DNA from: Tomocerus qinae
Taxonomy: Eukaryota > Arthropoda > Collembola > Entomobryomorpha > Tomoceridae
Assembly: GCA_020055645.1 (NCBI GenBank)
Contig: CM034546.1
Span: forward strand, 84,630,001-84,694,000
Direction of reading: 5' to 3'
Length of the DNA stretch: 64,000 nucleotides
Part shown: positions 1 through 64,000 of the stretch, one piece after another
Layout: the number at the start of each line of letters is the position of its first letter
Position numbering within the stretch: the first letter of the stretch is position 1
Translations under genes and position numbers: made by a program
The notes under the pieces: generated by a model
The model's input: only the letters and a program-made list of their open reading frames with translations
Databases searched by the model: none
Told to the model about the DNA's origin: nothing

Positions 1-771
1 CTGAGAAAAAAACAGAGTCAGTTTACAACATTGGAAGCTAATGAAACTAGAAAAGTGACAATGATCAGGTGGACCGTGGAAGCAAAAAACGGCCATGCAA
101 AGAAATTCAAGTTTGTAAGCGGAAAAATTGAGGCCACTTATCTCCCGAAGTTAAATTCCATCTTTCGTATTATTTGTTCAATTCTGAACGCATTCTCAGC
201 ACCTTTATTTAAGGATGACGAGGAACACATGGAAATAGCAAACAACGCTGTATTGAGAACAAATATGGAAAATGCTTTGCAAAGTTATATTGAAAAATAC
301 GAGTTAGAAAATAAACGCAGCTGTTGGATAGAAGCTTCGAAAGACGCTATTATAGACTTTCCAGCTTTGACTGAAGAAGATATTAAGGCAATAACGATGG
401 GTAAATATCAAGCTCATAATGCAGTGTTTTATACCAGAAAGCACTTGAAACGTGACTCCAGCTATCAATACTGGAAGCATCGAGATACACCTGGGTTGCT
501 TAAAGTAAAAATGGAGTCTCGGTTCCGACAAGGTAGTCATCAACTGTGGGTAAAATACGATAATACGATGTCAGGAAAGGATGCCATTGTTGGTTACTAT
601 TGCAAATGCAAAGTGGGTTCCCGTACTATAGGATGTTGCAGCCACGTAGTTTCTGTTATTTGGTATTTGGGGTATGCGCGTCGCCAGGAAAAGGATGTCA
701 TTTCATGTAAACGTGGTTTGGCGGACAATATCTTGGACGCGGCGGAACTTTTAAGAAAACAGCTTGGGTAA
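1..771 (+). CDS. SWIM zinc-finger protein, 5' end outside window
   Basis: The frame is open from base 1 to a TAA at 769-771, so this is the C-terminal 256 residues of a longer protein; the first in-window ATG need not be the start. Near the C terminus (bases about 597-650) is a SWIM zinc-finger signature, CKC, eight residues, then CCSH, followed by VIWYLGYAR. SWIM fingers bind zinc and usually contact DNA or protein. From memory, near-identical SWIM tails occur in multicopy, probably transposon-encoded proteins of arthropods and cnidarians, so a mobile-element origin is likely, but no transposase core lies inside the window. No stop or frameshift is visible, and the ORF is followed by an AT-rich tail. 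A host regulatory protein is the alternative. The SWIM call is firm; the transposon assignment is inference. Confidence 0.72.
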   Translation: MRKKQSQFTTLEANETRKVTMIRWTVEAKNGHAKKFKFVSGKIEATYLPKLNSIFRIICSILNAFSAPLFKDDEEHMEIANNAVLRTNMENALQSYIEKYELENKRSCWIEASKDAIIDFPALTEEDIKAITMGKYQAHNAVFYTRKHLKRDSSYQYWKHRDTPGLLKVKMESRFRQGSHQLWVKYDNTMSGKDAIVGYYCKCKVGSRTIGCCSHVVSVIWYLGYARRQEKDVISCKRGLADNILDAAELLRKQLG

Positions 772-1024
772 TTGTGTGCAATACTTAAAGTATATTTATG
801 AAATGTCTAACTCAATTAAATATATTTATTTTAGTAGTTAACTAAAAGTAAACTAAACTAAAATTTTAGTAGTGTATAGTAGTTAACAAATGTTAAATGT
901 ACAGAATAGCATTTGCTACGTAAAAAAGTGTTAATAATTTGGCTCTTATGTAAGTTTAAACGTGTTGCGTAAAGTCTAGAAAACTGATCCTTTACCCCTA
1001 ACAAGTTTTTACATTTATTTTAGA

Positions 1025-1511
1025 TTTTAGGTTGTAAGTGCATCTTTTAGGTTGTAAGTGCATCTTTTAGGTCGTAAGTGCATCTTTTAATTTGTAAGTG
1101 CATCTTTTAGGTTGTAATTGCATCTTTTAGGTTGTAAGTGCATCTTTTAGGTTGTAAGTGCATCTTTTAGGTTGTAAGGGTATCTTTTAGGTCGTAAGTG
1201 CATCTTTTAATTTGTAAGTGCATCTTTTAGGTTGTAAGTGCATCTTTTAATTTGTAAGTGCATCTTTTAATTTGTAAGTGCATCTTTTAGGTTGTAAGTG
1301 CATCTTTTAGGTTGTAAGTGCATCTTTTAGGTTGTAAGTGCATCTTTTAGGTTATAAGTGCATCTTTTAGGTTGTAACTCCATCTTTTAGGTTGTAAGTC
1401 CATCTTTTAGGTTGTAAGTCCATCTTTTAGGTTGTAAGTCCATCTTTTAGGTTGTAAGTCCATCTTTTAGGTTGTAAGTCCATCTTTTAGGTTCTAAGTG
1501 CATCTTTTAGG
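1025..1511. repeat. 20-bp minisatellite, about 24 copies
   Basis: Tandem 20-bp unit CATCTTTTAGGTTGTAAGTG. Variants are clustered: GGTCGTAAGTG and AATTTGTAAGTG in the first half, and GTAAGTC in a run of units near the end (about 1381-1500). A block of three variant units recurs near 1060 and 1190, which suggests local multi-unit duplication. The array lies about 250 bp after the SWIM ORF. 772-1024 is AT-rich and holds nothing recognised. Confidence 0.95.
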
Positions 1512-3733
1512 ATTTTTATGTCATGTATTTGTGAGCCATGTTCAATGGTAGACAAGGACTTTATGAGTCATGAAAACATATTTCAATATTGCAACTAAAG
1601 TTTTATATCTCATCTACATTTCATTCTCTCAACAGTCTCATACACTATTCACCTATATTAAATGAATGATTATTTAATGAATTAGTATACTTATAAACTG
1701 TCACTCGTATCACTTTATGATTTGGCATTTATTTTTTTGAGATAGGATAAATGTGCCAATTGGCACTTTCATTTTTATCCCCCAACCCTTAGCTAGAGCC
1801 AACAACCTGCTTACTCCTTTTAGTCTATTTTATAGTAGCACTATTATACGATTCTTTGTTTGCATCTTTAATTTTTTAAGAATAACTTTTTATTTTGAGA
1901 TTTGAATTATTTAGTTTTATTTTGTAATTGTAATGAAATGGTTTTGTAAGTGGATCTTAGTAGTTTTACATCCATTAACATACTAAAAATCAATTGACAG
2001 TATTGACACGCACCACCTTTCAATTATGTATTGCATCCTTGGGTCATGATGAAATAGTGACTTGGCTGTGTGTTACTACGACAATTATTAAGCTAGACCA
2101 ACTAACAACTTTGTAGCCCAGTCGTTTCCCCTGTTTTCCCCATAAGGAGCATAGGAAAATAGCCCAAAATCAAATTCTTAAGCGGTACACTCCTTTGAAA
2201 AAGATGCATCGATACTTTCTTCATCGTTTCCTTATTGAAAATTTCACACTTTCGACTTCTTTTTCTCAAAATTTATACTGAAGACCCTGGAGGGTCACAA
2301 GTTTCAGACATGTTATGATTTTGACCCACAAAGGTCACATTCTACCAAAAACTTTGCTATCTTGGTTAAAATTTTTATAACGAATTGACCAATCACTTCC
2401 AATGTCTTCTTCGGTATTCGTTAGTGGGAAGCCATTCTCAGAATTATTTGTCACTTTGTCAACTTTACAGTAAAATTGTTTTCAAACTGAACTGGACGTA
2501 TAAAACAACAGCTTACAGCCACCACTCAAACAAGATAATAGATAAGATACACGTTTGAAGGCAATCTTATGCAAAGCAGATACATTCAGATAAGTTAGTT
2601 ACTGTAAAATGTGTGGGTTGAGGATTGACGGTTGACTTTACTACGATAGATTACGGAATTTCCAAAAAATCTAGTTGTTTTTAGGAGTGAGTTCCTGCCT
2701 GTGGGTGTGTGTACTGGTGATGTAATTTATGTAATAAATGCACTGATTAAAACAACAGAAAGTCTATATTAAATCAATAAAATAGATCGAATTGGACAGA
2801 TACAATATTTTACACCCTTGTCGTAGACAATTACAAGCAGAACTGATTTGGGAACAGATTTTCTCTTCCCTCATTATCATAATAAATCTCACGCATGAGC
2901 ATAACATAATCAAATTTTCAATGACAATCATAATATTTCTCTATGGCTAAACTAGTCTCAACAGTTACCTTTAGCTAAATTCATTATCAGAATACTCACA
3001 ACTGATATTCTTACCTGTCCAAGTTGTAATATGTATGTAGAATGTAGACATGAACTTCTAAGTAAATCTATTCTACAAAAATACCGTATAAAAAAGCTTT
3101 TTTGTATTACTGCCATTGTATTGGTTCTACAGCCTAATAATGTATTTGTTTTTACAGCCCTGAAAAAATAACGCCAACTGTAATTAAAAAAGACTGCCCA
3201 AGTAAATACTTTGTCAGTCTCGTAAAAAGATATCCATTAATGTACGGAAGGGGTTTCTCCGTCTGTCTGGGGACGTGGGTTACTTTGATTCTATGCATCG
3301 TAAAATATCATGTAGTAGCTCTCTTGAAAGAAAACAAATTTTTAAACAACTTTTGTCATACTTAATGACAAGTACCTTAACCCCTGTCTGGGGAAGTGGC
3401 TAACTTTGGTTTTATACATCGTAGGAAGACGTGTAATAGCTCGAAAGAAGACATCCTACTATGCAACATTTTTTATTTCGATTCCTGCTCTACATCTGTG
3501 TTTCCAGTTTACTTGTAGTTCATCTCACAGATATAAGCACTCATGTACTATTTGTATTCGTATTATCAATCCAACGAATCTTTTCCTCTGCTGATGACGA
3601 TAACAAAAGGGAGTTCGCGCTTGGCTGAGCTCGAACTAAAGTGACCACTTACAAAGCTATTGTTGGATGCCCAGAGGAATACAATCGTTGGATTCATAAT
3701 AATGGATAAAAAGTATAGAACACATAGTCTTAC
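1512..3733. other. Non-coding stretch downstream of the MMP exon
   Basis: No convincing ORF, RNA gene or complete transposon was seen. One diverged direct duplication is visible: about 3262-3330 and 3385-3450 share GGGGA(C/A)GTGG, then TACTTTGATT-like, CATCGTA and GTAGCTC-like blocks. The stretch lies in the intron side of the minus-strand MMP exon; the following catalytic-domain exon with the HExxH zinc site was looked for and not found. Confidence 0.5.
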
Positions 3734-4153
3734 CTTGCCCTCCCAGATTTTTTTGAAAGTGAGATTGGCTTCCCTTTCCCAGTACTTGAAGGCCAAGTCA
3801 ATTTCCTTTTGCAGTGTCTTGGGTTTCAAACTAGAGGACGCAAAATGCGTGACCCGGTAGGTCAGAATGCGTTTATTCCAACGAACTCCTGGAGAGGCGT
3901 TTCTTCTCTGTCTTTGTCGACGGAGGAGGGCAGGTTGGTCATCGTCCAGTTCATCTCCCGCCTCAATCCTCTCGTCTCTGTTCCCGCAACGTGGCCGATT
4001 CATCATAACGAGTGTCTCTCTATTTAACTTCCCGTTGGTCGGCAGATGCGATGCTTCTTGGAATTCCTCCACTGCCCCATGCAACTCACCAATCCCCACC
4101 ATATCACTCTCTACCCTCTCTGGCGCCAGGTAGCCAAAATGCGCCAAATAATC
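3734..4153 (-). CDS. Matrix metalloproteinase exon (propeptide end plus catalytic-domain start)
   Basis: One exon of a secreted or membrane zinc endopeptidase that remodels extracellular matrix. Read on the minus strand it is 140 codons, DYLAHFGYLAPE to LTFKKIWEGK. It contains the cysteine switch PRCGNRDE, whose Cys chelates the catalytic zinc in the latent enzyme; a basic furin-type site RRQRQRR for intracellular activation; and the start of the catalytic domain (WNKRILTYRV, AFKYWEREANLTF). Borders fit splicing: a pyrimidine-rich tract ending CAG before GAT TAT at 4153, and AAG|GTAAGA after 3734. The exon is a whole number of codons (phase 0 both sides). Signal-peptide, HExxHxxGxxH and hemopexin exons were not found, so introns must be long or this is an isolated relic. 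Reading frame and splice sites are intact, which favours a real gene. Confidence 0.88.
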
Positions 4154-4296
4154 CTGTCCGACCGAGCAAAAAATGATAATTCATTGTTCCATTTGAGAAG
4201 CTGATGCGAGGTCGTCTTTTGGTTAAGCTGGGACTAGGAGTGATTTTATACAGCAGTGAGTTGCACGTCGCTAACAGAAATGCTTATACGATTAAT

Positions 4297-4970
4297 TTCC
4301 TATTTGTCAACACTAAATCTCCAACATAGACCCAAAACAATCGAAAAACTTTTTTGTCAACGCCACTTTCTTTTATTGCCAGCAACAATTCCCTTTTTGT
4401 CAACATCAAAATTATTATTAGAATACGAATAAGCTCTTAAGGACGGTTTAATGTAATTAGTCAAACAAGCAGAATTAATAAACCTAGTACACATATAGAC
4501 ATTAAGAAGTAAAATCATTTTAGATCTGTTTCGAATAATGTTTTTTAATAGCTTTGAATAATGTGCAGCGTGAGGATTTCTTTTGTTTGGAAAAATATTT
4601 ATTTTATTTTTTAATTTAGAAGTAAATAACCTTGAATATGATGCCATTACTATAGCCAACCACAGAACTTAGAAAACCAGATTGGTGGTTGAGAATAGTT
4701 TAAAAAGAAAGACAGTTTAAATTACTGAGTAATCGACGTTACGTACATTCTTTCGTATCATCAGATTCATCTGAATAACTGATAATGCATAAAATGTTAT
4801 ACAGAGACAGAGTTGATGAGTCTTTGTGCAACTTGCATTGTGTTATAATGCGTGTGTTATCTTATAGCATATGCATAAATACAATTTGTTGACAAAAAGG
4901 GAGTTTTGTTGACTAAGAGGATTTCAAAAAAAGATTGTTGACAAAAAGGTGTTGACAATAAAGGGTTCTT
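4297..4970. mobile_element. Possible MITE with clustered GTTGACAA motifs in inverted orientation
   Basis: TTTTTGTCAAC-type motifs occur three times on the left (about 4301, 4351, 4394), and their reverse complements, GTTGACAAAAAGG-like, four times on the right (about 4889, 4908, 4938, 4951). The outermost pair, CCTATTTGTCAACACT on the left and the complement of GTGTTGACAATAAAGG on the right, could be the ends. Mirrored clusters of subterminal motifs are typical of DNA-transposon ends, where a transposase binds. The interior is AT-rich and non-coding. No target duplication was identified, so the boundaries are approximate. Confidence 0.45.
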
Positions 4971-5449
4971 CCGCCTATACTATTATGGAGCAAATATTCA
5001 TAAAAATAGGTAGGTATGCGGTGGTAGTTGTAGTTAATCCTATAATTAGTATACATTATTATAGGTAGTATACTGCTGATTGGTGAGTATTAAACTGCTA
5101 CCCTTTATTGCCATATAAAATTTCCTTTTACGTAATACAGCTATGTAAACTATCTGTGCATCTACAATATTTACCTTTTGTTAATTACTGTGCAACACAA
5201 TCAGTATTTTTGATTGTACCTACTTATTAGGGATTACATGCAATTTTCCATGTAAGTAGTAGGTTCTCATCAGGAAATTCATTATTGAGTAAATAATATA
5301 ATAATAGGGGCACATATTTATTGTGACTAAGTCATAACAAAACTTATAATTAAAAAAGTCTAACTAACAATTATAGAGCTATCGAGTGTTCAAGATATTG
5401 TGATTTCTAATCACAACAAGCCGAGAGCAAGACATCGAAAAACCCGGGT
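4971..5449. other. Non-coding AT-rich stretch
   Basis: Nothing beyond AT-rich unique sequence was recognised, up to the AACCCGGGTTTTTT motif at about 5441 that marks the edge of the next repeat. Confidence 0.4.
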
Positions 5450-5770
5450 TTTTTAGGAAAACACCCTTGACTGTTTTGACGACTGTGACCTCGACGACTC
5501 GTTTTTTTTTGGTTTAAGGTATATAACTATAGGCATAAATGCAAGTCTACACTATACCATATAAGAAAACTACAGCTGAAAATAACAACAACCGTGTCAA
5601 CTAAATGAAAGCATAAAAATTTAATTTTAACATGTTGAAACGTAGCTAAGTATTTTTTGTGATTACATGTTTGTTACATTTCATGTTTGATAACAACTAG
5701 TTAAAAATTAAGCATTATAATATTTTACTGATTACATTGACTTTATGAAATTATTCCTCCGTTAATGTGG
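5440..5770 (+). repeat. Dispersed repeat family B, copy 1
   Basis: This is the inverted, diverged counterpart of 16395-16745. Shared blocks include TATAGGCATAAATGCAAG-like sequence, a CTACAGCTGAAAATAACAAC-like block, TGATTACATG, GATAACAACTAG and TGATTACATTGACTTTA. It begins beside a CCCGGGTTTTTT module that also borders family A. It is non-coding; the class is unknown and may be one terminus of a larger DNA transposon. Confidence 0.7.
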
Positions 5771-5878
5771 AGCTTTAATTGTGAAGCATTACAGTAATGA
5801 ATATGTAAGTGATTAATTAAAATTGAGCATAATTATGGGTACAACAATATGTTATAAATATAAATACAATGACTAAAG

Positions 5879-6309
5879 TACCCCATTACGAAGTACCCAG
5901 CCACGTTGGCTTGGTGGAGTACTCAATCGTCTGACTAATCAATGTGTGCTTCCACTGCCAGTACGATTCTTTGGCTGGGTGAAATGGCCGATGGCTGTTT
6001 AAAGGCTGAGAGTTTGAGTTGTCAATGTGGAATTAAGACAAAGGTTAAGCACGAACCCGCAATTACAAGGGCCGTCCTGTTGATACCTCGTATGTAGCTA
6101 GTAGACTTCCGATAACAGTCCCACGACAGTGACTCGTAAATGACAGCCTTAGGCTTCTCGGGTATTAATTAACAACAATACCAGTGTTGAGGGAGTTGGC
6201 AATAGGCCCGTAATGAGGCCTGCGCCCAGTACTATCACTTTGTAGTGAGACAGTACACCCCATATAACATACATACATACATACATAATACATACATACC
6301 CCATTACGA
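5879..6309 (+). mobile_element. tRNA-derived SINE with 13-bp target-site duplication
   Basis: The body at 5892-6296 lies between perfect copies of TACCCCATTACGA at 5879-5891 and 6297-6309. It starts with a pol III-like promoter, box A TGGCTTGGTGG (5907-5917) and box B-like AGTACGATTC (5960-5969), about 43 bp apart as in a tRNA head. It ends in a CATA microsatellite tail (about 6268-6297). Tail, internal promoter and long target duplication are the signature of LINE-mobilised SINEs. The body is about 405 bp. No second copy was seen in this window. Confidence 0.85.
5907..5969 (+). promoter_or_regulatory. Internal RNA polymerase III promoter of the SINE
   Basis: Box A TGGCTTGGTGG and box B-like AGTACGATTC in tRNA-like spacing. 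Box B departs from GGTTCGANTCC at the first positions, so activity may be reduced. Confidence 0.6.
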
Positions 6310-6367
6310 TACATTAATTGCACGTAGAAGTGTAGAAGCTATATCTTTTTTCCACCTGTGCATTTGT

Positions 6368-6550
6368 TTTCGTTTTTGAATAGAAATATGACAAAATTAG
6401 TATGTCTATGTTTATTTAGATGGAGCTTTAGTGAAAATATTTGTATGTTTTGTAAAAAAAACCAATAAACCCGGGGTTTTTTAAGTGAAGCGGGAGGGTT
6501 TTTTGCCAAAAAACCCCAACCCATAAAAAACCCGACACACAACCCTGGCC
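6368..6550 (+). repeat. Dispersed repeat family A, copy 1
   Basis: It matches 14280-14460 in inverted orientation: TTTTTGAATAGAAAT, GACAAAATTAGTATG, TGGAGCTTTAGTG, then a C/G-run module with AAACCCGGGGTTTTTT and CCAACCCATAAAAAACCC, ending ACCCTGG. The outer end reads CAGGGTTGTG on the complement, which resembles a hAT-type terminus, but no opposite end was found. Confidence 0.7.
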
Positions 6551-7295
6551 GAGAGTCGTAATCGGTTAAAGTCAATGTAGCCTGAGACAAGGTTAGTTAG
6601 GGAGAGAGGAGTGAATAGAAGATTGACTGATGTACTTAATTATGTATAGTTGTTGTGCAAATGAAAAAACTGTTGTGCAGGCAGCCAGAACTGATTACTG
6701 ATGTGATACTCGACATCTTAAATGTTCTGATCTCCTCACATTCGGCCCATTGACTTCCTTAAATTCGTAATTAGATGAGATGTGTGTGAGAGTGAGTGGT
6801 GATGGACAGCTAATCTCTGTTGTCTCTCATTTGTTGTCTTCCAATTGCCTTTGGCCACCCTTCTCCTTTAGTTTTTGTCTGCTTAATGGACACCTTGACT
6901 TTCATCATGCATAACATCGAGGCTTGTTAAGGCTATTTCGTACGCTTGCATGGAAAACTTGTCAACTTAGACTCCAAGATCCGGCCGTTCTACAACAGCT
7001 ACAGAGTCGAAAAGTACCTCGTTGAAAAGCTAAAGCAATAACTTGGTTCGTAAAGGTCCACAAGGTCGCAATTTTATCCCCTCTTATGGGGAATCAGAGT
7101 ACAGATATAAGGCTAGTTTTTCTTTTCCTCTTTGAGATTTTAAGAATCGGACACCAGTGATTTCAGCCATCATTGACACGAGCTCTCGCCAAGTCAAATG
7201 TACAAAGAGAACTAAATCTCAGTCCACATACACGATTAACATTCACACTACCTTTAGCCGCCTTACTTATTCAGTTCAGATTTACAGATACCACA
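6551..7295. other. Non-coding unique-looking stretch
   Basis: No gene, repeat unit or inverted repeat was recognised here. Confidence 0.4.
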
Positions 7296-7475
7296 AATAT
7301 GCGATACGAGATATCCATTTGCGTATACAAGATATCACTATCAATATACGGGCTATCCCTTTGCATATACAAGACGTTACTATCCATATACGGGCTATCC
7401 ATTTGCATATACAAGACGTCACTATCCATATACGGGCTATCCCTTTGTATATACAAGACGTCACTACCCTCATAT
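7296..7475. repeat. 42-bp minisatellite, about four copies
   Basis: A 42-bp unit containing ATATACGGGCTATCC and TTGCATATACAAGACG repeats at about 7302, 7344, 7386 and 7428, with a partial unit at 7470. Because 42 is a multiple of three, several frames stay open across it on both strands; those ORFs are by-products of the period. Confidence 0.9.
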
Positions 7476-7723
7476 ACGAAACATTTTATACAAGTTATCC
7501 GTGACCTTCACGAACCAAGTTATCATCCGACATTTCCAACGAGCTCTTATTTGACTTTGTAGCTGTTGTGGTTCAGGCTGTGGGCAATCACAAAAGGTCA
7601 CAATGATGAACCTATAACTAGACTAAATAAAAATATATATGTCATGAAATGAGATTGCCTTAGAAGTGCTAGCGGTGGTGTGTAGGTGGTAGGCTAGCTA
7701 AGCTAGGCACTTCCATGTACTAT

Positions 7724-7939
7724 GATCGCCAAATAACTTTGGACAATAAGATTGAAGAACAATAAAACCGATAAGAAAATATAATAGGCGAGTTGGCGGT
7801 TCAGTGAGCACGAACAAAGGGCTCACTGAAGCACGAACTCCTGTATTGTTCTTGCTCACTGAACCGCGAACTCGCCTATTATATTTTCTTATCGGTTTTA
7901 TTGTTCTTCAATCTTATTGTCCAAAGTTATTTGGCGATC
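7724..7939. repeat. Near-perfect 87-bp inverted repeat (hairpin or small foldback element)
   Basis: Arms 7724-7810 and 7853-7939 are complementary at 86 of 87 positions; the one mismatch lies in AGTTGGCGG versus AGTTCGCGG. The 42-nt loop holds a second inverted copy of the arm tip (TCAGTGAGC at 7801-7809, GCTCACTGA at 7821-7829), so two competing hairpins are possible. Weak similarity continues about 12 bp beyond each arm. A MITE or foldback element is the likeliest explanation; no clear target duplication was found. Confidence 0.9.
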
Positions 7940-9217
7940 GTAATACATTGCATTGCTCCTCTACATCACCAACTAGAGCTACATTTCTACTTGCTACATT
8001 CATGGTTTTTATGGTGATTGAGCGGGTCTAACCAATGGTGCAAAATCTTAACTCTTATCTGAACTTCTGATATGCATTGCATATCAACAACAACAGCTAA
8101 TAAAACCTTTGCTTGCTGCATTTTGCATTCTTGGCCTGGTATTCCTGGGCAGTGTGTTTTGTGCTTTCAAGGAACGTGCTTAATATTAAGTTTATAGTTG
8201 ATGGGAGGAGGCATATTTTGCTTGAATGAATACACCACCTCTGTCGCAGCAGCATCAGCAGTAGCTAGATATCCTTGGCAGAATAATACATTAGAGAAGG
8301 CCAGAGAATTCTCATTGTTTGGAACTTTGAAAACTAATAGCTCCTAGAGTAGCAAATAGTAGCAAAAATGACCAGCGTCATTTTAATTCTAATTTTTTTC
8401 TCTATTTAACTCATCTGAAATCATTACACCGTGGTACAACGTGCAATTAACATGTATTTCCAAACACCCTTAAATCCACTTTAGGAATGAAAATCTGTCT
8501 CTGTGGGAGGAGGCGATGTCCAAAAGAGTTACAGTTACAGCTAGCACTTGCGCTACACTTAACTGTGTGATGAGTACATTGACAGCTTTAGTCGTTTAAA
8601 ATCAGGGTACTTTCCCACTCCTCGCTCGAACTTAACATGTAAACTCCTACTTAAATTTTTCCAACTGACTTTAATGGACGATTCCTTAACATTCCGCAAA
8701 CATATATACATTATTGGATCCGTCGTAAACGATTTTACAATACTAGTGAACCCAGCCAAGCGGGACAAGCCTAGCACTCAAGAGAATTTCAGTAGGCCAC
8801 CCATCACAACAATAAAAACAATTCCAAAAAAATAATCGGTATTTCCCTTAAGTTATTATGTTAATCAAAACTGTTATTCAATTCTACATAAAAGTTGTTC
8901 AAACTGGTAGAAAGAAATCTAGGGGACAGTAAAAGTAACACCAGGTCTATTAAAAAATGCTAAATAAGTTTGTCGATATAATGTAGCAGTCGAGTCGTCT
9001 GGTGAGTTCGACTATCAAATTAGCAATAAACTTTTTTTGGCATAAACTTAAAACTTCTCCGAGAATACTGGTCTTAGGATGACAAAATTGGACTCCTAAA
9101 TCGCAGAAAAACCTGGTTGAGGTGTGGTATTCTGCGTTTATTCATATTCATCTCCAATTTCGAGATATTAAGGTTTTAATTCCAAATTCGCAATACTTCG
9201 AAATTAGTAAATAGTAG
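7940..9217. other. Non-coding stretch with inverted fragments of repeat family C
   Basis: Three inverted pieces of family C are embedded: about 8155-8220 (TTTCAAGGAACGTGC, TTTATAGTTGATGGGAGGAG), 8500-8562 (GGAGGAGGCGATGTCCAAAA, GCACTTGCGCTACACTT) and 8735-8845 (CACTCAAGAGAA, AGGCCACCCATCACA). Their order is not colinear with the complete copy at 15757-16262, so the insertion has been rearranged. No supported gene lies here. Confidence 0.55.
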
Positions 9218-9330
9218 TCTGAATCCTAATGCTGTCTGCATCCTAATGCTTAATGCTGTCTGCATCCTAATGCTGTCTGCATTCTAATGCTGTCTGCATT
9301 CTAATGCTGCCTACATCTTAATGCTGCCTG
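9218..9330. repeat. 17-bp minisatellite, about six copies
   Basis: The unit is CATCCTAATGCTGTCTG with drift to CATTCTAATGCTGCCTA-like versions. One short partial unit (AATGCTTAATGCTG) interrupts the second copy. Confidence 0.85.
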
Positions 9331-9396
9331 AAATTCCTGCCAAGAATGTAACGGAACAGTTTATGAAATCCGTTGTTTTTTAAGAATTTCATAAAA

Positions 9397-11026
9397 AAAC
9401 CTACAGCAAGCCGTAACAGAAGCTCGCCTGAGTAAAGGGTACGTGTGCACAATTTTGGTATATCAATAGAGGAAATAAATTGATTTTGATTATTAAAGTG
9501 AACACTAATCCAAATTAGATTAATATTTATTCATAATTCACAATAAAAATAAATAGTTGATTCATATTGAGTATTAAAATCAACAGAAAATCAAAATCGA
9601 TTTATATTTATATTGATTATCAAAATCAAGAGAAAATCAAAATCGATTTAGATTTATATTGATTATCAAAATCAACAGAAAATCAGAATCGATTTATATT
9701 TATTATCAAAATCAACAGAAAATCAAAATTAATAATTATTGAACATTACAATTAACAGAAAATCAAAATTGATTAATATTGGCTATGAAATTCAACAGAA
9801 AACCAAAAATAGATCAATATTGAATATCAAAATCAGCAGAAAATCAAAAATAGATCAATATTAGAAGTAATCAAAAGTAAAATCGGATTTGATTTAGATT
9901 CAGATTGAAGAAAATGGATCAAATCCAACATAGCTTTTGAGTGCTCTGATTAAAATAATTTGACAACTATGACGATTCAAAAACATAAGTAATGATATTC
10001 TACAGCTTAGCCAAGGTGAGTGAAATTGTCATGGTAATTGTCCCCATAACAATTTCACTCACCTTGAGCTTAGCTAAAAAGTGTTAGGCTGATTCCACAC
10101 TTTAACACTACAACCTGCGATTTTCCAACCAAAATCTTTCTAATCCGAATCTAAATCGTCCTAGGAGACGATTCAAAAAATTCTGATGAGAACGATACGA
10201 TTTTCTTGTTCGCGCATGAGCAGACGCAGTTTTGATGCAAAAAGTAAATCAAATCGGATTCGATTCTACTTTTGATTACTACTATTGAATATCAAAATTA
10301 GCAGAAAATCAAAAATAGATCAATATTGTATACCAAATAAATAAACAAAAATCCCAAATTGATTAACATTGAGTATCAAAATAAACAGAAATCCAAATTG
10401 ATTAATATTAAGTATCAAAATAAACAGAAATACCAAACCGATTAATATTGAGTATCAAAATCATCAGAAAATCAAAAGTGATTAACAATGAGTATCAAAA
10501 TCAACAGAAAATAAAAATTGATTAATATTGAGTATAAAAATCAAAAGAAAATCAAAATTGATTGATATTAACCATCATAATGAAAAGTAACTCGAAAAAT
10601 ATAAATTTGACTATCAATTGCATATAAATGCGAAATAGATTTATTTCCGTCCTATAATAGTTATTTTCCTGTTATATTTACTTTATTATAAAATATTAAA
10701 TTTGGTCGAAGCGGAGTTAAATATTATATACTATTTGCTAACAATTCTTAGGAAACACAATTAAACTTTTAATGTCCATTTAATGCCAATTTTTCATTTT
10801 GACTATCAAAATGAAGACAAAGTGAGCACGCGTCATCTCAGCAACCTATAGACCGATTTGAACCAAAATGAATAGGGTTCGTCACTGATCCGTAGGCATT
10901 GTTTTTGCTAAGTTTGGTTAACTTCCGTCGTTGCGTTCAAAAGTTACAATGTTGGCGAACGGACGGACGAACGGACGGACGGACGGACTGTGCGGTTCTA
11001 TAAGCTCGCTTCCTCAGGCGAGCTAA
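9397..11026 (+). mobile_element. Element D copy 1, Helitron/Helentron-like non-autonomous element
   Basis: It starts AAAACCTACAGCAAGCCG and ends in a short hairpin (AGCTCGC, loop, GCGAGCT) followed by CTAA at about 11023-11026. The 5' subterminal AGCTCGCCTGAG is the exact reverse complement of the 3' CTCAGGCGAGCT. The middle is a degenerate tandem repeat of about 40 bp (GATTAATATTGAGTATCAAA then ATCAACAGAAAATCAAA). A CGGACGGA microsatellite (about 10958-10988) sits just before the 3' hairpin. Both ends match copy D2, so they are real boundaries. Subterminal inverted repeats, 3' hairpin, CTRR-like end and an internal tandem repeat fit Helitron- or Helentron-associated elements. It is non-coding and is interrupted at 9863-10283. 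Confidence 0.7.
9863..10283. mobile_element. 421-bp MITE nested in element D1
   Basis: The ends are inverted repeats of about 23-30 bp: AGAAGTAATCAAAAGTAAAA on the left, AGTAGTAATCAAAAGTAGAA as the complement of the right. Copy D2 gives the empty site CAATATTGAAT; here it reads CAATATT, element, ATTGAAT, so ATT (or TATT) was duplicated. The interior contains a further inverted repeat at about 10013-10064 (AAGGTGAGTGAAATTGT and its complement). The 3-4-bp duplication suggests a Harbinger-type or related cut-and-paste element. No ORF. Confidence 0.85.
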
Positions 11027-11726
11027 AACGGGAACTATTTTTGCGACTAATCTCCCCTCATACATTCCTGACTTGCTATTTTAATTCAATAAATATGCAG
11101 TACTTCATTTCTGCCGACATGTCGATCGAAACCTCTGAGGGTTTCAATAGCATCAGGGCTGCATGACTACAGATATTATCTGCAAAGCTGGGATGTGAGT
11201 AAATAGTTCGCCATGTAATGACTACTGGAAAATGTGAGAGGCAACCCACTGACATTGCAACTTGCTATTAAAAGAAAAAAGCCCGTCAGGTATTTTCGAA
11301 TCAACTGAACATTGGCAGTTTATTACTTAAGTAGTTATGCATTAAGTAGTGTGTACTACTGCTATAATATATTCATTAGCACTACCACAAAGTTACTTAT
11401 TATTATATTACAGGCATGCAGTGGAAATCTCACCTTCTGCATGCATGTCACATGCAATTTCTTTTCTTCCTTGCTCACAGAGAGACAGGTAGACAAATTA
11501 TCATATCACTATACTACCCAAACCCCTACATTCTCATTCTTTCTTTTCTTACACATTTTACATACTCAATTGCCGTGATTTTATATGTAGCTATTAATTA
11601 CCTAGCTACTAATGTTGCCTACTAACCCAAGCAAGTTCGGTAAACGATGGTAATTAGTAATTGGTAATCGAGAGATACAAGTAACCAAGAACAAGCGGCA
11701 TTGAATCTTCCTATCTACACACTAGT
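11027..11726. other. Non-coding stretch
   Basis: No gene or repeat was recognised between element D1 and the MITE at 11727. Confidence 0.4.
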
Positions 11727-11989
11727 GGTCTACCCAAGTTACTTCGTAGATGAGCGTATGTGATTAGATTCGTAAAATATGAGAAAATACGCAAAACTAC
11801 ATCAAAATTAAAACAAGCCTCCGAGCTGAGTACTTTTCTTTGCCTATAGTGTAGTGAGTACTTAACCATGACTGGTAGATAAAGTTCGCGCAACGAAAAC
11901 TAAAAAATTTCTCTATAAATTCAAACTGGTAGTTTACACTTATACGAATCTACTCAAATACGCAAATCTACGAAGTACGCGGGTAGACC
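11727..11989. mobile_element. 263-bp MITE with about 50-bp terminal inverted repeats
   Basis: The left arm starts GGTCTACCCAAGTTACTTCG and continues AGATTCGTAAAA; the right arm is its complement, ending CGAAGTACGCGGGTAGACC. The arms run to about 11780 and from about 11935. It is non-coding, and no convincing target duplication was seen. Confidence 0.8.
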
Positions 11990-12022
11990 CCAGCTATCTT
12001 TATGCGGTACTTTAATCAGAGA

Positions 12023-12054
12023 GCATCTAATCACGCTGCAGCGTGATTAGATGC
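12023..12054. repeat. Perfect 32-bp palindrome
   Basis: Arms of 16 bp (GCATCTAATCACGCTG and its exact complement) meet with no spacer at CTG|CAG. It could be a cruciform, a dimeric protein site or the scar of an excised foldback element. Confidence 0.9.
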
Positions 12055-12430
12055 TGTCGCACCTCTTCCTCAAGCTTCATTTGCACATATACCTATACAT
12101 GAGACTATAATGACATGTACAAAATAGTTACCTATGTAGAAGCAATAAATGACTCTTGCTTATCGATGTAATATCAAGTACATCGAAAAGGGTGTTAGGC
12201 GAGGTGGCCCCATGGAAACTGGCCCCCCGGACACCTGGCCCCATGGCAAGTGGCCCTATGGATAGCTGGCACCAAGTGGGAGGAGCTTCCGTGTATAGTC
12301 CGAGCTCTTTAACTTCAATCCCTTTCCCAATCAATGTACTGGCCCTCAGAAGGGCCATTATTACACCACCATATACATACTACGACCCTCTTTGCTCTTT
12401 GGAAAATATGGTGGCCCTTAAAAGGGCCGT

Positions 12431-13557
12431 AAGTCCCCATGCTAAGTCCCATTTTAAATCCCCATGCTAAGTCCCATGTTAAATCCCCATGCTAAGTCCC
12501 ATGTTAAATCCCCATGCTAAGTCCCATGTTAAATCCCCATGCTAAGTCCCATGTTAAATCCCCATGCTAAGTCCCATGTTAAATCCCCATGCTAAGTCCC
12601 ATGTTAAATCCCCATGCTAAGTCCCATGTTAAATCCCCATGCTAAGTCCCATGTTAAATCCCCATGCTAAGTCCCATGTTAAATCCCCATGCTAAGTCCC
12701 ATGTTAAATCCCCATGCTAAGTCCTATGTTAAATCCCCATGCTAAGTCCCATGTTAAATCCCCATGCTAAGTCCCATGTTAAATCCCCATGCTAAGTCCC
12801 ATGTTAAATCCCCATGCTAAGTCCCATGTTAAATCCCCATGCTAAGTCCCATGTTAAATCCCCATGCTAAGTCCCATGTTAAATCCCCATGCTAAGTCCC
12901 ATGTTAAATCCCCATGCTAAGTCCCATGTTAAATCCCCATGCTAAGTCCCATGTTAAATCCCCATGCTAAGTCCCATGTTAAATCCCCATGCTAAGTCCC
13001 ATGTTAAATCCCCATGCTAAGTCCCATGTTAAATCCCCATGCTAAGTCCCATGTTAAATCCCCATGCTAAGTCCCATGTTAAATCCCCATGGTAAGTACC
13101 ATGTTAAATCCCCATGCTAAGTCCCATGTTAAATCCCCATGCTAAGTCCCATGTTAAATCCCCATGCTAAGTCTCCATGTTAAATCCCCATGCTAAGTCC
13201 CATGTTAAATCCCCATGCTAAGTCCCATGTTAAATCCCCATGCTAAGTCCCATGTTAAATCCCCATGCTAAGTCCCATGTTAAATCCCCATGCTAAGTCC
13301 CATGTTAAATCCCCATGCTAAGTCCCATGTTAAATCCCCATGCTAAGTCCCATGTTAAATCCCCATGCTAAGTCCCATGTTAAATCCCCATGCTAAGTCC
13401 CATGTTAAATCCCCATGCTAAGTCCCATGTTAAATCCCCATGCTAAGTCCCATGTTAAATCCCCATGCTAAGTCCCATGTTAAATCCCCATGCTAAGTCC
13501 CATGTTAAATCCCCATGCTAAGTCCCATGTTAAATCCCCATGCCAAGTCCCAATGGT
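12431..13557. repeat. 25-bp minisatellite, left arm of E1
   Basis: About 45 nearly identical copies of a 25-bp unit with core CCCCATGCTAAGTCCC. Single variants include TCCTATG (about 12722), GGTAAGTACC (about 13090) and an extra base near 13173 that shifts phase. The very low divergence implies recent expansion or homogenisation. Confidence 0.95.
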
Positions 13558-13599
13558 AACCTAGCCTAACCTAACCTAACCTAACCTAACCTAACCTAA
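13558..13599. repeat. Interstitial telomere-type CCTAA run at the centre of E1
   Basis: CCTAG followed by seven CCTAA units, the complement of the arthropod-type TTAGG telomere repeat. It lies exactly where the minisatellite changes orientation and is flanked by CCCAATG on the left and CATTGGG on the right. Confidence 0.9.
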
Positions 13600-13872
13600 A
13601 CATTGGGACTTAGCATGGGGATTTAACATGGGACTTAGCATGGGGATTTAATATGGGACTTAGCATGGGGATTTAACATGGGACTTAGCATGGGGATTTA
13701 ACATGGGACTTAGCATGGGGATTTAACATGGGACTTAGCATGGGGATTTAACATGGGACTTAGAATGGGGATTTAACATGGGACTTAGCATGGGGATTTA
13801 ACATGGGACTTAGCATGGGAATTTAACATGGGACTTAGCATGGGGATTTAACATGGGACTTAGCATGGGGAC
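13600..13872. repeat. 25-bp minisatellite, inverted right arm of E1
   Basis: About 11 copies of the left-arm unit in reverse complement (GGGACTTAGCATGGGG). Three units carry single changes (AATATGG, TAGAATGG, GGGAATTT). The arm is four times shorter than the left one. Confidence 0.95.
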
Positions 13873-14279
13873 TTACGGCCCTTTTAAGGGCCACCATATT
13901 TTCCAAAGAGCAAAGAGGGTCGTAGTATGTATATGGTGGTGTAATAATGGCCCTTCTGAGGGCCAGTACATTGATTGGGAAAGGGAATGAAGTTAAAGAG
14001 TTAGGACTATACACGGAAGCTTCTCCCACTTGGTGCCAGCTATCCATAGGGCCACTTGCCATGGGGCCAGGTGTCCGGGGGGCCAGTTTCCATGGGGCCA
14101 CCTCGCCGGACACGATCGAAAAGTACAAATTGCTTTTTAGATAGGGATTTCAGTAAAAAATATCTCAAAACTCCAGGATACTATTTGTTAGGCCAAACCT
14201 CCCTTTCTACAAGCTGTTTATTTATCTGTTTAACTCAACTACTTGCAGTGATTTTTATCTGGGAGTTACGCAGTCCTAC

Positions 14280-14460
14280 TCAGGGTTGTGGGTCGGGTTT
14301 TTATGGGTTGGGGTTTTTTGGCTAAAAACCCACCCCTCTTTACTTAAAAAACCCGAGGTTTATTGGGTTTTTTACAAAACATACAATAATGTGCACTAAA
14401 GCTCCATCTATATAAGCAAAACATACTAATTTTGTCAGATTTCTATTCAAAAACCTACAG
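14280..14460 (-). repeat. Dispersed repeat family A, copy 2 (inverted)
   Basis: The reverse complement of 6368-6550. It begins CAGGGTTGTGGGTCGGG, passes through C/G-run modules, and ends beside TTTCTATTCAAAAAC. Its inner end abuts a solitary 5' fragment of element D at 14449. Confidence 0.7.
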
Positions 14461-14502
14461 CAAGCCGTAACAGAAGCTCGCCTGAGTAAAGTTTACTGTG
14501 TA
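14449..14502 (+). mobile_element. Solitary 5' end of element D
   Basis: AAAACCTACAGCAAGCCG to GCCTGAGTAAAG matches the 5' ends of D1 and D2, but the following sequence is different. It lies only 160 bp upstream of the full copy D2 and may be a truncated or one-ended insertion. Confidence 0.7.
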
Positions 14503-14608
14503 CACATTGTGGTAGACGAAAAGTACTCGCACGTTACACAAAACCGAGTGTACGGATTTTGATCAAACTTTCAGAATTGAGTCTTTATATATGTAGCTAC
14601 GACATATT

Positions 14609-15711
14609 AAAACCTACAGCAAGCCGTAACAGAAGCTCGCCTGAGTAAAGGGGACGTGTGCACATTTTTGGTATATCAATAGAGGAAATAAATTGATTTT
14701 GATTATTAAAGTGAACACTAATCCAAATTAGATTAATATAATTCATAATTCACAATAAAAATAAATAATTGGTTCATATTGAGTATTAAAATCAACAGAA
14801 TATCAAAATCGATTTAGATTATATTGATTATCAAAATTAACAGAAAATCAACACCGATTTATATTGATTATCAAAATCAACAGAAAATCAAAATTAATAA
14901 TTATTGAACATTACAATTAACAGAAAATCAAAATTGGTTAATATTGGCTACTGAAATTCACCAGAAAATCAAAAATAGATCAATATTGAATATCAAAATT
15001 AGCAGAAAATCAAAAATAGATCAATATTGTATACCAAATAAATAAACAAAAATCCCAAATTGATTAACATTGAGTATCAAAATAAACAGAAATCCAAATT
15101 GATTAATATTAAGTATCAAAATAAACAGAAATACCAAACTGATTAATGGTGAGTATCAAAATCATCAGACAATCAAAAGTGATTAACAATGAGAATCAAA
15201 ACCGACAGAAAATAAAAATTGATTAATATTGAGTATAAAAATCAAAAGAAAATCAAAATTGGTTGATATTAACTGTCATAATGAAAAGTAGCTCGAAAAA
15301 TATAAATTTGACTATCAATGTCATATAAATGCGAAATAGATTTATTTCCGTCCTATAATAGTTATTTTCCTGTTATATTTACTTTATTATAAAATCTTAA
15401 ATTTGGTCGAAGCGGAGTTAAATATTATATACTATTATCTAACAATTCTTAGGAAACACAATTAAACTTTTAATGTCCATTTAATGCCAATTTTTCATTT
15501 TGACTATCAAAATGAAGACAAAGTGAGCGCGCGGCATCTCAGCAACCTATAGACCGATTTGAGCCAAAATGAATAGGGTTCGTCATTGATCCGTAGGCAT
15601 TGTTTTTGCTAAGTTTGGTTAACTTCCGTCGTTGCGTTCAAAAGTTACAATGTTGGCGAACGGACGGACGGACTGTGCGGTTCTATAAGCTCGCTTCCTC
15701 AGGCGAGCTAA
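14609..15711 (+). mobile_element. Element D copy 2 (uninterrupted)
   Basis: Colinear with D1 but about 530 bp shorter, because it lacks the nested MITE and some internal tandem units. It has the same 5' AAAACCTACAGCAAGCCG start, subterminal AGCTCGCCTGAG, 40-bp AT-rich repeats and a shorter CGGA microsatellite (about 15660-15672). The 3' hairpin ends GCGAGCTAA and is followed by T, as expected for Helitron insertion before T. It supplies the empty site for the MITE in D1. Confidence 0.75.
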
Positions 15712-15756
15712 TGAAAAGAAATGTATAATCAGGTGAAAACAAAATAATTAGCTTTT

Positions 15757-16262
15757 ATTCTATAATATAATCGCACTAATACCTGACTATCTATGTCTTG
15801 GTAGGAGAGCCTAGGAAACCTGCATATATTACGTAACCTAAAACCCCCTCTCCCAAGTGTAGCGCAAGTGGCAAGCTGTAACTCTTTTGGACATCGCCTC
15901 CTCCCTTCAACTATAAACGTAATATATGCACGTTCCTTGAAAGCACGAAAGCAAAATGCGCATGCCCCCTCCTTCTAAACCAACAAAATGAGTTGTTTCA
16001 TATTATTATAACATCAAAATCAAAATCATTATTATTGGTGATTGATTAGAAATAATTAGCTAAAGAAGACTATCCGTTTTCCAAAATTATTATTCCCTGT
16101 ATTTGACACTACGAAATACAGTTATTATTTTGGTTTAGGAATTTTTCCATTTGACCCGGAATTGGTTTTTATTACTGTAATACGTGGCCTGCTTAATTTC
16201 TCTTGAGTGCCAGGTTCGCTCCTTAGCTGGTTTCACTAGTCTATAATACTTGCAGTAATTCT
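15757..16262 (+). repeat. Dispersed repeat family C, complete reference copy
   Basis: About 500 bp, from TATAATATAATCGCACTAAT to CACTAGTCTATAATAC. Blocks shared with the other copies are GACTATCTATGTCTTGG, CCCAAGTGTAGCGCAAGTG, ACATCGCCTCCTCCC, TGCACGTTCCTTGAAAGC and TGACACTACGAAATACAG. It is non-coding. Its value is as the uninterrupted version of the copy at 21610-23985. Confidence 0.75.
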
Positions 16263-16394
16263 GTATCGTGAATCACGTAAATGTCGTGAAATGTAATGTA
16301 AAACACGATCGTGAAGTCTATATATTATTTGTTTTATGTACAATTTTAATCGTTATGAAGATAATATTGGTTATATAATTAACTTTTACTTACG

Positions 16395-16745
16395 AATCGT
16401 CAATGAATGTTTGAAGGAAATTCTTAAAGTCAATGTAATCAGTAAAATACAATAATGCATAGTTTTTCACTAGTTGTTATCAAAAAGTATAATAATTAAT
16501 ATAGGTGCTGACGAAAAATACTGTTAATGTTAAAAATTAAATTTTTATGCCTTAATTTTTGATTTATAGACGTAAATAATGGTAGTTTTAGGATTACATG
16601 GTTGTTATTGTCAGCTGTAGTTTTCCAATATATACTATAGTATAGGTTTGTATTTATGCCTATTAATTATATAAAAAACCCTTAAACCCAAAAAACCCGG
16701 GGTCGAGGGTTTTTTCCAAAAAATCCGGGTTTTCCGACACCTTGG
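16395..16745 (-). repeat. Dispersed repeat family B, copy 2 (inverted)
   Basis: The diverged reverse complement of 5440-5770, ending in an AAAAAACCCGGGG module as in copy 1. Non-coding. Confidence 0.7.
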
Positions 16746-17216
16746 GCCTAATGAATATTGCGTATTACTGGTCATTACAATTCTGATTAATTCATTTTGA
16801 AAAATATTCATACGACAATAAGAGATGAAATCCTTTCCAAGGTCATTCTTGTGTCTACCGTAGTACTGATAGTCCCAGGAAAGAATGGTATTGCCCATTG
16901 CGGAGTTGCACTTGGATACGCATTCTGATTGGCTGAAATTTTTTGAAATTCGGCCTTCTGATTGGCTATTGCTATAACGAATATTTTATAGATTCCCCAG
17001 ATGGGGGAATTTTAGCAACACTTAACAATTCACCTAAAAATACAATACACTACATGAATATTATACACAGGATACACAAAAAGAATATAACTTTGCAAGG
17101 TACAACAACGGAATCGTTCTCATGAGGGAAAAGGCTCCAGACTAATGGTTTTAGTAGCCAATAGTAATCGATTTTAATTTCCTTTTGATTTTGATAGCAA
17201 ATATTTTTGTGCCATA

Positions 17217-17863
17217 ATGAGTTCGAAAATGAAATACAAAAGTGGTCAATCAATGAATGGAAGATGTCCATCGGCTAGCAGTCAAAGTCAAGCGTCCACC
17301 CAATGCAGTCCATGTTTAAATTCGCCACAAACTGATATGGGGAAACTACCAGTTTCAAAATTCAAGAGGTTTTGCCCAAAATGCCGGCTCTGCCTTCACG
17401 ACTACTACACCGATGGTAAATGCAGTTTATGATTTGGATATCTTTAAATCGTTTAAATTTAATTAAGCATTAAGGCTTCGGGAAACTGAAATGTATTTTT
17501 ATAATTTCAGAGAAGTGTGCAAGATGTAACTTTGTCATTGAACATAAAATACCAGAATTGGTTAGAAAGGATGGTGAAGAATGGTCATGGTGTGAAGGCT
17601 GTCACATCGCCCCAGTGAAAACTAATTACATGTGTTGTATAATCTGCAATACACCTACTGAAGCTGAACTGACACTTCTTGCAGCTCATGCTGAGCATAA
17701 AAAGCAGCTAGATGATTTGCGTGAAAAGTTGAAAAAGGAAGATGAAAATCTTCGAGAATCTTTGCTTATGTCGAAAAATAAGTGGTGGTCCCTGTTGCAA
17801 TGGAAGATGCAATGGAATAATTTGTCAATTAGATTTGAATTTTTGAATAAAATTTTTTCTTGA
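17217..17863 (+). CDS. Cysteine-rich two-exon protein carried by element G (novel)
   Basis: Exon 1 is 17217-17415 and exon 2 is 17511-17863, separated by a 95-bp intron with GAT G|GTAAAT at the donor and a pyrimidine-rich ATAATTTCAG at the acceptor. Joining keeps the frame and gives 183 residues. The first 50 residues are Ser/Gln/Lys-rich. The middle has paired cysteines, FCPKC, CLHDYY, KCARC, WCEGC and CCIIC, about five CxxC-like knuckles suggesting two or three zinc sites. Residues about 120-165 form a charged heptad-like segment (KKQLDDLREKLKKEDENL) likely to be coiled coil. The family is not recognised. It sits between the transposon arms, starting about 90 bp from the left TIR, so it could be a transposition accessory protein or a captured host gene. 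A pseudogene is unlikely because both exons and splice sites are intact. Confidence 0.65.
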
Positions 17864-18179
17864 ATATTCAAGTTACTGTCGCGTCCTGTTACGGCCCCGT
17901 CCGTAGGACAGATAACCGTACTCGTCATACTATAGAAAGTAAAGATTGTAGCATCTCTCGTTTAATTCTGTTATTTATTGTTATTGCTATTATCGGGTGA
18001 GTAAAAGTATCTGTTTATGTTTGAATTGCAACTGTCAATGCAGAAAAATAAAACCGAATGTGTCATTTGTGACTGTTTGAATCGGAGGCAGTTTATCAAT
18101 AATTCACATTTCACACTTCAACATCATGGATTTCAATTACTATGTGCGGTAAATGATTCATAGTAGAATGAAATGTAGG

Positions 18180-18364
18180 TAAAATTTTAGATTGTCAAGG
18201 TGATATAGCATAAGGTAATTTCATGCTCAAAAAACTTGATTTTTTTTGCAACTACTTAAAAGGCAACATTTTCCTTTGACCCCTGCAGTAACAACCTGGT
18301 TGCCAATGGCAACGGGGAGCATGAAATCACCTTATGTCGCGTCCCCTTCAATCTAAAATTTTAC
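18180..18364. mobile_element. 185-bp MITE nested in element G
   Basis: Inverted arms of about 50 bp: GTAAAATTTTAGATTG to GGTAATTTCATGCTC on the left, and GAGCATGAAATCACC to CAATCTAAAATTTTAC on the right. Small differences exist between the arms. It is non-coding and lies downstream of the cargo gene, so it does not disrupt it. Confidence 0.8.
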
Positions 18365-18602
18365 TTAACTTGGAAGAATGAGTACGAATCCGTTGTTGTA
18401 TCTTGCAAAATTTTAATCTTTGTGTGCATTCTGTGTATAATATTCATGTAGTGTATCGTATTTTTTAGTAAGTTGTAAAATGTAAAAGCTAAAATTCAAC
18501 CATCTGAGGAATCTATAAAATATTCGTTATAGCAATACCCAATCAGAAGGCTGGATTTCAAATAATTTCAGCCAATCAGACTGAGTATCCAAGTGCAACT
18601 CC

Positions 18603-19416
18603 ATCAGTATTACTATAAAGAAACATGGAAACCAAACGATTTTTTCCCTACACTCTACTCTGTCCGTCTATGACGTCCAGAAAGGCGCCGTATTATGATG
18701 GCTGGAATGGGCACTAGGGGACTGTTATTCTGTTATAGAGAAGAGACTTACTAGAGCATCATCCGGAGTTTCGATTCTGTAGGGAGAGCAAATGTTGACA
18801 ATGGCAAGCAGAACGATGCTGGAAGCGTAGCTGCACATCATTTTCCAATAATCCGCAACTCCGATGATTTATTAGAGACGCTTTCAATTTACAGAACTCC
18901 TTTCTTATTATGTACTGCTGATGGTTCTACCCGTTTTGATGATATCCTTGAACAACAAATTATAACATTTTATCACTCAAAGAGCGGGTTCCTAGTTACG
19001 AGCAGATTTTCCGACTATCATATTCCCAATTAAAATAAACTTAGGAGAATCCCATAGATTAACAATGGAGGGTTAGTGAGGTATAGAAGATGGGACAATT
19101 CTTTGTTTTTGTTAAAGCCACTAAGCCGCTGCCCACAAGTTGAATCATAGACTGGCTGAGCGGATCAGCTGACTTGAACCAAGTGTGCTGAACGGCTGAG
19201 CCATAGCTTCACAGTAATAAATAGCATGCCATTGCTGTTATTAAAGTCTCGACGCAACACGGTAGATGGCGACTATTCTGCGGGAGAATCCTTAAGGATC
19301 TGAGACCATTGGTCCCACACCCATACATTAAATGTAAAAAAGATTCGTTGAACTCTATTCAATGCAGGACATAGAGAAAAATTGCACATTTTTGTCTTCT
19401 ACTTCAAGATACACAT
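18603..19416. other. Non-coding stretch
   Basis: No gene, tandem repeat or inverted repeat was recognised between element G and the palindromic element at 19417. The last 9 bp, GATACACAT (19408-19416), are that element's target duplication. Confidence 0.4.
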
Positions 19417-20654
19417 TTGTCTAGAGTCTATACCGGTTATTGCTTTCCAGCAATACGGTCTAGTATCGTTGGCTCTACCAAATGCATTCTGTTTGCCACG
19501 GAATCCGTGGCAAACAGAGGTGATGGCCGACAATGAGGCGAGGTGGAAATGAGTGGAGGCGGCCAAAATATCCATGGTTATTATAATAAAAAATAAATCA
19601 GAACAGCATTTCATTTCAAAAGTTATATGACTTTCATAAACATTCTCAGGGGAAATATTTATTGCAACAGTCGTTTGATATGATATACTACATACCTTTT
19701 AGCATATAACATTGTTATCACCATCCTAAGCTACACTGTCTACAGTGCGTACCAACTCTATGCATAATACAATACAAGCTATATTTTATTGGATTAACTT
19801 TCGAACTATGTAAACATGATAATAGACTAGATTTAGATTATCTTAATTAATTACTGTTTGGAAGGAGCAACTGTTGACACAATATTTCCGATTAAATTAT
19901 ACCATTTTCGTATAAATTATATAGCTTTGGAATAAATTACATTTCCGAAGAATTGTAGCATTTATTTTATTTATTTACCTACAATTTGCCATAATTTATT
20001 TGAAAATGTTATAATTTATTTGAAAATGTTATAATTTATTCGAAAATGCTACAATTAATTCGAAAATGTGGTAATTTATTCCGAAATGTTGTAATTTGTT
20101 CGGAAATTCTTATGCAGTGACTTGCAATATTGATGATTTATAACCCAAAAATCTACCATGTCTGTCTATTTTGTGTGTCAACATAATAATAGTTGTGTCA
20201 ACAGTCATTCCAAACAGTAATTAATTAAGATAATCTAAATCTAGTCTATTATCATGTTTTCATAGTTCGAAAGTTAATCCAGTAAAATATAGCTTGTATT
20301 GTATTATGTATAGAGTTGGTACGCACTGTAGACAGTGTAGCTTAGGATGGTGATAACAATGTTATATGCTAAAATGTATGTAGTATATCATATCAAACGA
20401 CTGTTGCAATAAATATTTCCCTTGAGAATGTTTATGAAAGTCATATAACTTTTGAAATGAAATGCTGTTCTGATTTATTTTTTATTATAATAACCATGGA
20501 TATTTTGGCCGCCTCCACTCATTTCCACCTCGCCTCATTGTCGGCCATCACCTCTGTTTGCCACGGATTCCGTGGCAAACAGAATGCATTTGGTAGAGCC
20601 AACGATACTAGACCGTATTGCTGGAAAGCAATAACCGGTATAGACTCTAGACAA
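19417..20654. mobile_element. 1.24-kb palindromic element with about 466-bp TIRs and 9-bp target duplication
   Basis: Arms 19417-19882 and 20193-20654 are reverse complements with scattered mismatches (for example CTCAGGGG versus CTCAAGGG), which argues against an assembly fold-back. The ends read TTGTCTAGAGTC and GACTCTAGACAA, flanked by GATACACAT at 19408-19416 and 20655-20663. A 9-bp duplication plus long TIRs indicates a MULE-like or foldback element. Each arm contains its own perfect hairpin (GTTTGCCACGGA and complement). The same 66-residue ORF appears on opposite strands of the two arms simply because they are inverted copies. The core is a 20-bp tandem repeat. Confidence 0.88.
19985..20106. 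repeat. 20-bp tandem repeat core of the palindromic element
   Basis: About six units of TGTTATAATTTATTTGAAAA, decaying to TGTTGTAATTTGTTCGGAAA at the right edge. The left part of the core (19895-19975) holds related units in the opposite sense. Confidence 0.85.
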
Positions 20655-20676
20655 GATACACATGACTATTGTACAT

Positions 20677-20928
20677 GGAAAAGAAATTAGACCCGTGCAA
20701 GACAGAATTTTCATAAGCGATTATTGAAAGGTTTTTAGAAATCTGCAAAATTTTATTGATGATATACCTTGGCAACTGTATAATGTCACTATTTAATTTA
20801 TACTTGCTGAATGCGAAATCTAATTCAAAGTTTATCTCATTGCTTAGATACAAATTAAAAACAAATAAAAACGAAATTCGCATTTCAGATAACCTACAAA
20901 GAATTGGTACGGGTCTAATTTATTTTCC
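20677..20928. mobile_element. 252-bp MITE-like inverted-repeat element
   Basis: Inverted ends GGAAAAGAAATTAGACCCGT (20677-20696) and the complement of GGAAAATAAATTAGACCCGT (20909-20928), with one mismatch in 20. It starts 14 bp after the target duplication of the preceding element. No ORF is supported inside. Confidence 0.65.
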
Positions 20929-21609
20929 AATCCAATAGTAGACCCCAGCATGCGCGACTCGATTTCGAAAGGTATTATTAGTATTACATTATAACAATGC
21001 CCCCTTGGATCAAGACGGTAAAATACAAATTTGCCCTACCATATATATGTACATATATATGTGGGTAAATTTTTCTCAGTCTGCGATTATATAATAGAAT
21101 ATCTTGTGGCTGAGAGAGGTAAAGGACCTGACCTTAAAAGGGAGACTTTGATTGAGCCTGTTAGAGACGCGAGAAACCCCTTTTCAATCATTAACTGCGC
21201 ACATTTTCATTGCTGCCATAAATATTTATTACCCGACTAACACCATTCAAATTCAAACACTTGCCCTAGACTTCTAATTTCGTGTAATTATTTCAAGTAA
21301 CAGATTTGTTTTTCACGATCTCGAAAAACATATAATTAAACTTGAAGGTGGGGCCGGAGGTGGAAGGCGAAATTAATTATTCATGGAAATTTCTGAAAAT
21401 TTCTGAAACAATGCCGCTTTCAGGGTCTCGAAGGTTCTTATCATCTTTATGAATGTTGAAACTGAATTTTCTTTTTCTATCGATGGTCAGCTTAAAACAA
21501 TCAAAATATCTAAATTTCATATAAATACACGGTGCGCACGTGAAAGAAGTATTTATTTTAGCCTTTCTCGGTTGAAAGTTGGTACCAGAGGTACCAGGGA
21601 TTTTAATAA
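20929..21609. other. Non-coding stretch
   Basis: Only an AT palindrome, CATATATATGTACATATATA at about 21041-21060, stands out. No gene was recognised. Confidence 0.4.
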
Positions 21610-21651
21610 AAATAATTCTATAATCTAATCGTACAAATACATGACTATCTA

Positions 21652-21828
21652 CAGGTGCCGGCAATTAGAACTGGGACATAGGAGCTTATGCAGTGTCGGT
21701 AAGCAATACAACTTAGGTTCAGAGTACCAGGAACCATGGCAATGCCAAAACCCCTTGGAGTATTCTAATGTATTTTTGGACACTGCTATGCATTAACTCT
21801 ATGTCCCAGTTATATTTGCCGGTCCCTG
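21652..21828. mobile_element. 177-bp MITE with TA duplication, Tc1/mariner type
   Basis: Inverted ends CAGGTGCCGGCAATTAGAAC and the complement of CAGGGACCGGCAAATATAAC, continuing TGGGACATAG. The element is flanked by TA on both sides, while the complete family C copy has a single TA at that point. TA duplication is diagnostic of Tc1/mariner-superfamily transposition. Non-coding. Confidence 0.88.
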
Positions 21829-21905
21829 TATGTCTTGGTAGGAGACCTAGGAAACCTACATATATTACGTAACCTAAAACCCCCTCTCCCAAGTGTAGCT
21901 GTAAG

Positions 21906-23505
21906 GGTGTTAGGCGAGGTGGCCCCATGGAAACTGGCCCCCCGGACACCTGGCCCCATGGCAAGTGGCCCTATGGATAGCTGGCACCAAGTTGGAGGAG
22001 CTTCCATGTATAGTCCGAGCTCTTAAACTTCCATCAATTGCTTTCCCATTCAATGTACTGGACCTCAGAAGGGCCATTATTACACCATCACATACATACT
22101 ACGACTTAGCATGGGGATTTAACATGTGACTTAGCATGGGGATTTAACATGGGACTTAGCATGGGGATTTAACATGGGACTTAGCATGGGGATTTAACAT
22201 GGGACTTAGCATGGGGATTTAACATGGGACTTAGCATGGGGATTTAACATGGGACTTAGCATGGGGATTTAACATGGGACTTAGCATGGGGATTTAACAT
22301 GGGACTTAGCATGGGGATTTAACATGGGACTTAGCATGGGGATTTAACATGGGACTTAGCATGGGGATTTAACATGGGACTTAGCATGGGGATTTAACAT
22401 GGGACTTAGCATGGGGATTTAACATGGGACTTAGCATGGGGATTTAACATGGGACTTAGCATGGGGATTTAACATGGGACTTAGCATGGGGATTTAACAT
22501 GGGACTTAGCATGGGGATTTAACATGGGACTTAGCATGGGGATTTAACATGGGACTTAGCATGGGGATTTAACATGGGACTTAGCATGAGACTTAGCATG
22601 GAGATTTAACATGGGATTTAACATGGGACTTAGCATGGGGATTTAGCATGGGACTTAGCATGGGGATTTAACATGGTACTTAGAATGGGACTTAGCATGG
22701 GAATTTAACATGGGACTTAGCATGGGGATTTAACATGAGACTTATCATTGGGATTTAACATGGGACTTAGCATGGGGATTTAACATGGGACTTAGCATGG
22801 GGATTTAACATGGGACTTAGCATGTGGATTTAACATGGGACTTAGCATGGGGATTTAGCATGGGATTTAGCATGGGGATTTAACATGGGACTTAGCATGG
22901 GGATTTAACATGGGACTTAACATGGGACTTAGCATTGGGATTTAACATGGGACTTAACATGGGATTTAGCATGAGGATTTAACATGGGACTTAGCATGAG
23001 GATTTAACATGGGACTTAGCATGTGGATTTAACATAGGACTTAGCATGAGACTTAGCATGGGGATTTAACATGGGACTTAGCATGAGGATTTAACATGGG
23101 ACTTAGCATGAGGATTTAACATGGGACTTAACATGAGGATTTAACATGGGACTTAGCATGTGGATTTAACATGGGGATTTAACATGGGACTTAGGGTGAG
23201 GATTTAACATGGGACTTAGCGTGAGGATTTAACATGGGACTTAAGCATAGGGATTGAGCATGGGATTTAGCATGGCCACCATATTTTCCCAAGAGTAAAG
23301 AGGGTCGTAGTGATGTGATGTGATGGTGTAATAATGGCCCTTCTGATGGTCAGTACATTGAATGGGAAAGGGATTGATGGAAGTTTAAGAGCTCGGACTA
23401 TACACGGAAGCTCCTCCCACTTGGTGCCAGCTATCCATAGGGCCACTTGCCATGGGGCCAGGTGTCCGGGGGGCCAGTTTCCATGGGGCCACCTCGCCGG
23501 ACACG
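21906..23505. mobile_element. Element E2: second MULE-like minisatellite element
   Basis: It has the same terminal arms as E1 (21906-22100 and about 23270-23505) and the same end sequences. It inserted into family C with an 8-bp duplication, GCTGTAAG on the left and GCTGCAAG on the right, one mismatch. Unlike E1, the core is a single array in one orientation, about 46 units of the 25-bp repeat at 22103-23268, and the CCTAA centre and opposite-orientation array are missing. Units up to about 22580 are uniform; from there to 23268 they are heavily mutated, with half-units and TAGCATGAGG variants. Confidence 0.88.
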
Positions 23506-23965
23506 GCTGCAAGTGCTGGCTGTAACTCTTTTGTACATCGCCTCCTCCCATCAACTATAAACATAATATATGCACGTTCCTTGAAAGCAAAAAAGCGAAA
23601 TGCGCATGCCCCCTCCCTCTAAACCAACGGGTTGTTTCATATTATTTATAACATCAGAGCAATAATACAAATTCACATAAGTTGGTTATTGGTTATTGAA
23701 TGGAAATAATTAGCTAAATAAAGAAGGCAAATTGTTTTCCAAAATCTCGGAATCATATTTTTCTGGTTTTAAAGGGGAACATTCTGGGGTGTTTATTAAA
23801 AATAGAGTCTTTTATTATTCCCTGTATTGGACACTACGAAATACAGTTATTATTTTGGTTTAGGAAATTTTCCATTTGACCCGGAATTGTTTTTATTACT
23901 GTGATGGGTGGCCTGCTTAATTTCTCTTCAGTGCCGCAGGTTCGGCCCTTAGCTGGGTTCACTAG

Positions 23966-24270
23966 TCTATAATATAATCGTAGACTTGGAAAAAATTACC
24001 TATCTATCTATATTTGTCTGGAGGAAATCTGTATATCTATTACGTAACGCAAAACCCACTTCCCCATATGTAACGCAAGTGCTGACTGCAACACTTTTGA
24101 GTACCACCTCCTCCTATCAACTGCACGCGTAATATATGCATGTACCTTAGAAGCTAAAAAGCAACTAGCGCAAGCCCAATTCCTCTAAACAACCGAAATG
24201 AACATAACAAGGTTGAATGGTGGTGAGTCGTGATTAAATGGAAATGATTTGCCAAAGAAGACATTCCGTA
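23966..24270 (+). repeat. Repeat family C, truncated diverged copy in tandem
   Basis: It begins TATAATATAATCGTAGACTT directly at the end of the interrupted copy and repeats the family C block order (ACGTAACGCAAAACCC, GTAACGCAAGTGC, CACCTCCTCC, ATATATGCATGTACC) with many changes. It stops after about 300 bp. Confidence 0.65.
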
Positions 24271-24395
24271 ATGATCGTAATGTGCATTATTAAATAGCAT
24301 TTCAAAACTTATAATACAAATTGGTTATGTTATAACCCTATACGGTCAGTGTGGTAATTGGGAACATTTGACGGCATACCGTCGCATGATTTCCG

Positions 24396-24416
24396 GTGAC
24401 GTAATGGTGACGTCAA
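24396..24416. promoter_or_regulatory. Pair of CRE-like sites
   Basis: GGTGACGTAATGGTGACGTCA: two GGTGACGT half-repeats 11 bp apart, the second a full TGACGTCA. They lie about 80 bp upstream of the ATG of a short broken ORF. CREB/ATF binding is possible, but the match alone proves nothing. Confidence 0.35.
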
Positions 24417-24489
24417 TAATACTTTCCAATACTTTCAAAGTCTAGAAATAGGCACTACTGAAAATTGATATAAACAATTACGTTACACC

Positions 24490-24870
24490 ATGCTGCAAGG
24501 AAGTCTACTATATTCTTGTAAATCACGGATACTAAATACCATTGTAAATGTGGCAGCAAGTAAGCCTTTATACAACATAAGTGAAGTAATTTCTGAATTA
24601 GGAATGTTTGAAACAATAAAAACCTTCGTCAAAGACAAAAATCTTCGAAAAGCCATCCCAACTTTTGGAGTTTTATTTCAACATTAAAAAGTGACCAGCA
24701 ATATCATTCAGTGAAAATGGAATTGTCATTGCAAGATAAATTCATTTCATTTGTACCTCGAAAAGTACGCGAATGTAAAGAGCAGTTTATTCGGCATAAA
24801 ATGGTATTCTTTACAAATCAAACATACATGGAAAATATAAGTCGATTATTTCCAGCTAGAATTTGTTAAG
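24490..24870 (+). pseudogene. Short broken ORF, family unknown
   Basis: A 65-codon ORF (24490-24687) starts MLQGSLLYSCKSRILNT and carries KTFVKDKNLRKAIP. Coding-like sequence continues in another frame from about 24663 (NFWSFISTLKSDQQYHSVKM) to a TAA near 24870, ending MENISRLFPARIC. A single frameshift at about 24660 would separate the halves, for a product of about 125 residues. No domain is recognised; a transposon-derived exon is plausible. Coding status is inferred only from composition and continuity. Confidence 0.35.
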
Positions 24871-25584
24871 CATTTTTATTAACATTGAGCTATTATTTAG
24901 TTCCTAATTACTATTACTGTTAATATTAATTTCGAACTAAGAATGTTTTTTAATGTAGTATTTGCTAGAGACCTATAGTATTATATGTAGATGTTAAATA
25001 TTTAGAACAATAATTTTATCAATTCCATTGACTATTCCCAATTAATTTGGGTCTAGTAATATTATATATTAGTATGAATGATTAGAATATTATTTTTATT
25101 GTAGTTTGAGTAGTACAGCATAATAGTTAGATGTAGTGCGAAAATTAAATATGTCTACGTTTAAAAGTCATTGTAAAACTAATTTAGCTGTTAATTAAGT
25201 TTTTCATGAATATTTTTCTATTGCAAGGTAAGCGAAAAATAGTTCATTTCTTGATTTTGCGAATATATATGTTTAGAGTGATGTTAATCATTACTATGCA
25301 ATAAACGTATATGATAGACATTAAATATGCTTTTTAACGCGTGTAACATTAGTTGTACCATACTTACCATAAGTACCACAAGTAATAAACACAAAATATT
25401 ATTACTGGTTGCTAGCACTTAGTTGAAATAAGTAGATAAAACACGGTTACGCTGTACAAGCTACCGACTAAATTAAGGCTATTCTTAGTGCAACCGTAGG
25501 AAAAAGACTTAAACCTTTCCTCGGGTAGAGTACTGAATAAACCATGCCCAAATGGATGTAAAAAAGTGGTGTGAAATTGCATAA
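24871..25584. other. Non-coding AT-rich stretch
   Basis: Nothing recognised before the minisatellite. Confidence 0.4.
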
Positions 25585-25998
25585 AAAGTTATAACGAGGT
25601 TAATTAAAATAACAAGGTTAATTAAAACAACGAGGTTAATTAAAATAACGAGGTTAATTAAAATAACGAGGTTAATAAAAATAACGAGGTTAATAAAAAT
25701 AACGAGGTTAATAAAAATAACGAGGTTAATTAAAATAATGAGGTTAATTAAAATAACGAGGTTAATTAAAATAACGAGGTTAATCAAAATAACGACGCTG
25801 ATTAAAATAACGAAATTCATTAAAATAACGGAAATGTTTAAAATAAAGAGGTTGTTTCAAATGACGGAGTTATTTAAAAGGACAGGGTTATTCAAAATAA
25901 CGGGGTTATTCAAAATGACATTGGGATTTAAAATGACGTTTTTTTTACAATGATGGGGTAATTTAAAATGACGGGGTGATGTAAAATGACGGGGTGAT
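25585..25998. repeat. 18-bp minisatellite with graded decay
   Basis: The unit is ATAACGAGGTTAATTAAA. About 13 near-identical copies run to about 25800, then units drift progressively (GGAAATGTTTAAAATA, GGGTTATTCAAAATA) to ATGACGGGGTGATTTAAA at the right edge. The 18-bp period keeps several frames open on both strands; those ORFs are not genes. Confidence 0.93.
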
Positions 25999-26089
25999 TT
26001 AAATTATATTATGTCCCTATAATATTAAAGATATAATGCAATTGTAAAAGCGATATATAAGGTAGCTTTTGCACATGTGCGCACTGCAA

Positions 26090-26580
26090 AAGTATTTTCT
26101 GAGCCTATTTTCCCCAAGACCTCGATTTTTCAAGGTGAAAGCATGTCACCAATTTTTTTAATTCTATTTTTAAATGATATTATAGAGCACTTAGAGAAAT
26201 CTGGAGTTAAAGGAATATCAATAGAAAAGCGTTACAGCGCAAAATAAACAGTCTTAAGCAGTATTTTAAAAATAACGGGTTAAAAATTTGACTAAAACGA
26301 AAGTAGTTGTATTTCGTAGAGGGGGGATTTTATCTCCCAAAGCAATATTTCTATGGGGTGAAGAACAAATTGAAATCGTTAGTAGTTACATATATCTTGG
26401 TGTACTATTTAATGAAAACTTAATATTTAAGAAATCTACTGAGAGAGCTATAGTCAAGGGTAAAGTAGCTATGCCTAAATCGTTCACAATATTTTATAAA
26501 GCTAGAATCACTAATATTCAGAGCCACTGTACCTTATTCGAGTCCCTTGTGAGATCGGTTACCATCTATTGTGCAAACAT
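26090..26580 (+). pseudogene. Non-LTR reverse transcriptase fragment, broken
   Basis: One frame at about 26131-26220 reads QGESMSPIFLILFLNDIIEH, the RT block just before the catalytic site. The sequence then jumps without YADD to LQRKINSLKQYFKNNGLKI, and after a frameshift to TKTKVVVFRRGG and SSYIYLGVLFNE, the post-catalytic thumb region. So the YADD segment is deleted and at least one frameshift is present: a dead LINE relic. The right end is cut by the 18-bp minisatellite at 26597. It is not the same family as the intact LINE at 32042. Confidence 0.8.
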
Positions 26581-26596
26581 ATGAGGATTACGATAC

Positions 26597-27354
26597 ATGT
26601 TGCACTGTTGCACTGTTGCATACAGTTGCACTGTTGCATACAGTTGCACTGTTGCATACAGTTGCACTGTTGCATACAGTTGCACTGTTGCATACAGTTG
26701 CACTGTTGCATACAGTTGCACTGTTGCATACAGTTGCACTGTTGCATACAGTTGCACTGTTGCATACAGTTGCACTGTTGCATACAGTTGCACTGTTGCA
26801 TACAGTTGCACTGTTGCATACAGTTGCACTGTTGCACTGTTGCATACAGTTGCACTGTTGCATACAGTTGCACTGTTGCATACAGTTGCACTGTTGCATA
26901 CAGTTGCACTGTTGCATACAGTTGCACTGTTGCATACAGTTGCACTGTTGCATACAGTTGCACTGTTGCATACAGTTGCACTGTTGCATACAGTTGCACT
27001 GTTGCATACAGTTGCACTGTTGCATACAGTTGCACTGTTGCATACAGTTGCACTGTTGCATACAGTTGCACTGTTGCATACAGTTGCACTGTTGCATACA
27101 GTTGCACTGTTGCATACAGTTGCACTGTTGCATACAGTTGCACTGTTGCATACAGTTGCACTGTTGCATACAGTTGCACTGTTGCATACAGTTGCACTGT
27201 TGCATACAGTTGCACTGTTGCATACAGTTGCACTGTTGCATACAGTTGCACTGTTGCATACAGTTGCACTGTTGCATACAGTTGCACTGTTGCATACAGT
27301 TGCACTGTTGCATACAGTTGCACTGTTGCATACAGTTGCACTGTTGCATACAGT
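26597..27354. repeat. 18-bp minisatellite, about 42 copies
   Basis: Nearly perfect copies of TTGCACTGTTGCATACAG. One unit near 26826 is a 9-bp half-unit (TTGCACTGT repeated). The 18-bp period and lack of stops leave long ORFs open in several frames on both strands; they are periodicity artefacts. Near-zero divergence indicates recent expansion, so copy number is probably variable between individuals. Confidence 0.97.
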
Positions 27355-27488
27355 TGAAAAATCAGCTTTCAATTGTTGGCCTCTGACTGCCAACCTACCT
27401 GATCTTGTGGTAATACTAACATAACATAATCCAGAATATCACTCCCTTATTTCATGGGTTTGAATGCAGCAATCTGTGCGTGAAAGTT

Positions 27489-27507
27489 AAGGTTAGGTTA
27501 GGTTAGG
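27489..27507. repeat. Short TTAGG telomere-type run
   Basis: GGTTAGGTTAGGTTAGG, about three and a half TTAGG units, at the left edge of repeat family F. Confidence 0.7.
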
Positions 27508-27650
27508 AGGTGTTTAGGAGGGTTGAAACGTGACCTTCTGGTCACGTCTGATAAAGATCCAGTGAAACATTGGGGGGTCATGTGTAAATATTCCGAGATA
27601 TAGAGGTGGCTTGGGATTTTCTCCCGCACCGTTTGCTGCACTTTGACCCA
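27508..27650. repeat. Dispersed repeat family F, copy 1
   Basis: It shares an ordered series with 43003-43130 in the same orientation: GAAACGTGACCT, GATGAAACATT-like, GGGGGTC, TAAATATTC and GAGATA. It includes a small hairpin, ACGTGACCTTCTGGTCACGT. Non-coding, class unknown. Confidence 0.65.
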
Positions 27651-30061
27651 TTTTATGTAATATGAATTTTGTATTTTGGATCTCGCTACCAGGCAATGCC
27701 TGGCATTTAGGCCTGGCAGGCATAAATACATACTTACATTGGCAGGTAGATTTATTGCTTTATCAAGACTGGTTGTAATATTAAGATGGGAATATTTTAA
27801 TCTATGTATAGATGTGGAAGGTTCTTGTAAAATTATTACTTCTTTGGATATTTCATATTAACTGCATTAGAGAATTTTGTACCTATTGATATCTTGGCAA
27901 AAGTTAATGCATGTTCTAGGATTAAATATTGCTCCGTAGAAGAACTCAAATATAATAAATAGTATGATATGAATTACCTGGAAGTTGTACTGTTAACGGT
28001 TGATGAATGAAATTTCAGACAAATGAGGACAAAAGTACACAATGCATAATGTATAGCAATTTGCAATTCATTGAGGTAAGTGGGTATGAAAATGTATTGT
28101 CGTTACTCTCCTCTACATGTGGCCACACAAAGCACTACTTCTTATGACATAGTGTGTAAATATATTCAGAAAGTAAATCTGTCTCATCACCACCACTCAC
28201 AAGTATTTGTAAGCACCTTTGTCAGGATGTCTGTTTTGTTGTGCTATGAATAGATTAGTATGCAGATGGACAGTCACTACAACTATAGTAGTACTATACT
28301 TGACATATTTATACCATTTAGTACACTGTTCTCTCCAGTAGAGCGTGAATGCACCGTTTATCTATAACATGACTCACAGAACTAAATATAACTTTTTTAT
28401 AATGGTCAGTTTCAAAGCAGATAAACCTGTCAATAATGAAACTGAAATGAGGAGAGCCGGAGAGACGACTTCTTTCTACTCAAACAGACACTATAATATA
28501 CTGCTCACTTAGGTAATTATCTCAATGTAGCTTATAGGTACTCTTTGACTTTGATTATTTTCGTATTAAATTGAATTCTGACGTTTGGTGCCGTTGTTAG
28601 AACTGTCCATTTGATTGAAAAGAGGATTATAGATAATTCTGTGCAGATTTACTCGATATCTTTTATGCGGTGTACATGGTTTGTTCTTGTGTGAATTCTA
28701 GTGTGTTTCTGAGATTGTGGCCGGCTCTGAGTCAAGTGGAATGAATGAAGATTTGAGAGTGAATATATATTATGTATGAAGTTAGAGCTGTAACTCGTTA
28801 GTAGCCTTCTTTGGTGTGTACGTAGTACGTAGTATAGCCAGGGAATAAGCGACAGTTGCTAGTGGTATAGTTAGTACTTAATGCGAATAGGCATTGTGCA
28901 TCAGTTGTGTCGAGAAAGCCATCAATGCCAAATGGCACTAACCAAGTGATGGACTTTTATATCTGTTCTGGGATGGTTGCTTTTGGTTGAGAGTTGGTGG
29001 GGATGAGAAATGAAAAGATTCTACAGGCTTGCAATGTAACCAGTTACTTACTATTTATCGCTCAAGAGATTACCGAGAAGCCGATCGGTCCAGCGACTTT
29101 AACTGGACACAGCTAAATGGAGTGAGAGAAAGACACTTTGCATAGCTATGCATATGACGCCAAAATTAAAGTAGGGCCGTGTAGTCGCGTCACACACAAG
29201 TTGAATCAAGAGAGTTTCTCAGAAGAGGTTAAGTCGGAAAGGATGTATACATTATAAATAGACTTTTACGCAGAATGGGTTAGGCCAACTAAGAAACGAA
29301 ATACAAATTATAATGTAAAAACGTTAACAAGATGTTATTCTACTTCATGGAATGCACTCATACTAGGTACCATTAATTAAAAGTAAATGTGTCTAATTAC
29401 TTTGTTCGTATTACATTATCAGATTATCACATTCTTGAATGTACCTCTACATTGTACATTTGAGTGTATTAGTCGTCATCGTTTTAACACCACCGCCAAC
29501 ACTGCATGCACTTACACTCTTAAACATACAAATGGAAGATCACTTATACTTAGAGATTATCTGTGTAAGTTCTCAGAAGATGTTCTCTAGGTAGACGACT
29601 TTAAGAGAGCCGAAGGAGATAATAGCTATAAATCTCACTGGCGACTACTACACTCACTAATCACCCGTCTATGATCTGCAGTCGTTGTCCTTCATACTAT
29701 TAGGATTTTGCTTATGACCTATTTGTACCTACATGCAGATGCACTGAGGGTGTGTAGTGCTATGTACTTATAGGAGTTGATATGAATAATCCTGATGTAT
29801 ATGTGTATATATGTACACAATTAATGTTTTAATAGTGTACCCTAAAGCAGTTAAAGTAAGTCCACTATTAACAAAGTGTCTTTGTCGGGTAATTTCTGAA
29901 GGCACCCGACAAAAGCACGTTGCGTGTGGTGGACGTCGAGTAAACTACTTTTGGGACACTTAAAAACATTAATTGCAGTACTATTTACATATGGCCAGAT
30001 ATTTACACATATTGCTATCAATACAGATTCACTACTACTTAAACGTACTGTTGACTGTTGT
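27651..30061. other. 2.4-kb non-coding stretch
   Basis: The largest unexplained segment before the satellite. Visible features are a CCAGGCAATGCCTGG hairpin at about 27690 and a TGTCGGGT/ACCCGACA hairpin at about 29886-29914. ORFs here are short and lack any domain. Promoters or RNA genes cannot be excluded by eye. Confidence 0.4.
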
Positions 30062-31200
30062 GGGATAGTACTAAGTTCCAATACACGTTTGTCGGCTAAT
30101 AACTCAAAAACTAGACCAGATAGAGAAATGGTAGTACTACCATTGAAAAGTGGCTGAACTAACTTAAAGATTGGTATATGACAAGTAATTATTTGAAAGT
30201 AATTAATAGTCAAAAAATAATGATGAACTAAAATTTAATTTATACATGGGAAACCATAGGGAAAACATACCCGACATTTACTAACTTTTTTAAGTTGTAA
30301 AGAATATTTCATGCGTAAAAACTACCGGGAAGTGATTCGTCGTGTCGAGAAGAAAATTTTCGAACATACTACCCCCACATCACGCTATTATTAACATCGT
30401 AATTGAAAAGTTTGAAGAAACTGGAAATGTAGTAGATGACCGAACGCGAGCTGGCCCCCCAATTATCGTCCTCACAGAAGAAAATAAAGTAAGAATTGAA
30501 AAGTCGGTACTCTGTAAGCCAAGACAGTCCATCGGAGACATTTCTATAAATTCAGGAATACGTTGGCTTAATGTCCAAAAAGCATTAAAGAAAAGTCTGT
30601 ATCTTGTTACTGGCCTACCAAAGTCCAGGAACTAATCCCAGCCAAATGAGACCTCATCAAATCAACCGAGTGAATTTTGTGACGAATTCTTATCACGTCT
30701 TGCTGAAAATCCGATTTATTGGAAGTCATAGTGTGGAGTGATGAGTGCAATTTTAATCTCAATGAAATTGTTAATCGAAGTAATCAAGTGTACTGGACTA
30801 ATCGAAACCACCATTTTACAGTGGAGAAAAGTCTCAAGAGTTAGGGCATAAACTTTTTAACTACAATTTTAATAATAGCGTGATGTGGGGGTAATATGGT
30901 CAAAAATTGCCTCCTGACACGACGAATCACTTTCGGATAATTTTTACACACGAAACATTCTTTACAACTTACAAAAGTTAGTAAATGTCGGGTATGTTTT
31001 CCCTATGGTTTCCCATGTATAAATTAAATTTTAGTTCATCATTATTTTTTGACTATTAATTACTTTCAAATAATTACTTGTCATATACCAATCTTTAAGT
31101 TAGTTTAGCCACTTTCCAATGGTAGTACTCCCATTTCTCTATCTGGTCTAGTTTTTGAGTCATTAGCCGACAAACGTGTATTGGAACTCAGTACTATCCC
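30062..31200. mobile_element. Tc1/mariner-superfamily element with about 350-bp TIRs
   Basis: Inverted arms 30062-30410 and about 30852-31200 start GGGATAGTACTAAGTTCC on the left and GGGATAGTACTGAGTTCC on the complement of the right. They are strongly similar along most of their length (GTAATTATTTGAAAGTAATT, TAGGGAAAACATACCCGACA, CCCCCACATCACGCTATTA). Between them is an internally deleted transposase. No flanking TA duplication is evident, perhaps because of decay. Confidence 0.85.
30342..30845 (+). pseudogene. Tc1/mariner-type transposase remnant
   Basis: The first part (30342-30635) has the paired helix-turn-helix pattern of this superfamily: INIVIEKFEETGNVVDDR, PPIIVLTEENKVRIEKS and SIGDISINSGI. 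After frameshifts, later frames give VQELIPAN, FCDEFLSRLAENPIYWKS and IVWSDECNFNLNEIVNRSNQ then VYW, which includes the first catalytic Asp in WSDE. The second Asp and the third acidic residue are missing, since the ORF ends just after VYWTNRN near the right TIR. The protein is truncated and frameshifted, so it cannot be active. Its coding start overlaps the inner end of the left TIR. Confidence 0.85.
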
Positions 31201-31249
31201 TGTATGTACAGTGTACAATAAAATACCATTTACCATACGTGGTTTTTAA

Positions 31250-31271
31250 TGGTATTTAACGTTAAATACCA
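31250..31271. repeat. Perfect 22-bp palindrome
   Basis: TGGTATTTAAC followed directly by its exact complement. It lies 50 bp outside the Tc1/mariner-type element, in sequence with further short inverted motifs (TACCATTTACC, CCACTAAAAAGTAGTGG). Confidence 0.85.
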
Positions 31272-31479
31272 CCACTAAAAAGTAGTGGTAAGTAGCAAGC
31301 ACGTATGCAGAACTGAGTTTCGGAGGGGGCTAGATTTCCAATAGATATTTTAAATATATATAATGAAGTTGTTCCCGCTCCGCCGTCCTGGGTGGCTGCC
31401 TTCTTTTTCATCTCCGCTCTGTTTGTTCTTCCACTGAAACTCATCGTGGACATTCCCATTTCGTTCAATCTAGTTCAAA

Positions 31480-32041
31480 TAGTGAATATTTTCGACAGTA
31501 ATTTTTCAACAAGAAGAAATCACTCTGATGAATCCAGACTCCAGACCTGAAGTTGTTTACTGCGTTGTAACCTACGGCTTGTTAAAGTCATCAAGTTCTG
31601 CGCTGATGCAGTTCCCGTGAAAATACAACGTTATAGTGCTGCTGAGAATCCTTCCGTCCTTCTTTTTTTAAGCGGCACAAGTTAAAGCAACTCACATTGG
31701 CACTGGATTGACACTGGATAGACTAAACAGAAATTATGAAGACTTTGATTTCACTTCCGATTTTGATGGATGGAGTAGACGATTGCCAATTTGAACTTCA
31801 ATGCTGTCTTATCATAGAAAACAGGGGGCGAAAACTTTAGTTTAGCCCCCTTGCGAGTACGTTTTACTTTATGACTTCTACAAAATTACCTTTTTGTTTT
31901 GGAATTTATATTTCTTTCCTCAAGTATCAATTATGCCCCAAGTAATAGCAACATTTGACCTTGCAAAAAATTAAAACTTGGTCTTTATTTGGAAAATTTT
32001 TTCATTGCTGAGCTGACTGACTTCGCCGCTGGTTCAAAATT
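31480..32041 (+). other. Probable 5' untranslated region of the LINE
   Basis: Non-coding sequence leading to the LINE ATG. The true 5' end of the element cannot be set without another copy; 31480 is a guess. Confidence 0.35.
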
Positions 32042-35000
32042 ATGGATGTACAATGCGCTGTCTGCAAAAATGTGATCACTGAAAGGGCTCATCGACTAAG
32101 CTGCAAATCGTGTAAATTAGTCTTTCACAGGAAAAGTTGCCTACCACCTGTCTCTTCAACAATCTTTGCTGACTATCAAAAGAATGGCTGGACCTGTGAT
32201 GGATGCTTAGAATGGCTTCAAAGAATTCCACCCATATGCCTCTCAGGAGATGAAACGAATGAAAACAACGGTTACAGCTTCAGCTCATCCTTCTTCGAAA
32301 GTTCGCCCAACGTTTCTGTATTGATGACTCCTCACTGTGAAAACAAGTCGCTGGATGTGCAGGCTGAACCAGTATTTCCGAAGAAAGGCTTCAAATATCT
32401 TCATGCCAACGTCAATGGTATTAATTGTAAATCAAGGTTTGATGAAGTGTCCCAATTATTAGTATGTGAAAAAAATGTTCTGATTTGTGGGATAACTGAG
32501 TCAAAGCTTGATGCTGAGGCAGATATAACTTCTCGATTTTACATAAAAGGCTATAACTGCCTCCGTTTTGATAGACTGCACAGGGGTGGAGGGGGAATAT
32601 TGATTTATGTAAATAAAATAGCAGATTACCAGGTGCTTGAATTACCAAGTGCGGTAAATACAAACTTGGAAATTCAGATAGAGGTAGTAAAAGTATATGT
32701 TAAGGGTATAGCCCCAACAATAGTAGCTTACATCTATAATCATCCTAACAAAGTCCTGAAATGTGACTTCTTAAACGTATTCACTGCTCTGCTCCTATAT
32801 TTGAGATCATTTAAGTTTGATAAGGTGATCATGGGGGATTTTAACATCGACCTGCTTGCCTACTCCAATGATGTGCAGAAAATTAAACAACTGGCATCGG
32901 AGTTTGATCTTACACAAAAAATTTGGGGTGCAACCAGAATTACTGAAAATACTGAGTCATTACTTGACCATGTCTATATTACTAATGACTCAGTATTTTC
33001 ACAGGCTGGCCACTTTCCTTTTGCGGGGTCGGACCACCACCTAACCTATGTCATTAGGCAGCAGCGTCGGAGCTACTTTCCCCCAACAGAAATTATTAAT
33101 AGGAACTTGTCAAAAGTAGATTGGGAGGAATTAGCGAAGAACCTCTCGGATGAATTTAAGGAGCAGAGACAAACTGACTTGTCACAATCTACCATCAACC
33201 AATCCTCAGTGGAACATTTGTGGAAGGAATTTGAGCTCAAATCTCTTTCGGTCTTAGACAAAGTAGCGCCTTTAACTAAAAAAATGTGCAAAACACGGCC
33301 CACCCCGTGGTTCAATGCAAAAGTTCGTTCCTCGCTATCTGAAAGAGATAAACTACAGAGGTTAGCTGACAAGTCACGTTGCCCAATTGCTAGGAAAAAC
33401 TTTCGTGTCGCAAAAAATGCTGCTACTAATTGCATTAGAGTAGCAAAAAAGAAATTTTTTATAAATAAGTTTGCACAATATACGGACTCGGTAATGACAT
33501 GGAATACTGTGAATGAGATAACCAATTTCCGCACAAAGCAATGCAGTGGCATTACAAAGCTTGTTACTTCTGAGGGAGAAGTAGTGGAGGACGATGCTGA
33601 GAAATGTGACATTCTGGCCGACTTGTACATTGTCAGGAGGACTGATGATATCCCATCAGATGCTGTTGACAATGCGCTGGCGGACTATTGTGATAATTAT
33701 GTCTATAAGCATCCTCCTGACATTGACATTTCCACCAAAGAGGTAGTGCAGGCTATAACGGAAGTGAAAAAGGGGTCGACAATTAATTCATTACCAATTC
33801 GGCTGTATAAAGAAATCTCTGATGTAATAGCAGTCCCCCTAGCGTTTCTGTTTACGGTTATGTGCTATTCTGCACTCATGCCGAACTATTTTAAATCTGC
33901 GTGTCTAACTCCACTGTACAAGGGTAAAGGTCGGAAAGTTACAGCTAGCAGCTATCGACCTATTGTGGGGTTGCCCTATGCTTGCAAATTGTTTGAGAAG
34001 ATCTTTTTTTGGCGCCTTTCAAAAAATGTTGAGTCACATCTTGATGATCACCAATATGGCTTTAGGAAAAACAGAGGGTGTGAGAATGCGTTGGTAGCAT
34101 TTTCTCAAGATGTTTACAACAGTTTAGACTTAGTAAATGGCCGGACTGTGGCTGTTTTTCTCGACCTAAAAATGGCCTTTGATACGGTTCAGCACAGTCA
34201 CCTAATTTTAAAACTAATAAATAACTTTAAATTAGAGCCATATATGCTAAGATTACTCAGGGAATATTTTAGATTCAGAAAATTTAATATAAAAAACGGA
34301 AAGTTTGTATCACGAGAGTATGAGTTTGAAGCTGGTACTGGGGCTGGATCCTGCTTGGGTCCTATTTTATTCTCATTATACATCAATGACATCGGCAGTG
34401 TAATTGACATAAATTACATAATGTACGCTGATGATGTTTTGCTTTGGACGAGTGGCTCTGATGTGAACGAGTCAATCAAAAAAGTAAATGAAAACCTAAG
34501 CAGGATCCACGAGTGGTGTCAGAAGTACGGGTTAATTATAAGTATTGAGAAAACGAAATTTATGATTCTGCATAAGGTGAATGACACAAAGGTCGATCTA
34601 AATTTAAGTAGTAGTGTAAATGTGAACGGGTCAGAACTGAATAGAGTATATTCCTTTAAGTACCTTGGTGTAATTTTCGATGTAAATATGAACTTTAAGC
34701 AGCACCATGAATATGTTGACAATAGAGTTAAGGCTGCAATTGGAAAACTCTATCGAATAAAAAGGTTAGTTCCTGAGAGAGTTATCTGCATGCTACTTCA
34801 TTCTTTTGTCGTAAGCATTTCGGACTTTGGTATCGTTGTCTGGGCTACTCTGACCCCTTCGCAACTTAAAACCACCGACGATAGCATCTCTAGATTTATA
34901 ACAAACTATTTTTACCCCAAAATGTTCAAACTGAAAAAGGTGTCCTGTAGAAAACGGTCAACTAGATCGCAAAAGTTATTTAATGTCAATCCCATATTAA

Positions 35001-35320
35001 CCAAGTGCAATTTGTTTACAATTCAGGAAAGAAGAGCTCTAGCACTAATAAAAATTGTTTGGAAGAGTCTTTTATGCTCATACCCGGGAACCAAAGGGTG
35101 GTTTGTTAAAGCTAATTCTGCATCTAGGTCAAAGAGTTTTCCAACATGCACCTTATCCTTCTGTAGAACAGCTTTAAAGCGCAAATCTGTACAACATTCA
35201 GCAGTTCTGGCCTGGAATAAACTGCCGAGAAAATATGTGTATGAAGAATTTACGCTAGCTAAGTTATCCGATGAGCACAAAAAATTAATGGCACTGGAAA
35301 GATTAAATGAATTTGTTTAA
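32042..35320 (+). CDS. Intact LINE polyprotein: PHD-type finger, endonuclease, reverse transcriptase
   Basis: A single uninterrupted ORF of 1092 residues. Residues 5-55 form a C4HC3 PHD-like finger (Cys5, 8, 21, 24, His29, Cys33, 52, 55). Residues about 115-335 are an apurinic-type endonuclease with HANVNG, catalytic TESKLD (Glu153), MGDFNID (Asp266, Asn268) and SDHH (Asp331, His332). The reverse transcriptase spans about 540-870, with RPIVGLPYACKLFEKI, FLDLKMAFDT (Asp708), GAGSCLGPILFSLYINDI and YADD (Asp797, Asp798). The C-terminal region ends in a CR1/L2-like SVQHSAVLAWNKLP. All catalytic residues remain, so this may be a competent copy. Two oddities: the finger is fused to the endonuclease ORF instead of sitting in a separate ORF1, and motif B reads GAGS where relatives usually have PQGS. 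It belongs to the CR1/jockey group; the exact clade is uncertain. Confidence 0.95.
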   Translation: MDVQCAVCKNVITERAHRLSCKSCKLVFHRKSCLPPVSSTIFADYQKNGWTCDGCLEWLQRIPPICLSGDETNENNGYSFSSSFFESSPNVSVLMTPHCENKSLDVQAEPVFPKKGFKYLHANVNGINCKSRFDEVSQLLVCEKNVLICGITESKLDAEADITSRFYIKGYNCLRFDRLHRGGGGILIYVNKIADYQVLELPSAVNTNLEIQIEVVKVYVKGIAPTIVAYIYNHPNKVLKCDFLNVFTALLLYLRSFKFDKVIMGDFNIDLLAYSNDVQKIKQLASEFDLTQKIWGATRITENTESLLDHVYITNDSVFSQAGHFPFAGSDHHLTYVIRQQRRSYFPPTEIINRNLSKVDWEELAKNLSDEFKEQRQTDLSQSTINQSSVEHLWKEFELKSLSVLDKVAPLTKKMCKTRPTPWFNAKVRSSLSERDKLQRLADKSRCPIARKNFRVAKNAATNCIRVAKKKFFINKFAQYTDSVMTWNTVNEITNFRTKQCSGITKLVTSEGEVVEDDAEKCDILADLYIVRRTDDIPSDAVDNALADYCDNYVYKHPPDIDISTKEVVQAITEVKKGSTINSLPIRLYKEISDVIAVPLAFLFTVMCYSALMPNYFKSACLTPLYKGKGRKVTASSYRPIVGLPYACKLFEKIFFWRLSKNVESHLDDHQYGFRKNRGCENALVAFSQDVYNSLDLVNGRTVAVFLDLKMAFDTVQHSHLILKLINNFKLEPYMLRLLREYFRFRKFNIKNGKFVSREYEFEAGTGAGSCLGPILFSLYINDIGSVIDINYIMYADDVLLWTSGSDVNESIKKVNENLSRIHEWCQKYGLIISIEKTKFMILHKVNDTKVDLNLSSSVNVNGSELNRVYSFKYLGVIFDVNMNFKQHHEYVDNRVKAAIGKLYRIKRLVPERVICMLLHSFVVSISDFGIVVWATLTPSQLKTTDDSISRFITNYFYPKMFKLKKVSCRKRSTRSQKLFNVNPILTKCNLFTIQERRALALIKIVWKSLLCSYPGTKGWFVKANSASRSKSFPTCTLSFCRTALKRKSVQHSAVLAWNKLPRKYVYEEFTLAKLSDEHKKLMALERLNEFV

Positions 35321-35527
35321 TGTTAAGTTGTTACTATTACTAATGCTATTATGTTGATGTTATATAGTGTAAGGTAATGTTAAGCTATAATTTATCCATG
35401 TCTGGGGTGTTAGAGCAGCGGCTAACTGTGTTAGAAGTGCTGATTCTGTTCGATTAACTTTGTTTCGACTGATTGTACCTTTTGACATGTTAATAAAGCA
35501 AGTATTCAGTATTCAGTATTCAATATA
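35321..35527 (+). other. LINE 3' untranslated region with short tandem tail
   Basis: AT-rich sequence ending AATAAAGCAAGTATTCAGTATTC-type; about three GTATTCA units (about 35500-35525) form the tail. Short tandem 3' tails instead of poly(A) are typical of CR1/L2-type LINEs and mark the 3' end of the insertion. Confidence 0.7.
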
Positions 35528-35700
35528 TTCGCGCGTAGCGCGAAAATTTTTGCCATTTTTTGAAGGAAATGAGTCAAAAACGGCCTTAAAATGCCAAATA
35601 ATCGCGCTGAGCGCGAAATTTTTTGCTATTTTGAGAAAAAAATTCCCCTTTTCTTGGATTTCGGGGGGGGGGGGCTTCAGCCCGTAAAGCCCATCCCTAA
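35528..35700. repeat. CGCG-hairpin repeat next to the LINE tail
   Basis: Two hairpins, CGCGCGTAGCGCG and CGCGCTGAGCGCG, are each followed by AAAATTTTTTGC-like sequence. A run of twelve G (35663-35674) then leads to CTTCAGCCCGTAAAGCCC. The two halves look like a diverged direct duplication. A dispersed short element is likely. Confidence 0.55.
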
Positions 35701-35916
35701 ATACGTCCTTGGTAAGTAGTATAAATGGTGGCTAAATCCTAGTATACCGACGCTCAACGGAATAGACCGATATATAGCTCATTCGAAAGATCTCGTTGAG
35801 TACATCACGAATATGGTATTGGTTTTTTGGGCAACTCCCCAAATTAGAAAGTTATGGTAGGTTAAAGTTGAAAATATGACTATTTCGATGCCTACGTTTT
35901 CATAAAACGAAGAGTT
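35701..35916. other. Short non-coding spacer
   Basis: Nothing recognised. Confidence 0.4.
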
Positions 35917-36760
35917 AAAAGTTCTTTAGGACATCGTTGTTTTGCTCTTCATGTTGAATTTACTTGTAACTATGGCAACCAAGCTAATAACAACATCCAG
36001 GTTTTGTTTTGTAAAATTCTAAATTGCACCAACTTCTATGTTAGGCTTTTTCATTATGCTACCTTCGATTTTCATCATTTTTAATTAGGTTAGGTTTAAA
36101 AAATGCTAATTGTGACCACGTGCCTTGTTTAATTTTCATCAATTTTACTTAGGTGAGTTTTAGAAAAATGCTAATTGTGAACACGTCGCATGTTCGATTT
36201 CCATCAATTTCAATTAGGTTAGGTTTATAAAATGCTAATTGTGACCACGTCCCATGGTCGATTTCAATCAATTTTAGTTAGGTTAGGTTTAAGAAATGCT
36301 AACTGTGACCTCGTCCCATGTTCGATTTCTATCAATTTTAATTAGGTTAGGTTTAAAAAATGCTAATTGTGACCACGTCCCATGTTCGATTTCAATCAAT
36401 TTTAGTTAGGTTAGGTTTAAAAAATGCTAACTGTGACCTCGTCCCATGTTCGATTTCCATCAATTTTAATTAGGTTAGGTTTAAAAAAATGCTAACTGTG
36501 ACCACGTGCCATGTTCAATTTCCATTAATATTAATTAGGTTAGGTTTTAAGAAATACAAATTTTGACCGCATGCCACTAACCAACTCAAAAATGATGAAA
36601 ATTGAAGTTAGAACAATAAAAACACCCAAAATAGAAGTTAAAGTGCAATTTAGAATTTTACAAAACCAAACCTGGATGTTGTTATTAGCTAGGTTGCCAT
36701 AGTTAAAAGTAAATTCAACATGAAGAGTGAAACAACGGTATCCTAAAGAACTTGTCTTTT
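35917..36760. mobile_element. Inverted-repeat element with 64-bp tandem-repeat core
   Basis: Arms about 35917-36080 and 36575-36760 are inverted copies with moderate divergence: TTCTTTAGGA, CTCTTCATGTTGAATTTACT, TAATAACAACATCCAGG, TTGTAAAATTCTAAATTGCA and ATTTTCATCATTTTT. The core is a 64-bp tandem repeat. The layout is the same as E1 and the palindromic element at 19417. No target duplication was identified. Confidence 0.82.
36064..36560. repeat. 64-bp minisatellite, about 7.5 copies, with TTAGGTTAGG in each unit
   Basis: Each unit contains AATTAGGTTAGGTTTAAAAA, ATGCTAATTGTGACCACGT and CCATGTTCGATTTCCATC. Units are 85-95 percent alike by eye, with CTAACTGTGACCTCG and CTAATTGTGACCACG subtypes partly alternating. 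Confidence 0.9.
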
Positions 36761-36816
36761 AATAAATAGTTTGATTTAAATTTTGAATAAAATTCGGTGC
36801 CAAAGTATGAAATAGC

Positions 36817-37500
36817 TTAAAGGCCACTTTAGACTCATCCTGTTACTATCGTTGTCATATCATATTATTAACAGTTTCGAATGGTGTTCCCAGCAACACT
36901 TTAGACTATTTTTTAATTTGTTCTATTGGCGTAACATTTATTTCGTTTTCATATCACTATTCAAAGACGAAGTAATAGTATAAAGAAATAAAATTGACGA
37001 AACTAGGAAAGAAACAGGTTGGAAGAAAAAGTTTGACTGTGAAGTTGCAGATCGTTGTAAAATGAAATGATCGTTAAAAATCTTGCTATGCTACGCGATT
37101 ATGAAATCGCGGAGTAAAAGAGAAAGGGCATCGTACATTAGGCCAATCTTTGAAAATCGAAGCAATCGTGGTGAATCATTTTTAGTATAAGAACTTGCAT
37201 TGGATCCCACTAAATAGAACTAAATAGAAAAGTCGTAATTTGAGTCCCAACAATTACACAAAATGGCTTTCAAGGGAGTTTCAGTTTTCTGAAAGTTGAA
37301 CTTTGTTCAACTGAGGTTTTTCTTGACAACGATAGAATAAGAATATGAATAACATGAGTATAAAGTGTCCAAGAATTATATGAATATGAAAGTTATATGA
37401 ATGTGACAACATCACTATAACGATACTATCAATTGAAGTGTAAACTCAAAAATCTGTATAGAAATAGCATAACGAAGGATGAGTCTAAAGTGGCCTTAAG
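36817..37500. mobile_element. 680-bp MITE with 20-bp TIRs and TTAA at both ends
   Basis: Perfect 20-bp inverted ends, AGGCCACTTTAGACTCATCC at 36821-36840 and its complement at 37477-37496. TTAA is present at 36817-36820 and 37496-37499, the latter sharing one base with the repeat. A 12-bp inner inverted pair (CTATCGTTGTCA near 36846, TGACAACGATAG near 37324) also fits. TTAA suggests a piggyBac-like insertion, but the terminal bases are not the usual CCC. Non-coding. Confidence 0.75.
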
Positions 37501-38032
37501 GGCAGTTGTAATGACGGGTTAGAGTAACGTAACCCTTTACCCCGAGTCCAAAATGTGACCCCGGTGGACGACCATGGTCAGTTGCCAATAGTTACTTTGC
37601 TATTGCAATACAAAAAAGTTAACCCTAGGTTGTACTAAGGTTAAGTTTTAGACTATTTTGTGACTCCGGGTTAGGAGTAACCTCTGACTCGCCATTATGC
37701 ATACTGCCATAAGTGTTCATAATTTAGAGTTGGATTCAAGCAATGGGGGCACTAACAACCCTTCCCGATTGAGAAATTAATTGCAATTAAATTGGCATAT
37801 TCATATCAATTTTAAATGGGCGATACCAAATGAAATCTTGGTTTCAGTAATTTTTTATAACCTTCGGTATACAATCAAATAAATGGGATTAATTTGATTA
37901 ATTAAGGGGGTAATTGGAAATATCTCATAGAAAATAAAGTTTTAAAACTTATATTTTAGGAAGTCTAATGTATCTGTACTAAGCTGTATAATCAATCTCT
38001 AAAATTTACCATTTTTACCATTAAATGCATAG
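37501..38032. other. Non-coding stretch
   Basis: Contains weakly inverted GGGTTAGAGTAACG and TAACCCTAGG-like sequence at 37516-37690; otherwise nothing. Confidence 0.4.
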
Positions 38033-38281
38033 GTTGTATTTGTATGTATCTCCTTATCGTTTTGTAATTGACCGTTGTATGTATCTCATCCGTATCGTTT
38101 TGTAATTGACCGTTGTATGTATCTCATCCGTATCGTTTTGTAATTGACCGTTGTACGTATCTCATCCGTATCGTTTTGTAATTGACCGTTGTATGTATCT
38201 CCGTTTCGTTTTGCAATTGACCGTTGTATATATCATTTTGTAATTGAACTTTGTATTTATGTCCATACCGTATTGTAATGA
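38033..38281. repeat. 38-bp minisatellite, about six copies
   Basis: The unit contains GTATGTATCTCATCCGTATC and GTTTTGTAATTGACCGTT. Central units are near identical and edge units shortened. Confidence 0.9.
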
Positions 38282-39139
38282 CTAGACTACTAGTACTGAC
38301 TTTGCTTTACATTTGCACACGCTTAAGCATCAAAAATTGGTCTACTAAATAGTCAACGGTTTACTGATGAAATTCCTATGCGCAGTCGTTAGTTTAATTA
38401 TTTCAACATTTTTCTAGCGCACTGTGCTAGATCTACAGCTAGTGCAGAATAATCACGGTTTAACACAACTTTATTTTTTGGTAGACATGGGTTAGCTTGT
38501 CAAAAGTTAGACAAGTCCTCCCTCCCAAGTACAGTACAATTGATATAAAGTGGGTAGACGGGTAGACCACATACAAGGATGGATATGGTTAGCAAACGCG
38601 ATAGGGAAATAGTTTTTTTTTGAGAATTACACTTAATGCGTAAATAATCCAGACTTTGCAGAGGCAGGTGAGTCAAATGAAAGCCCTTCAGGAAAAAATT
38701 TTTAATTGAGAGACCCAAATAAGAGTTATGGACAACCACACGTCCGTTCTATCTCCAGTTTTGTCCACGAACCTCCAAGTCGTTGCTTCTATTCCACTCT
38801 TTCTTATCTTATCTGCCAAAAGTCTGTATTGATGTACTTCATTCAGTGTTATAGCTGTCTCCACACTCGGCTCGACTTGGTTACAACATTTTCATCAAAA
38901 AGTGTTTCAGTCGCCTAAAGTAAATATTTATTATATTACTGTAATCAAAAAGGCATGAAGTAACACACCATTTATGCTCAGATATTTAATCCACTGTGAG
39001 AGGGGCAACCAAACTTTAATAGAGTATTAGAATTGGTCGATGGTACAATTATGTCAACAATATTCGAGTTGGAAAGTATAGCTCGATTTGATTATACGCG
39101 AGAGGCAATAATCTTAAAATTAAAATCCCTAAATGGGTC
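38282..39139. other. Non-coding stretch
   Basis: No supported gene or repeat. Confidence 0.4.
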
Positions 39140-39854
39140 CAAGCTAACTATTTTTCCATTCAATTGTCCACTTTCTATCCAGGACAAAAGTGGACAAAAC
39201 TAATTTCTTCCAGGACAAAACTAGTTTTGCCCTGGATAAAACCACTTTTATCCACTTTTGTCCACACCTTCTTATCCGGATACCTCAACCCTGCATATGG
39301 TACTACACAAAAGGCTTGCTTCGACCAGAACTCGAAGCCGAGAACTGTACTATGAGACTACCACACTGCGGGTAAGATTTCATACCCGAAGCCCACTACT
39401 ATTTGCCGACTGATGAATAGTATGTATTTAACATATTGAGCTCAATTCACAATTGCAAATGATGTAATGACTGAATAGCCGAATGTGATGACTGTATACT
39501 GTACTCGTAAATTTTGGAATTTACTCTGAATTTTGGAATTTACTCTAAATTTTGGAATTTACTCTAAATTTTGGAATTTACTCTATATTTTGGAATTTAC
39601 TCTAAATTTTGGAATTTACTCGCATTCGGTTATATGGCCATTGAGCTCAATCTGTAATCAAGTAATTAGCATTCATCGGTTGGCAAATAGTAACGTGCTT
39701 AGGATATGAAATTGTACCCTCAGAGTTGTAGTGTAGTTGGATCTCACACGTTGTTTTTATCGGCTTCGAGTTCTGGTCGAAGCAAGCCTTTTGTGTAGTA
39801 CTAGTACCATATGATTCATTGTTCTTCCAATTGAATGGAAAAATAGTTAGCTTG
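39140..39854. mobile_element. Inverted-repeat element with 20-bp tandem-repeat core
   Basis: The outer ends, CAAGCTAACTATTTTTCCAT on the left and its complement on the right, are perfect over 27 bp. A second matching block of about 45 bp (39294-39340 and 39761-39812; GGCTTGCTTCGACCAGAACT) and weaker pairing continue to about 39455/39641. The core at 39507-39622 is about six copies of TACTCTAAATTTTGGAATTT. The left arm holds an extra 125 bp (39167-39293) absent from the right arm; it is itself self-complementary (ATCCAGGACAAAAGTGGA, CCACTTTTGTCC), probably a nested mini-element. Confidence 0.82.
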
Positions 39855-40090
39855 AACTCATTACTCACACTGTCACTCTATGAAAGCATACAGTGGATGA
39901 TCGATATATTGAATTGAAGTAATGAAGTGGTATGTTTTAGAATCTCGGGATTTTGTGAGCGTTCATATGCATTGATGTTGATGCATTATTGCATTATATG
40001 ACCCTTAAACTCTATGAGAGCCCTTACGGAAAAATCGCCAAAGATATCTTGTAAGAAATTGTGTGATAATGGAGGGCAATTCCACACAAG

Positions 40091-40136
40091 TTTCTTACAA
40101 GTAACTTATAAGATCTTATAAGTCACTTGTAAGAAA
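40091..40136. repeat. 46-bp near-perfect palindrome
   Basis: Arms of 23 bp meet at AAGA|TCTT with one mismatched pair (A/C at arm position 13). A third copy of the arm tip CTTGTAAGAAA lies at 40049-40059, and CACACAAGTTTCTTACAAG (40083-40101) pairs with it, so alternative stems exist. Confidence 0.9.
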
Positions 40137-40984
40137 ATTGTACTTTAAGTATCTTGTATATTTCTAGCTAGATTTTTAGAATTTGCTTAAATGAATCAGT
40201 AGAGTCATAAGTAAGGATAGAGTAAGTTTACATTCACTCTGTGTTATAACTTTTGTGGTAGAAATCCCCGCGAAAGGATGTAGATATAGCTATAGATTGT
40301 GGAGTTTATATATATAATATGTTCGCGGGAATTTCTGCCAGTAAAAGTAAACAAACGAAACTTCCAATCTACTTCCATCTAACGTCTTTTTATGAATCAT
40401 GAAAGACATTATTGCAGGATGAATATCTCCTAAACCATTTCTCACTATCCACTAAATTCAATTTCCATGGTGTAAGGGATCGAGCTCACCTCTCATTCGC
40501 TCACTCCCTTATCCACCCATTTCACCTCCCACAACTCCCCAAACCTCAATCCATATCCAAGAGTCAGAAGCCACGATTCTTCAGTCTTCTTCCAACTTCG
40601 ATGTCCTCAACTTCCTTCCTAACAATCCCTAAGTATAAGCTAGAGTATCTTCAGTCTAATAAATAGTTCTCCTGAGTCATTCCATAATTCTGAGTCTATT
40701 TCACATTATTTCATTCGACTCACGACTCATCTTTCATTCGGCAATCCCAATCCTCTCGCATATTGAACTAGGGCAGGACCAGCTCATCCGAATTCCCACA
40801 TTTGGCTAGCTAGGACTTTGCAATGGTAAAATAAATATTTGTTTGGGAATTTCATGTTTTTGTCATAATTTTGATTTTAATTTTGTCACCATACCAACTT
40901 CAAGGGATTCAAAAGTTATTTTGCTTCGCCCAATACCAAATGCCGTAAAGTCAATTCACGGCATTTAAGGCATGCGGCATTTAC
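40137..40984. other. Non-coding stretch with short inverted repeats
   Basis: A small inverted pair, GTAGAAATCCCCGCGAA at 40259-40275 and the complement of GCAGAAATTCCCGCGAA near 40322-40338, brackets an AT-rich segment. Another (TGCCGTAAA, TTTACGGCA) lies at 40942-40985. An 84-codon Ser/Pro-rich ORF at 40412-40666 has no domain and is not called. Confidence 0.45.
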
Positions 40985-42516
40985 GGCACACTCGACACCT
41001 TGAGTGTACTTTGATTGTCATGTCATTTCGAATTCTTGTGTAAAAGTAAAAGGCTCGTTCAAGGTATAGGTCATCTAATAATCTGAGAAACGATCCAGCT
41101 GCGTGTTGAGAGTGGACATAATTTGGCGAATGCATCCACTGAATTTCAGGGTAGTTAAAATCTCCTATGAAGATTGTGTTTGGCATGGCTTCATGATATG
41201 TGCGAATGGTTTCTATCATATCAATATCAGTAGAGTTATCTGCAGTTTTGTTCTGTTGTGGTGGTTTATAAATGCACACGATGGGGACTTGCGTTTTATC
41301 AATGCAATTTTTCTACATTCATATACATCACATTTTACATAAATAGCAACGCCTCCATGTGAACCTCCTTGTCGGTCGCATCGAAAGACATTATAGTTAT
41401 TGATGGCTATTTGTGCATCACTGTAAGAATCATTAAGCCAGGTTTCAGTGATACAGATAAGGACCGGGTTTTTTTCATAAAGTTAAAATAGATCATAGAG
41501 TCATGTTGCCATAGAGTTAAAATCTATAAAATCTATGGTTACCCCTTTTTTGATCCCCATAAGTGGTTTTGGGTGATATTTCAAACAACTATAAGCTAAC
41601 CTAGTACTATGGCAGAGTGTGTTACCATGTCCACCAACCTTGGGACGAGGTATTAGTTGGTTGTACGGAAGTTTGTCAGCTAGCTGCATTCGAATTTTAC
41701 GATTTTTTTCTCTTCTTTTCTTTCAGTTCCTCCAGTTGTGGCTTCGTTAGGTCTCTAGCTTTGTAACAGTTAGTGTGTTCGGTAAGATCTCTACGATTTT
41801 GTCTATATGCTGAGAGAAAATTTTGTTTGTATTGTTCGTCAGTGAATACTACTACCATGGATCTAGGTTTTAATTTGTCAATACCTGATCTGTATACTTC
41901 ATCAATGTTTTTACGGCAATCACGGATACCTAAATGTCTGCTGAAGGTGCATATGAATTTTCTGTCTTCCTCCTCCTTTACTTCAGGGTTGCTATCCGTT
42001 AACTCTGGGTGATAAAATACCATTAGATTTCCCCTTCTCTAGCTATTTACCTATTTATGCTAATGGGTTTTACTACTGTAGAGTTTGCATTTACAACGTT
42101 ATCAGCATCAGAAGTACTTGGTACAGCAAGATAAGTGGTATTAAATGTCATTGGTGTGGTGTTGTTTGTAGCAGGTCCTTGACAGTTGTGTAAATGCAAT
42201 TTGCATGCATTAGAATCAGAAGGAAGTTGAGTTACCTGATTTTGGAGTGTATCTAGTGAAGACTTGATACCATTTATATCCATCATTCTCTGATAACACG
42301 TAGGGCATAGCAACTTCAGTGACGAGTTAGGAGATATCTTTTGTATAGTTTTTCTTCAGATTTAGATACACCCATACAGCTATAGTGCACCCAAACTTTA
42401 CAGAAGTCACATTGACCACCATCATTTGCACTATCAGCTTCTACTACAGATAAGCAGAGCGGGCATGGACACGAAGGACACACTTTTCGTTTATTCGTCT
42501 TGGCTTTAGTCGACAT
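40985..42516 (-). pseudogene. CR1-like LINE 5' half, broken
   Basis: Reading down from 42516, frames in order give: MSTKAKTNKRKVCPSCPCPL with CDFCKVWVHYSC, a PHD-like finger; CPTCYQRMMDINGIKSSLDT, the end of the finger and a short coiled coil; an RRM-like ORF1 domain (41697-42023, FICTFSRHLGIRDCRKNIDE, YKQNFLSAYR); an ORF2 start near 41689; and endonuclease motifs ICITETWLNDSYSD, GGVAIYV and FIGDFNYPEIQW. Frame changes between pieces show at least three breaks, and the copy ends before the reverse transcriptase. The separate ORF1 and ORF2 contrast with the fused LINE at 32042, so this is a different CR1-like family on the opposite strand. Confidence 0.85.
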
Positions 42517-43002
42517 GATGAGTAACGAAATTTACATAAAGAACAATGTTATTAAGAACACGTAACAAAGGTTTTGGGTCAGTTTCAGCCCCTAAAATTT
42601 TCTAGAATCTGAAAACCGCTGCTAGAGAGGTCACAGAGCGAAATTTTGATGATACACTTTTTCACTGTTAAATTGTGAGTTTATTGACACTAAATTCGGT
42701 TTCAGACTCCTCCAAACGAATACTACCGGGACAGAAAATGTCGGAAACCAACAAAGACACTACCTCAATCTCAGACAAAGGAAAATAAACTGTACATGTA
42801 GACATGTAGAGATAAGGAAATGGCATTTTGTAAGCCATCGGGAAAACCATTTACCTATATCAAATAAAATCTGTCCCCTACGCAATTTATCATTGTTAGT
42901 AGAAGTAAGCAAGTTACATAAATCTTCTTTGTGCTTGCATCGGGATTTTGCTCAGGTGGTCGACATCTATCGAAATCGCATTTTGCTCCAAACCCCCGGG
43001 GG
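42517..43002. other. Non-coding stretch
   Basis: It may include the 5' untranslated region of the minus-strand LINE. Nothing else is recognised. Confidence 0.4.
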
Positions 43003-43130
43003 TGTTGAGGGTGGAAACGTGACCTCTAGGTCATGTCCGGTACAGATCCGATGAAACATTAGGGGGTCTCGTCTAAATATTCTGAGATACAAAGTACCTG
43101 TGGGACTTAGTTTTGCACACCGTTATGTCC
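43003..43130. repeat. Dispersed repeat family F, copy 2
   Basis: Same block order as 27508-27650 (GGAAACGTGACCT, GATGAAACATTAGGGGGTC, TAAATATTCTGAGATA), diverged by substitutions. It lacks the TTAGG run at its left edge. Confidence 0.65.
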
Positions 43131-43189
43131 AATCCAATCGTAGAATTGGTACCAGTGCACCATTTATCAAGATTGTTTATGGAATTTAT

Positions 43190-43445
43190 AATTTCATTTG
43201 TCGAACTTTGTGCATTTTCTTTGACGTGATTTGATGTTCCCTATATCATCGGCATAAAGTGCAATGGGTGTTTCAATATAAGAACAAAGGTCACTAATGT
43301 AAAAGCAATAGTTCAAAGGACCAAGTATACTGCCTTCAGCACAGCCACCCAAGACATCATATGGATCAGAAATGTAGGTCTTTAGCTTAATACATATGCT
43401 ACGTTCAGTAAAGTAGCTAGATAAAATTTTAAGTGGATTATTTTC
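43190..43445 (-). pseudogene. Reverse transcriptase fragment of a CR1-like LINE
   Basis: On the minus strand one frame gives YDVLGGCAEGSILGPLNYCF, then YISDLCSYIETPIALYADDI, the RT motif B and the YADD catalytic site. Stops and frameshifts follow. It lies upstream, in the minus sense, of the LINE 5' half at 40985-42516, the wrong order for a single element, so it is a separate fragment. Confidence 0.8.
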
Positions 43446-43524
43446 TTATTTTTCTTTTTTTTTAATCAGTAGTACATACTTACTGATGGAAAAGCCATCA
43501 GGTCATAAAAAGGAACATTTACAT

Positions 43525-44964
43525 AATTGAAGCTCAGCGAAGTAGAAGTGCCGATTTCAAATTTCTTTTTGGTTGTCAACGGAAATTAGAATTTTGATTA
43601 CTGAAATGTCCGAACGAATATAAAATATTTAGCCGACACGTGAATTGGCGGAAAGGTCACTCTTTATTTGTATGGATTATCAAAAAAACCTACCATGCCC
43701 AGTGACAAATACCAATAAGGAATTTTTCCTACGACAACTTTGGTAGTATAATTTCGCAATTCACAATTTGAAAACAGGGCAGTCCTATATGTTTGTCTGC
43801 AAATGAATATTTCGCTCATAAAGGTAGCTCAGAAGTCATAAGCTGCCTAATATATTTTACCGAAAATTTTATTGGACCAGATGTCCGGAATCTACATTTA
43901 TATGCTGATAATTCTTATGGCCAAAACAAAAACCGATTTCTTATTGCCTACCTTCAGTCTTTATGTCCGTCAAGGTTTGACAATATTAATGTGGAATTCC
44001 CTATCCCAGGACACTCACTGTCTGTTAATGCTGATTTCGCTCAAATAGAAAAGCTCAAAAAGAAAGTTGACAAAATTAATTTTCCATCACAATGGGTGGA
44101 TTTAATTCGGGCTGCAAATATAAGTAAACCTTATACTGTTATTTATGTGAATCATCCACTCATGGATGACCTAACTGATGACAAAACTCCAATAGCATTA
44201 AGTATATGATTATAAAATTGCTATTGAAAGTATTTTGAAAAAGACGTACGGAATGAACGACATCAGGGGAGTTTACTTTAGTTATGAACACAATAATAAT
44301 AACCCAAGAGTTAGAAGACAAATGGAAGGGCGCTGCACAAAAGAATGCAGTTTCTTTAAAAGAAACGCTACTAATGATGTACTTTGCGAAAGAATAAGAA
44401 ATTGTGGCCTAGCTTACGACACATATCTTCCAATTTCTGAAGAAAGGTATGCCAACTTGGAATATTTGCTAGCTACCTTTCATCATCCGCCTGAAAATTT
44501 TTATTATGAAACTGTATCTCCAAATGTGTTAATGGAACCTAGCGATGAACAAATGGCAATCATAGATGAACTTGTTGACCCGGATCTAAACATCGATTTC
44601 TTAAATTGATGCTGTCAAGGTTAAAATCGACCTGCTCATGTCAATAAAAAAATTACGTTAGTATAGTTATAATTTGGAAGGGTGCAAGTGATAATTTCTT
44701 AAGTGTAGTAGTAAATTATGTCCCACTATTACTAATTCGGTTACGAACTAAGTTTAAATATTTCCTATTATACATTTCAAATTCAAATGAGATTTTGAAA
44801 AAATGGCTTCAGTAAATAGTTATTACCACTTCTTTGTTTGTTTGTATCACGTGTCGGGTAAATATAAAGTTTGATTCGGATATTTTGTGTATCAAAATTT
44901 TAATTTCCGTTGCTAACCAAAAAGAAATTTGAAATCGGCACTTCTACTTCGCTGTGCTTAAATT
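43525..44964. mobile_element. 1.44-kb TIR transposon with DUF7869-like transposase remnant
   Basis: Inverted arms about 43525-43660 and 44846-44964 share CAGCGAAGTAGAAGTGCCGA, TTCAAATTTCTTTTTGGTT, CAACGGAAATT and CCGACACGTGA, with small indels. Between them lies a broken plus-strand transposase-like gene. Arm divergence and gene breaks show an old insertion. The superfamily is not established and the target duplication was not resolved. Confidence 0.82.
43650..44609 (+). pseudogene. DUF7869-like (putative DDE) transposase, frameshifted
   Basis: Three consecutive frames read as one protein: CMDYQKNLPCPVTNTNKE to LRQLW, an in-frame stop, YNFAIHNLKTGQSYMF (about 43650-43790); then EYFAHKGSSEVISCLIYF, LHLYADNSYGQNKNRFLI and FPIPGHSLSVNADFAQIEK (43793-44209); then YDYKIAIESILKKTYGMNDI to the stop at 44607-44609. 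The YADNxxGQNKNR and PGHS blocks match, from memory, the DUF7869 domain of multicopy invertebrate proteins believed to be transposases. The Asp in YADN and residues near PGHS would be catalytic candidates. One stop and two frameshifts make it inactive. Confidence 0.75.
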
Positions 44965-45229
44965 ATTATTATCTTTTACCTTGTCATCTATGATTCAGGG
45001 TGTTCCATGGTCTGTAAACATAGGTTTTGGGTAAATAGAAGAAGGCTTTTATTGTACTAATTTGAAAACAAACCGGTTTCTTTGATAGTATATAGGTCCG
45101 TGAAGTTATACCATGGTAGGATTTTACCAAGTAGGTTCCAAAGGTGGGCTCAACAAGGGCCCGAATCACCACCAAGAAACAAACCGAAAATTAATTCAAC
45201 GATGCAATAATCAAACAAGGACCATTCGA

Positions 45230-45980
45230 AAACTACGAAATCAGGTTAAATGAACCTAGGGGACATTTAACCTTAAGGCTAGGGGGCATTCAAAAATTGC
45301 GTCAATAGCCAAAATTTGACATTTCCGATGTAATGCATCTGTATTTGTATGAAACAACAAAAAAAATTAAAAAGAGTCAAAAACGTTAATAGGGGCCGTC
45401 CACAAATGGTGTTAATGTAATAATTTGCCATTCACCATTTCCAAAATAGAAAAATTGAAAAAACCGATCCAGGGGACATTGGAAAACAATGTAAATTTGT
45501 AAATATCCAAGATTTGCCATTTCCCTTCTAGTGCAACTGCCTGAGAACGAAACTATAAAAATTATAAAAAACAGTTAAAAAAGTTTATAAGAGTCATCCG
45601 TAAATGGTGCAAATATAAAACACATGCCATTTGCCCTCATATAAAACGACGTTCAGGATAATAAGACCTAGGGGTAATTCACAAACAACGTCAAAAGCCA
45701 AACTTTGACATTTTCGTTGTAAGGCATCTGTAACTGTATGAAACCACCAAAAACATAAAAAATCAGTCAAAAACGTTAATAGGGGCTGTCCACAATTAGT
45801 GTAAATATAAACTCATGCCATTTATTCTCAAATAAAACAAGGTTCGCAAATTATCACTAAAAGTACAAAAAGGACTGATTAGCACACAGGGCATTACCAA
45901 AATTAAAAAAACAATCCAGGGGACATTCGCAAACTATGTACTTTGCCAAAATTTGCAATTTCCATCCAAAGACAACTGAT
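45230..45980. repeat. About 420-bp degenerate tandem duplication flanking the satellite
   Basis: The block with CCTAGG, GGGACATT/GGGTAATTC, CAAAATTTGACATTTCCG, GTCAAAAACGTTAATAGGGG and CCAGGGGACATT appears at about 45250-45650 and again at about 45660-45960 with heavy divergence. It is distinct from the 162-bp monomer but merges into it, suggesting an older repeat at the array edge. 44965-45229 holds nothing recognised. Confidence 0.65.
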
Positions 45981-48900
45981 GGTAACTTTCAATAGCCATT
46001 TCGTAGAACGTTCAAAATCAAAAGATCCACCCTTACAAATGTGGGAACCCTTATGATACTGCCAAAACATAAATACAACTTTCACCTGACCTTAAAAAAT
46101 TGATATAAGTTCAATTTTGTCAGTTGTAACCTTCAATTGCCGACACGGATAACGATCAATATCTAATAACTTACCTTCTTTAATGTAAGAAACCTAATGA
46201 CATTTCCAAAATTGAAAGCAGTACTTTCCTATCCTTAAGACTTTCACCAGAACATAAAAAATTGATATAACTTCAACTTTGTCGGTAATAACTTGCAATT
46301 GCCAACACGAATAACGATCAGAATCTTACTAATTGCCTTCTTTATTGCAAGAAACCTAATGATATTTCCAAAATTGAAAGCAGTACTTTCTTATCCTTAA
46401 GACTTTCACCAGAACATAAAAAATTGATACAAATTCAACTTTTTCGGTTGTAACTTTCAATTGCCAACACGGATAATGATCAGAATCTTACTACTTGCCT
46501 TCTTTATTGTAAGAAACCTAATGATACTTCCAAAATTGAAAGCAGTATTTTCCTATCCTTAAGACTTTCACCTGAACATAAAAAATTGATATAACTTCAA
46601 CTTTGTCGGTTGTAACTTTCAATTGCCACCATATATAGCGTTCAAAATCAAGCAACCCACCTTAAATTATATATGGAACGTGGCGATACTTCCAAAATTG
46701 AAAGCAGTACTTTCCTATACTTAAGACTTTCACCTGAACATAAAAAATTGATACAAATTCAACTTTTTCGGTTGTAACTTTCAATTGCCAACACGGATAA
46801 TGATCAGAGTCTTACTACTTGGCTTCTTTATTGTAAGAAACCTAATGATATTTCCAAAATTGAAAGCAGTACTTTCCTATCCTTAAGACTTTCACCTGAA
46901 CATAAAAAATTGATATACGTTCAACTTTGTCGGTTGTAACTTTCAATTGCCAACATGTATAACATTCAAAACCAAACAATCCACGTTTCATTATAAAAGA
47001 AATGTGGCCATACTTCCGAAACGGAAAGCAGTACTTTCCTATCCTTAAGACTTTCACCTGAACATAAAAAATTGATATAACTTCAACTTTGTCGGTTGTA
47101 ACTTTCAATTGCCAACATGTGTAACGTTCAAAATCAAACAACCCACCTCCCATTATAAAAGAAATGTGGCGATACTTCCGACACGGAAAGCAGTACTTTC
47201 CTATCCTTAGGACTTTCACCTGAACATAAAAAATTGATATAACTTCAACTTTGTCGGTAATAACTTGCAATTGCCAACACGGATAACGATCATAATCTTA
47301 CTAATTGCCTTCTTTATTGCAAGAAACCTAATGATATTTCCAAAATTGAAAGCAGTACTTTCTTATCCTTAAGACTTTCACCAGAACATAAAAAATTGAT
47401 ACAAATTCAACTTTTTCGGTTGTAACTTTCAATTGCCAACACAAATAATGATCAGAATCTTACTACTTGCCTTCTTTATTGTAAGAAACCTAATGATACT
47501 TCCAAAATTGAAAGCAGTATTTACCTATCCTTAAGACTTTCACCTGAACATAAAAAATTGATATAAGTTCAACTTTGTCGGTTGTAACTTTCAATTCCCC
47601 ACACGGATAATGATCAGAGTCTTACTACTTGGCTTCTTTATTGTAAGAAACCTAATGATATTTCCAAAATTGAAAGCAGTACTTTCCTATCCTTAAGACT
47701 TTCACCTGAACATAAAAAATTGATATACGTTCAACTTTGTCGGTTGTAACTTTCAATTGCCAACATGTATAACGTTCAAAACCAAACAATCCACCTTCCA
47801 TTATAAAAGAAACGTGGCGATACTTCCGAAACGGAAAGCAGTACTTTCCTATCCTTAAGACTTTCACCTGAACATAAAAAATTGATATAAATTCAACTTT
47901 GTCGGTTGTAACTTTCAATTGCCAACATGTGTAACGTTCAAAATCAAACAACCCACCTCCCATTATAAAAGAAATGTGGCGATACTTCCGACACGGAAAG
48001 CAGTACTTTCCTATCCTTAGGACTTTCACCTGAACATAAAAAATTGATATAACTTCAACTTTGTCGGTAATAACTTGCAATAGCCAACACGGATAACGAT
48101 CAGAATCTTACTAATTGCATTCTTTATTGCAAGAAACCTAATGATATTTCCAAAATTGAAAGCAGTACTTTCTTATCCTTGAGACTTTCACCAGAACATA
48201 AAAAATTGATACAAATTCAACTTTTTCGGTTGTAACTTTCAATTGCCAACACGGATAATGATCAGAATCTTACTACTTGCCTTCTTTATTGCAAGAAACC
48301 TAATGATACTTCCAAAATTGAAAGCAGTACTTTCCTATACTTAAGACTTTCACCTGAACATAAAAAATTGATACAAATTCAACTTTGTCGGTTGTAACTT
48401 TCAATTGCCAACACGGATAATGATCAGAGTCTTACTACTTGGCTTCTTTATTGTAAGAAACCTAATGATATTTCCAAAATTGAAAGCAGTACTTTCCTAT
48501 CCTTAAGACTTTCACCTGAACATAAAAAATTGATATACGTTCAACTTTGTCGGTTGTAACTTTCAATTGCCAACATGTATAACGTTCAAAACCAAACAAT
48601 CCACCTTCCATTATAAAAGAAACGTGGCGATACTTCCGAAACGGAAAGCAGTACTTTCCTATCCTTAAGACTTTCACCTGAACATAAAAAATTGATATAA
48701 ATTCACCTCTTTCGGTTGTAACTTTCAATTGCCAACACGGATAATGATCAGAATCTTACTACTTGCCTTCTTTATTGTAAGAAACCTAATGATATTTCCA
48801 AAATTGAAAGCAGTAATTTCCTATCCTTAAGACTTTCACCTGAACATAAAAAATTGATATAACTTCAACTTTGTCGGTTGTAACTTTCAATTGCCAACAT

Positions 48901-51900
48901 GTGTAACGTTCAAAATCAAACAACCCACCTCCCATTATAAAAGAAATGTGGCGATACTTCCGACACGGAAAGCAGTACTTTCCTATCCTTAGGACTTTCA
49001 CCTGAACATAAAAAATTGATATAACTTCAACTTTGTCGGTAATAACTTGCAATTGCCAACACGGATAACGATCAGAATCTTACTAATTGCCTTCTTTATT
49101 GCAAGAAACCTAATGATATTTCCAAAATTGAAAGCAGTACTTTCTTATCCTTAAGACTTTCACCAGAACATAAAAAATTGATACAAATTCAACTTTTTCG
49201 GTTGTAACTTTCAATTGCCAACACGGATTATGATCAGAATCTTACTACTTGCCTTCTTTATTGTAAGAAACCTAATGATACTTCCAAAATTGAAAGCAGT
49301 ATTTTCCTATCCTTAAGACTTTCACCTGAACATAAAAAATTGATATAAGTTCAACTTTGTCGGTTGTAACTTTCAATTGCCACCATGTATAGCGTTCAAA
49401 ATCAAGCAACCCACCTTCCATTATATATGGAACGTGGCGATACTTCCAAAATTGAAAGCAGTACTTTCCTATACTTAAGACTTTCACCTGAACATAAAAA
49501 ATTGATACAAATTCAACTTTTTCGGTTGTAACTTTCAATTGCCAACACGGATAATGATCAGAGTCTTACTACTTGGCTTCTTTATTGTAAGAAACCTAAT
49601 GATATTTCCAAAATTGAAAGCAGTACTTTCCTATCCTTAAGACTTTCACCTGAACATAAAAAATTGATATACTTTCAACTTTGTCGGTTGTAACTTTCAA
49701 TTGCCAACATGTATAACGTTCAAAACCAAACAATCCACCTTCCATTATAAAAGAAACGTGGCGATACTTCCGAAACGGAAAGCAGTACTTTCCTATCCTT
49801 AAGACTTTCACCTGAACATAAAAAATTGATATAACTTCAACTTTGTCGGTTGTAACTTTCAATTGCCAACATGTGTAACGTTCAAAATCAAACAACCCAC
49901 CTCCCATTATAAAAGAAATGTGGCGATACTTCCGACACGGAAAGCAGTACTTTCCTATCCTTAGGACTTTCACCTGAACATAAAAAATTGATATAACTTC
50001 AACTTTATCGGTAATAACTTGCAATTGCCAACACGGATAACGATCAGAATCTTACTAATTGCCTTCTTTATTGCAAGAAACCTAATGATATTTCCAAAAT
50101 TGAAAGCAGTACTTTCTTATCCTTAAGACTTTCACCAGAACATAAAAAATTGATACAAATTCAACTTTTTCGGTTGTAACTTTCAATTGCCAACACGGAT
50201 AATGATCAGAATCTTACTACTTGCCTTCTTTATTGTAAGAAATCTAATGATACTTCCAAAATTGAAAGCAGTATTTTCCTATCCTTAAGATTTGTCGGTT
50301 GTAACTTTCAATTGCCACCATGTATAGCGTTCAAAATCAAGCAACCCACCTTCCATTATATATGGAACGTGGCGATACTTCCAAAATTGAAAGCAGTACT
50401 TTCCTATACTTAAGACTTTCACCTGAACATAAAAAATTGATACAAATTCAACTTTTTCGGTTGTAACTTTCAATTCCCCACACGGATAATGATCAGAGTC
50501 TTACTACTTGGCTTCTTTATTGTAAGAAACCTAATGATATTTCCAAAATTGAAAGCAGTACTTTCCTATCCTTAAGACTTTCACCTGAACATAAAAAATT
50601 GATATACGTTCAACTTTGTCGGTTGTAACTTTCAATTGCCAACATGTATAACGTTCAAAACCAAACAATCCACCTTCCATTATAAAAGAAACGTGGCGAT
50701 ACTTCCGAAACGGAAAGCAGTACTTTCCTATCCTTAAGACTTTCACCTGAACATAAAAAATTGATATAACTTCAACTTTGTCGGTTGTAACTTTCAATTG
50801 CCAACATGTGTAACGTTCAAAACCAAACAATCCACCTTCCATTATAAAAAAAACGTGGCGATACTTCCGAAACGGAAAGCAGTACTTTCCTATCCTTAAG
50901 ACTTTCACCTGAACATAAAAAATTGATATAACTTCAACTTTGTCGGTAATAACTTGCAATAGCCAACACGGATAACGATCAGAATCTTACTAATTGCCTT
51001 CTTTATTGCAAGAAACCTAATGATATTTCCAAAATTGAAAGCAGTACTTTCTTATCCTTAAGACTTTCACCAGAACATAAAAAATTGATACAAATTTAAC
51101 TTTTTCGGTTGTAACTTTCAATTGCCAACACGGATAATGATCAGAATCTTACTACTTGCCTTCTTTATTGCAAGAAACCTAATGATACTTCCAAAATTGA
51201 AAGCAGTACTTTCCTATACTTAAGACTTTCACCTGAACATAAAAAATTGATACAAATTCAACTTTTTCGGTTGTAACTTTCAATTGCCAACACGGATAAT
51301 GATCAGAGTCTTACTACTTGGCTTCTTTATTGTAAGAAACCTAATGATATTTCCAAAATTGAAAGCAGTACTTTCCTATCCTTAAGACTTTCACCTGAAC
51401 ATAAAAAATTGATATACGTTCAACTTTGTCGGTTGTAACTTTCAATTGCCAACATGTATAACGTTCAAAACCAAACAATCCACCTTCCATTATAAAAGAA
51501 ACGTGGCGATACTTCCGAAACGGAAAGCAGTACTTTCCTATCCTTAAGACTTTCACCTGAACATAAAAAATTGATATAACTTCAACTTTGTCGGTTGTAA
51601 CTTTCAATTGCCAACACGGATAACGATCAGAATCTTACTAATTGCCTTCTTTATTGCAAGAAACCTAATGATATTTCCAAAATTGAAAGCAGTACTTTCT
51701 TATCCTTAAGACTTTCACCAGAACAAAAAATTGATACAAATTCATCTTTTTCGGTTGTAACTTTCAATTGCCAACACGGATAATGATCAGAATCTTACTA
51801 CTCTCCTTCTTTATTGCAAAAAACCTAATGATACTTCCAAAATTGAAAGCAGTACTTTCCTATACTTAAGACTTTCACCTGAACATAAAAAATTGATGCA

Positions 51901-54900
51901 AATTCAACTTTGTCGGTTGTAACTTTCAATTGCCAACACGGATAATGATCAGAGTCTTACTACTTGGCTTCTTTATTGTAAGAAACCTAATGATATTTCC
52001 AAAATTGAAAGCAGTACTTTCCTATCCTTAAGACTTTCACCTGAACATAAAAAATTGATATACGTTCAACTTTGTCGTTTGTAACTTTCAATTGCCAACA
52101 TGTATAACGTTCAAAACCAAACAATCCACCTTCCATTATAAAAGAAACGTGGCGATACTTCCGAAGCGGAAAGCAGTACTTTCCTATCCTTAAGACTTTC
52201 ACCTGAACATAAAAAATTGATATAAATTCACCTCTTTCGGTTGTAACTTTCAATTGCCAACACGGATAATGATCAGAATTATACTACTTGCCTTCTTTAT
52301 TGTAAGAAACCTAATGATATTTCCAAAATTGAAAGCAGTAATTTCCTATCCTTAAGACTTTCACCTGAACATAAAAAATTGACATAAATTCAACTTTGTC
52401 GGTTGTAACTTTCAATTGCCAACATTAATAATGTTCAAAACCAAACAATCCACGTATCATTATAAAAGAAATGTGGCCATACTTCCGAAACGGAAAGCAG
52501 TACTTTCCTATCCTTAAGACTTTCACCTGAACATAAAAAATTGACATAAATTCAACTTTGTCGGTTGTAACTTTCAATTGCCAACATGTATAACGTTCAA
52601 AACCAAACAATCCACGTTTCATTATAAAAGAAATGTGACCATACTTCCGAAACGGAAAGCAGTACTCCTATCATAAGACTTTCACCTGAACATAGATATT
52701 GATATAACTTCAACTTTGTCGGTTGTAACTTTCAATTGCCAACATGTGTAACGTTCAAAATCAAACAACCCACCTCCCATTATAAAAGAAATGTGGCGAT
52801 ATATCCGACACGGAAAGCAGTACTTTCCTATCCTTAGGACTTTCACCTGAACATAAAAAATTGATATAAAATTTCAACTTTGTCGGTAATAACTTGCAAT
52901 TGCCAACACGGATAACGATCAGAATCTTACTAATTGCCTTCTTTATTGAAAGAAACCTAATGATATTTCCAAAATTGAAAGCAGTACTTTCTTATCCTTA
53001 AGAGTTTCACCAGAACATAAAAAAAATTGATACAAATTTAACTTTTTCGGTTGCTTTCAATTGCCAACACGGATAATGATCAGAATCTTACTACTTGCCT
53101 TCTTTATTGTAAGAAACCTAATGATACTTCCAAAATTGAAAGCAGTATTTTCCTATCCTTAAGACTTTCACCTGAACATAAAAAATTGATATAAGTTCAA
53201 CTTTGTCGGTTGTAACTTTCAATTGCCACCATGTATAGCGTTCAAATCAAACAACCCACCTTCCATTATATATGGAACGTGGCGATACTTCCAAAATTGA
53301 AAGCAGTACTCCTATACTTAAGACTTTCACCTGAACATAAAAAATTGATACAAATTCAACTTTTTCGGTTGTAACTTTCAATTCCCAACACGGATAATGA
53401 TCAGAGTCTTACTACTTGGCTTCTTTATTGCAAGAAACCTAATGATATTTCCAAGTGAAAGCAGTACTTTCCTATCCTTAAGACTTTCACCTGAACATAA
53501 AAAATTGATATACGTTCAACTTTGTCGGTTGTAACTTTCAATTGCCAACATGTATAACGTTCAAAATCAAACAACCCACCTTCCATTATAAAAGAAATGT
53601 GGCGATACTTCCGAAACGGAAAGCAGTACTTTCCTATCCTTAAGACTTTCACCTGAACATAAAAAATTGATATAAATTCAACTTTGTCGGTTGTAACTTT
53701 CAATTGCCAACATGTATAACGTTCAAAATCAAACTTATTACCTCCCATTATAAAAGAAATGTGGCGATACTTCCGAAACGGAAAGCAGTATTTTCTTATC
53801 CTTAAGACTTTCAGCTGAACATAAAAAATTTAAATAAGTTCAACACCGTCGGTTGTAACTTTCAATTGCCAACACGGATAACGATCAGAATCTTACAACT
53901 TACATTCATCAATGTTAGAAACCAAATGATCTTTCCAAAATTGAAAGCAGTACTTTCTTATCCTTAAGACTTTCACCTGAACATAAAAAATTGACATAAG
54001 TTCAACTTTTTCGGTTGTAACTTTCAATTGCCAACACGGATAACGATCCGAATCTTACTACTTGCCTTCTTTATTGTAAGAAATCTAATGATACTTCCAA
54101 AATTGAAAGCAGTACTTTCCTATCCTTAAGACTTTCACCTGAACATAAAAAATTGATAAAATTTCAACTTTGTCGGTTGTAACTTTCGATTGTCAACATG
54201 TTTAACGTTCAAAATCAAACAACCCACCTTCCATTATTAAGGAATCGTGGCGATACTTCCGAAATTGAAAGCAGTACTTTCCTATACTTAAGACTTTCAC
54301 CTGAACATAAAAAATTGATACAAATTCAACTTTTTCGGTTGTAACTTTCAATTGCCAACACGGATAATGATCAGAGTCTTACTACTTGGCTTCTTTATTG
54401 TAAGAAACCTAATGATATTTCCAAAATTGAAAGCAGTACTTTCCTATCCTTAAGACTTTCACCTGAACATAAAAAATTGATAAAATTTCAACTTTGTCGG
54501 TTGTAACTTTCAATTGCCAACATGTATAACGTTCAAAATCAAACAACCCACCTTCCATTATAAAAGAAACGTGGCGATACTTCCGAAACGGAAAGCAGTA
54601 CTTTCCTATCCTTAAGACTTTCACCTGAACATAAAAAATTGATATAACTTCAACTTTGTCGGTTGTAACTTTCAATTGCCAACATGTGTAACGTTCAAAA
54701 CCAAACAATCCACCTTCCATTATAAAAGAAAGGTGGCGATACTTCCGAAACGGAAAGCAGTACTTTCCTATCCTTAAGACTTTCACCTGAACATAAAAAA
54801 TTGATATAACTTCAACTTTGTCGGTAATAACTTGCAATAGCCAACACGGATAACGATCAGAATCTTACTAATTGCCTTCTTTATTGCAAGAAACCTAATG

Positions 54901-57900
54901 ATATTTCCAAAATTGAAAGCAGTACTTTCTTATCCTTAAGACTTTCACCAGAACATAAAAAATTGATACAAATTCAACTTTTTCGGTTGTAACTTTCAAT
55001 TGCCAACACGGATAATGATCAGAATCTTACTACTTGCCTTCTTTATTGCAAGAAACCTAATGATACTTCCAAAATTGAAAGCAGTACTTTCCTATACTTA
55101 AGACTTTCACCTGAACATAAAAAATTGATACAAATTCAACTTTTTCGGTTGTAACTTTCAATTGCCAACACGGATAACGATCAGAATCTTATAACTTGCC
55201 TTCTTTATTGTAAGAAACCTAATGATATTTCCAAAATTGAAAGCAGTACTTTCCTATCCTTAAGACTTTCACCTGAACATAAAAAATTGATAAAATTTAA
55301 ACTTTGTCGGTTGTAACTTTCAATTGCCAACATGTATAACGTTCAAAATCAAACAACCCACCTTCCATTATAAAAGAAATGTGGCGATACTTCCGAAACG
55401 GAAAGCAGTACTTTCCTATCCTTAAGACTTTCACCTGAACATAAAAAATTGATAAAATTTAAACTTTGTCGGTTGTAACTTTCAATTGCCAACATGTATA
55501 ACGTTCAAAATCAAACAACCCACCTTCCATTATAAAAGAAATGTGGCGATACTTCCGAAACGGAAAGCAGTACTTTCCTATCCTTAAGACTTTCACCTGA
55601 ACATAAAAAATTGATATAACTTCAACTTTGTCGGTAATAACTTGCAATAGCCAACACGGATAACGATCAGAATCTTACTAATTGCCTTCTTTATTGCAAG
55701 AAACCTAATGATATTTCCAAAATTGAAAGCAGTACTTTCTTATCCTTAAGACTTTCACCAGAACATAAAAAATTGATACAAATTCAACTTTTTCGGTTGT
55801 AACTTTCAATTGCCAACACGGATAATGATCAGAATCTTACTACTCTCCTTCTTTATTGCAAAAAACCTAATGATACTTCCAAAATTGAAAGCAGTACTTT
55901 CCTATACTTAAGACTTTCACCTGAACATAAAAAATTGATGCAAATTCAACTTTGTCGGTTGTAACTTTCAATTGCCAACACGGATAATGATCAGAGTCTT
56001 ACTACTTGGCTTCTTTATTGTAAGAAACCTAATGATATTTCCAAAATTGAAAGCAGTACTTTCCTATCCTTAAGACTTTCACCTGAACATAAAAAATTGA
56101 TATACGTTCAACTTTGTCGTTTGTAACTTTCAATTGCCAACATGTATAACGTTCAAAACCAAACAATCCACCTTCCATTATAAAAGAAACGTGGCGATAC
56201 TTCCGAAGCGGAAAGCAGTACTTTCCTATCCTTAAGACTTTCACCTGAACATAAAAAATTGATATAAATTCACCTCTTTCGGTTGTAACTTTCAATTGCC
56301 AACACGGATAATGATCAGAATTATACTACTTGCCTTCTTTATTGTAAGAAACCTAATGATATTTCCAAAATTGAAAGCAGTAATTTCCTATCCTTAAGAC
56401 TTTCACCTGAACATAAAAAATTGACATAAATTCAACTTTGTCGGTTGTAACTTTCAATTGCCAACATTAATAATGTTCAAAACCAAACAATCCACGTATC
56501 ATTATAAAAGAAATGTGGCCATACTTCCGAAACGGAAAGCAGTACTTTCCTATCCTTAAGACTTTCACCTGAACATAAAAAATTGACATAAATTCAACTT
56601 TGTCGGTTGTAACTTTCAATTGCCAACATGTATAACGTTCAAAACCAAACAATCCACGTTTCATTATAAAAGAAATGTGGCCATACTTCCGAAACGGAAA
56701 GCAGTACTTTCCTATCCTTAAGACTTTCACCTGAACATAAAAAATTGATATAACTTCAACTTTGTCGGTTGTAACTTTCAATTGCCAACATGTGTAACGT
56801 TCAAAATCAAACAACCCACCTCCCATTATAAAAGAAATGTGGCGATATATCCGACACGGAAAGCAGTACTTTCCTATCCTTAGGACTTTCACCTGAACAT
56901 AAAAAATTGATATAATTTCAACTTTGTCGGTAATAACTTGCAATTGCCAACACGGATAACGATCAGAATCTTACTAATTGCCTTCTTTATTGAAAGAAAC
57001 CTAATGATATTTCCAAAATTGAAAGCAGTACTTTCTTATCCTTAAGACTTTCACCAGAACATAAAAAATTGATACAAATTTAACTTTTTCGGTTGTAACT
57101 TTCAATTGCCAACACGGATAATGATCAGAATCTTACTACTTGCCTTCTTTATTGTAAGAAACCTAATGATACTTCCAAAATTGAAAGCAGTATTTTCCTA
57201 TCCTTAAGACTTTCACCTGAACATAAAAAATTGATATAAGTTCAACTTTGTCGGTTGTAACTTTCAATTGCCACCATGTATAGCGTTCAAAATCAAGCAA
57301 CCCACCTTCCATTATATATGGAACGTGGCGATACTTCCAAAATTGAAAGCAGTACTTTCCTATACTTAAGACTTTCACCTGAACATAAAAAATTGATACA
57401 AATTCAACTTTTTCGGTTGTAACTTTCAATTCCCAACACGGATAATGATCAGAGTCTTACTACTTGGCTTCTTTATTGTAAGAAACCTAATGATATTTCC
57501 AAAATTGAAAGCAGTACTTTCCTATCCTTAAGACTTTCACCTGAACATAAAAAATTGATATACGTTCAACTTTGTCGGTTGTAACTTTCAATTGCCAACA
57601 TGTATAACGTTCAAAACCAAACAATCCACCTTCCATTATAAAAGAAACGTGGCGATACTTCCGAAACGGAAAGCAGTACTTTCCTATCCTTAAGACTTTC
57701 ACCTGAACATAAAAAATTGATATAACTTCAACTTTGTCGGTTGTAACTTTCAATTGCCAACATGTGTAACGTTCAAAATCAAACAACCCACCTCCCATTA
57801 TAAAAGAAATGTGGCGATACTTCCGACACGGAAAGCAGTACTTTCCTATCCTTAGGACTTTCACCTGAACATAAAAAATTGATATAACTTCAACTTTGTC

Positions 57901-60900
57901 GGTAATAACTTGCAATTGCCAACACGGATAACGATCAGAATCTTACTAATTGCCTTCTTTATTGCAAGAAACCTAATGATATTTCCAAAATTGAAAGCAG
58001 TACTTTCTTATCCTTAAGACTTTCACCAGAACATAAAAAATTGATACAAATTCAACTTTTTCGGTTGTAACTTTCAATTGCCAACACGGATAATGATCAG
58101 AATCTTACTACTTGCCTTCTTTATTGTAAGAAATCTAATGATACTTCCAAAATTGAAAGCAGTATTTTCCTATCCTTAAGACTTTCACCTGAACATAAAA
58201 AATTGATATAAGTTCAACTTTGTCGGTTGTAACTTTCAATTGCCACCATGTATAGCGTTCAAAATCAAGCAACCCACCTTCCATTATATATGGAACGTGG
58301 CGATACTTCCAAAATTGAAAGCAGTACTTTCCTATACTTAAGACTTTCACCTGAACATAAAAAATTGATACAAATTCAACTTTTTCGGTTGTAACTTTCA
58401 ATTCCCCACACGGATAATGATCAGAGTCTTACTACTTGGCTTCTTTATTGTAAGAAACCTAATGATATTTCCAAAATTGAAAGCAGTACTTTCCTATCCT
58501 TAAGACTTTCACCTGAACATAAAAAATTGATATACGTTCAACTTTGTCGGTTGTAACTTTCAATTGCCAACATGTATAACGTTCAAAACCAAACAATCCA
58601 CCTTCCATTATAAAAGAAACGTGGCGATACTTCCGAAACGGAAAGCAGTACTTTCCTATCCTTAAGACTTTCACCTGAACATAAAAAATTGATATAACTT
58701 CAACTTTGTCGGTTGTAACTTTCAATTGCCAACATGTGTAACGTTCAAAACCAAACAATCCACCTTCCATTATAAAAAACGTGGCGATACTTCCGAAACG
58801 GAAAGCAGTACTTTCCTATCCTTAAGACTTTCACCTGAACATAAAAAATTGATATAACTTCAACTTTGTCGGTAATAACTTGCAATAGCCAACACGGATA
58901 ACGATCAGAATCTTACTAATTGCCTTCTTTATTGCAAGAAACCTAATGATATTTCCAAAATTGAAAGCAGTACTTTCTTATCCTTAAGACTTTCACCAGA
59001 ACATAAAAAATTGATACAAATTCAACTTTTTCGGTTGTAACTTTCAATTGCCAACACGGATAATGATCAGAATCTTACTACTTGCCTTCTTTATTGCAAG
59101 AAACCTAATGATACTTCCAAAATTGAAAGCAGTACTTTCCTATACTTAAGACTTTCACCTGAACATAAAAAATTGATACAAATTCAACTTTGTCGGTTGT
59201 AACTTTCAATTGTCAACACGGATAATGATCAGAATCTTACTAATTGCCTTCTTTATTGCAAGAAACCTAATGATATTTCCAAAATTGAAAGCAGTACTTT
59301 CTTATCCTTAAGACTTTCACCAGAACATAAAAAATTGATACAAATTCAACTTTTTCGGTTGTAACTTTCAATTGCCAACACGGATAATGATCAGAATCTT
59401 ACTACTTGCCTTCTTTATTGCAAGAAACCTAATGATACTTCCAAAATTGAAAGCAGTACTTTCCTATACTTAAGACTTTCACCTGAACATAAAAAATTGA
59501 TACAGATCAACTTTTTCGGTTGTAACTTTCCAATTCCCAACACGGATAAATGAAATCAGATGTCTTGACTACTTGAACTTCTTTAACTTTTGTAAGAAAC
59601 CTAATGATATTTCCAAAATTGAAAGCAGTACTCTATCACTTAAGACTTTCACCTGAACATAAAAAATTGATATACGTTCAACTTGTCGGTTGTAACTTTC
59701 AATTGCCAACATGTATAACGTTCAAAACAAACAAATCCACCTTCCATTATAAAGAAACGTGGCGATACTTCCGAGAGCAGAAAGCAGTACTTTCCTATCC
59801 TTAAGACTTTCACCTGAACATAAAAAATTGATATAACTTCAACTTTGTCGGTTGTAACTTTCAATTGCCAACGCCATGTAACTTGTTCAAAATCAAACAA
59901 CCCACCCATTATAAAAGAAACGGCGATACTTCCGACACGGAAAGCAGTCTTTCCTATCCTTAGGACTTTCACCTGAACATAAAAAATTGATATAACTTCA
60001 ACTTTGTCGGTAATAACTTGCAATTGCCAACACGGACTAACGATCAAATCTTACTAATTACCTTCTTTATTGCAAGAAACCTAATGATATTTCCAAAATT
60101 GAAGCAGTGCTTTCCTTAAGACTTTCACCAGAACATAAAAAATTGATACAAATTCAACTTTTTCGGTTGTAACTTTCAATTGCCAACACGGATAATGATC
60201 GAATCTTACTACTTGCCTTCTTTATTGTAAGAAATCTAATGATACTTCCAAAGAATTGAAAGCAGTATTTTCCTATCCTTAAGACTTTCACCTGAACGTA
60301 AAAAATTGATATAAGTTCAACTTTGTCAATTGTACCACCATGTGTAGCGTTCAAAATCAAGCAACCCACCTTCCCATTATATATGGAACGTGGCGATACT
60401 TACTTCCGAATTGAAAGCAGTACTTTCCTATACTTAGGACTTTCACCTGAACATAAAAAATTAGTAACAAATTCAACTTTGTCGGTTGCGCTTTCTAATT
60501 GCCCCACGCGGATAACGGATCAGACGATCATAATCTTACTAATTGGCTTCTTTTATTATTGCAAGAAACCTAATGATATTTTCCAAAATTGAAAATGATG
60601 TACTTTTCTATCCTTAAGACTTTCACCAGAACATAAAAAATTGATACAACGTTCAACTTTTGTCGGTTGTAACTTTCCAATTGCCAACATGTATAATGAT
60701 CAAAACCAAACAATTGCCACCTTCCATTTATTGTAAGAAACGTAGCGATACTTCCGAAATTGAAAGCAGTACTTTTCCTATCATGGAAGACTTTCACCTG
60801 AACATAAAAAATTGATATAACTTCCAACTTTGTCGGTTGTAACTTTCAATTGCCACCATGTGTATACGTTCAAAGTCAAACAATCCACCTTTCCATTATA

Positions 60901-63900
60901 TATGGAAAAACGTGGCGATACTTCGACGGAAAGCAGTACTTTCCTATCCTTCAAGACTTCTTACCTGAACATAAAAAATTGATATAACTTCAACTTTGTC
61001 GGTAATAACTTGCAATTGCCAGCCAACACGTTCAAAACGATCAGAATCTCCACTAATTGCCATTTATTGCGAGAAACCTAATGATGTGGCGATATTCCAA
61101 ACGGCATTTAAGACAGCACTACTTTCTTATCCTTAAGGACTTTCACCAGAACATAAAAAATTGATACAGACTTCGCGCTTTGTCGGTTGTAACTTTCAAC
61201 TTGCAATTGCCAACACGGATAATAACGACTCAGAGAATCTTACTAATTGCCTTCTTTATTGCAAGAAACCTAATGATACTTTCCAAAATTGAAAGCAGTA
61301 CTTTCCTTATCCACTTAAGACTTTCACCTACGAACATAAAAAAAATTGATACAAATTCAACTTTGTCCGGTTTGTAACTTTCAATTGTCAACACGGATAA
61401 TGATCAGAATCTTACTAATTGCCTTCTTTATTGCAAGAAACCTAATGATATTTCCAAAATTGAAAGCAGTACTTTCTTATCCCTAAGACTTTATTAGAAC
61501 AAAAAAAATTGATACAAATTCAACTTTTTCGGTTGTAACTTTCAATTGCCAATACGGATAACGATCAGAATCTTATAACTTGCCTTTTTTATTGTAAAAA
61601 ACCTAACGATCTTTCCAAAATTAAAAGCAGTACTTTCCTATCCTTAAGACTTTCACCTGAACACAAAAAATTGATAAAATTTCAACTTTGCGTCGGTTGT
61701 AACTTTCCAATTTGCCAACACGGATAATAGTTCAAGTCTTACAATCCACCTTGGCTTCATTTTAATGTAAGAAACCTAATGGCGATACTTTCCGAAAATT
61801 GAAAGCAGTACTTTCCTATCCTTAAGACTTTCGCCTCGAACATAAAAAATTGATACTACGTTCAACCTCTTTTCGGTTTGTAACTTTCAATTGCCAACAC
61901 GGATAATGATCAGAATCTTACTACTTGCCTTCTTTATTGTAAGAAACCTAATGATATTTCCAAAATTGAAAGCAGTAATTTCCTATCCTTAAGACTTTCA
62001 CCTGAACATAAAAAATTGACATAAATTCAACTTTGTCGGTTGTAACTTTCAATTGCCAACATGTATAATGTTCAAAACCAAACAATCCACGTATCATTAT
62101 AAAAGAAATGTGGCCATACTTCCGAAACGGAAAGCAGTACTTTCCTATCCTTAAGACTTTCACCTGAACATAAAAAATTGACATAAATTCAACTTTGTCG
62201 GTTGTAACTTTCAATTGCCAACATGTATAACGTTCAAAACCAAACAATCCACGTTTCATTATAAAAGAAATGTGGCCATACTTCCGAAACGGAAAGCAGT
62301 ACTTTCCTATCCTTAAGACTTTCACCTGAACATAAAAAATTGATATAACTTCAACTTTGTCGGTTGTAACTTTCAATTGCCAACATGTGTAACGTTCAAA
62401 ATCAAACAACCCACCTCCCATTATAAAAGAAATGTGGCGATACTTCCGACACGGAAAGCAGTACTTTCCTATCCTTAGGACTTTCACCTGAACATAAAAA
62501 ATTGATATAACTTCAACTTTGTCGGTAATAACTTGCAATTGCCAACACGGATAACGATCAGAATCTTACTAATTGCCTTCTTTATTGCAAGAAACCTAAT
62601 GATATTTCCAAAATTGAAAGCAGTACTTTCTTATCCTTAAGACTTTCACCAGAACATAAAAAATTGATACAAATTCAACTTTTTCGGTTGTAACTTTCAA
62701 TTGCCAACACGGATAATGATCAGAATCTTACTACTTGCCTTCTTTATTGTAAGAAACCTAATGATACTTCCAAAATTGAAAGCAGTATTTTCCTATCCTT
62801 AAGACTTTCACCTGAACATAAAAAATTGATATAAGTTCAACTTTGTCGGTTGTAACTTTCAATTGCCACCATGTATAGCGTTCAAAATCAAGCAACCCAC
62901 CTTCCATTATATATGGAACGTGGCGATACTTCCAAAATTGAAAGCAGTACTTTCCTATACTTAAGACTTTCACCTGAACATAAAAAATTGATACAAATTC
63001 AACTTTTTCGGTTGTAACTTTCAATTCCCAACACGGATAATGATCAGAGTCTTACTACTTGGCTTCTTTATTGTAAGAAACCTAATGATATTTCCAAAAT
63101 TGAAAGCAGTACTTTCCTATCCTTAAGACTTTCACCTGAACATAAAAAATTGATATACGTTCAACTTTGTCGGTTGTAACTTTCAATTGCCAACATGTAT
63201 AACGTTCAAAACCAAACAATCCACCTTCCATTATAAAAGAAACGTGGCGATACTTCCGAAACGGAAAGCAGTACTTTCCTATCCTTAAGACTTTCACCTG
63301 AACATAAAAAATTGATATAACTTCAACTTTGTCGGTTGTAACTTTCAATTGCCAACATGTGTAACGTTCAAAATCAAACAACCCACCTCCCATTATAAAA
63401 GAAATGTGGCGATACTTCCGACACGGAAAGCAGTACTTTCCTATCCTTAGGACTTTCACCTGAACATAAAAAATTGATATAACTTCAACTTTGTCGGTAA
63501 TAACTTGCAATTGCCAACACGGATAACGATCAGAATCTTACTAATTGCCTTCTTTATTGCAAGAAACCTAATGATATTTCCAAAATTGAAAGCAGTACTT
63601 TCTTATCCTTAAGACTTTCACCAGAACATAAAAAATTGATACAAATTCAACTTTTTCGGTTGTAACTTTCAATTGCCAACACGGATAATGATCAGAATCT
63701 TACTACTTGCCTTCTTTATTGTAAGAAATCTAATGATACTTCCAAAATTGAAAGCAGTATTTTCCTATCCTTAAGACTTTCACCTGAACATAAAAAATTG
63801 ATATTAGTTCAACTTTGTCGGTTGTAACTTTCAATTGCCACCATGTATAGCGTTCAAAATCAAGCAACCCAATCCACCTTCCATTATATATGGAACGTGG

Positions 63901-64000
63901 CGATACTTCCAAAATTGAAAGCAGTACTTTCCTATACTTAAGACTTTCACCTGAACATAAAAAATTGATACAAATTCAACTTTTTCGGTTGTAACTTTCA
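45980..64000. repeat. 162-bp satellite array with 972-bp higher-order repeat
   Basis: About 111 tandem monomers of 162 bp. Common to all are GAAAGCAGTACTTTCCTATC, CTTAAGACTTTCACCTGAAC, ATAAAAAATTGATA and TCGGTTGTAACTTTCAATTG. Monomer classes differ in the first half: B-type (CACGGATAA, GATCAGAATCTTACTA) and A-type (ATGTATAACGTTCAAAACC, TTCCGAAACGGAAAG), plus a C-type with TATATATGGAACG. The order B1-B2-C-B3-A1-A2 recurs as a six-monomer unit of about 972 bp, sometimes five monomers (810 bp, no C). The left edge is the most diverged and the array leaves the window at 64000. Because 162 is 54 codons, long minus-strand ORFs cross several monomers; they end at class-specific stops and are not called as genes. 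A centromeric or pericentromeric satellite is plausible. Confidence 0.95.
59505..61890. repeat. Indel-rich satellite segment, possible unpolished assembly join
   Basis: Monomers here carry many 1-6-bp insertions and deletions (for example GATAAATGAAATCAGATG for GATAATGATCAGAG, GTCCGGTTTGTAAC for GTCGGTTGTAAC), while those on both sides are clean. The change is abrupt at both ends. The right-hand clean part (61890-64000) repeats 56290-58401 almost exactly. Confidence 0.8.

Follow-up and report, generated by a model that had tools for sequence, protein, structure and literature searches.

Introduction

Foldback DNA transposons whose arms are built of tandem repeats have been described in several animals. 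Among them, the Mutator/Foldback group (Tm1, Rehavkus and Tetris) is closest to the element analyzed here, which we call winA, and as far as the accessible parts of the published reports go, Tm1 is the closest described family. Like the family of winA, Tm1 of root-knot nematodes has foldback arms made of a variable number of tandem repeats, outer ends that bear short asymmetric motifs, mostly 9-bp target duplications and numerous non-autonomous copies (PMC3169594). It differs in its repeat unit of approximately 14 bp and in its end motifs, and the available portion of that report places either a histone-hairpin motif or a putative MULE transposase in the middle of the element and mentions no telomere-type run there (PMC3169594). 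Rehavkus shares 9-bp duplications and long inverted repeats with the family, and its minisatellite adjoins one terminal repeat, which the one-armed copies described below also show (PMC6446971). According to the same partial source, this minisatellite precedes the 3' terminal repeat; here, among the run-bearing copies read whole, it lies on one side in 5 and on both sides in 6. Rehavkus-1_TC carries tandem arrays within inverted termini, as winA does (PMC10218199, in part). Rehavkus is described as encoding a PHD-finger transposase, and none was found in the family sequence read here (PMC6446971).

Tetris/DAIBAM of Drosophila virilis is likewise a non-autonomous foldback element with internal tandem repeats, 8- to 10-bp duplications, a variable middle domain and no autonomous copy found; unlike the family of winA, it has repeats of approximately 220 bp and a long flanking domain, and the accessible part of the report describes no telomere-type core (PMC4079207). 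The excerpted account of Galileo tells of long repetitive termini that grow, shrink and take up inner sequence, as here, but Galileo has a P-superfamily transposase and a repeat region of approximately 210 bp (PMC3573991). The initial annotation of this DNA had stated that no described element has such a layout. That statement is too broad as regards the asymmetric ends, the tandem-repeat arms and the 9-bp duplications, all of which Tm1 has, and it stands as regards the TTAGG core: in the portions of the literature available to us we found no telomere-type core in any DNA transposon, foldback or other, which does not prove that none has been described. From the evidence given below, winA is probably a foldback DNA transposon that is non-autonomous, belongs most likely to the Mutator superfamily (MULE) and has an inherited (TTAGG)n middle domain.

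Results

Structure of winA

The window, that is, the whole 64,000-nucleotide stretch of DNA that was analyzed, corresponds to C1:84630001-84694000 in an assembly of 334 Mb and 115 contigs. winA is a 1924-bp element at 12191-14114 of the window and is bounded on both sides by the perfect 9-bp duplication ATCGAAAAG, exactly where it had first been annotated (Table 1). The inverted ends, originally given as 240 bp, are approximately 250 bp long and 97.6% identical across 249 aligned bases, as expected of the long terminal repeats of a MULE. They are not equivalent at their tips, which corrects the earlier description: one terminus starts with CGTGTCCGG (C-type) and the other with GGTGTTAGG (T-type). 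Sub-repeats of 15 bp/31 bp lie inside the left terminal repeat (12205-12274).

Table 1. Features of winA and position of the second family copy (positions in the window)
Feature	Position	Strand	Evidence
Target-site duplication ATCGAAAAG, left	12182..12190		Direct reading
Terminal inverted repeat, GGTGTTAGG-type (T-type) end	12191..12440	+	Inverted-repeat search, alignment
25-bp minisatellite arm, 44.9 copies, unit TAAATCCCCATGCTAAGTCCCATGT	12430..13552	+	Tandem Repeats Finder
Middle domain, (CCTAA)n/(TTAGG)n run at head-to-head junction	13557..13599	-	Direct reading, Tandem Repeats Finder
25-bp minisatellite arm, inverted, 11.0 copies	13599..13875	-	Tandem Repeats Finder
Terminal inverted repeat, CGTGTCCGG-type (C-type) end	13865..14114	-	Inverted-repeat search, alignment
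Target-site duplication ATCGAAAAG, right	14115..14123		Direct reading
Second family copy (winB)	21906..23505		Tandem-repeat and end reading

The two minisatellite arms meet head to head, and their measured copy numbers agree with the approximately 45 and 11 units counted before. An inverted-repeat tool recovered 12192-12701 and 13604-14113 as inverted arms that are 98% complementary. At the junction, the flanks CCAATG...CATTGG enclose the middle domain, whose run is TTAGG when read from the CGTGTCCGG end. The seven CCTAA units first noticed at the inversion centre are exact by eye, and Tandem Repeats Finder, which allows errors, reports 8.6 TAACC copies. Its long inverted arms, the tandem repeats within them and the middle domain place winA in the foldback group. 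When the 576 bases at 13300-13875 were folded as a single DNA strand, they formed one hairpin with the CCTAA run in the loop (z = -47 relative to 100 shuffled sequences). The whole window was also scanned for Rfam families and tRNAs, with no matches.

winA belongs to a family with two distinct end types

The window contains a second copy, winB, with the same ends as winA, 47.0 minisatellite copies in a single orientation, no TTAGG run and an 8-bp target duplication with one mismatch. Searching the genome with the inverted end, as the initial annotation had proposed, uncovered further copies: the first DNA search with the left terminal repeat gave at least 45 matches, and 40 of 187 candidates were scored. 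Both ends were read in 17 copies, a set from which L009, L024, L025 and L027 were left out (one end missing or incomplete), as were L001-L008, which coincide with the window or with later loci. A duplication of 8-9 bp flanks 16 of the 17 copies (10 perfect 9-bp, 3 perfect 8-bp and 3 with one mismatch), L018 being the copy without one. All 17 have one C-type (CGTGTCCGG) and one T-type (GGTGTTAGG) end, with a single base changed near the T end in each of L022 and L023. The family has inserted repeatedly, with target duplications of approximately 9 bp, and the length of its copies varies greatly through the minisatellite.

A census was made by searching the genome with two end patterns and collecting head-to-head pairs less than 8 kb apart. 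T-type rows were removed from the C list, and the C-type row C3:42147437 from the T list. With 100 of the 119 matches to the C-type pattern listed, so that more C-type ends with 2 mismatches may exist, the census comprises at least 57 paired ends, 283-6062 bp long, and another 36 of the listed ends had no partner. Among the listed pairs, 56 of 57 are C/T and one is C/C (p = 8e-16 against even odds), an asymmetry of the outer ends like that of Tm1. The two end types thus pair near-strictly, which suggests a transposase complex that requires one end of each type. A stricter claim, that all pairs are C/T, had held in a first list (38/38) and was dropped when the fuller census included the C/C pair. 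This pair, at C1:63577328-63578881, has one base change shared by both ends and a TTAGG-type match inside; it is possibly a recombinant copy.

Contig C1, which makes up 42% of the assembly, holds 43 of the 57 listed pairs (p = 5e-7) and 71 of 93 exact ends, paired ends not being independent of each other. This excess could be explained by insertion bias, sex linkage or retention. The letters flanking L024 (C16:21614) and L027 (C1:13634819) match, which suggests a single insertion present on both contigs, perhaps as an alternative haplotype.

A sister copy, L051 (C1:54252850-54255640), has both end types of the family, continuing GAAGTGGCACCATGG, and head-to-head arms made of a different minisatellite with a unit of approximately 40 bp. 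Its reading revealed no TTAGG run and, by eye, no target duplication, and it has no coding capacity, the longest listed ORF being 63 aa. The L051 unit contains GGTGTTAG, which equals the first bases of the T-type end. This match, noticed post hoc, hints that the units might act as extra transposase sites, as has been proposed, in the parts of the reports available, for Galileo and Tetris.

The TTAGG run is inherited with the family

Tabulating the carriers of CCTAA, another step proposed at the outset, revealed the run in 11 of the 17 copies (winA, L013, L014, L016, L019, L020, L021, L022, L023, L026 and L028); winB, L010, L011, L015, L017 and L018 lack it. Relative to the C end, its orientation is the same in 10 of these 11 copies and flipped in L020. 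CCCAATG precedes the run in 8 of the 11 (L020 read reversed), and in L021-L023 the flank is CTAGTTGGTTAGATTAGG or TTAGTTGGTTAGATTAGG. In the genome, the pattern CCCAATGGTTAGGTTAGG (at most 1 mismatch) has 13 matches, 12 of them within family pairs, and the pattern CTAGTTGGTTAGATTAGG (at most 2 mismatches) has 33, 16 of them within pairs, the latter pattern also giving chance matches (12 in the reversed control). By these 2 patterns and one plain TTAGG x4 match, the run is present in at least 29 of the 57 listed pairs, a minimum because divergent runs would escape the patterns; no run was detected by them in the other 28. About half of the paired copies therefore contain a run, and in these its flanks are conserved and its orientation is mostly the same. 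It is an inherited part of the family, not a one-off accident, and the family is a clear case of transposons that carry and spread a telomere-type run.

Contig C105 begins with CCTAA-strand arrays, which read inward from 24 to 1291 with gaps, and this makes TTAGG a plausible telomere motif for the species. No TTAGG arrays occur at the four contig ends sampled from C1 and C2. TTAGG x3 was absent from 150 kb taken from 15 sampled interior stretches and from 20 dinucleotide-chain simulations of the window, and the window itself has one other TTAGG x3 run, at 27490. TTAGG x4 has 845 overlapping matches in the 334-Mb genome and was rejected as a family marker for being too common. When the first 100 of these 845 matches, equivalent to the first 54 Mb of C1, were clustered, 2 of 38 clusters fell in family pairs (enrichment p = 2.5e-4). 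Because the family carries the run, some interstitial telomere-type sites, such as these 2 of 38 clusters, can be explained by transposition and not by break repair or the fusion of chromosomes.

The shared flanks favour a common origin of the runs, whether by telomere capture or by microsatellite growth. The captured telomere fragment suggested initially fits best of the options then considered, with the amendment that the run was inherited and not acquired at the winA locus. It is also quite possible, although somewhat short of an even chance, that the run grew as a microsatellite from a local GGTTAG in an ancestral copy, its likeness to a telomere being incidental; this would be compatible with our main reading of winA. 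Such growth would agree with the abundance of TTAGG x4 across the genome, with the degenerate runs of several copies (GGTTAGATTAGG, GGATAGG) and with the lack of a run in the sister-group copy L051. Nothing decisive speaks against it, as the flanks and orientation common to the runs indicate a single origin, telomeric or otherwise.

Superfamily assignment

We searched the whole genome with the PF10551 profile and obtained 59 MULE-domain matches, several of them in long frames (up to 489 aa), none of which lies less than 18 kb from any of the 150 listed family ends. The proposed check of the copies for a MULE transposase thus brought up none near the listed ends, and reading within family copies turned up no transposase either. 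Interiors were read in the 6.1-, 5.4- and 4.5-kb copies, that of the 3.8-kb copy being left out. For the 6.1-kb and 5.4-kb copies (L049 and L050), reading covered 3.0 and 2.0 kb of the interior, respectively, and showed minisatellite. In the 4.5-kb copy (L052), the 0.8 kb read resembles reverse transcriptase by eye and gave no Pfam match in three frames. In L009, a family end is followed by retroelement-like sequence (DUF5641, E = 3.7e-29; integrase core below the cut-off), and a second family end was looked for there and not found.

With no transposase found in the stretches read and no MULE near the listed ends, membership in Mutator rests on duplication length and architecture. The earlier label "Mutator-like" accordingly holds for the anatomy, namely the duplications and inverted ends, and gains nothing from the transposase, none having been found with these ends. 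Duplications of 8-9 bp occur also in the hAT, P and Merlin superfamilies. A foldback element of one of these (P/Galileo-like, hAT or Merlin), with convergent minisatellite arms, is unlikely but deserves consideration: perfect duplications of 8 bp flank 3 of the 17 copies, none of the listed family ends was accompanied by a MULE gene, and Galileo, in the part of its description available, is foldback-like with a P-type transposase (PMC3573991). Against this, the commonest duplication is 9 bp (10 of 17 copies, perfect), and the MULE foldback Tm1, as partially reported, has the same combination of asymmetric ends, arms of tandem repeats and 9-bp duplications (PMC3169594). Mutator target duplications are 8-11 bp long according to the section of the source consulted (PMC6446971), a range that includes those of the 16 copies with 8-9 bp. 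We therefore keep the assignment of winA to the Mutator superfamily as the most likely one.

Layouts of the copies and orientation of the run

The 28 run-bearing C/T pairs fall into two groups. In 18 of them the run is located 158-235 bp from the T end, at the inner edge of the terminal repeat, and in the other 10, winA included, it is located farther in. The copies of the first group that were read whole (5 of 18: L014, L021-L023 and L026) are one-armed, with minisatellite on the C side only, and those of the second (6 of 10: winA, L013, L016, L019, L020 and L028) are two-armed, with minisatellite on both sides. None of the 18 pairs with the run near the T end has it flipped, against 3 of the 10 with it farther in (Fisher p = 0.037, from small numbers and with a distance cut-off picked after seeing the data); L020 was read base by base and the other two flips are pattern positions. 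The flips match what recombination between inverted arms would be expected to produce. A midpoint-rooted TIR tree, whose root is pulled by the long branches of the truncated L015 and L016, does not settle the order of the one- and two-armed forms. The coexistence of one-armed, two-armed and flipped copies makes the origin of foldback arms testable.

The suggestion that the run seeded the palindrome is not needed: 18 copies have the run beside one terminal repeat, and head-to-head arms do not need a run because L051 has them without one. We propose that a MULE transposase supplied in trans would recognize one C-type and one T-type end, excise the element and reinsert it with a 9-bp stagger, and that minisatellite units would expand via slippage or unequal exchange. 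The starting form may have been one-armed (CGTGTCCGG end, minisatellite, TTAGG run, GGTGTTAGG end), and the two-armed form may have arisen as an inverted minisatellite appeared beyond the run, a direction drawn from unrooted forms. The second arm could come, for example, from repair synthesis or conversion between arms; the run would then stand at the palindrome centre and sometimes be flipped by recombination between the arms. A bolder proposal is that the (TTAGG)n core is functional and selected, the hairpin loop attracting telomerase or telomere-binding proteins to DNA in hairpin or excised form and so protecting the transposon or priming repair, whereby the family would make two-armed copies and scatter interstitial telomere-type runs; we consider this quite improbable.

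Still less probable is the healed break that had been offered for this locus, in which a break inside the element at the winA site would have been healed by telomerase and the healed end fused with an inverted copy. The arrays of C105 make TTAGG a plausible telomere motif, an end fusion could leave a palindrome with a telomere run at its centre, and the same event could have taken place in a distant ancestor. But the run recurs with the same flanks, mostly in one orientation, at many insertions, which is why we reject the healing of a break at this locus; moreover, winA has a perfect duplication at both sides and because of this most likely arrived whole. An assembly artefact, that is, a palindrome collapsed or falsely inverted, is hardly credible, since, although long palindromes and minisatellites are difficult to assemble and the structure is known from the assembly, five more of the wholly read copies (L013, L016, L019, L020 and L028) share the two-armed layout with a central run, each with its own duplication (one mismatch in L019).

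Other features of the window

The last 18 kb of the window (46078-64000, up to its end) consist of a 162-bp satellite array. A 64-bp tandem repeat (7.8 copies, 36064-36568), whose units contain TTAGGTTAGG, is separate from winA. An 18-bp minisatellite, GTTGCACTGTTGCATACA, has 42 copies at 26607-27356 and is open in several frames on both strands. A 1092-aa open frame at 32042-35320 has endonuclease/phosphatase and reverse-transcriptase Pfam domains, as in non-LTR retrotransposons, and the minus strand at 3569-4147 contains a fragment of a Matrixin-type metalloprotease (Peptidase_M10).
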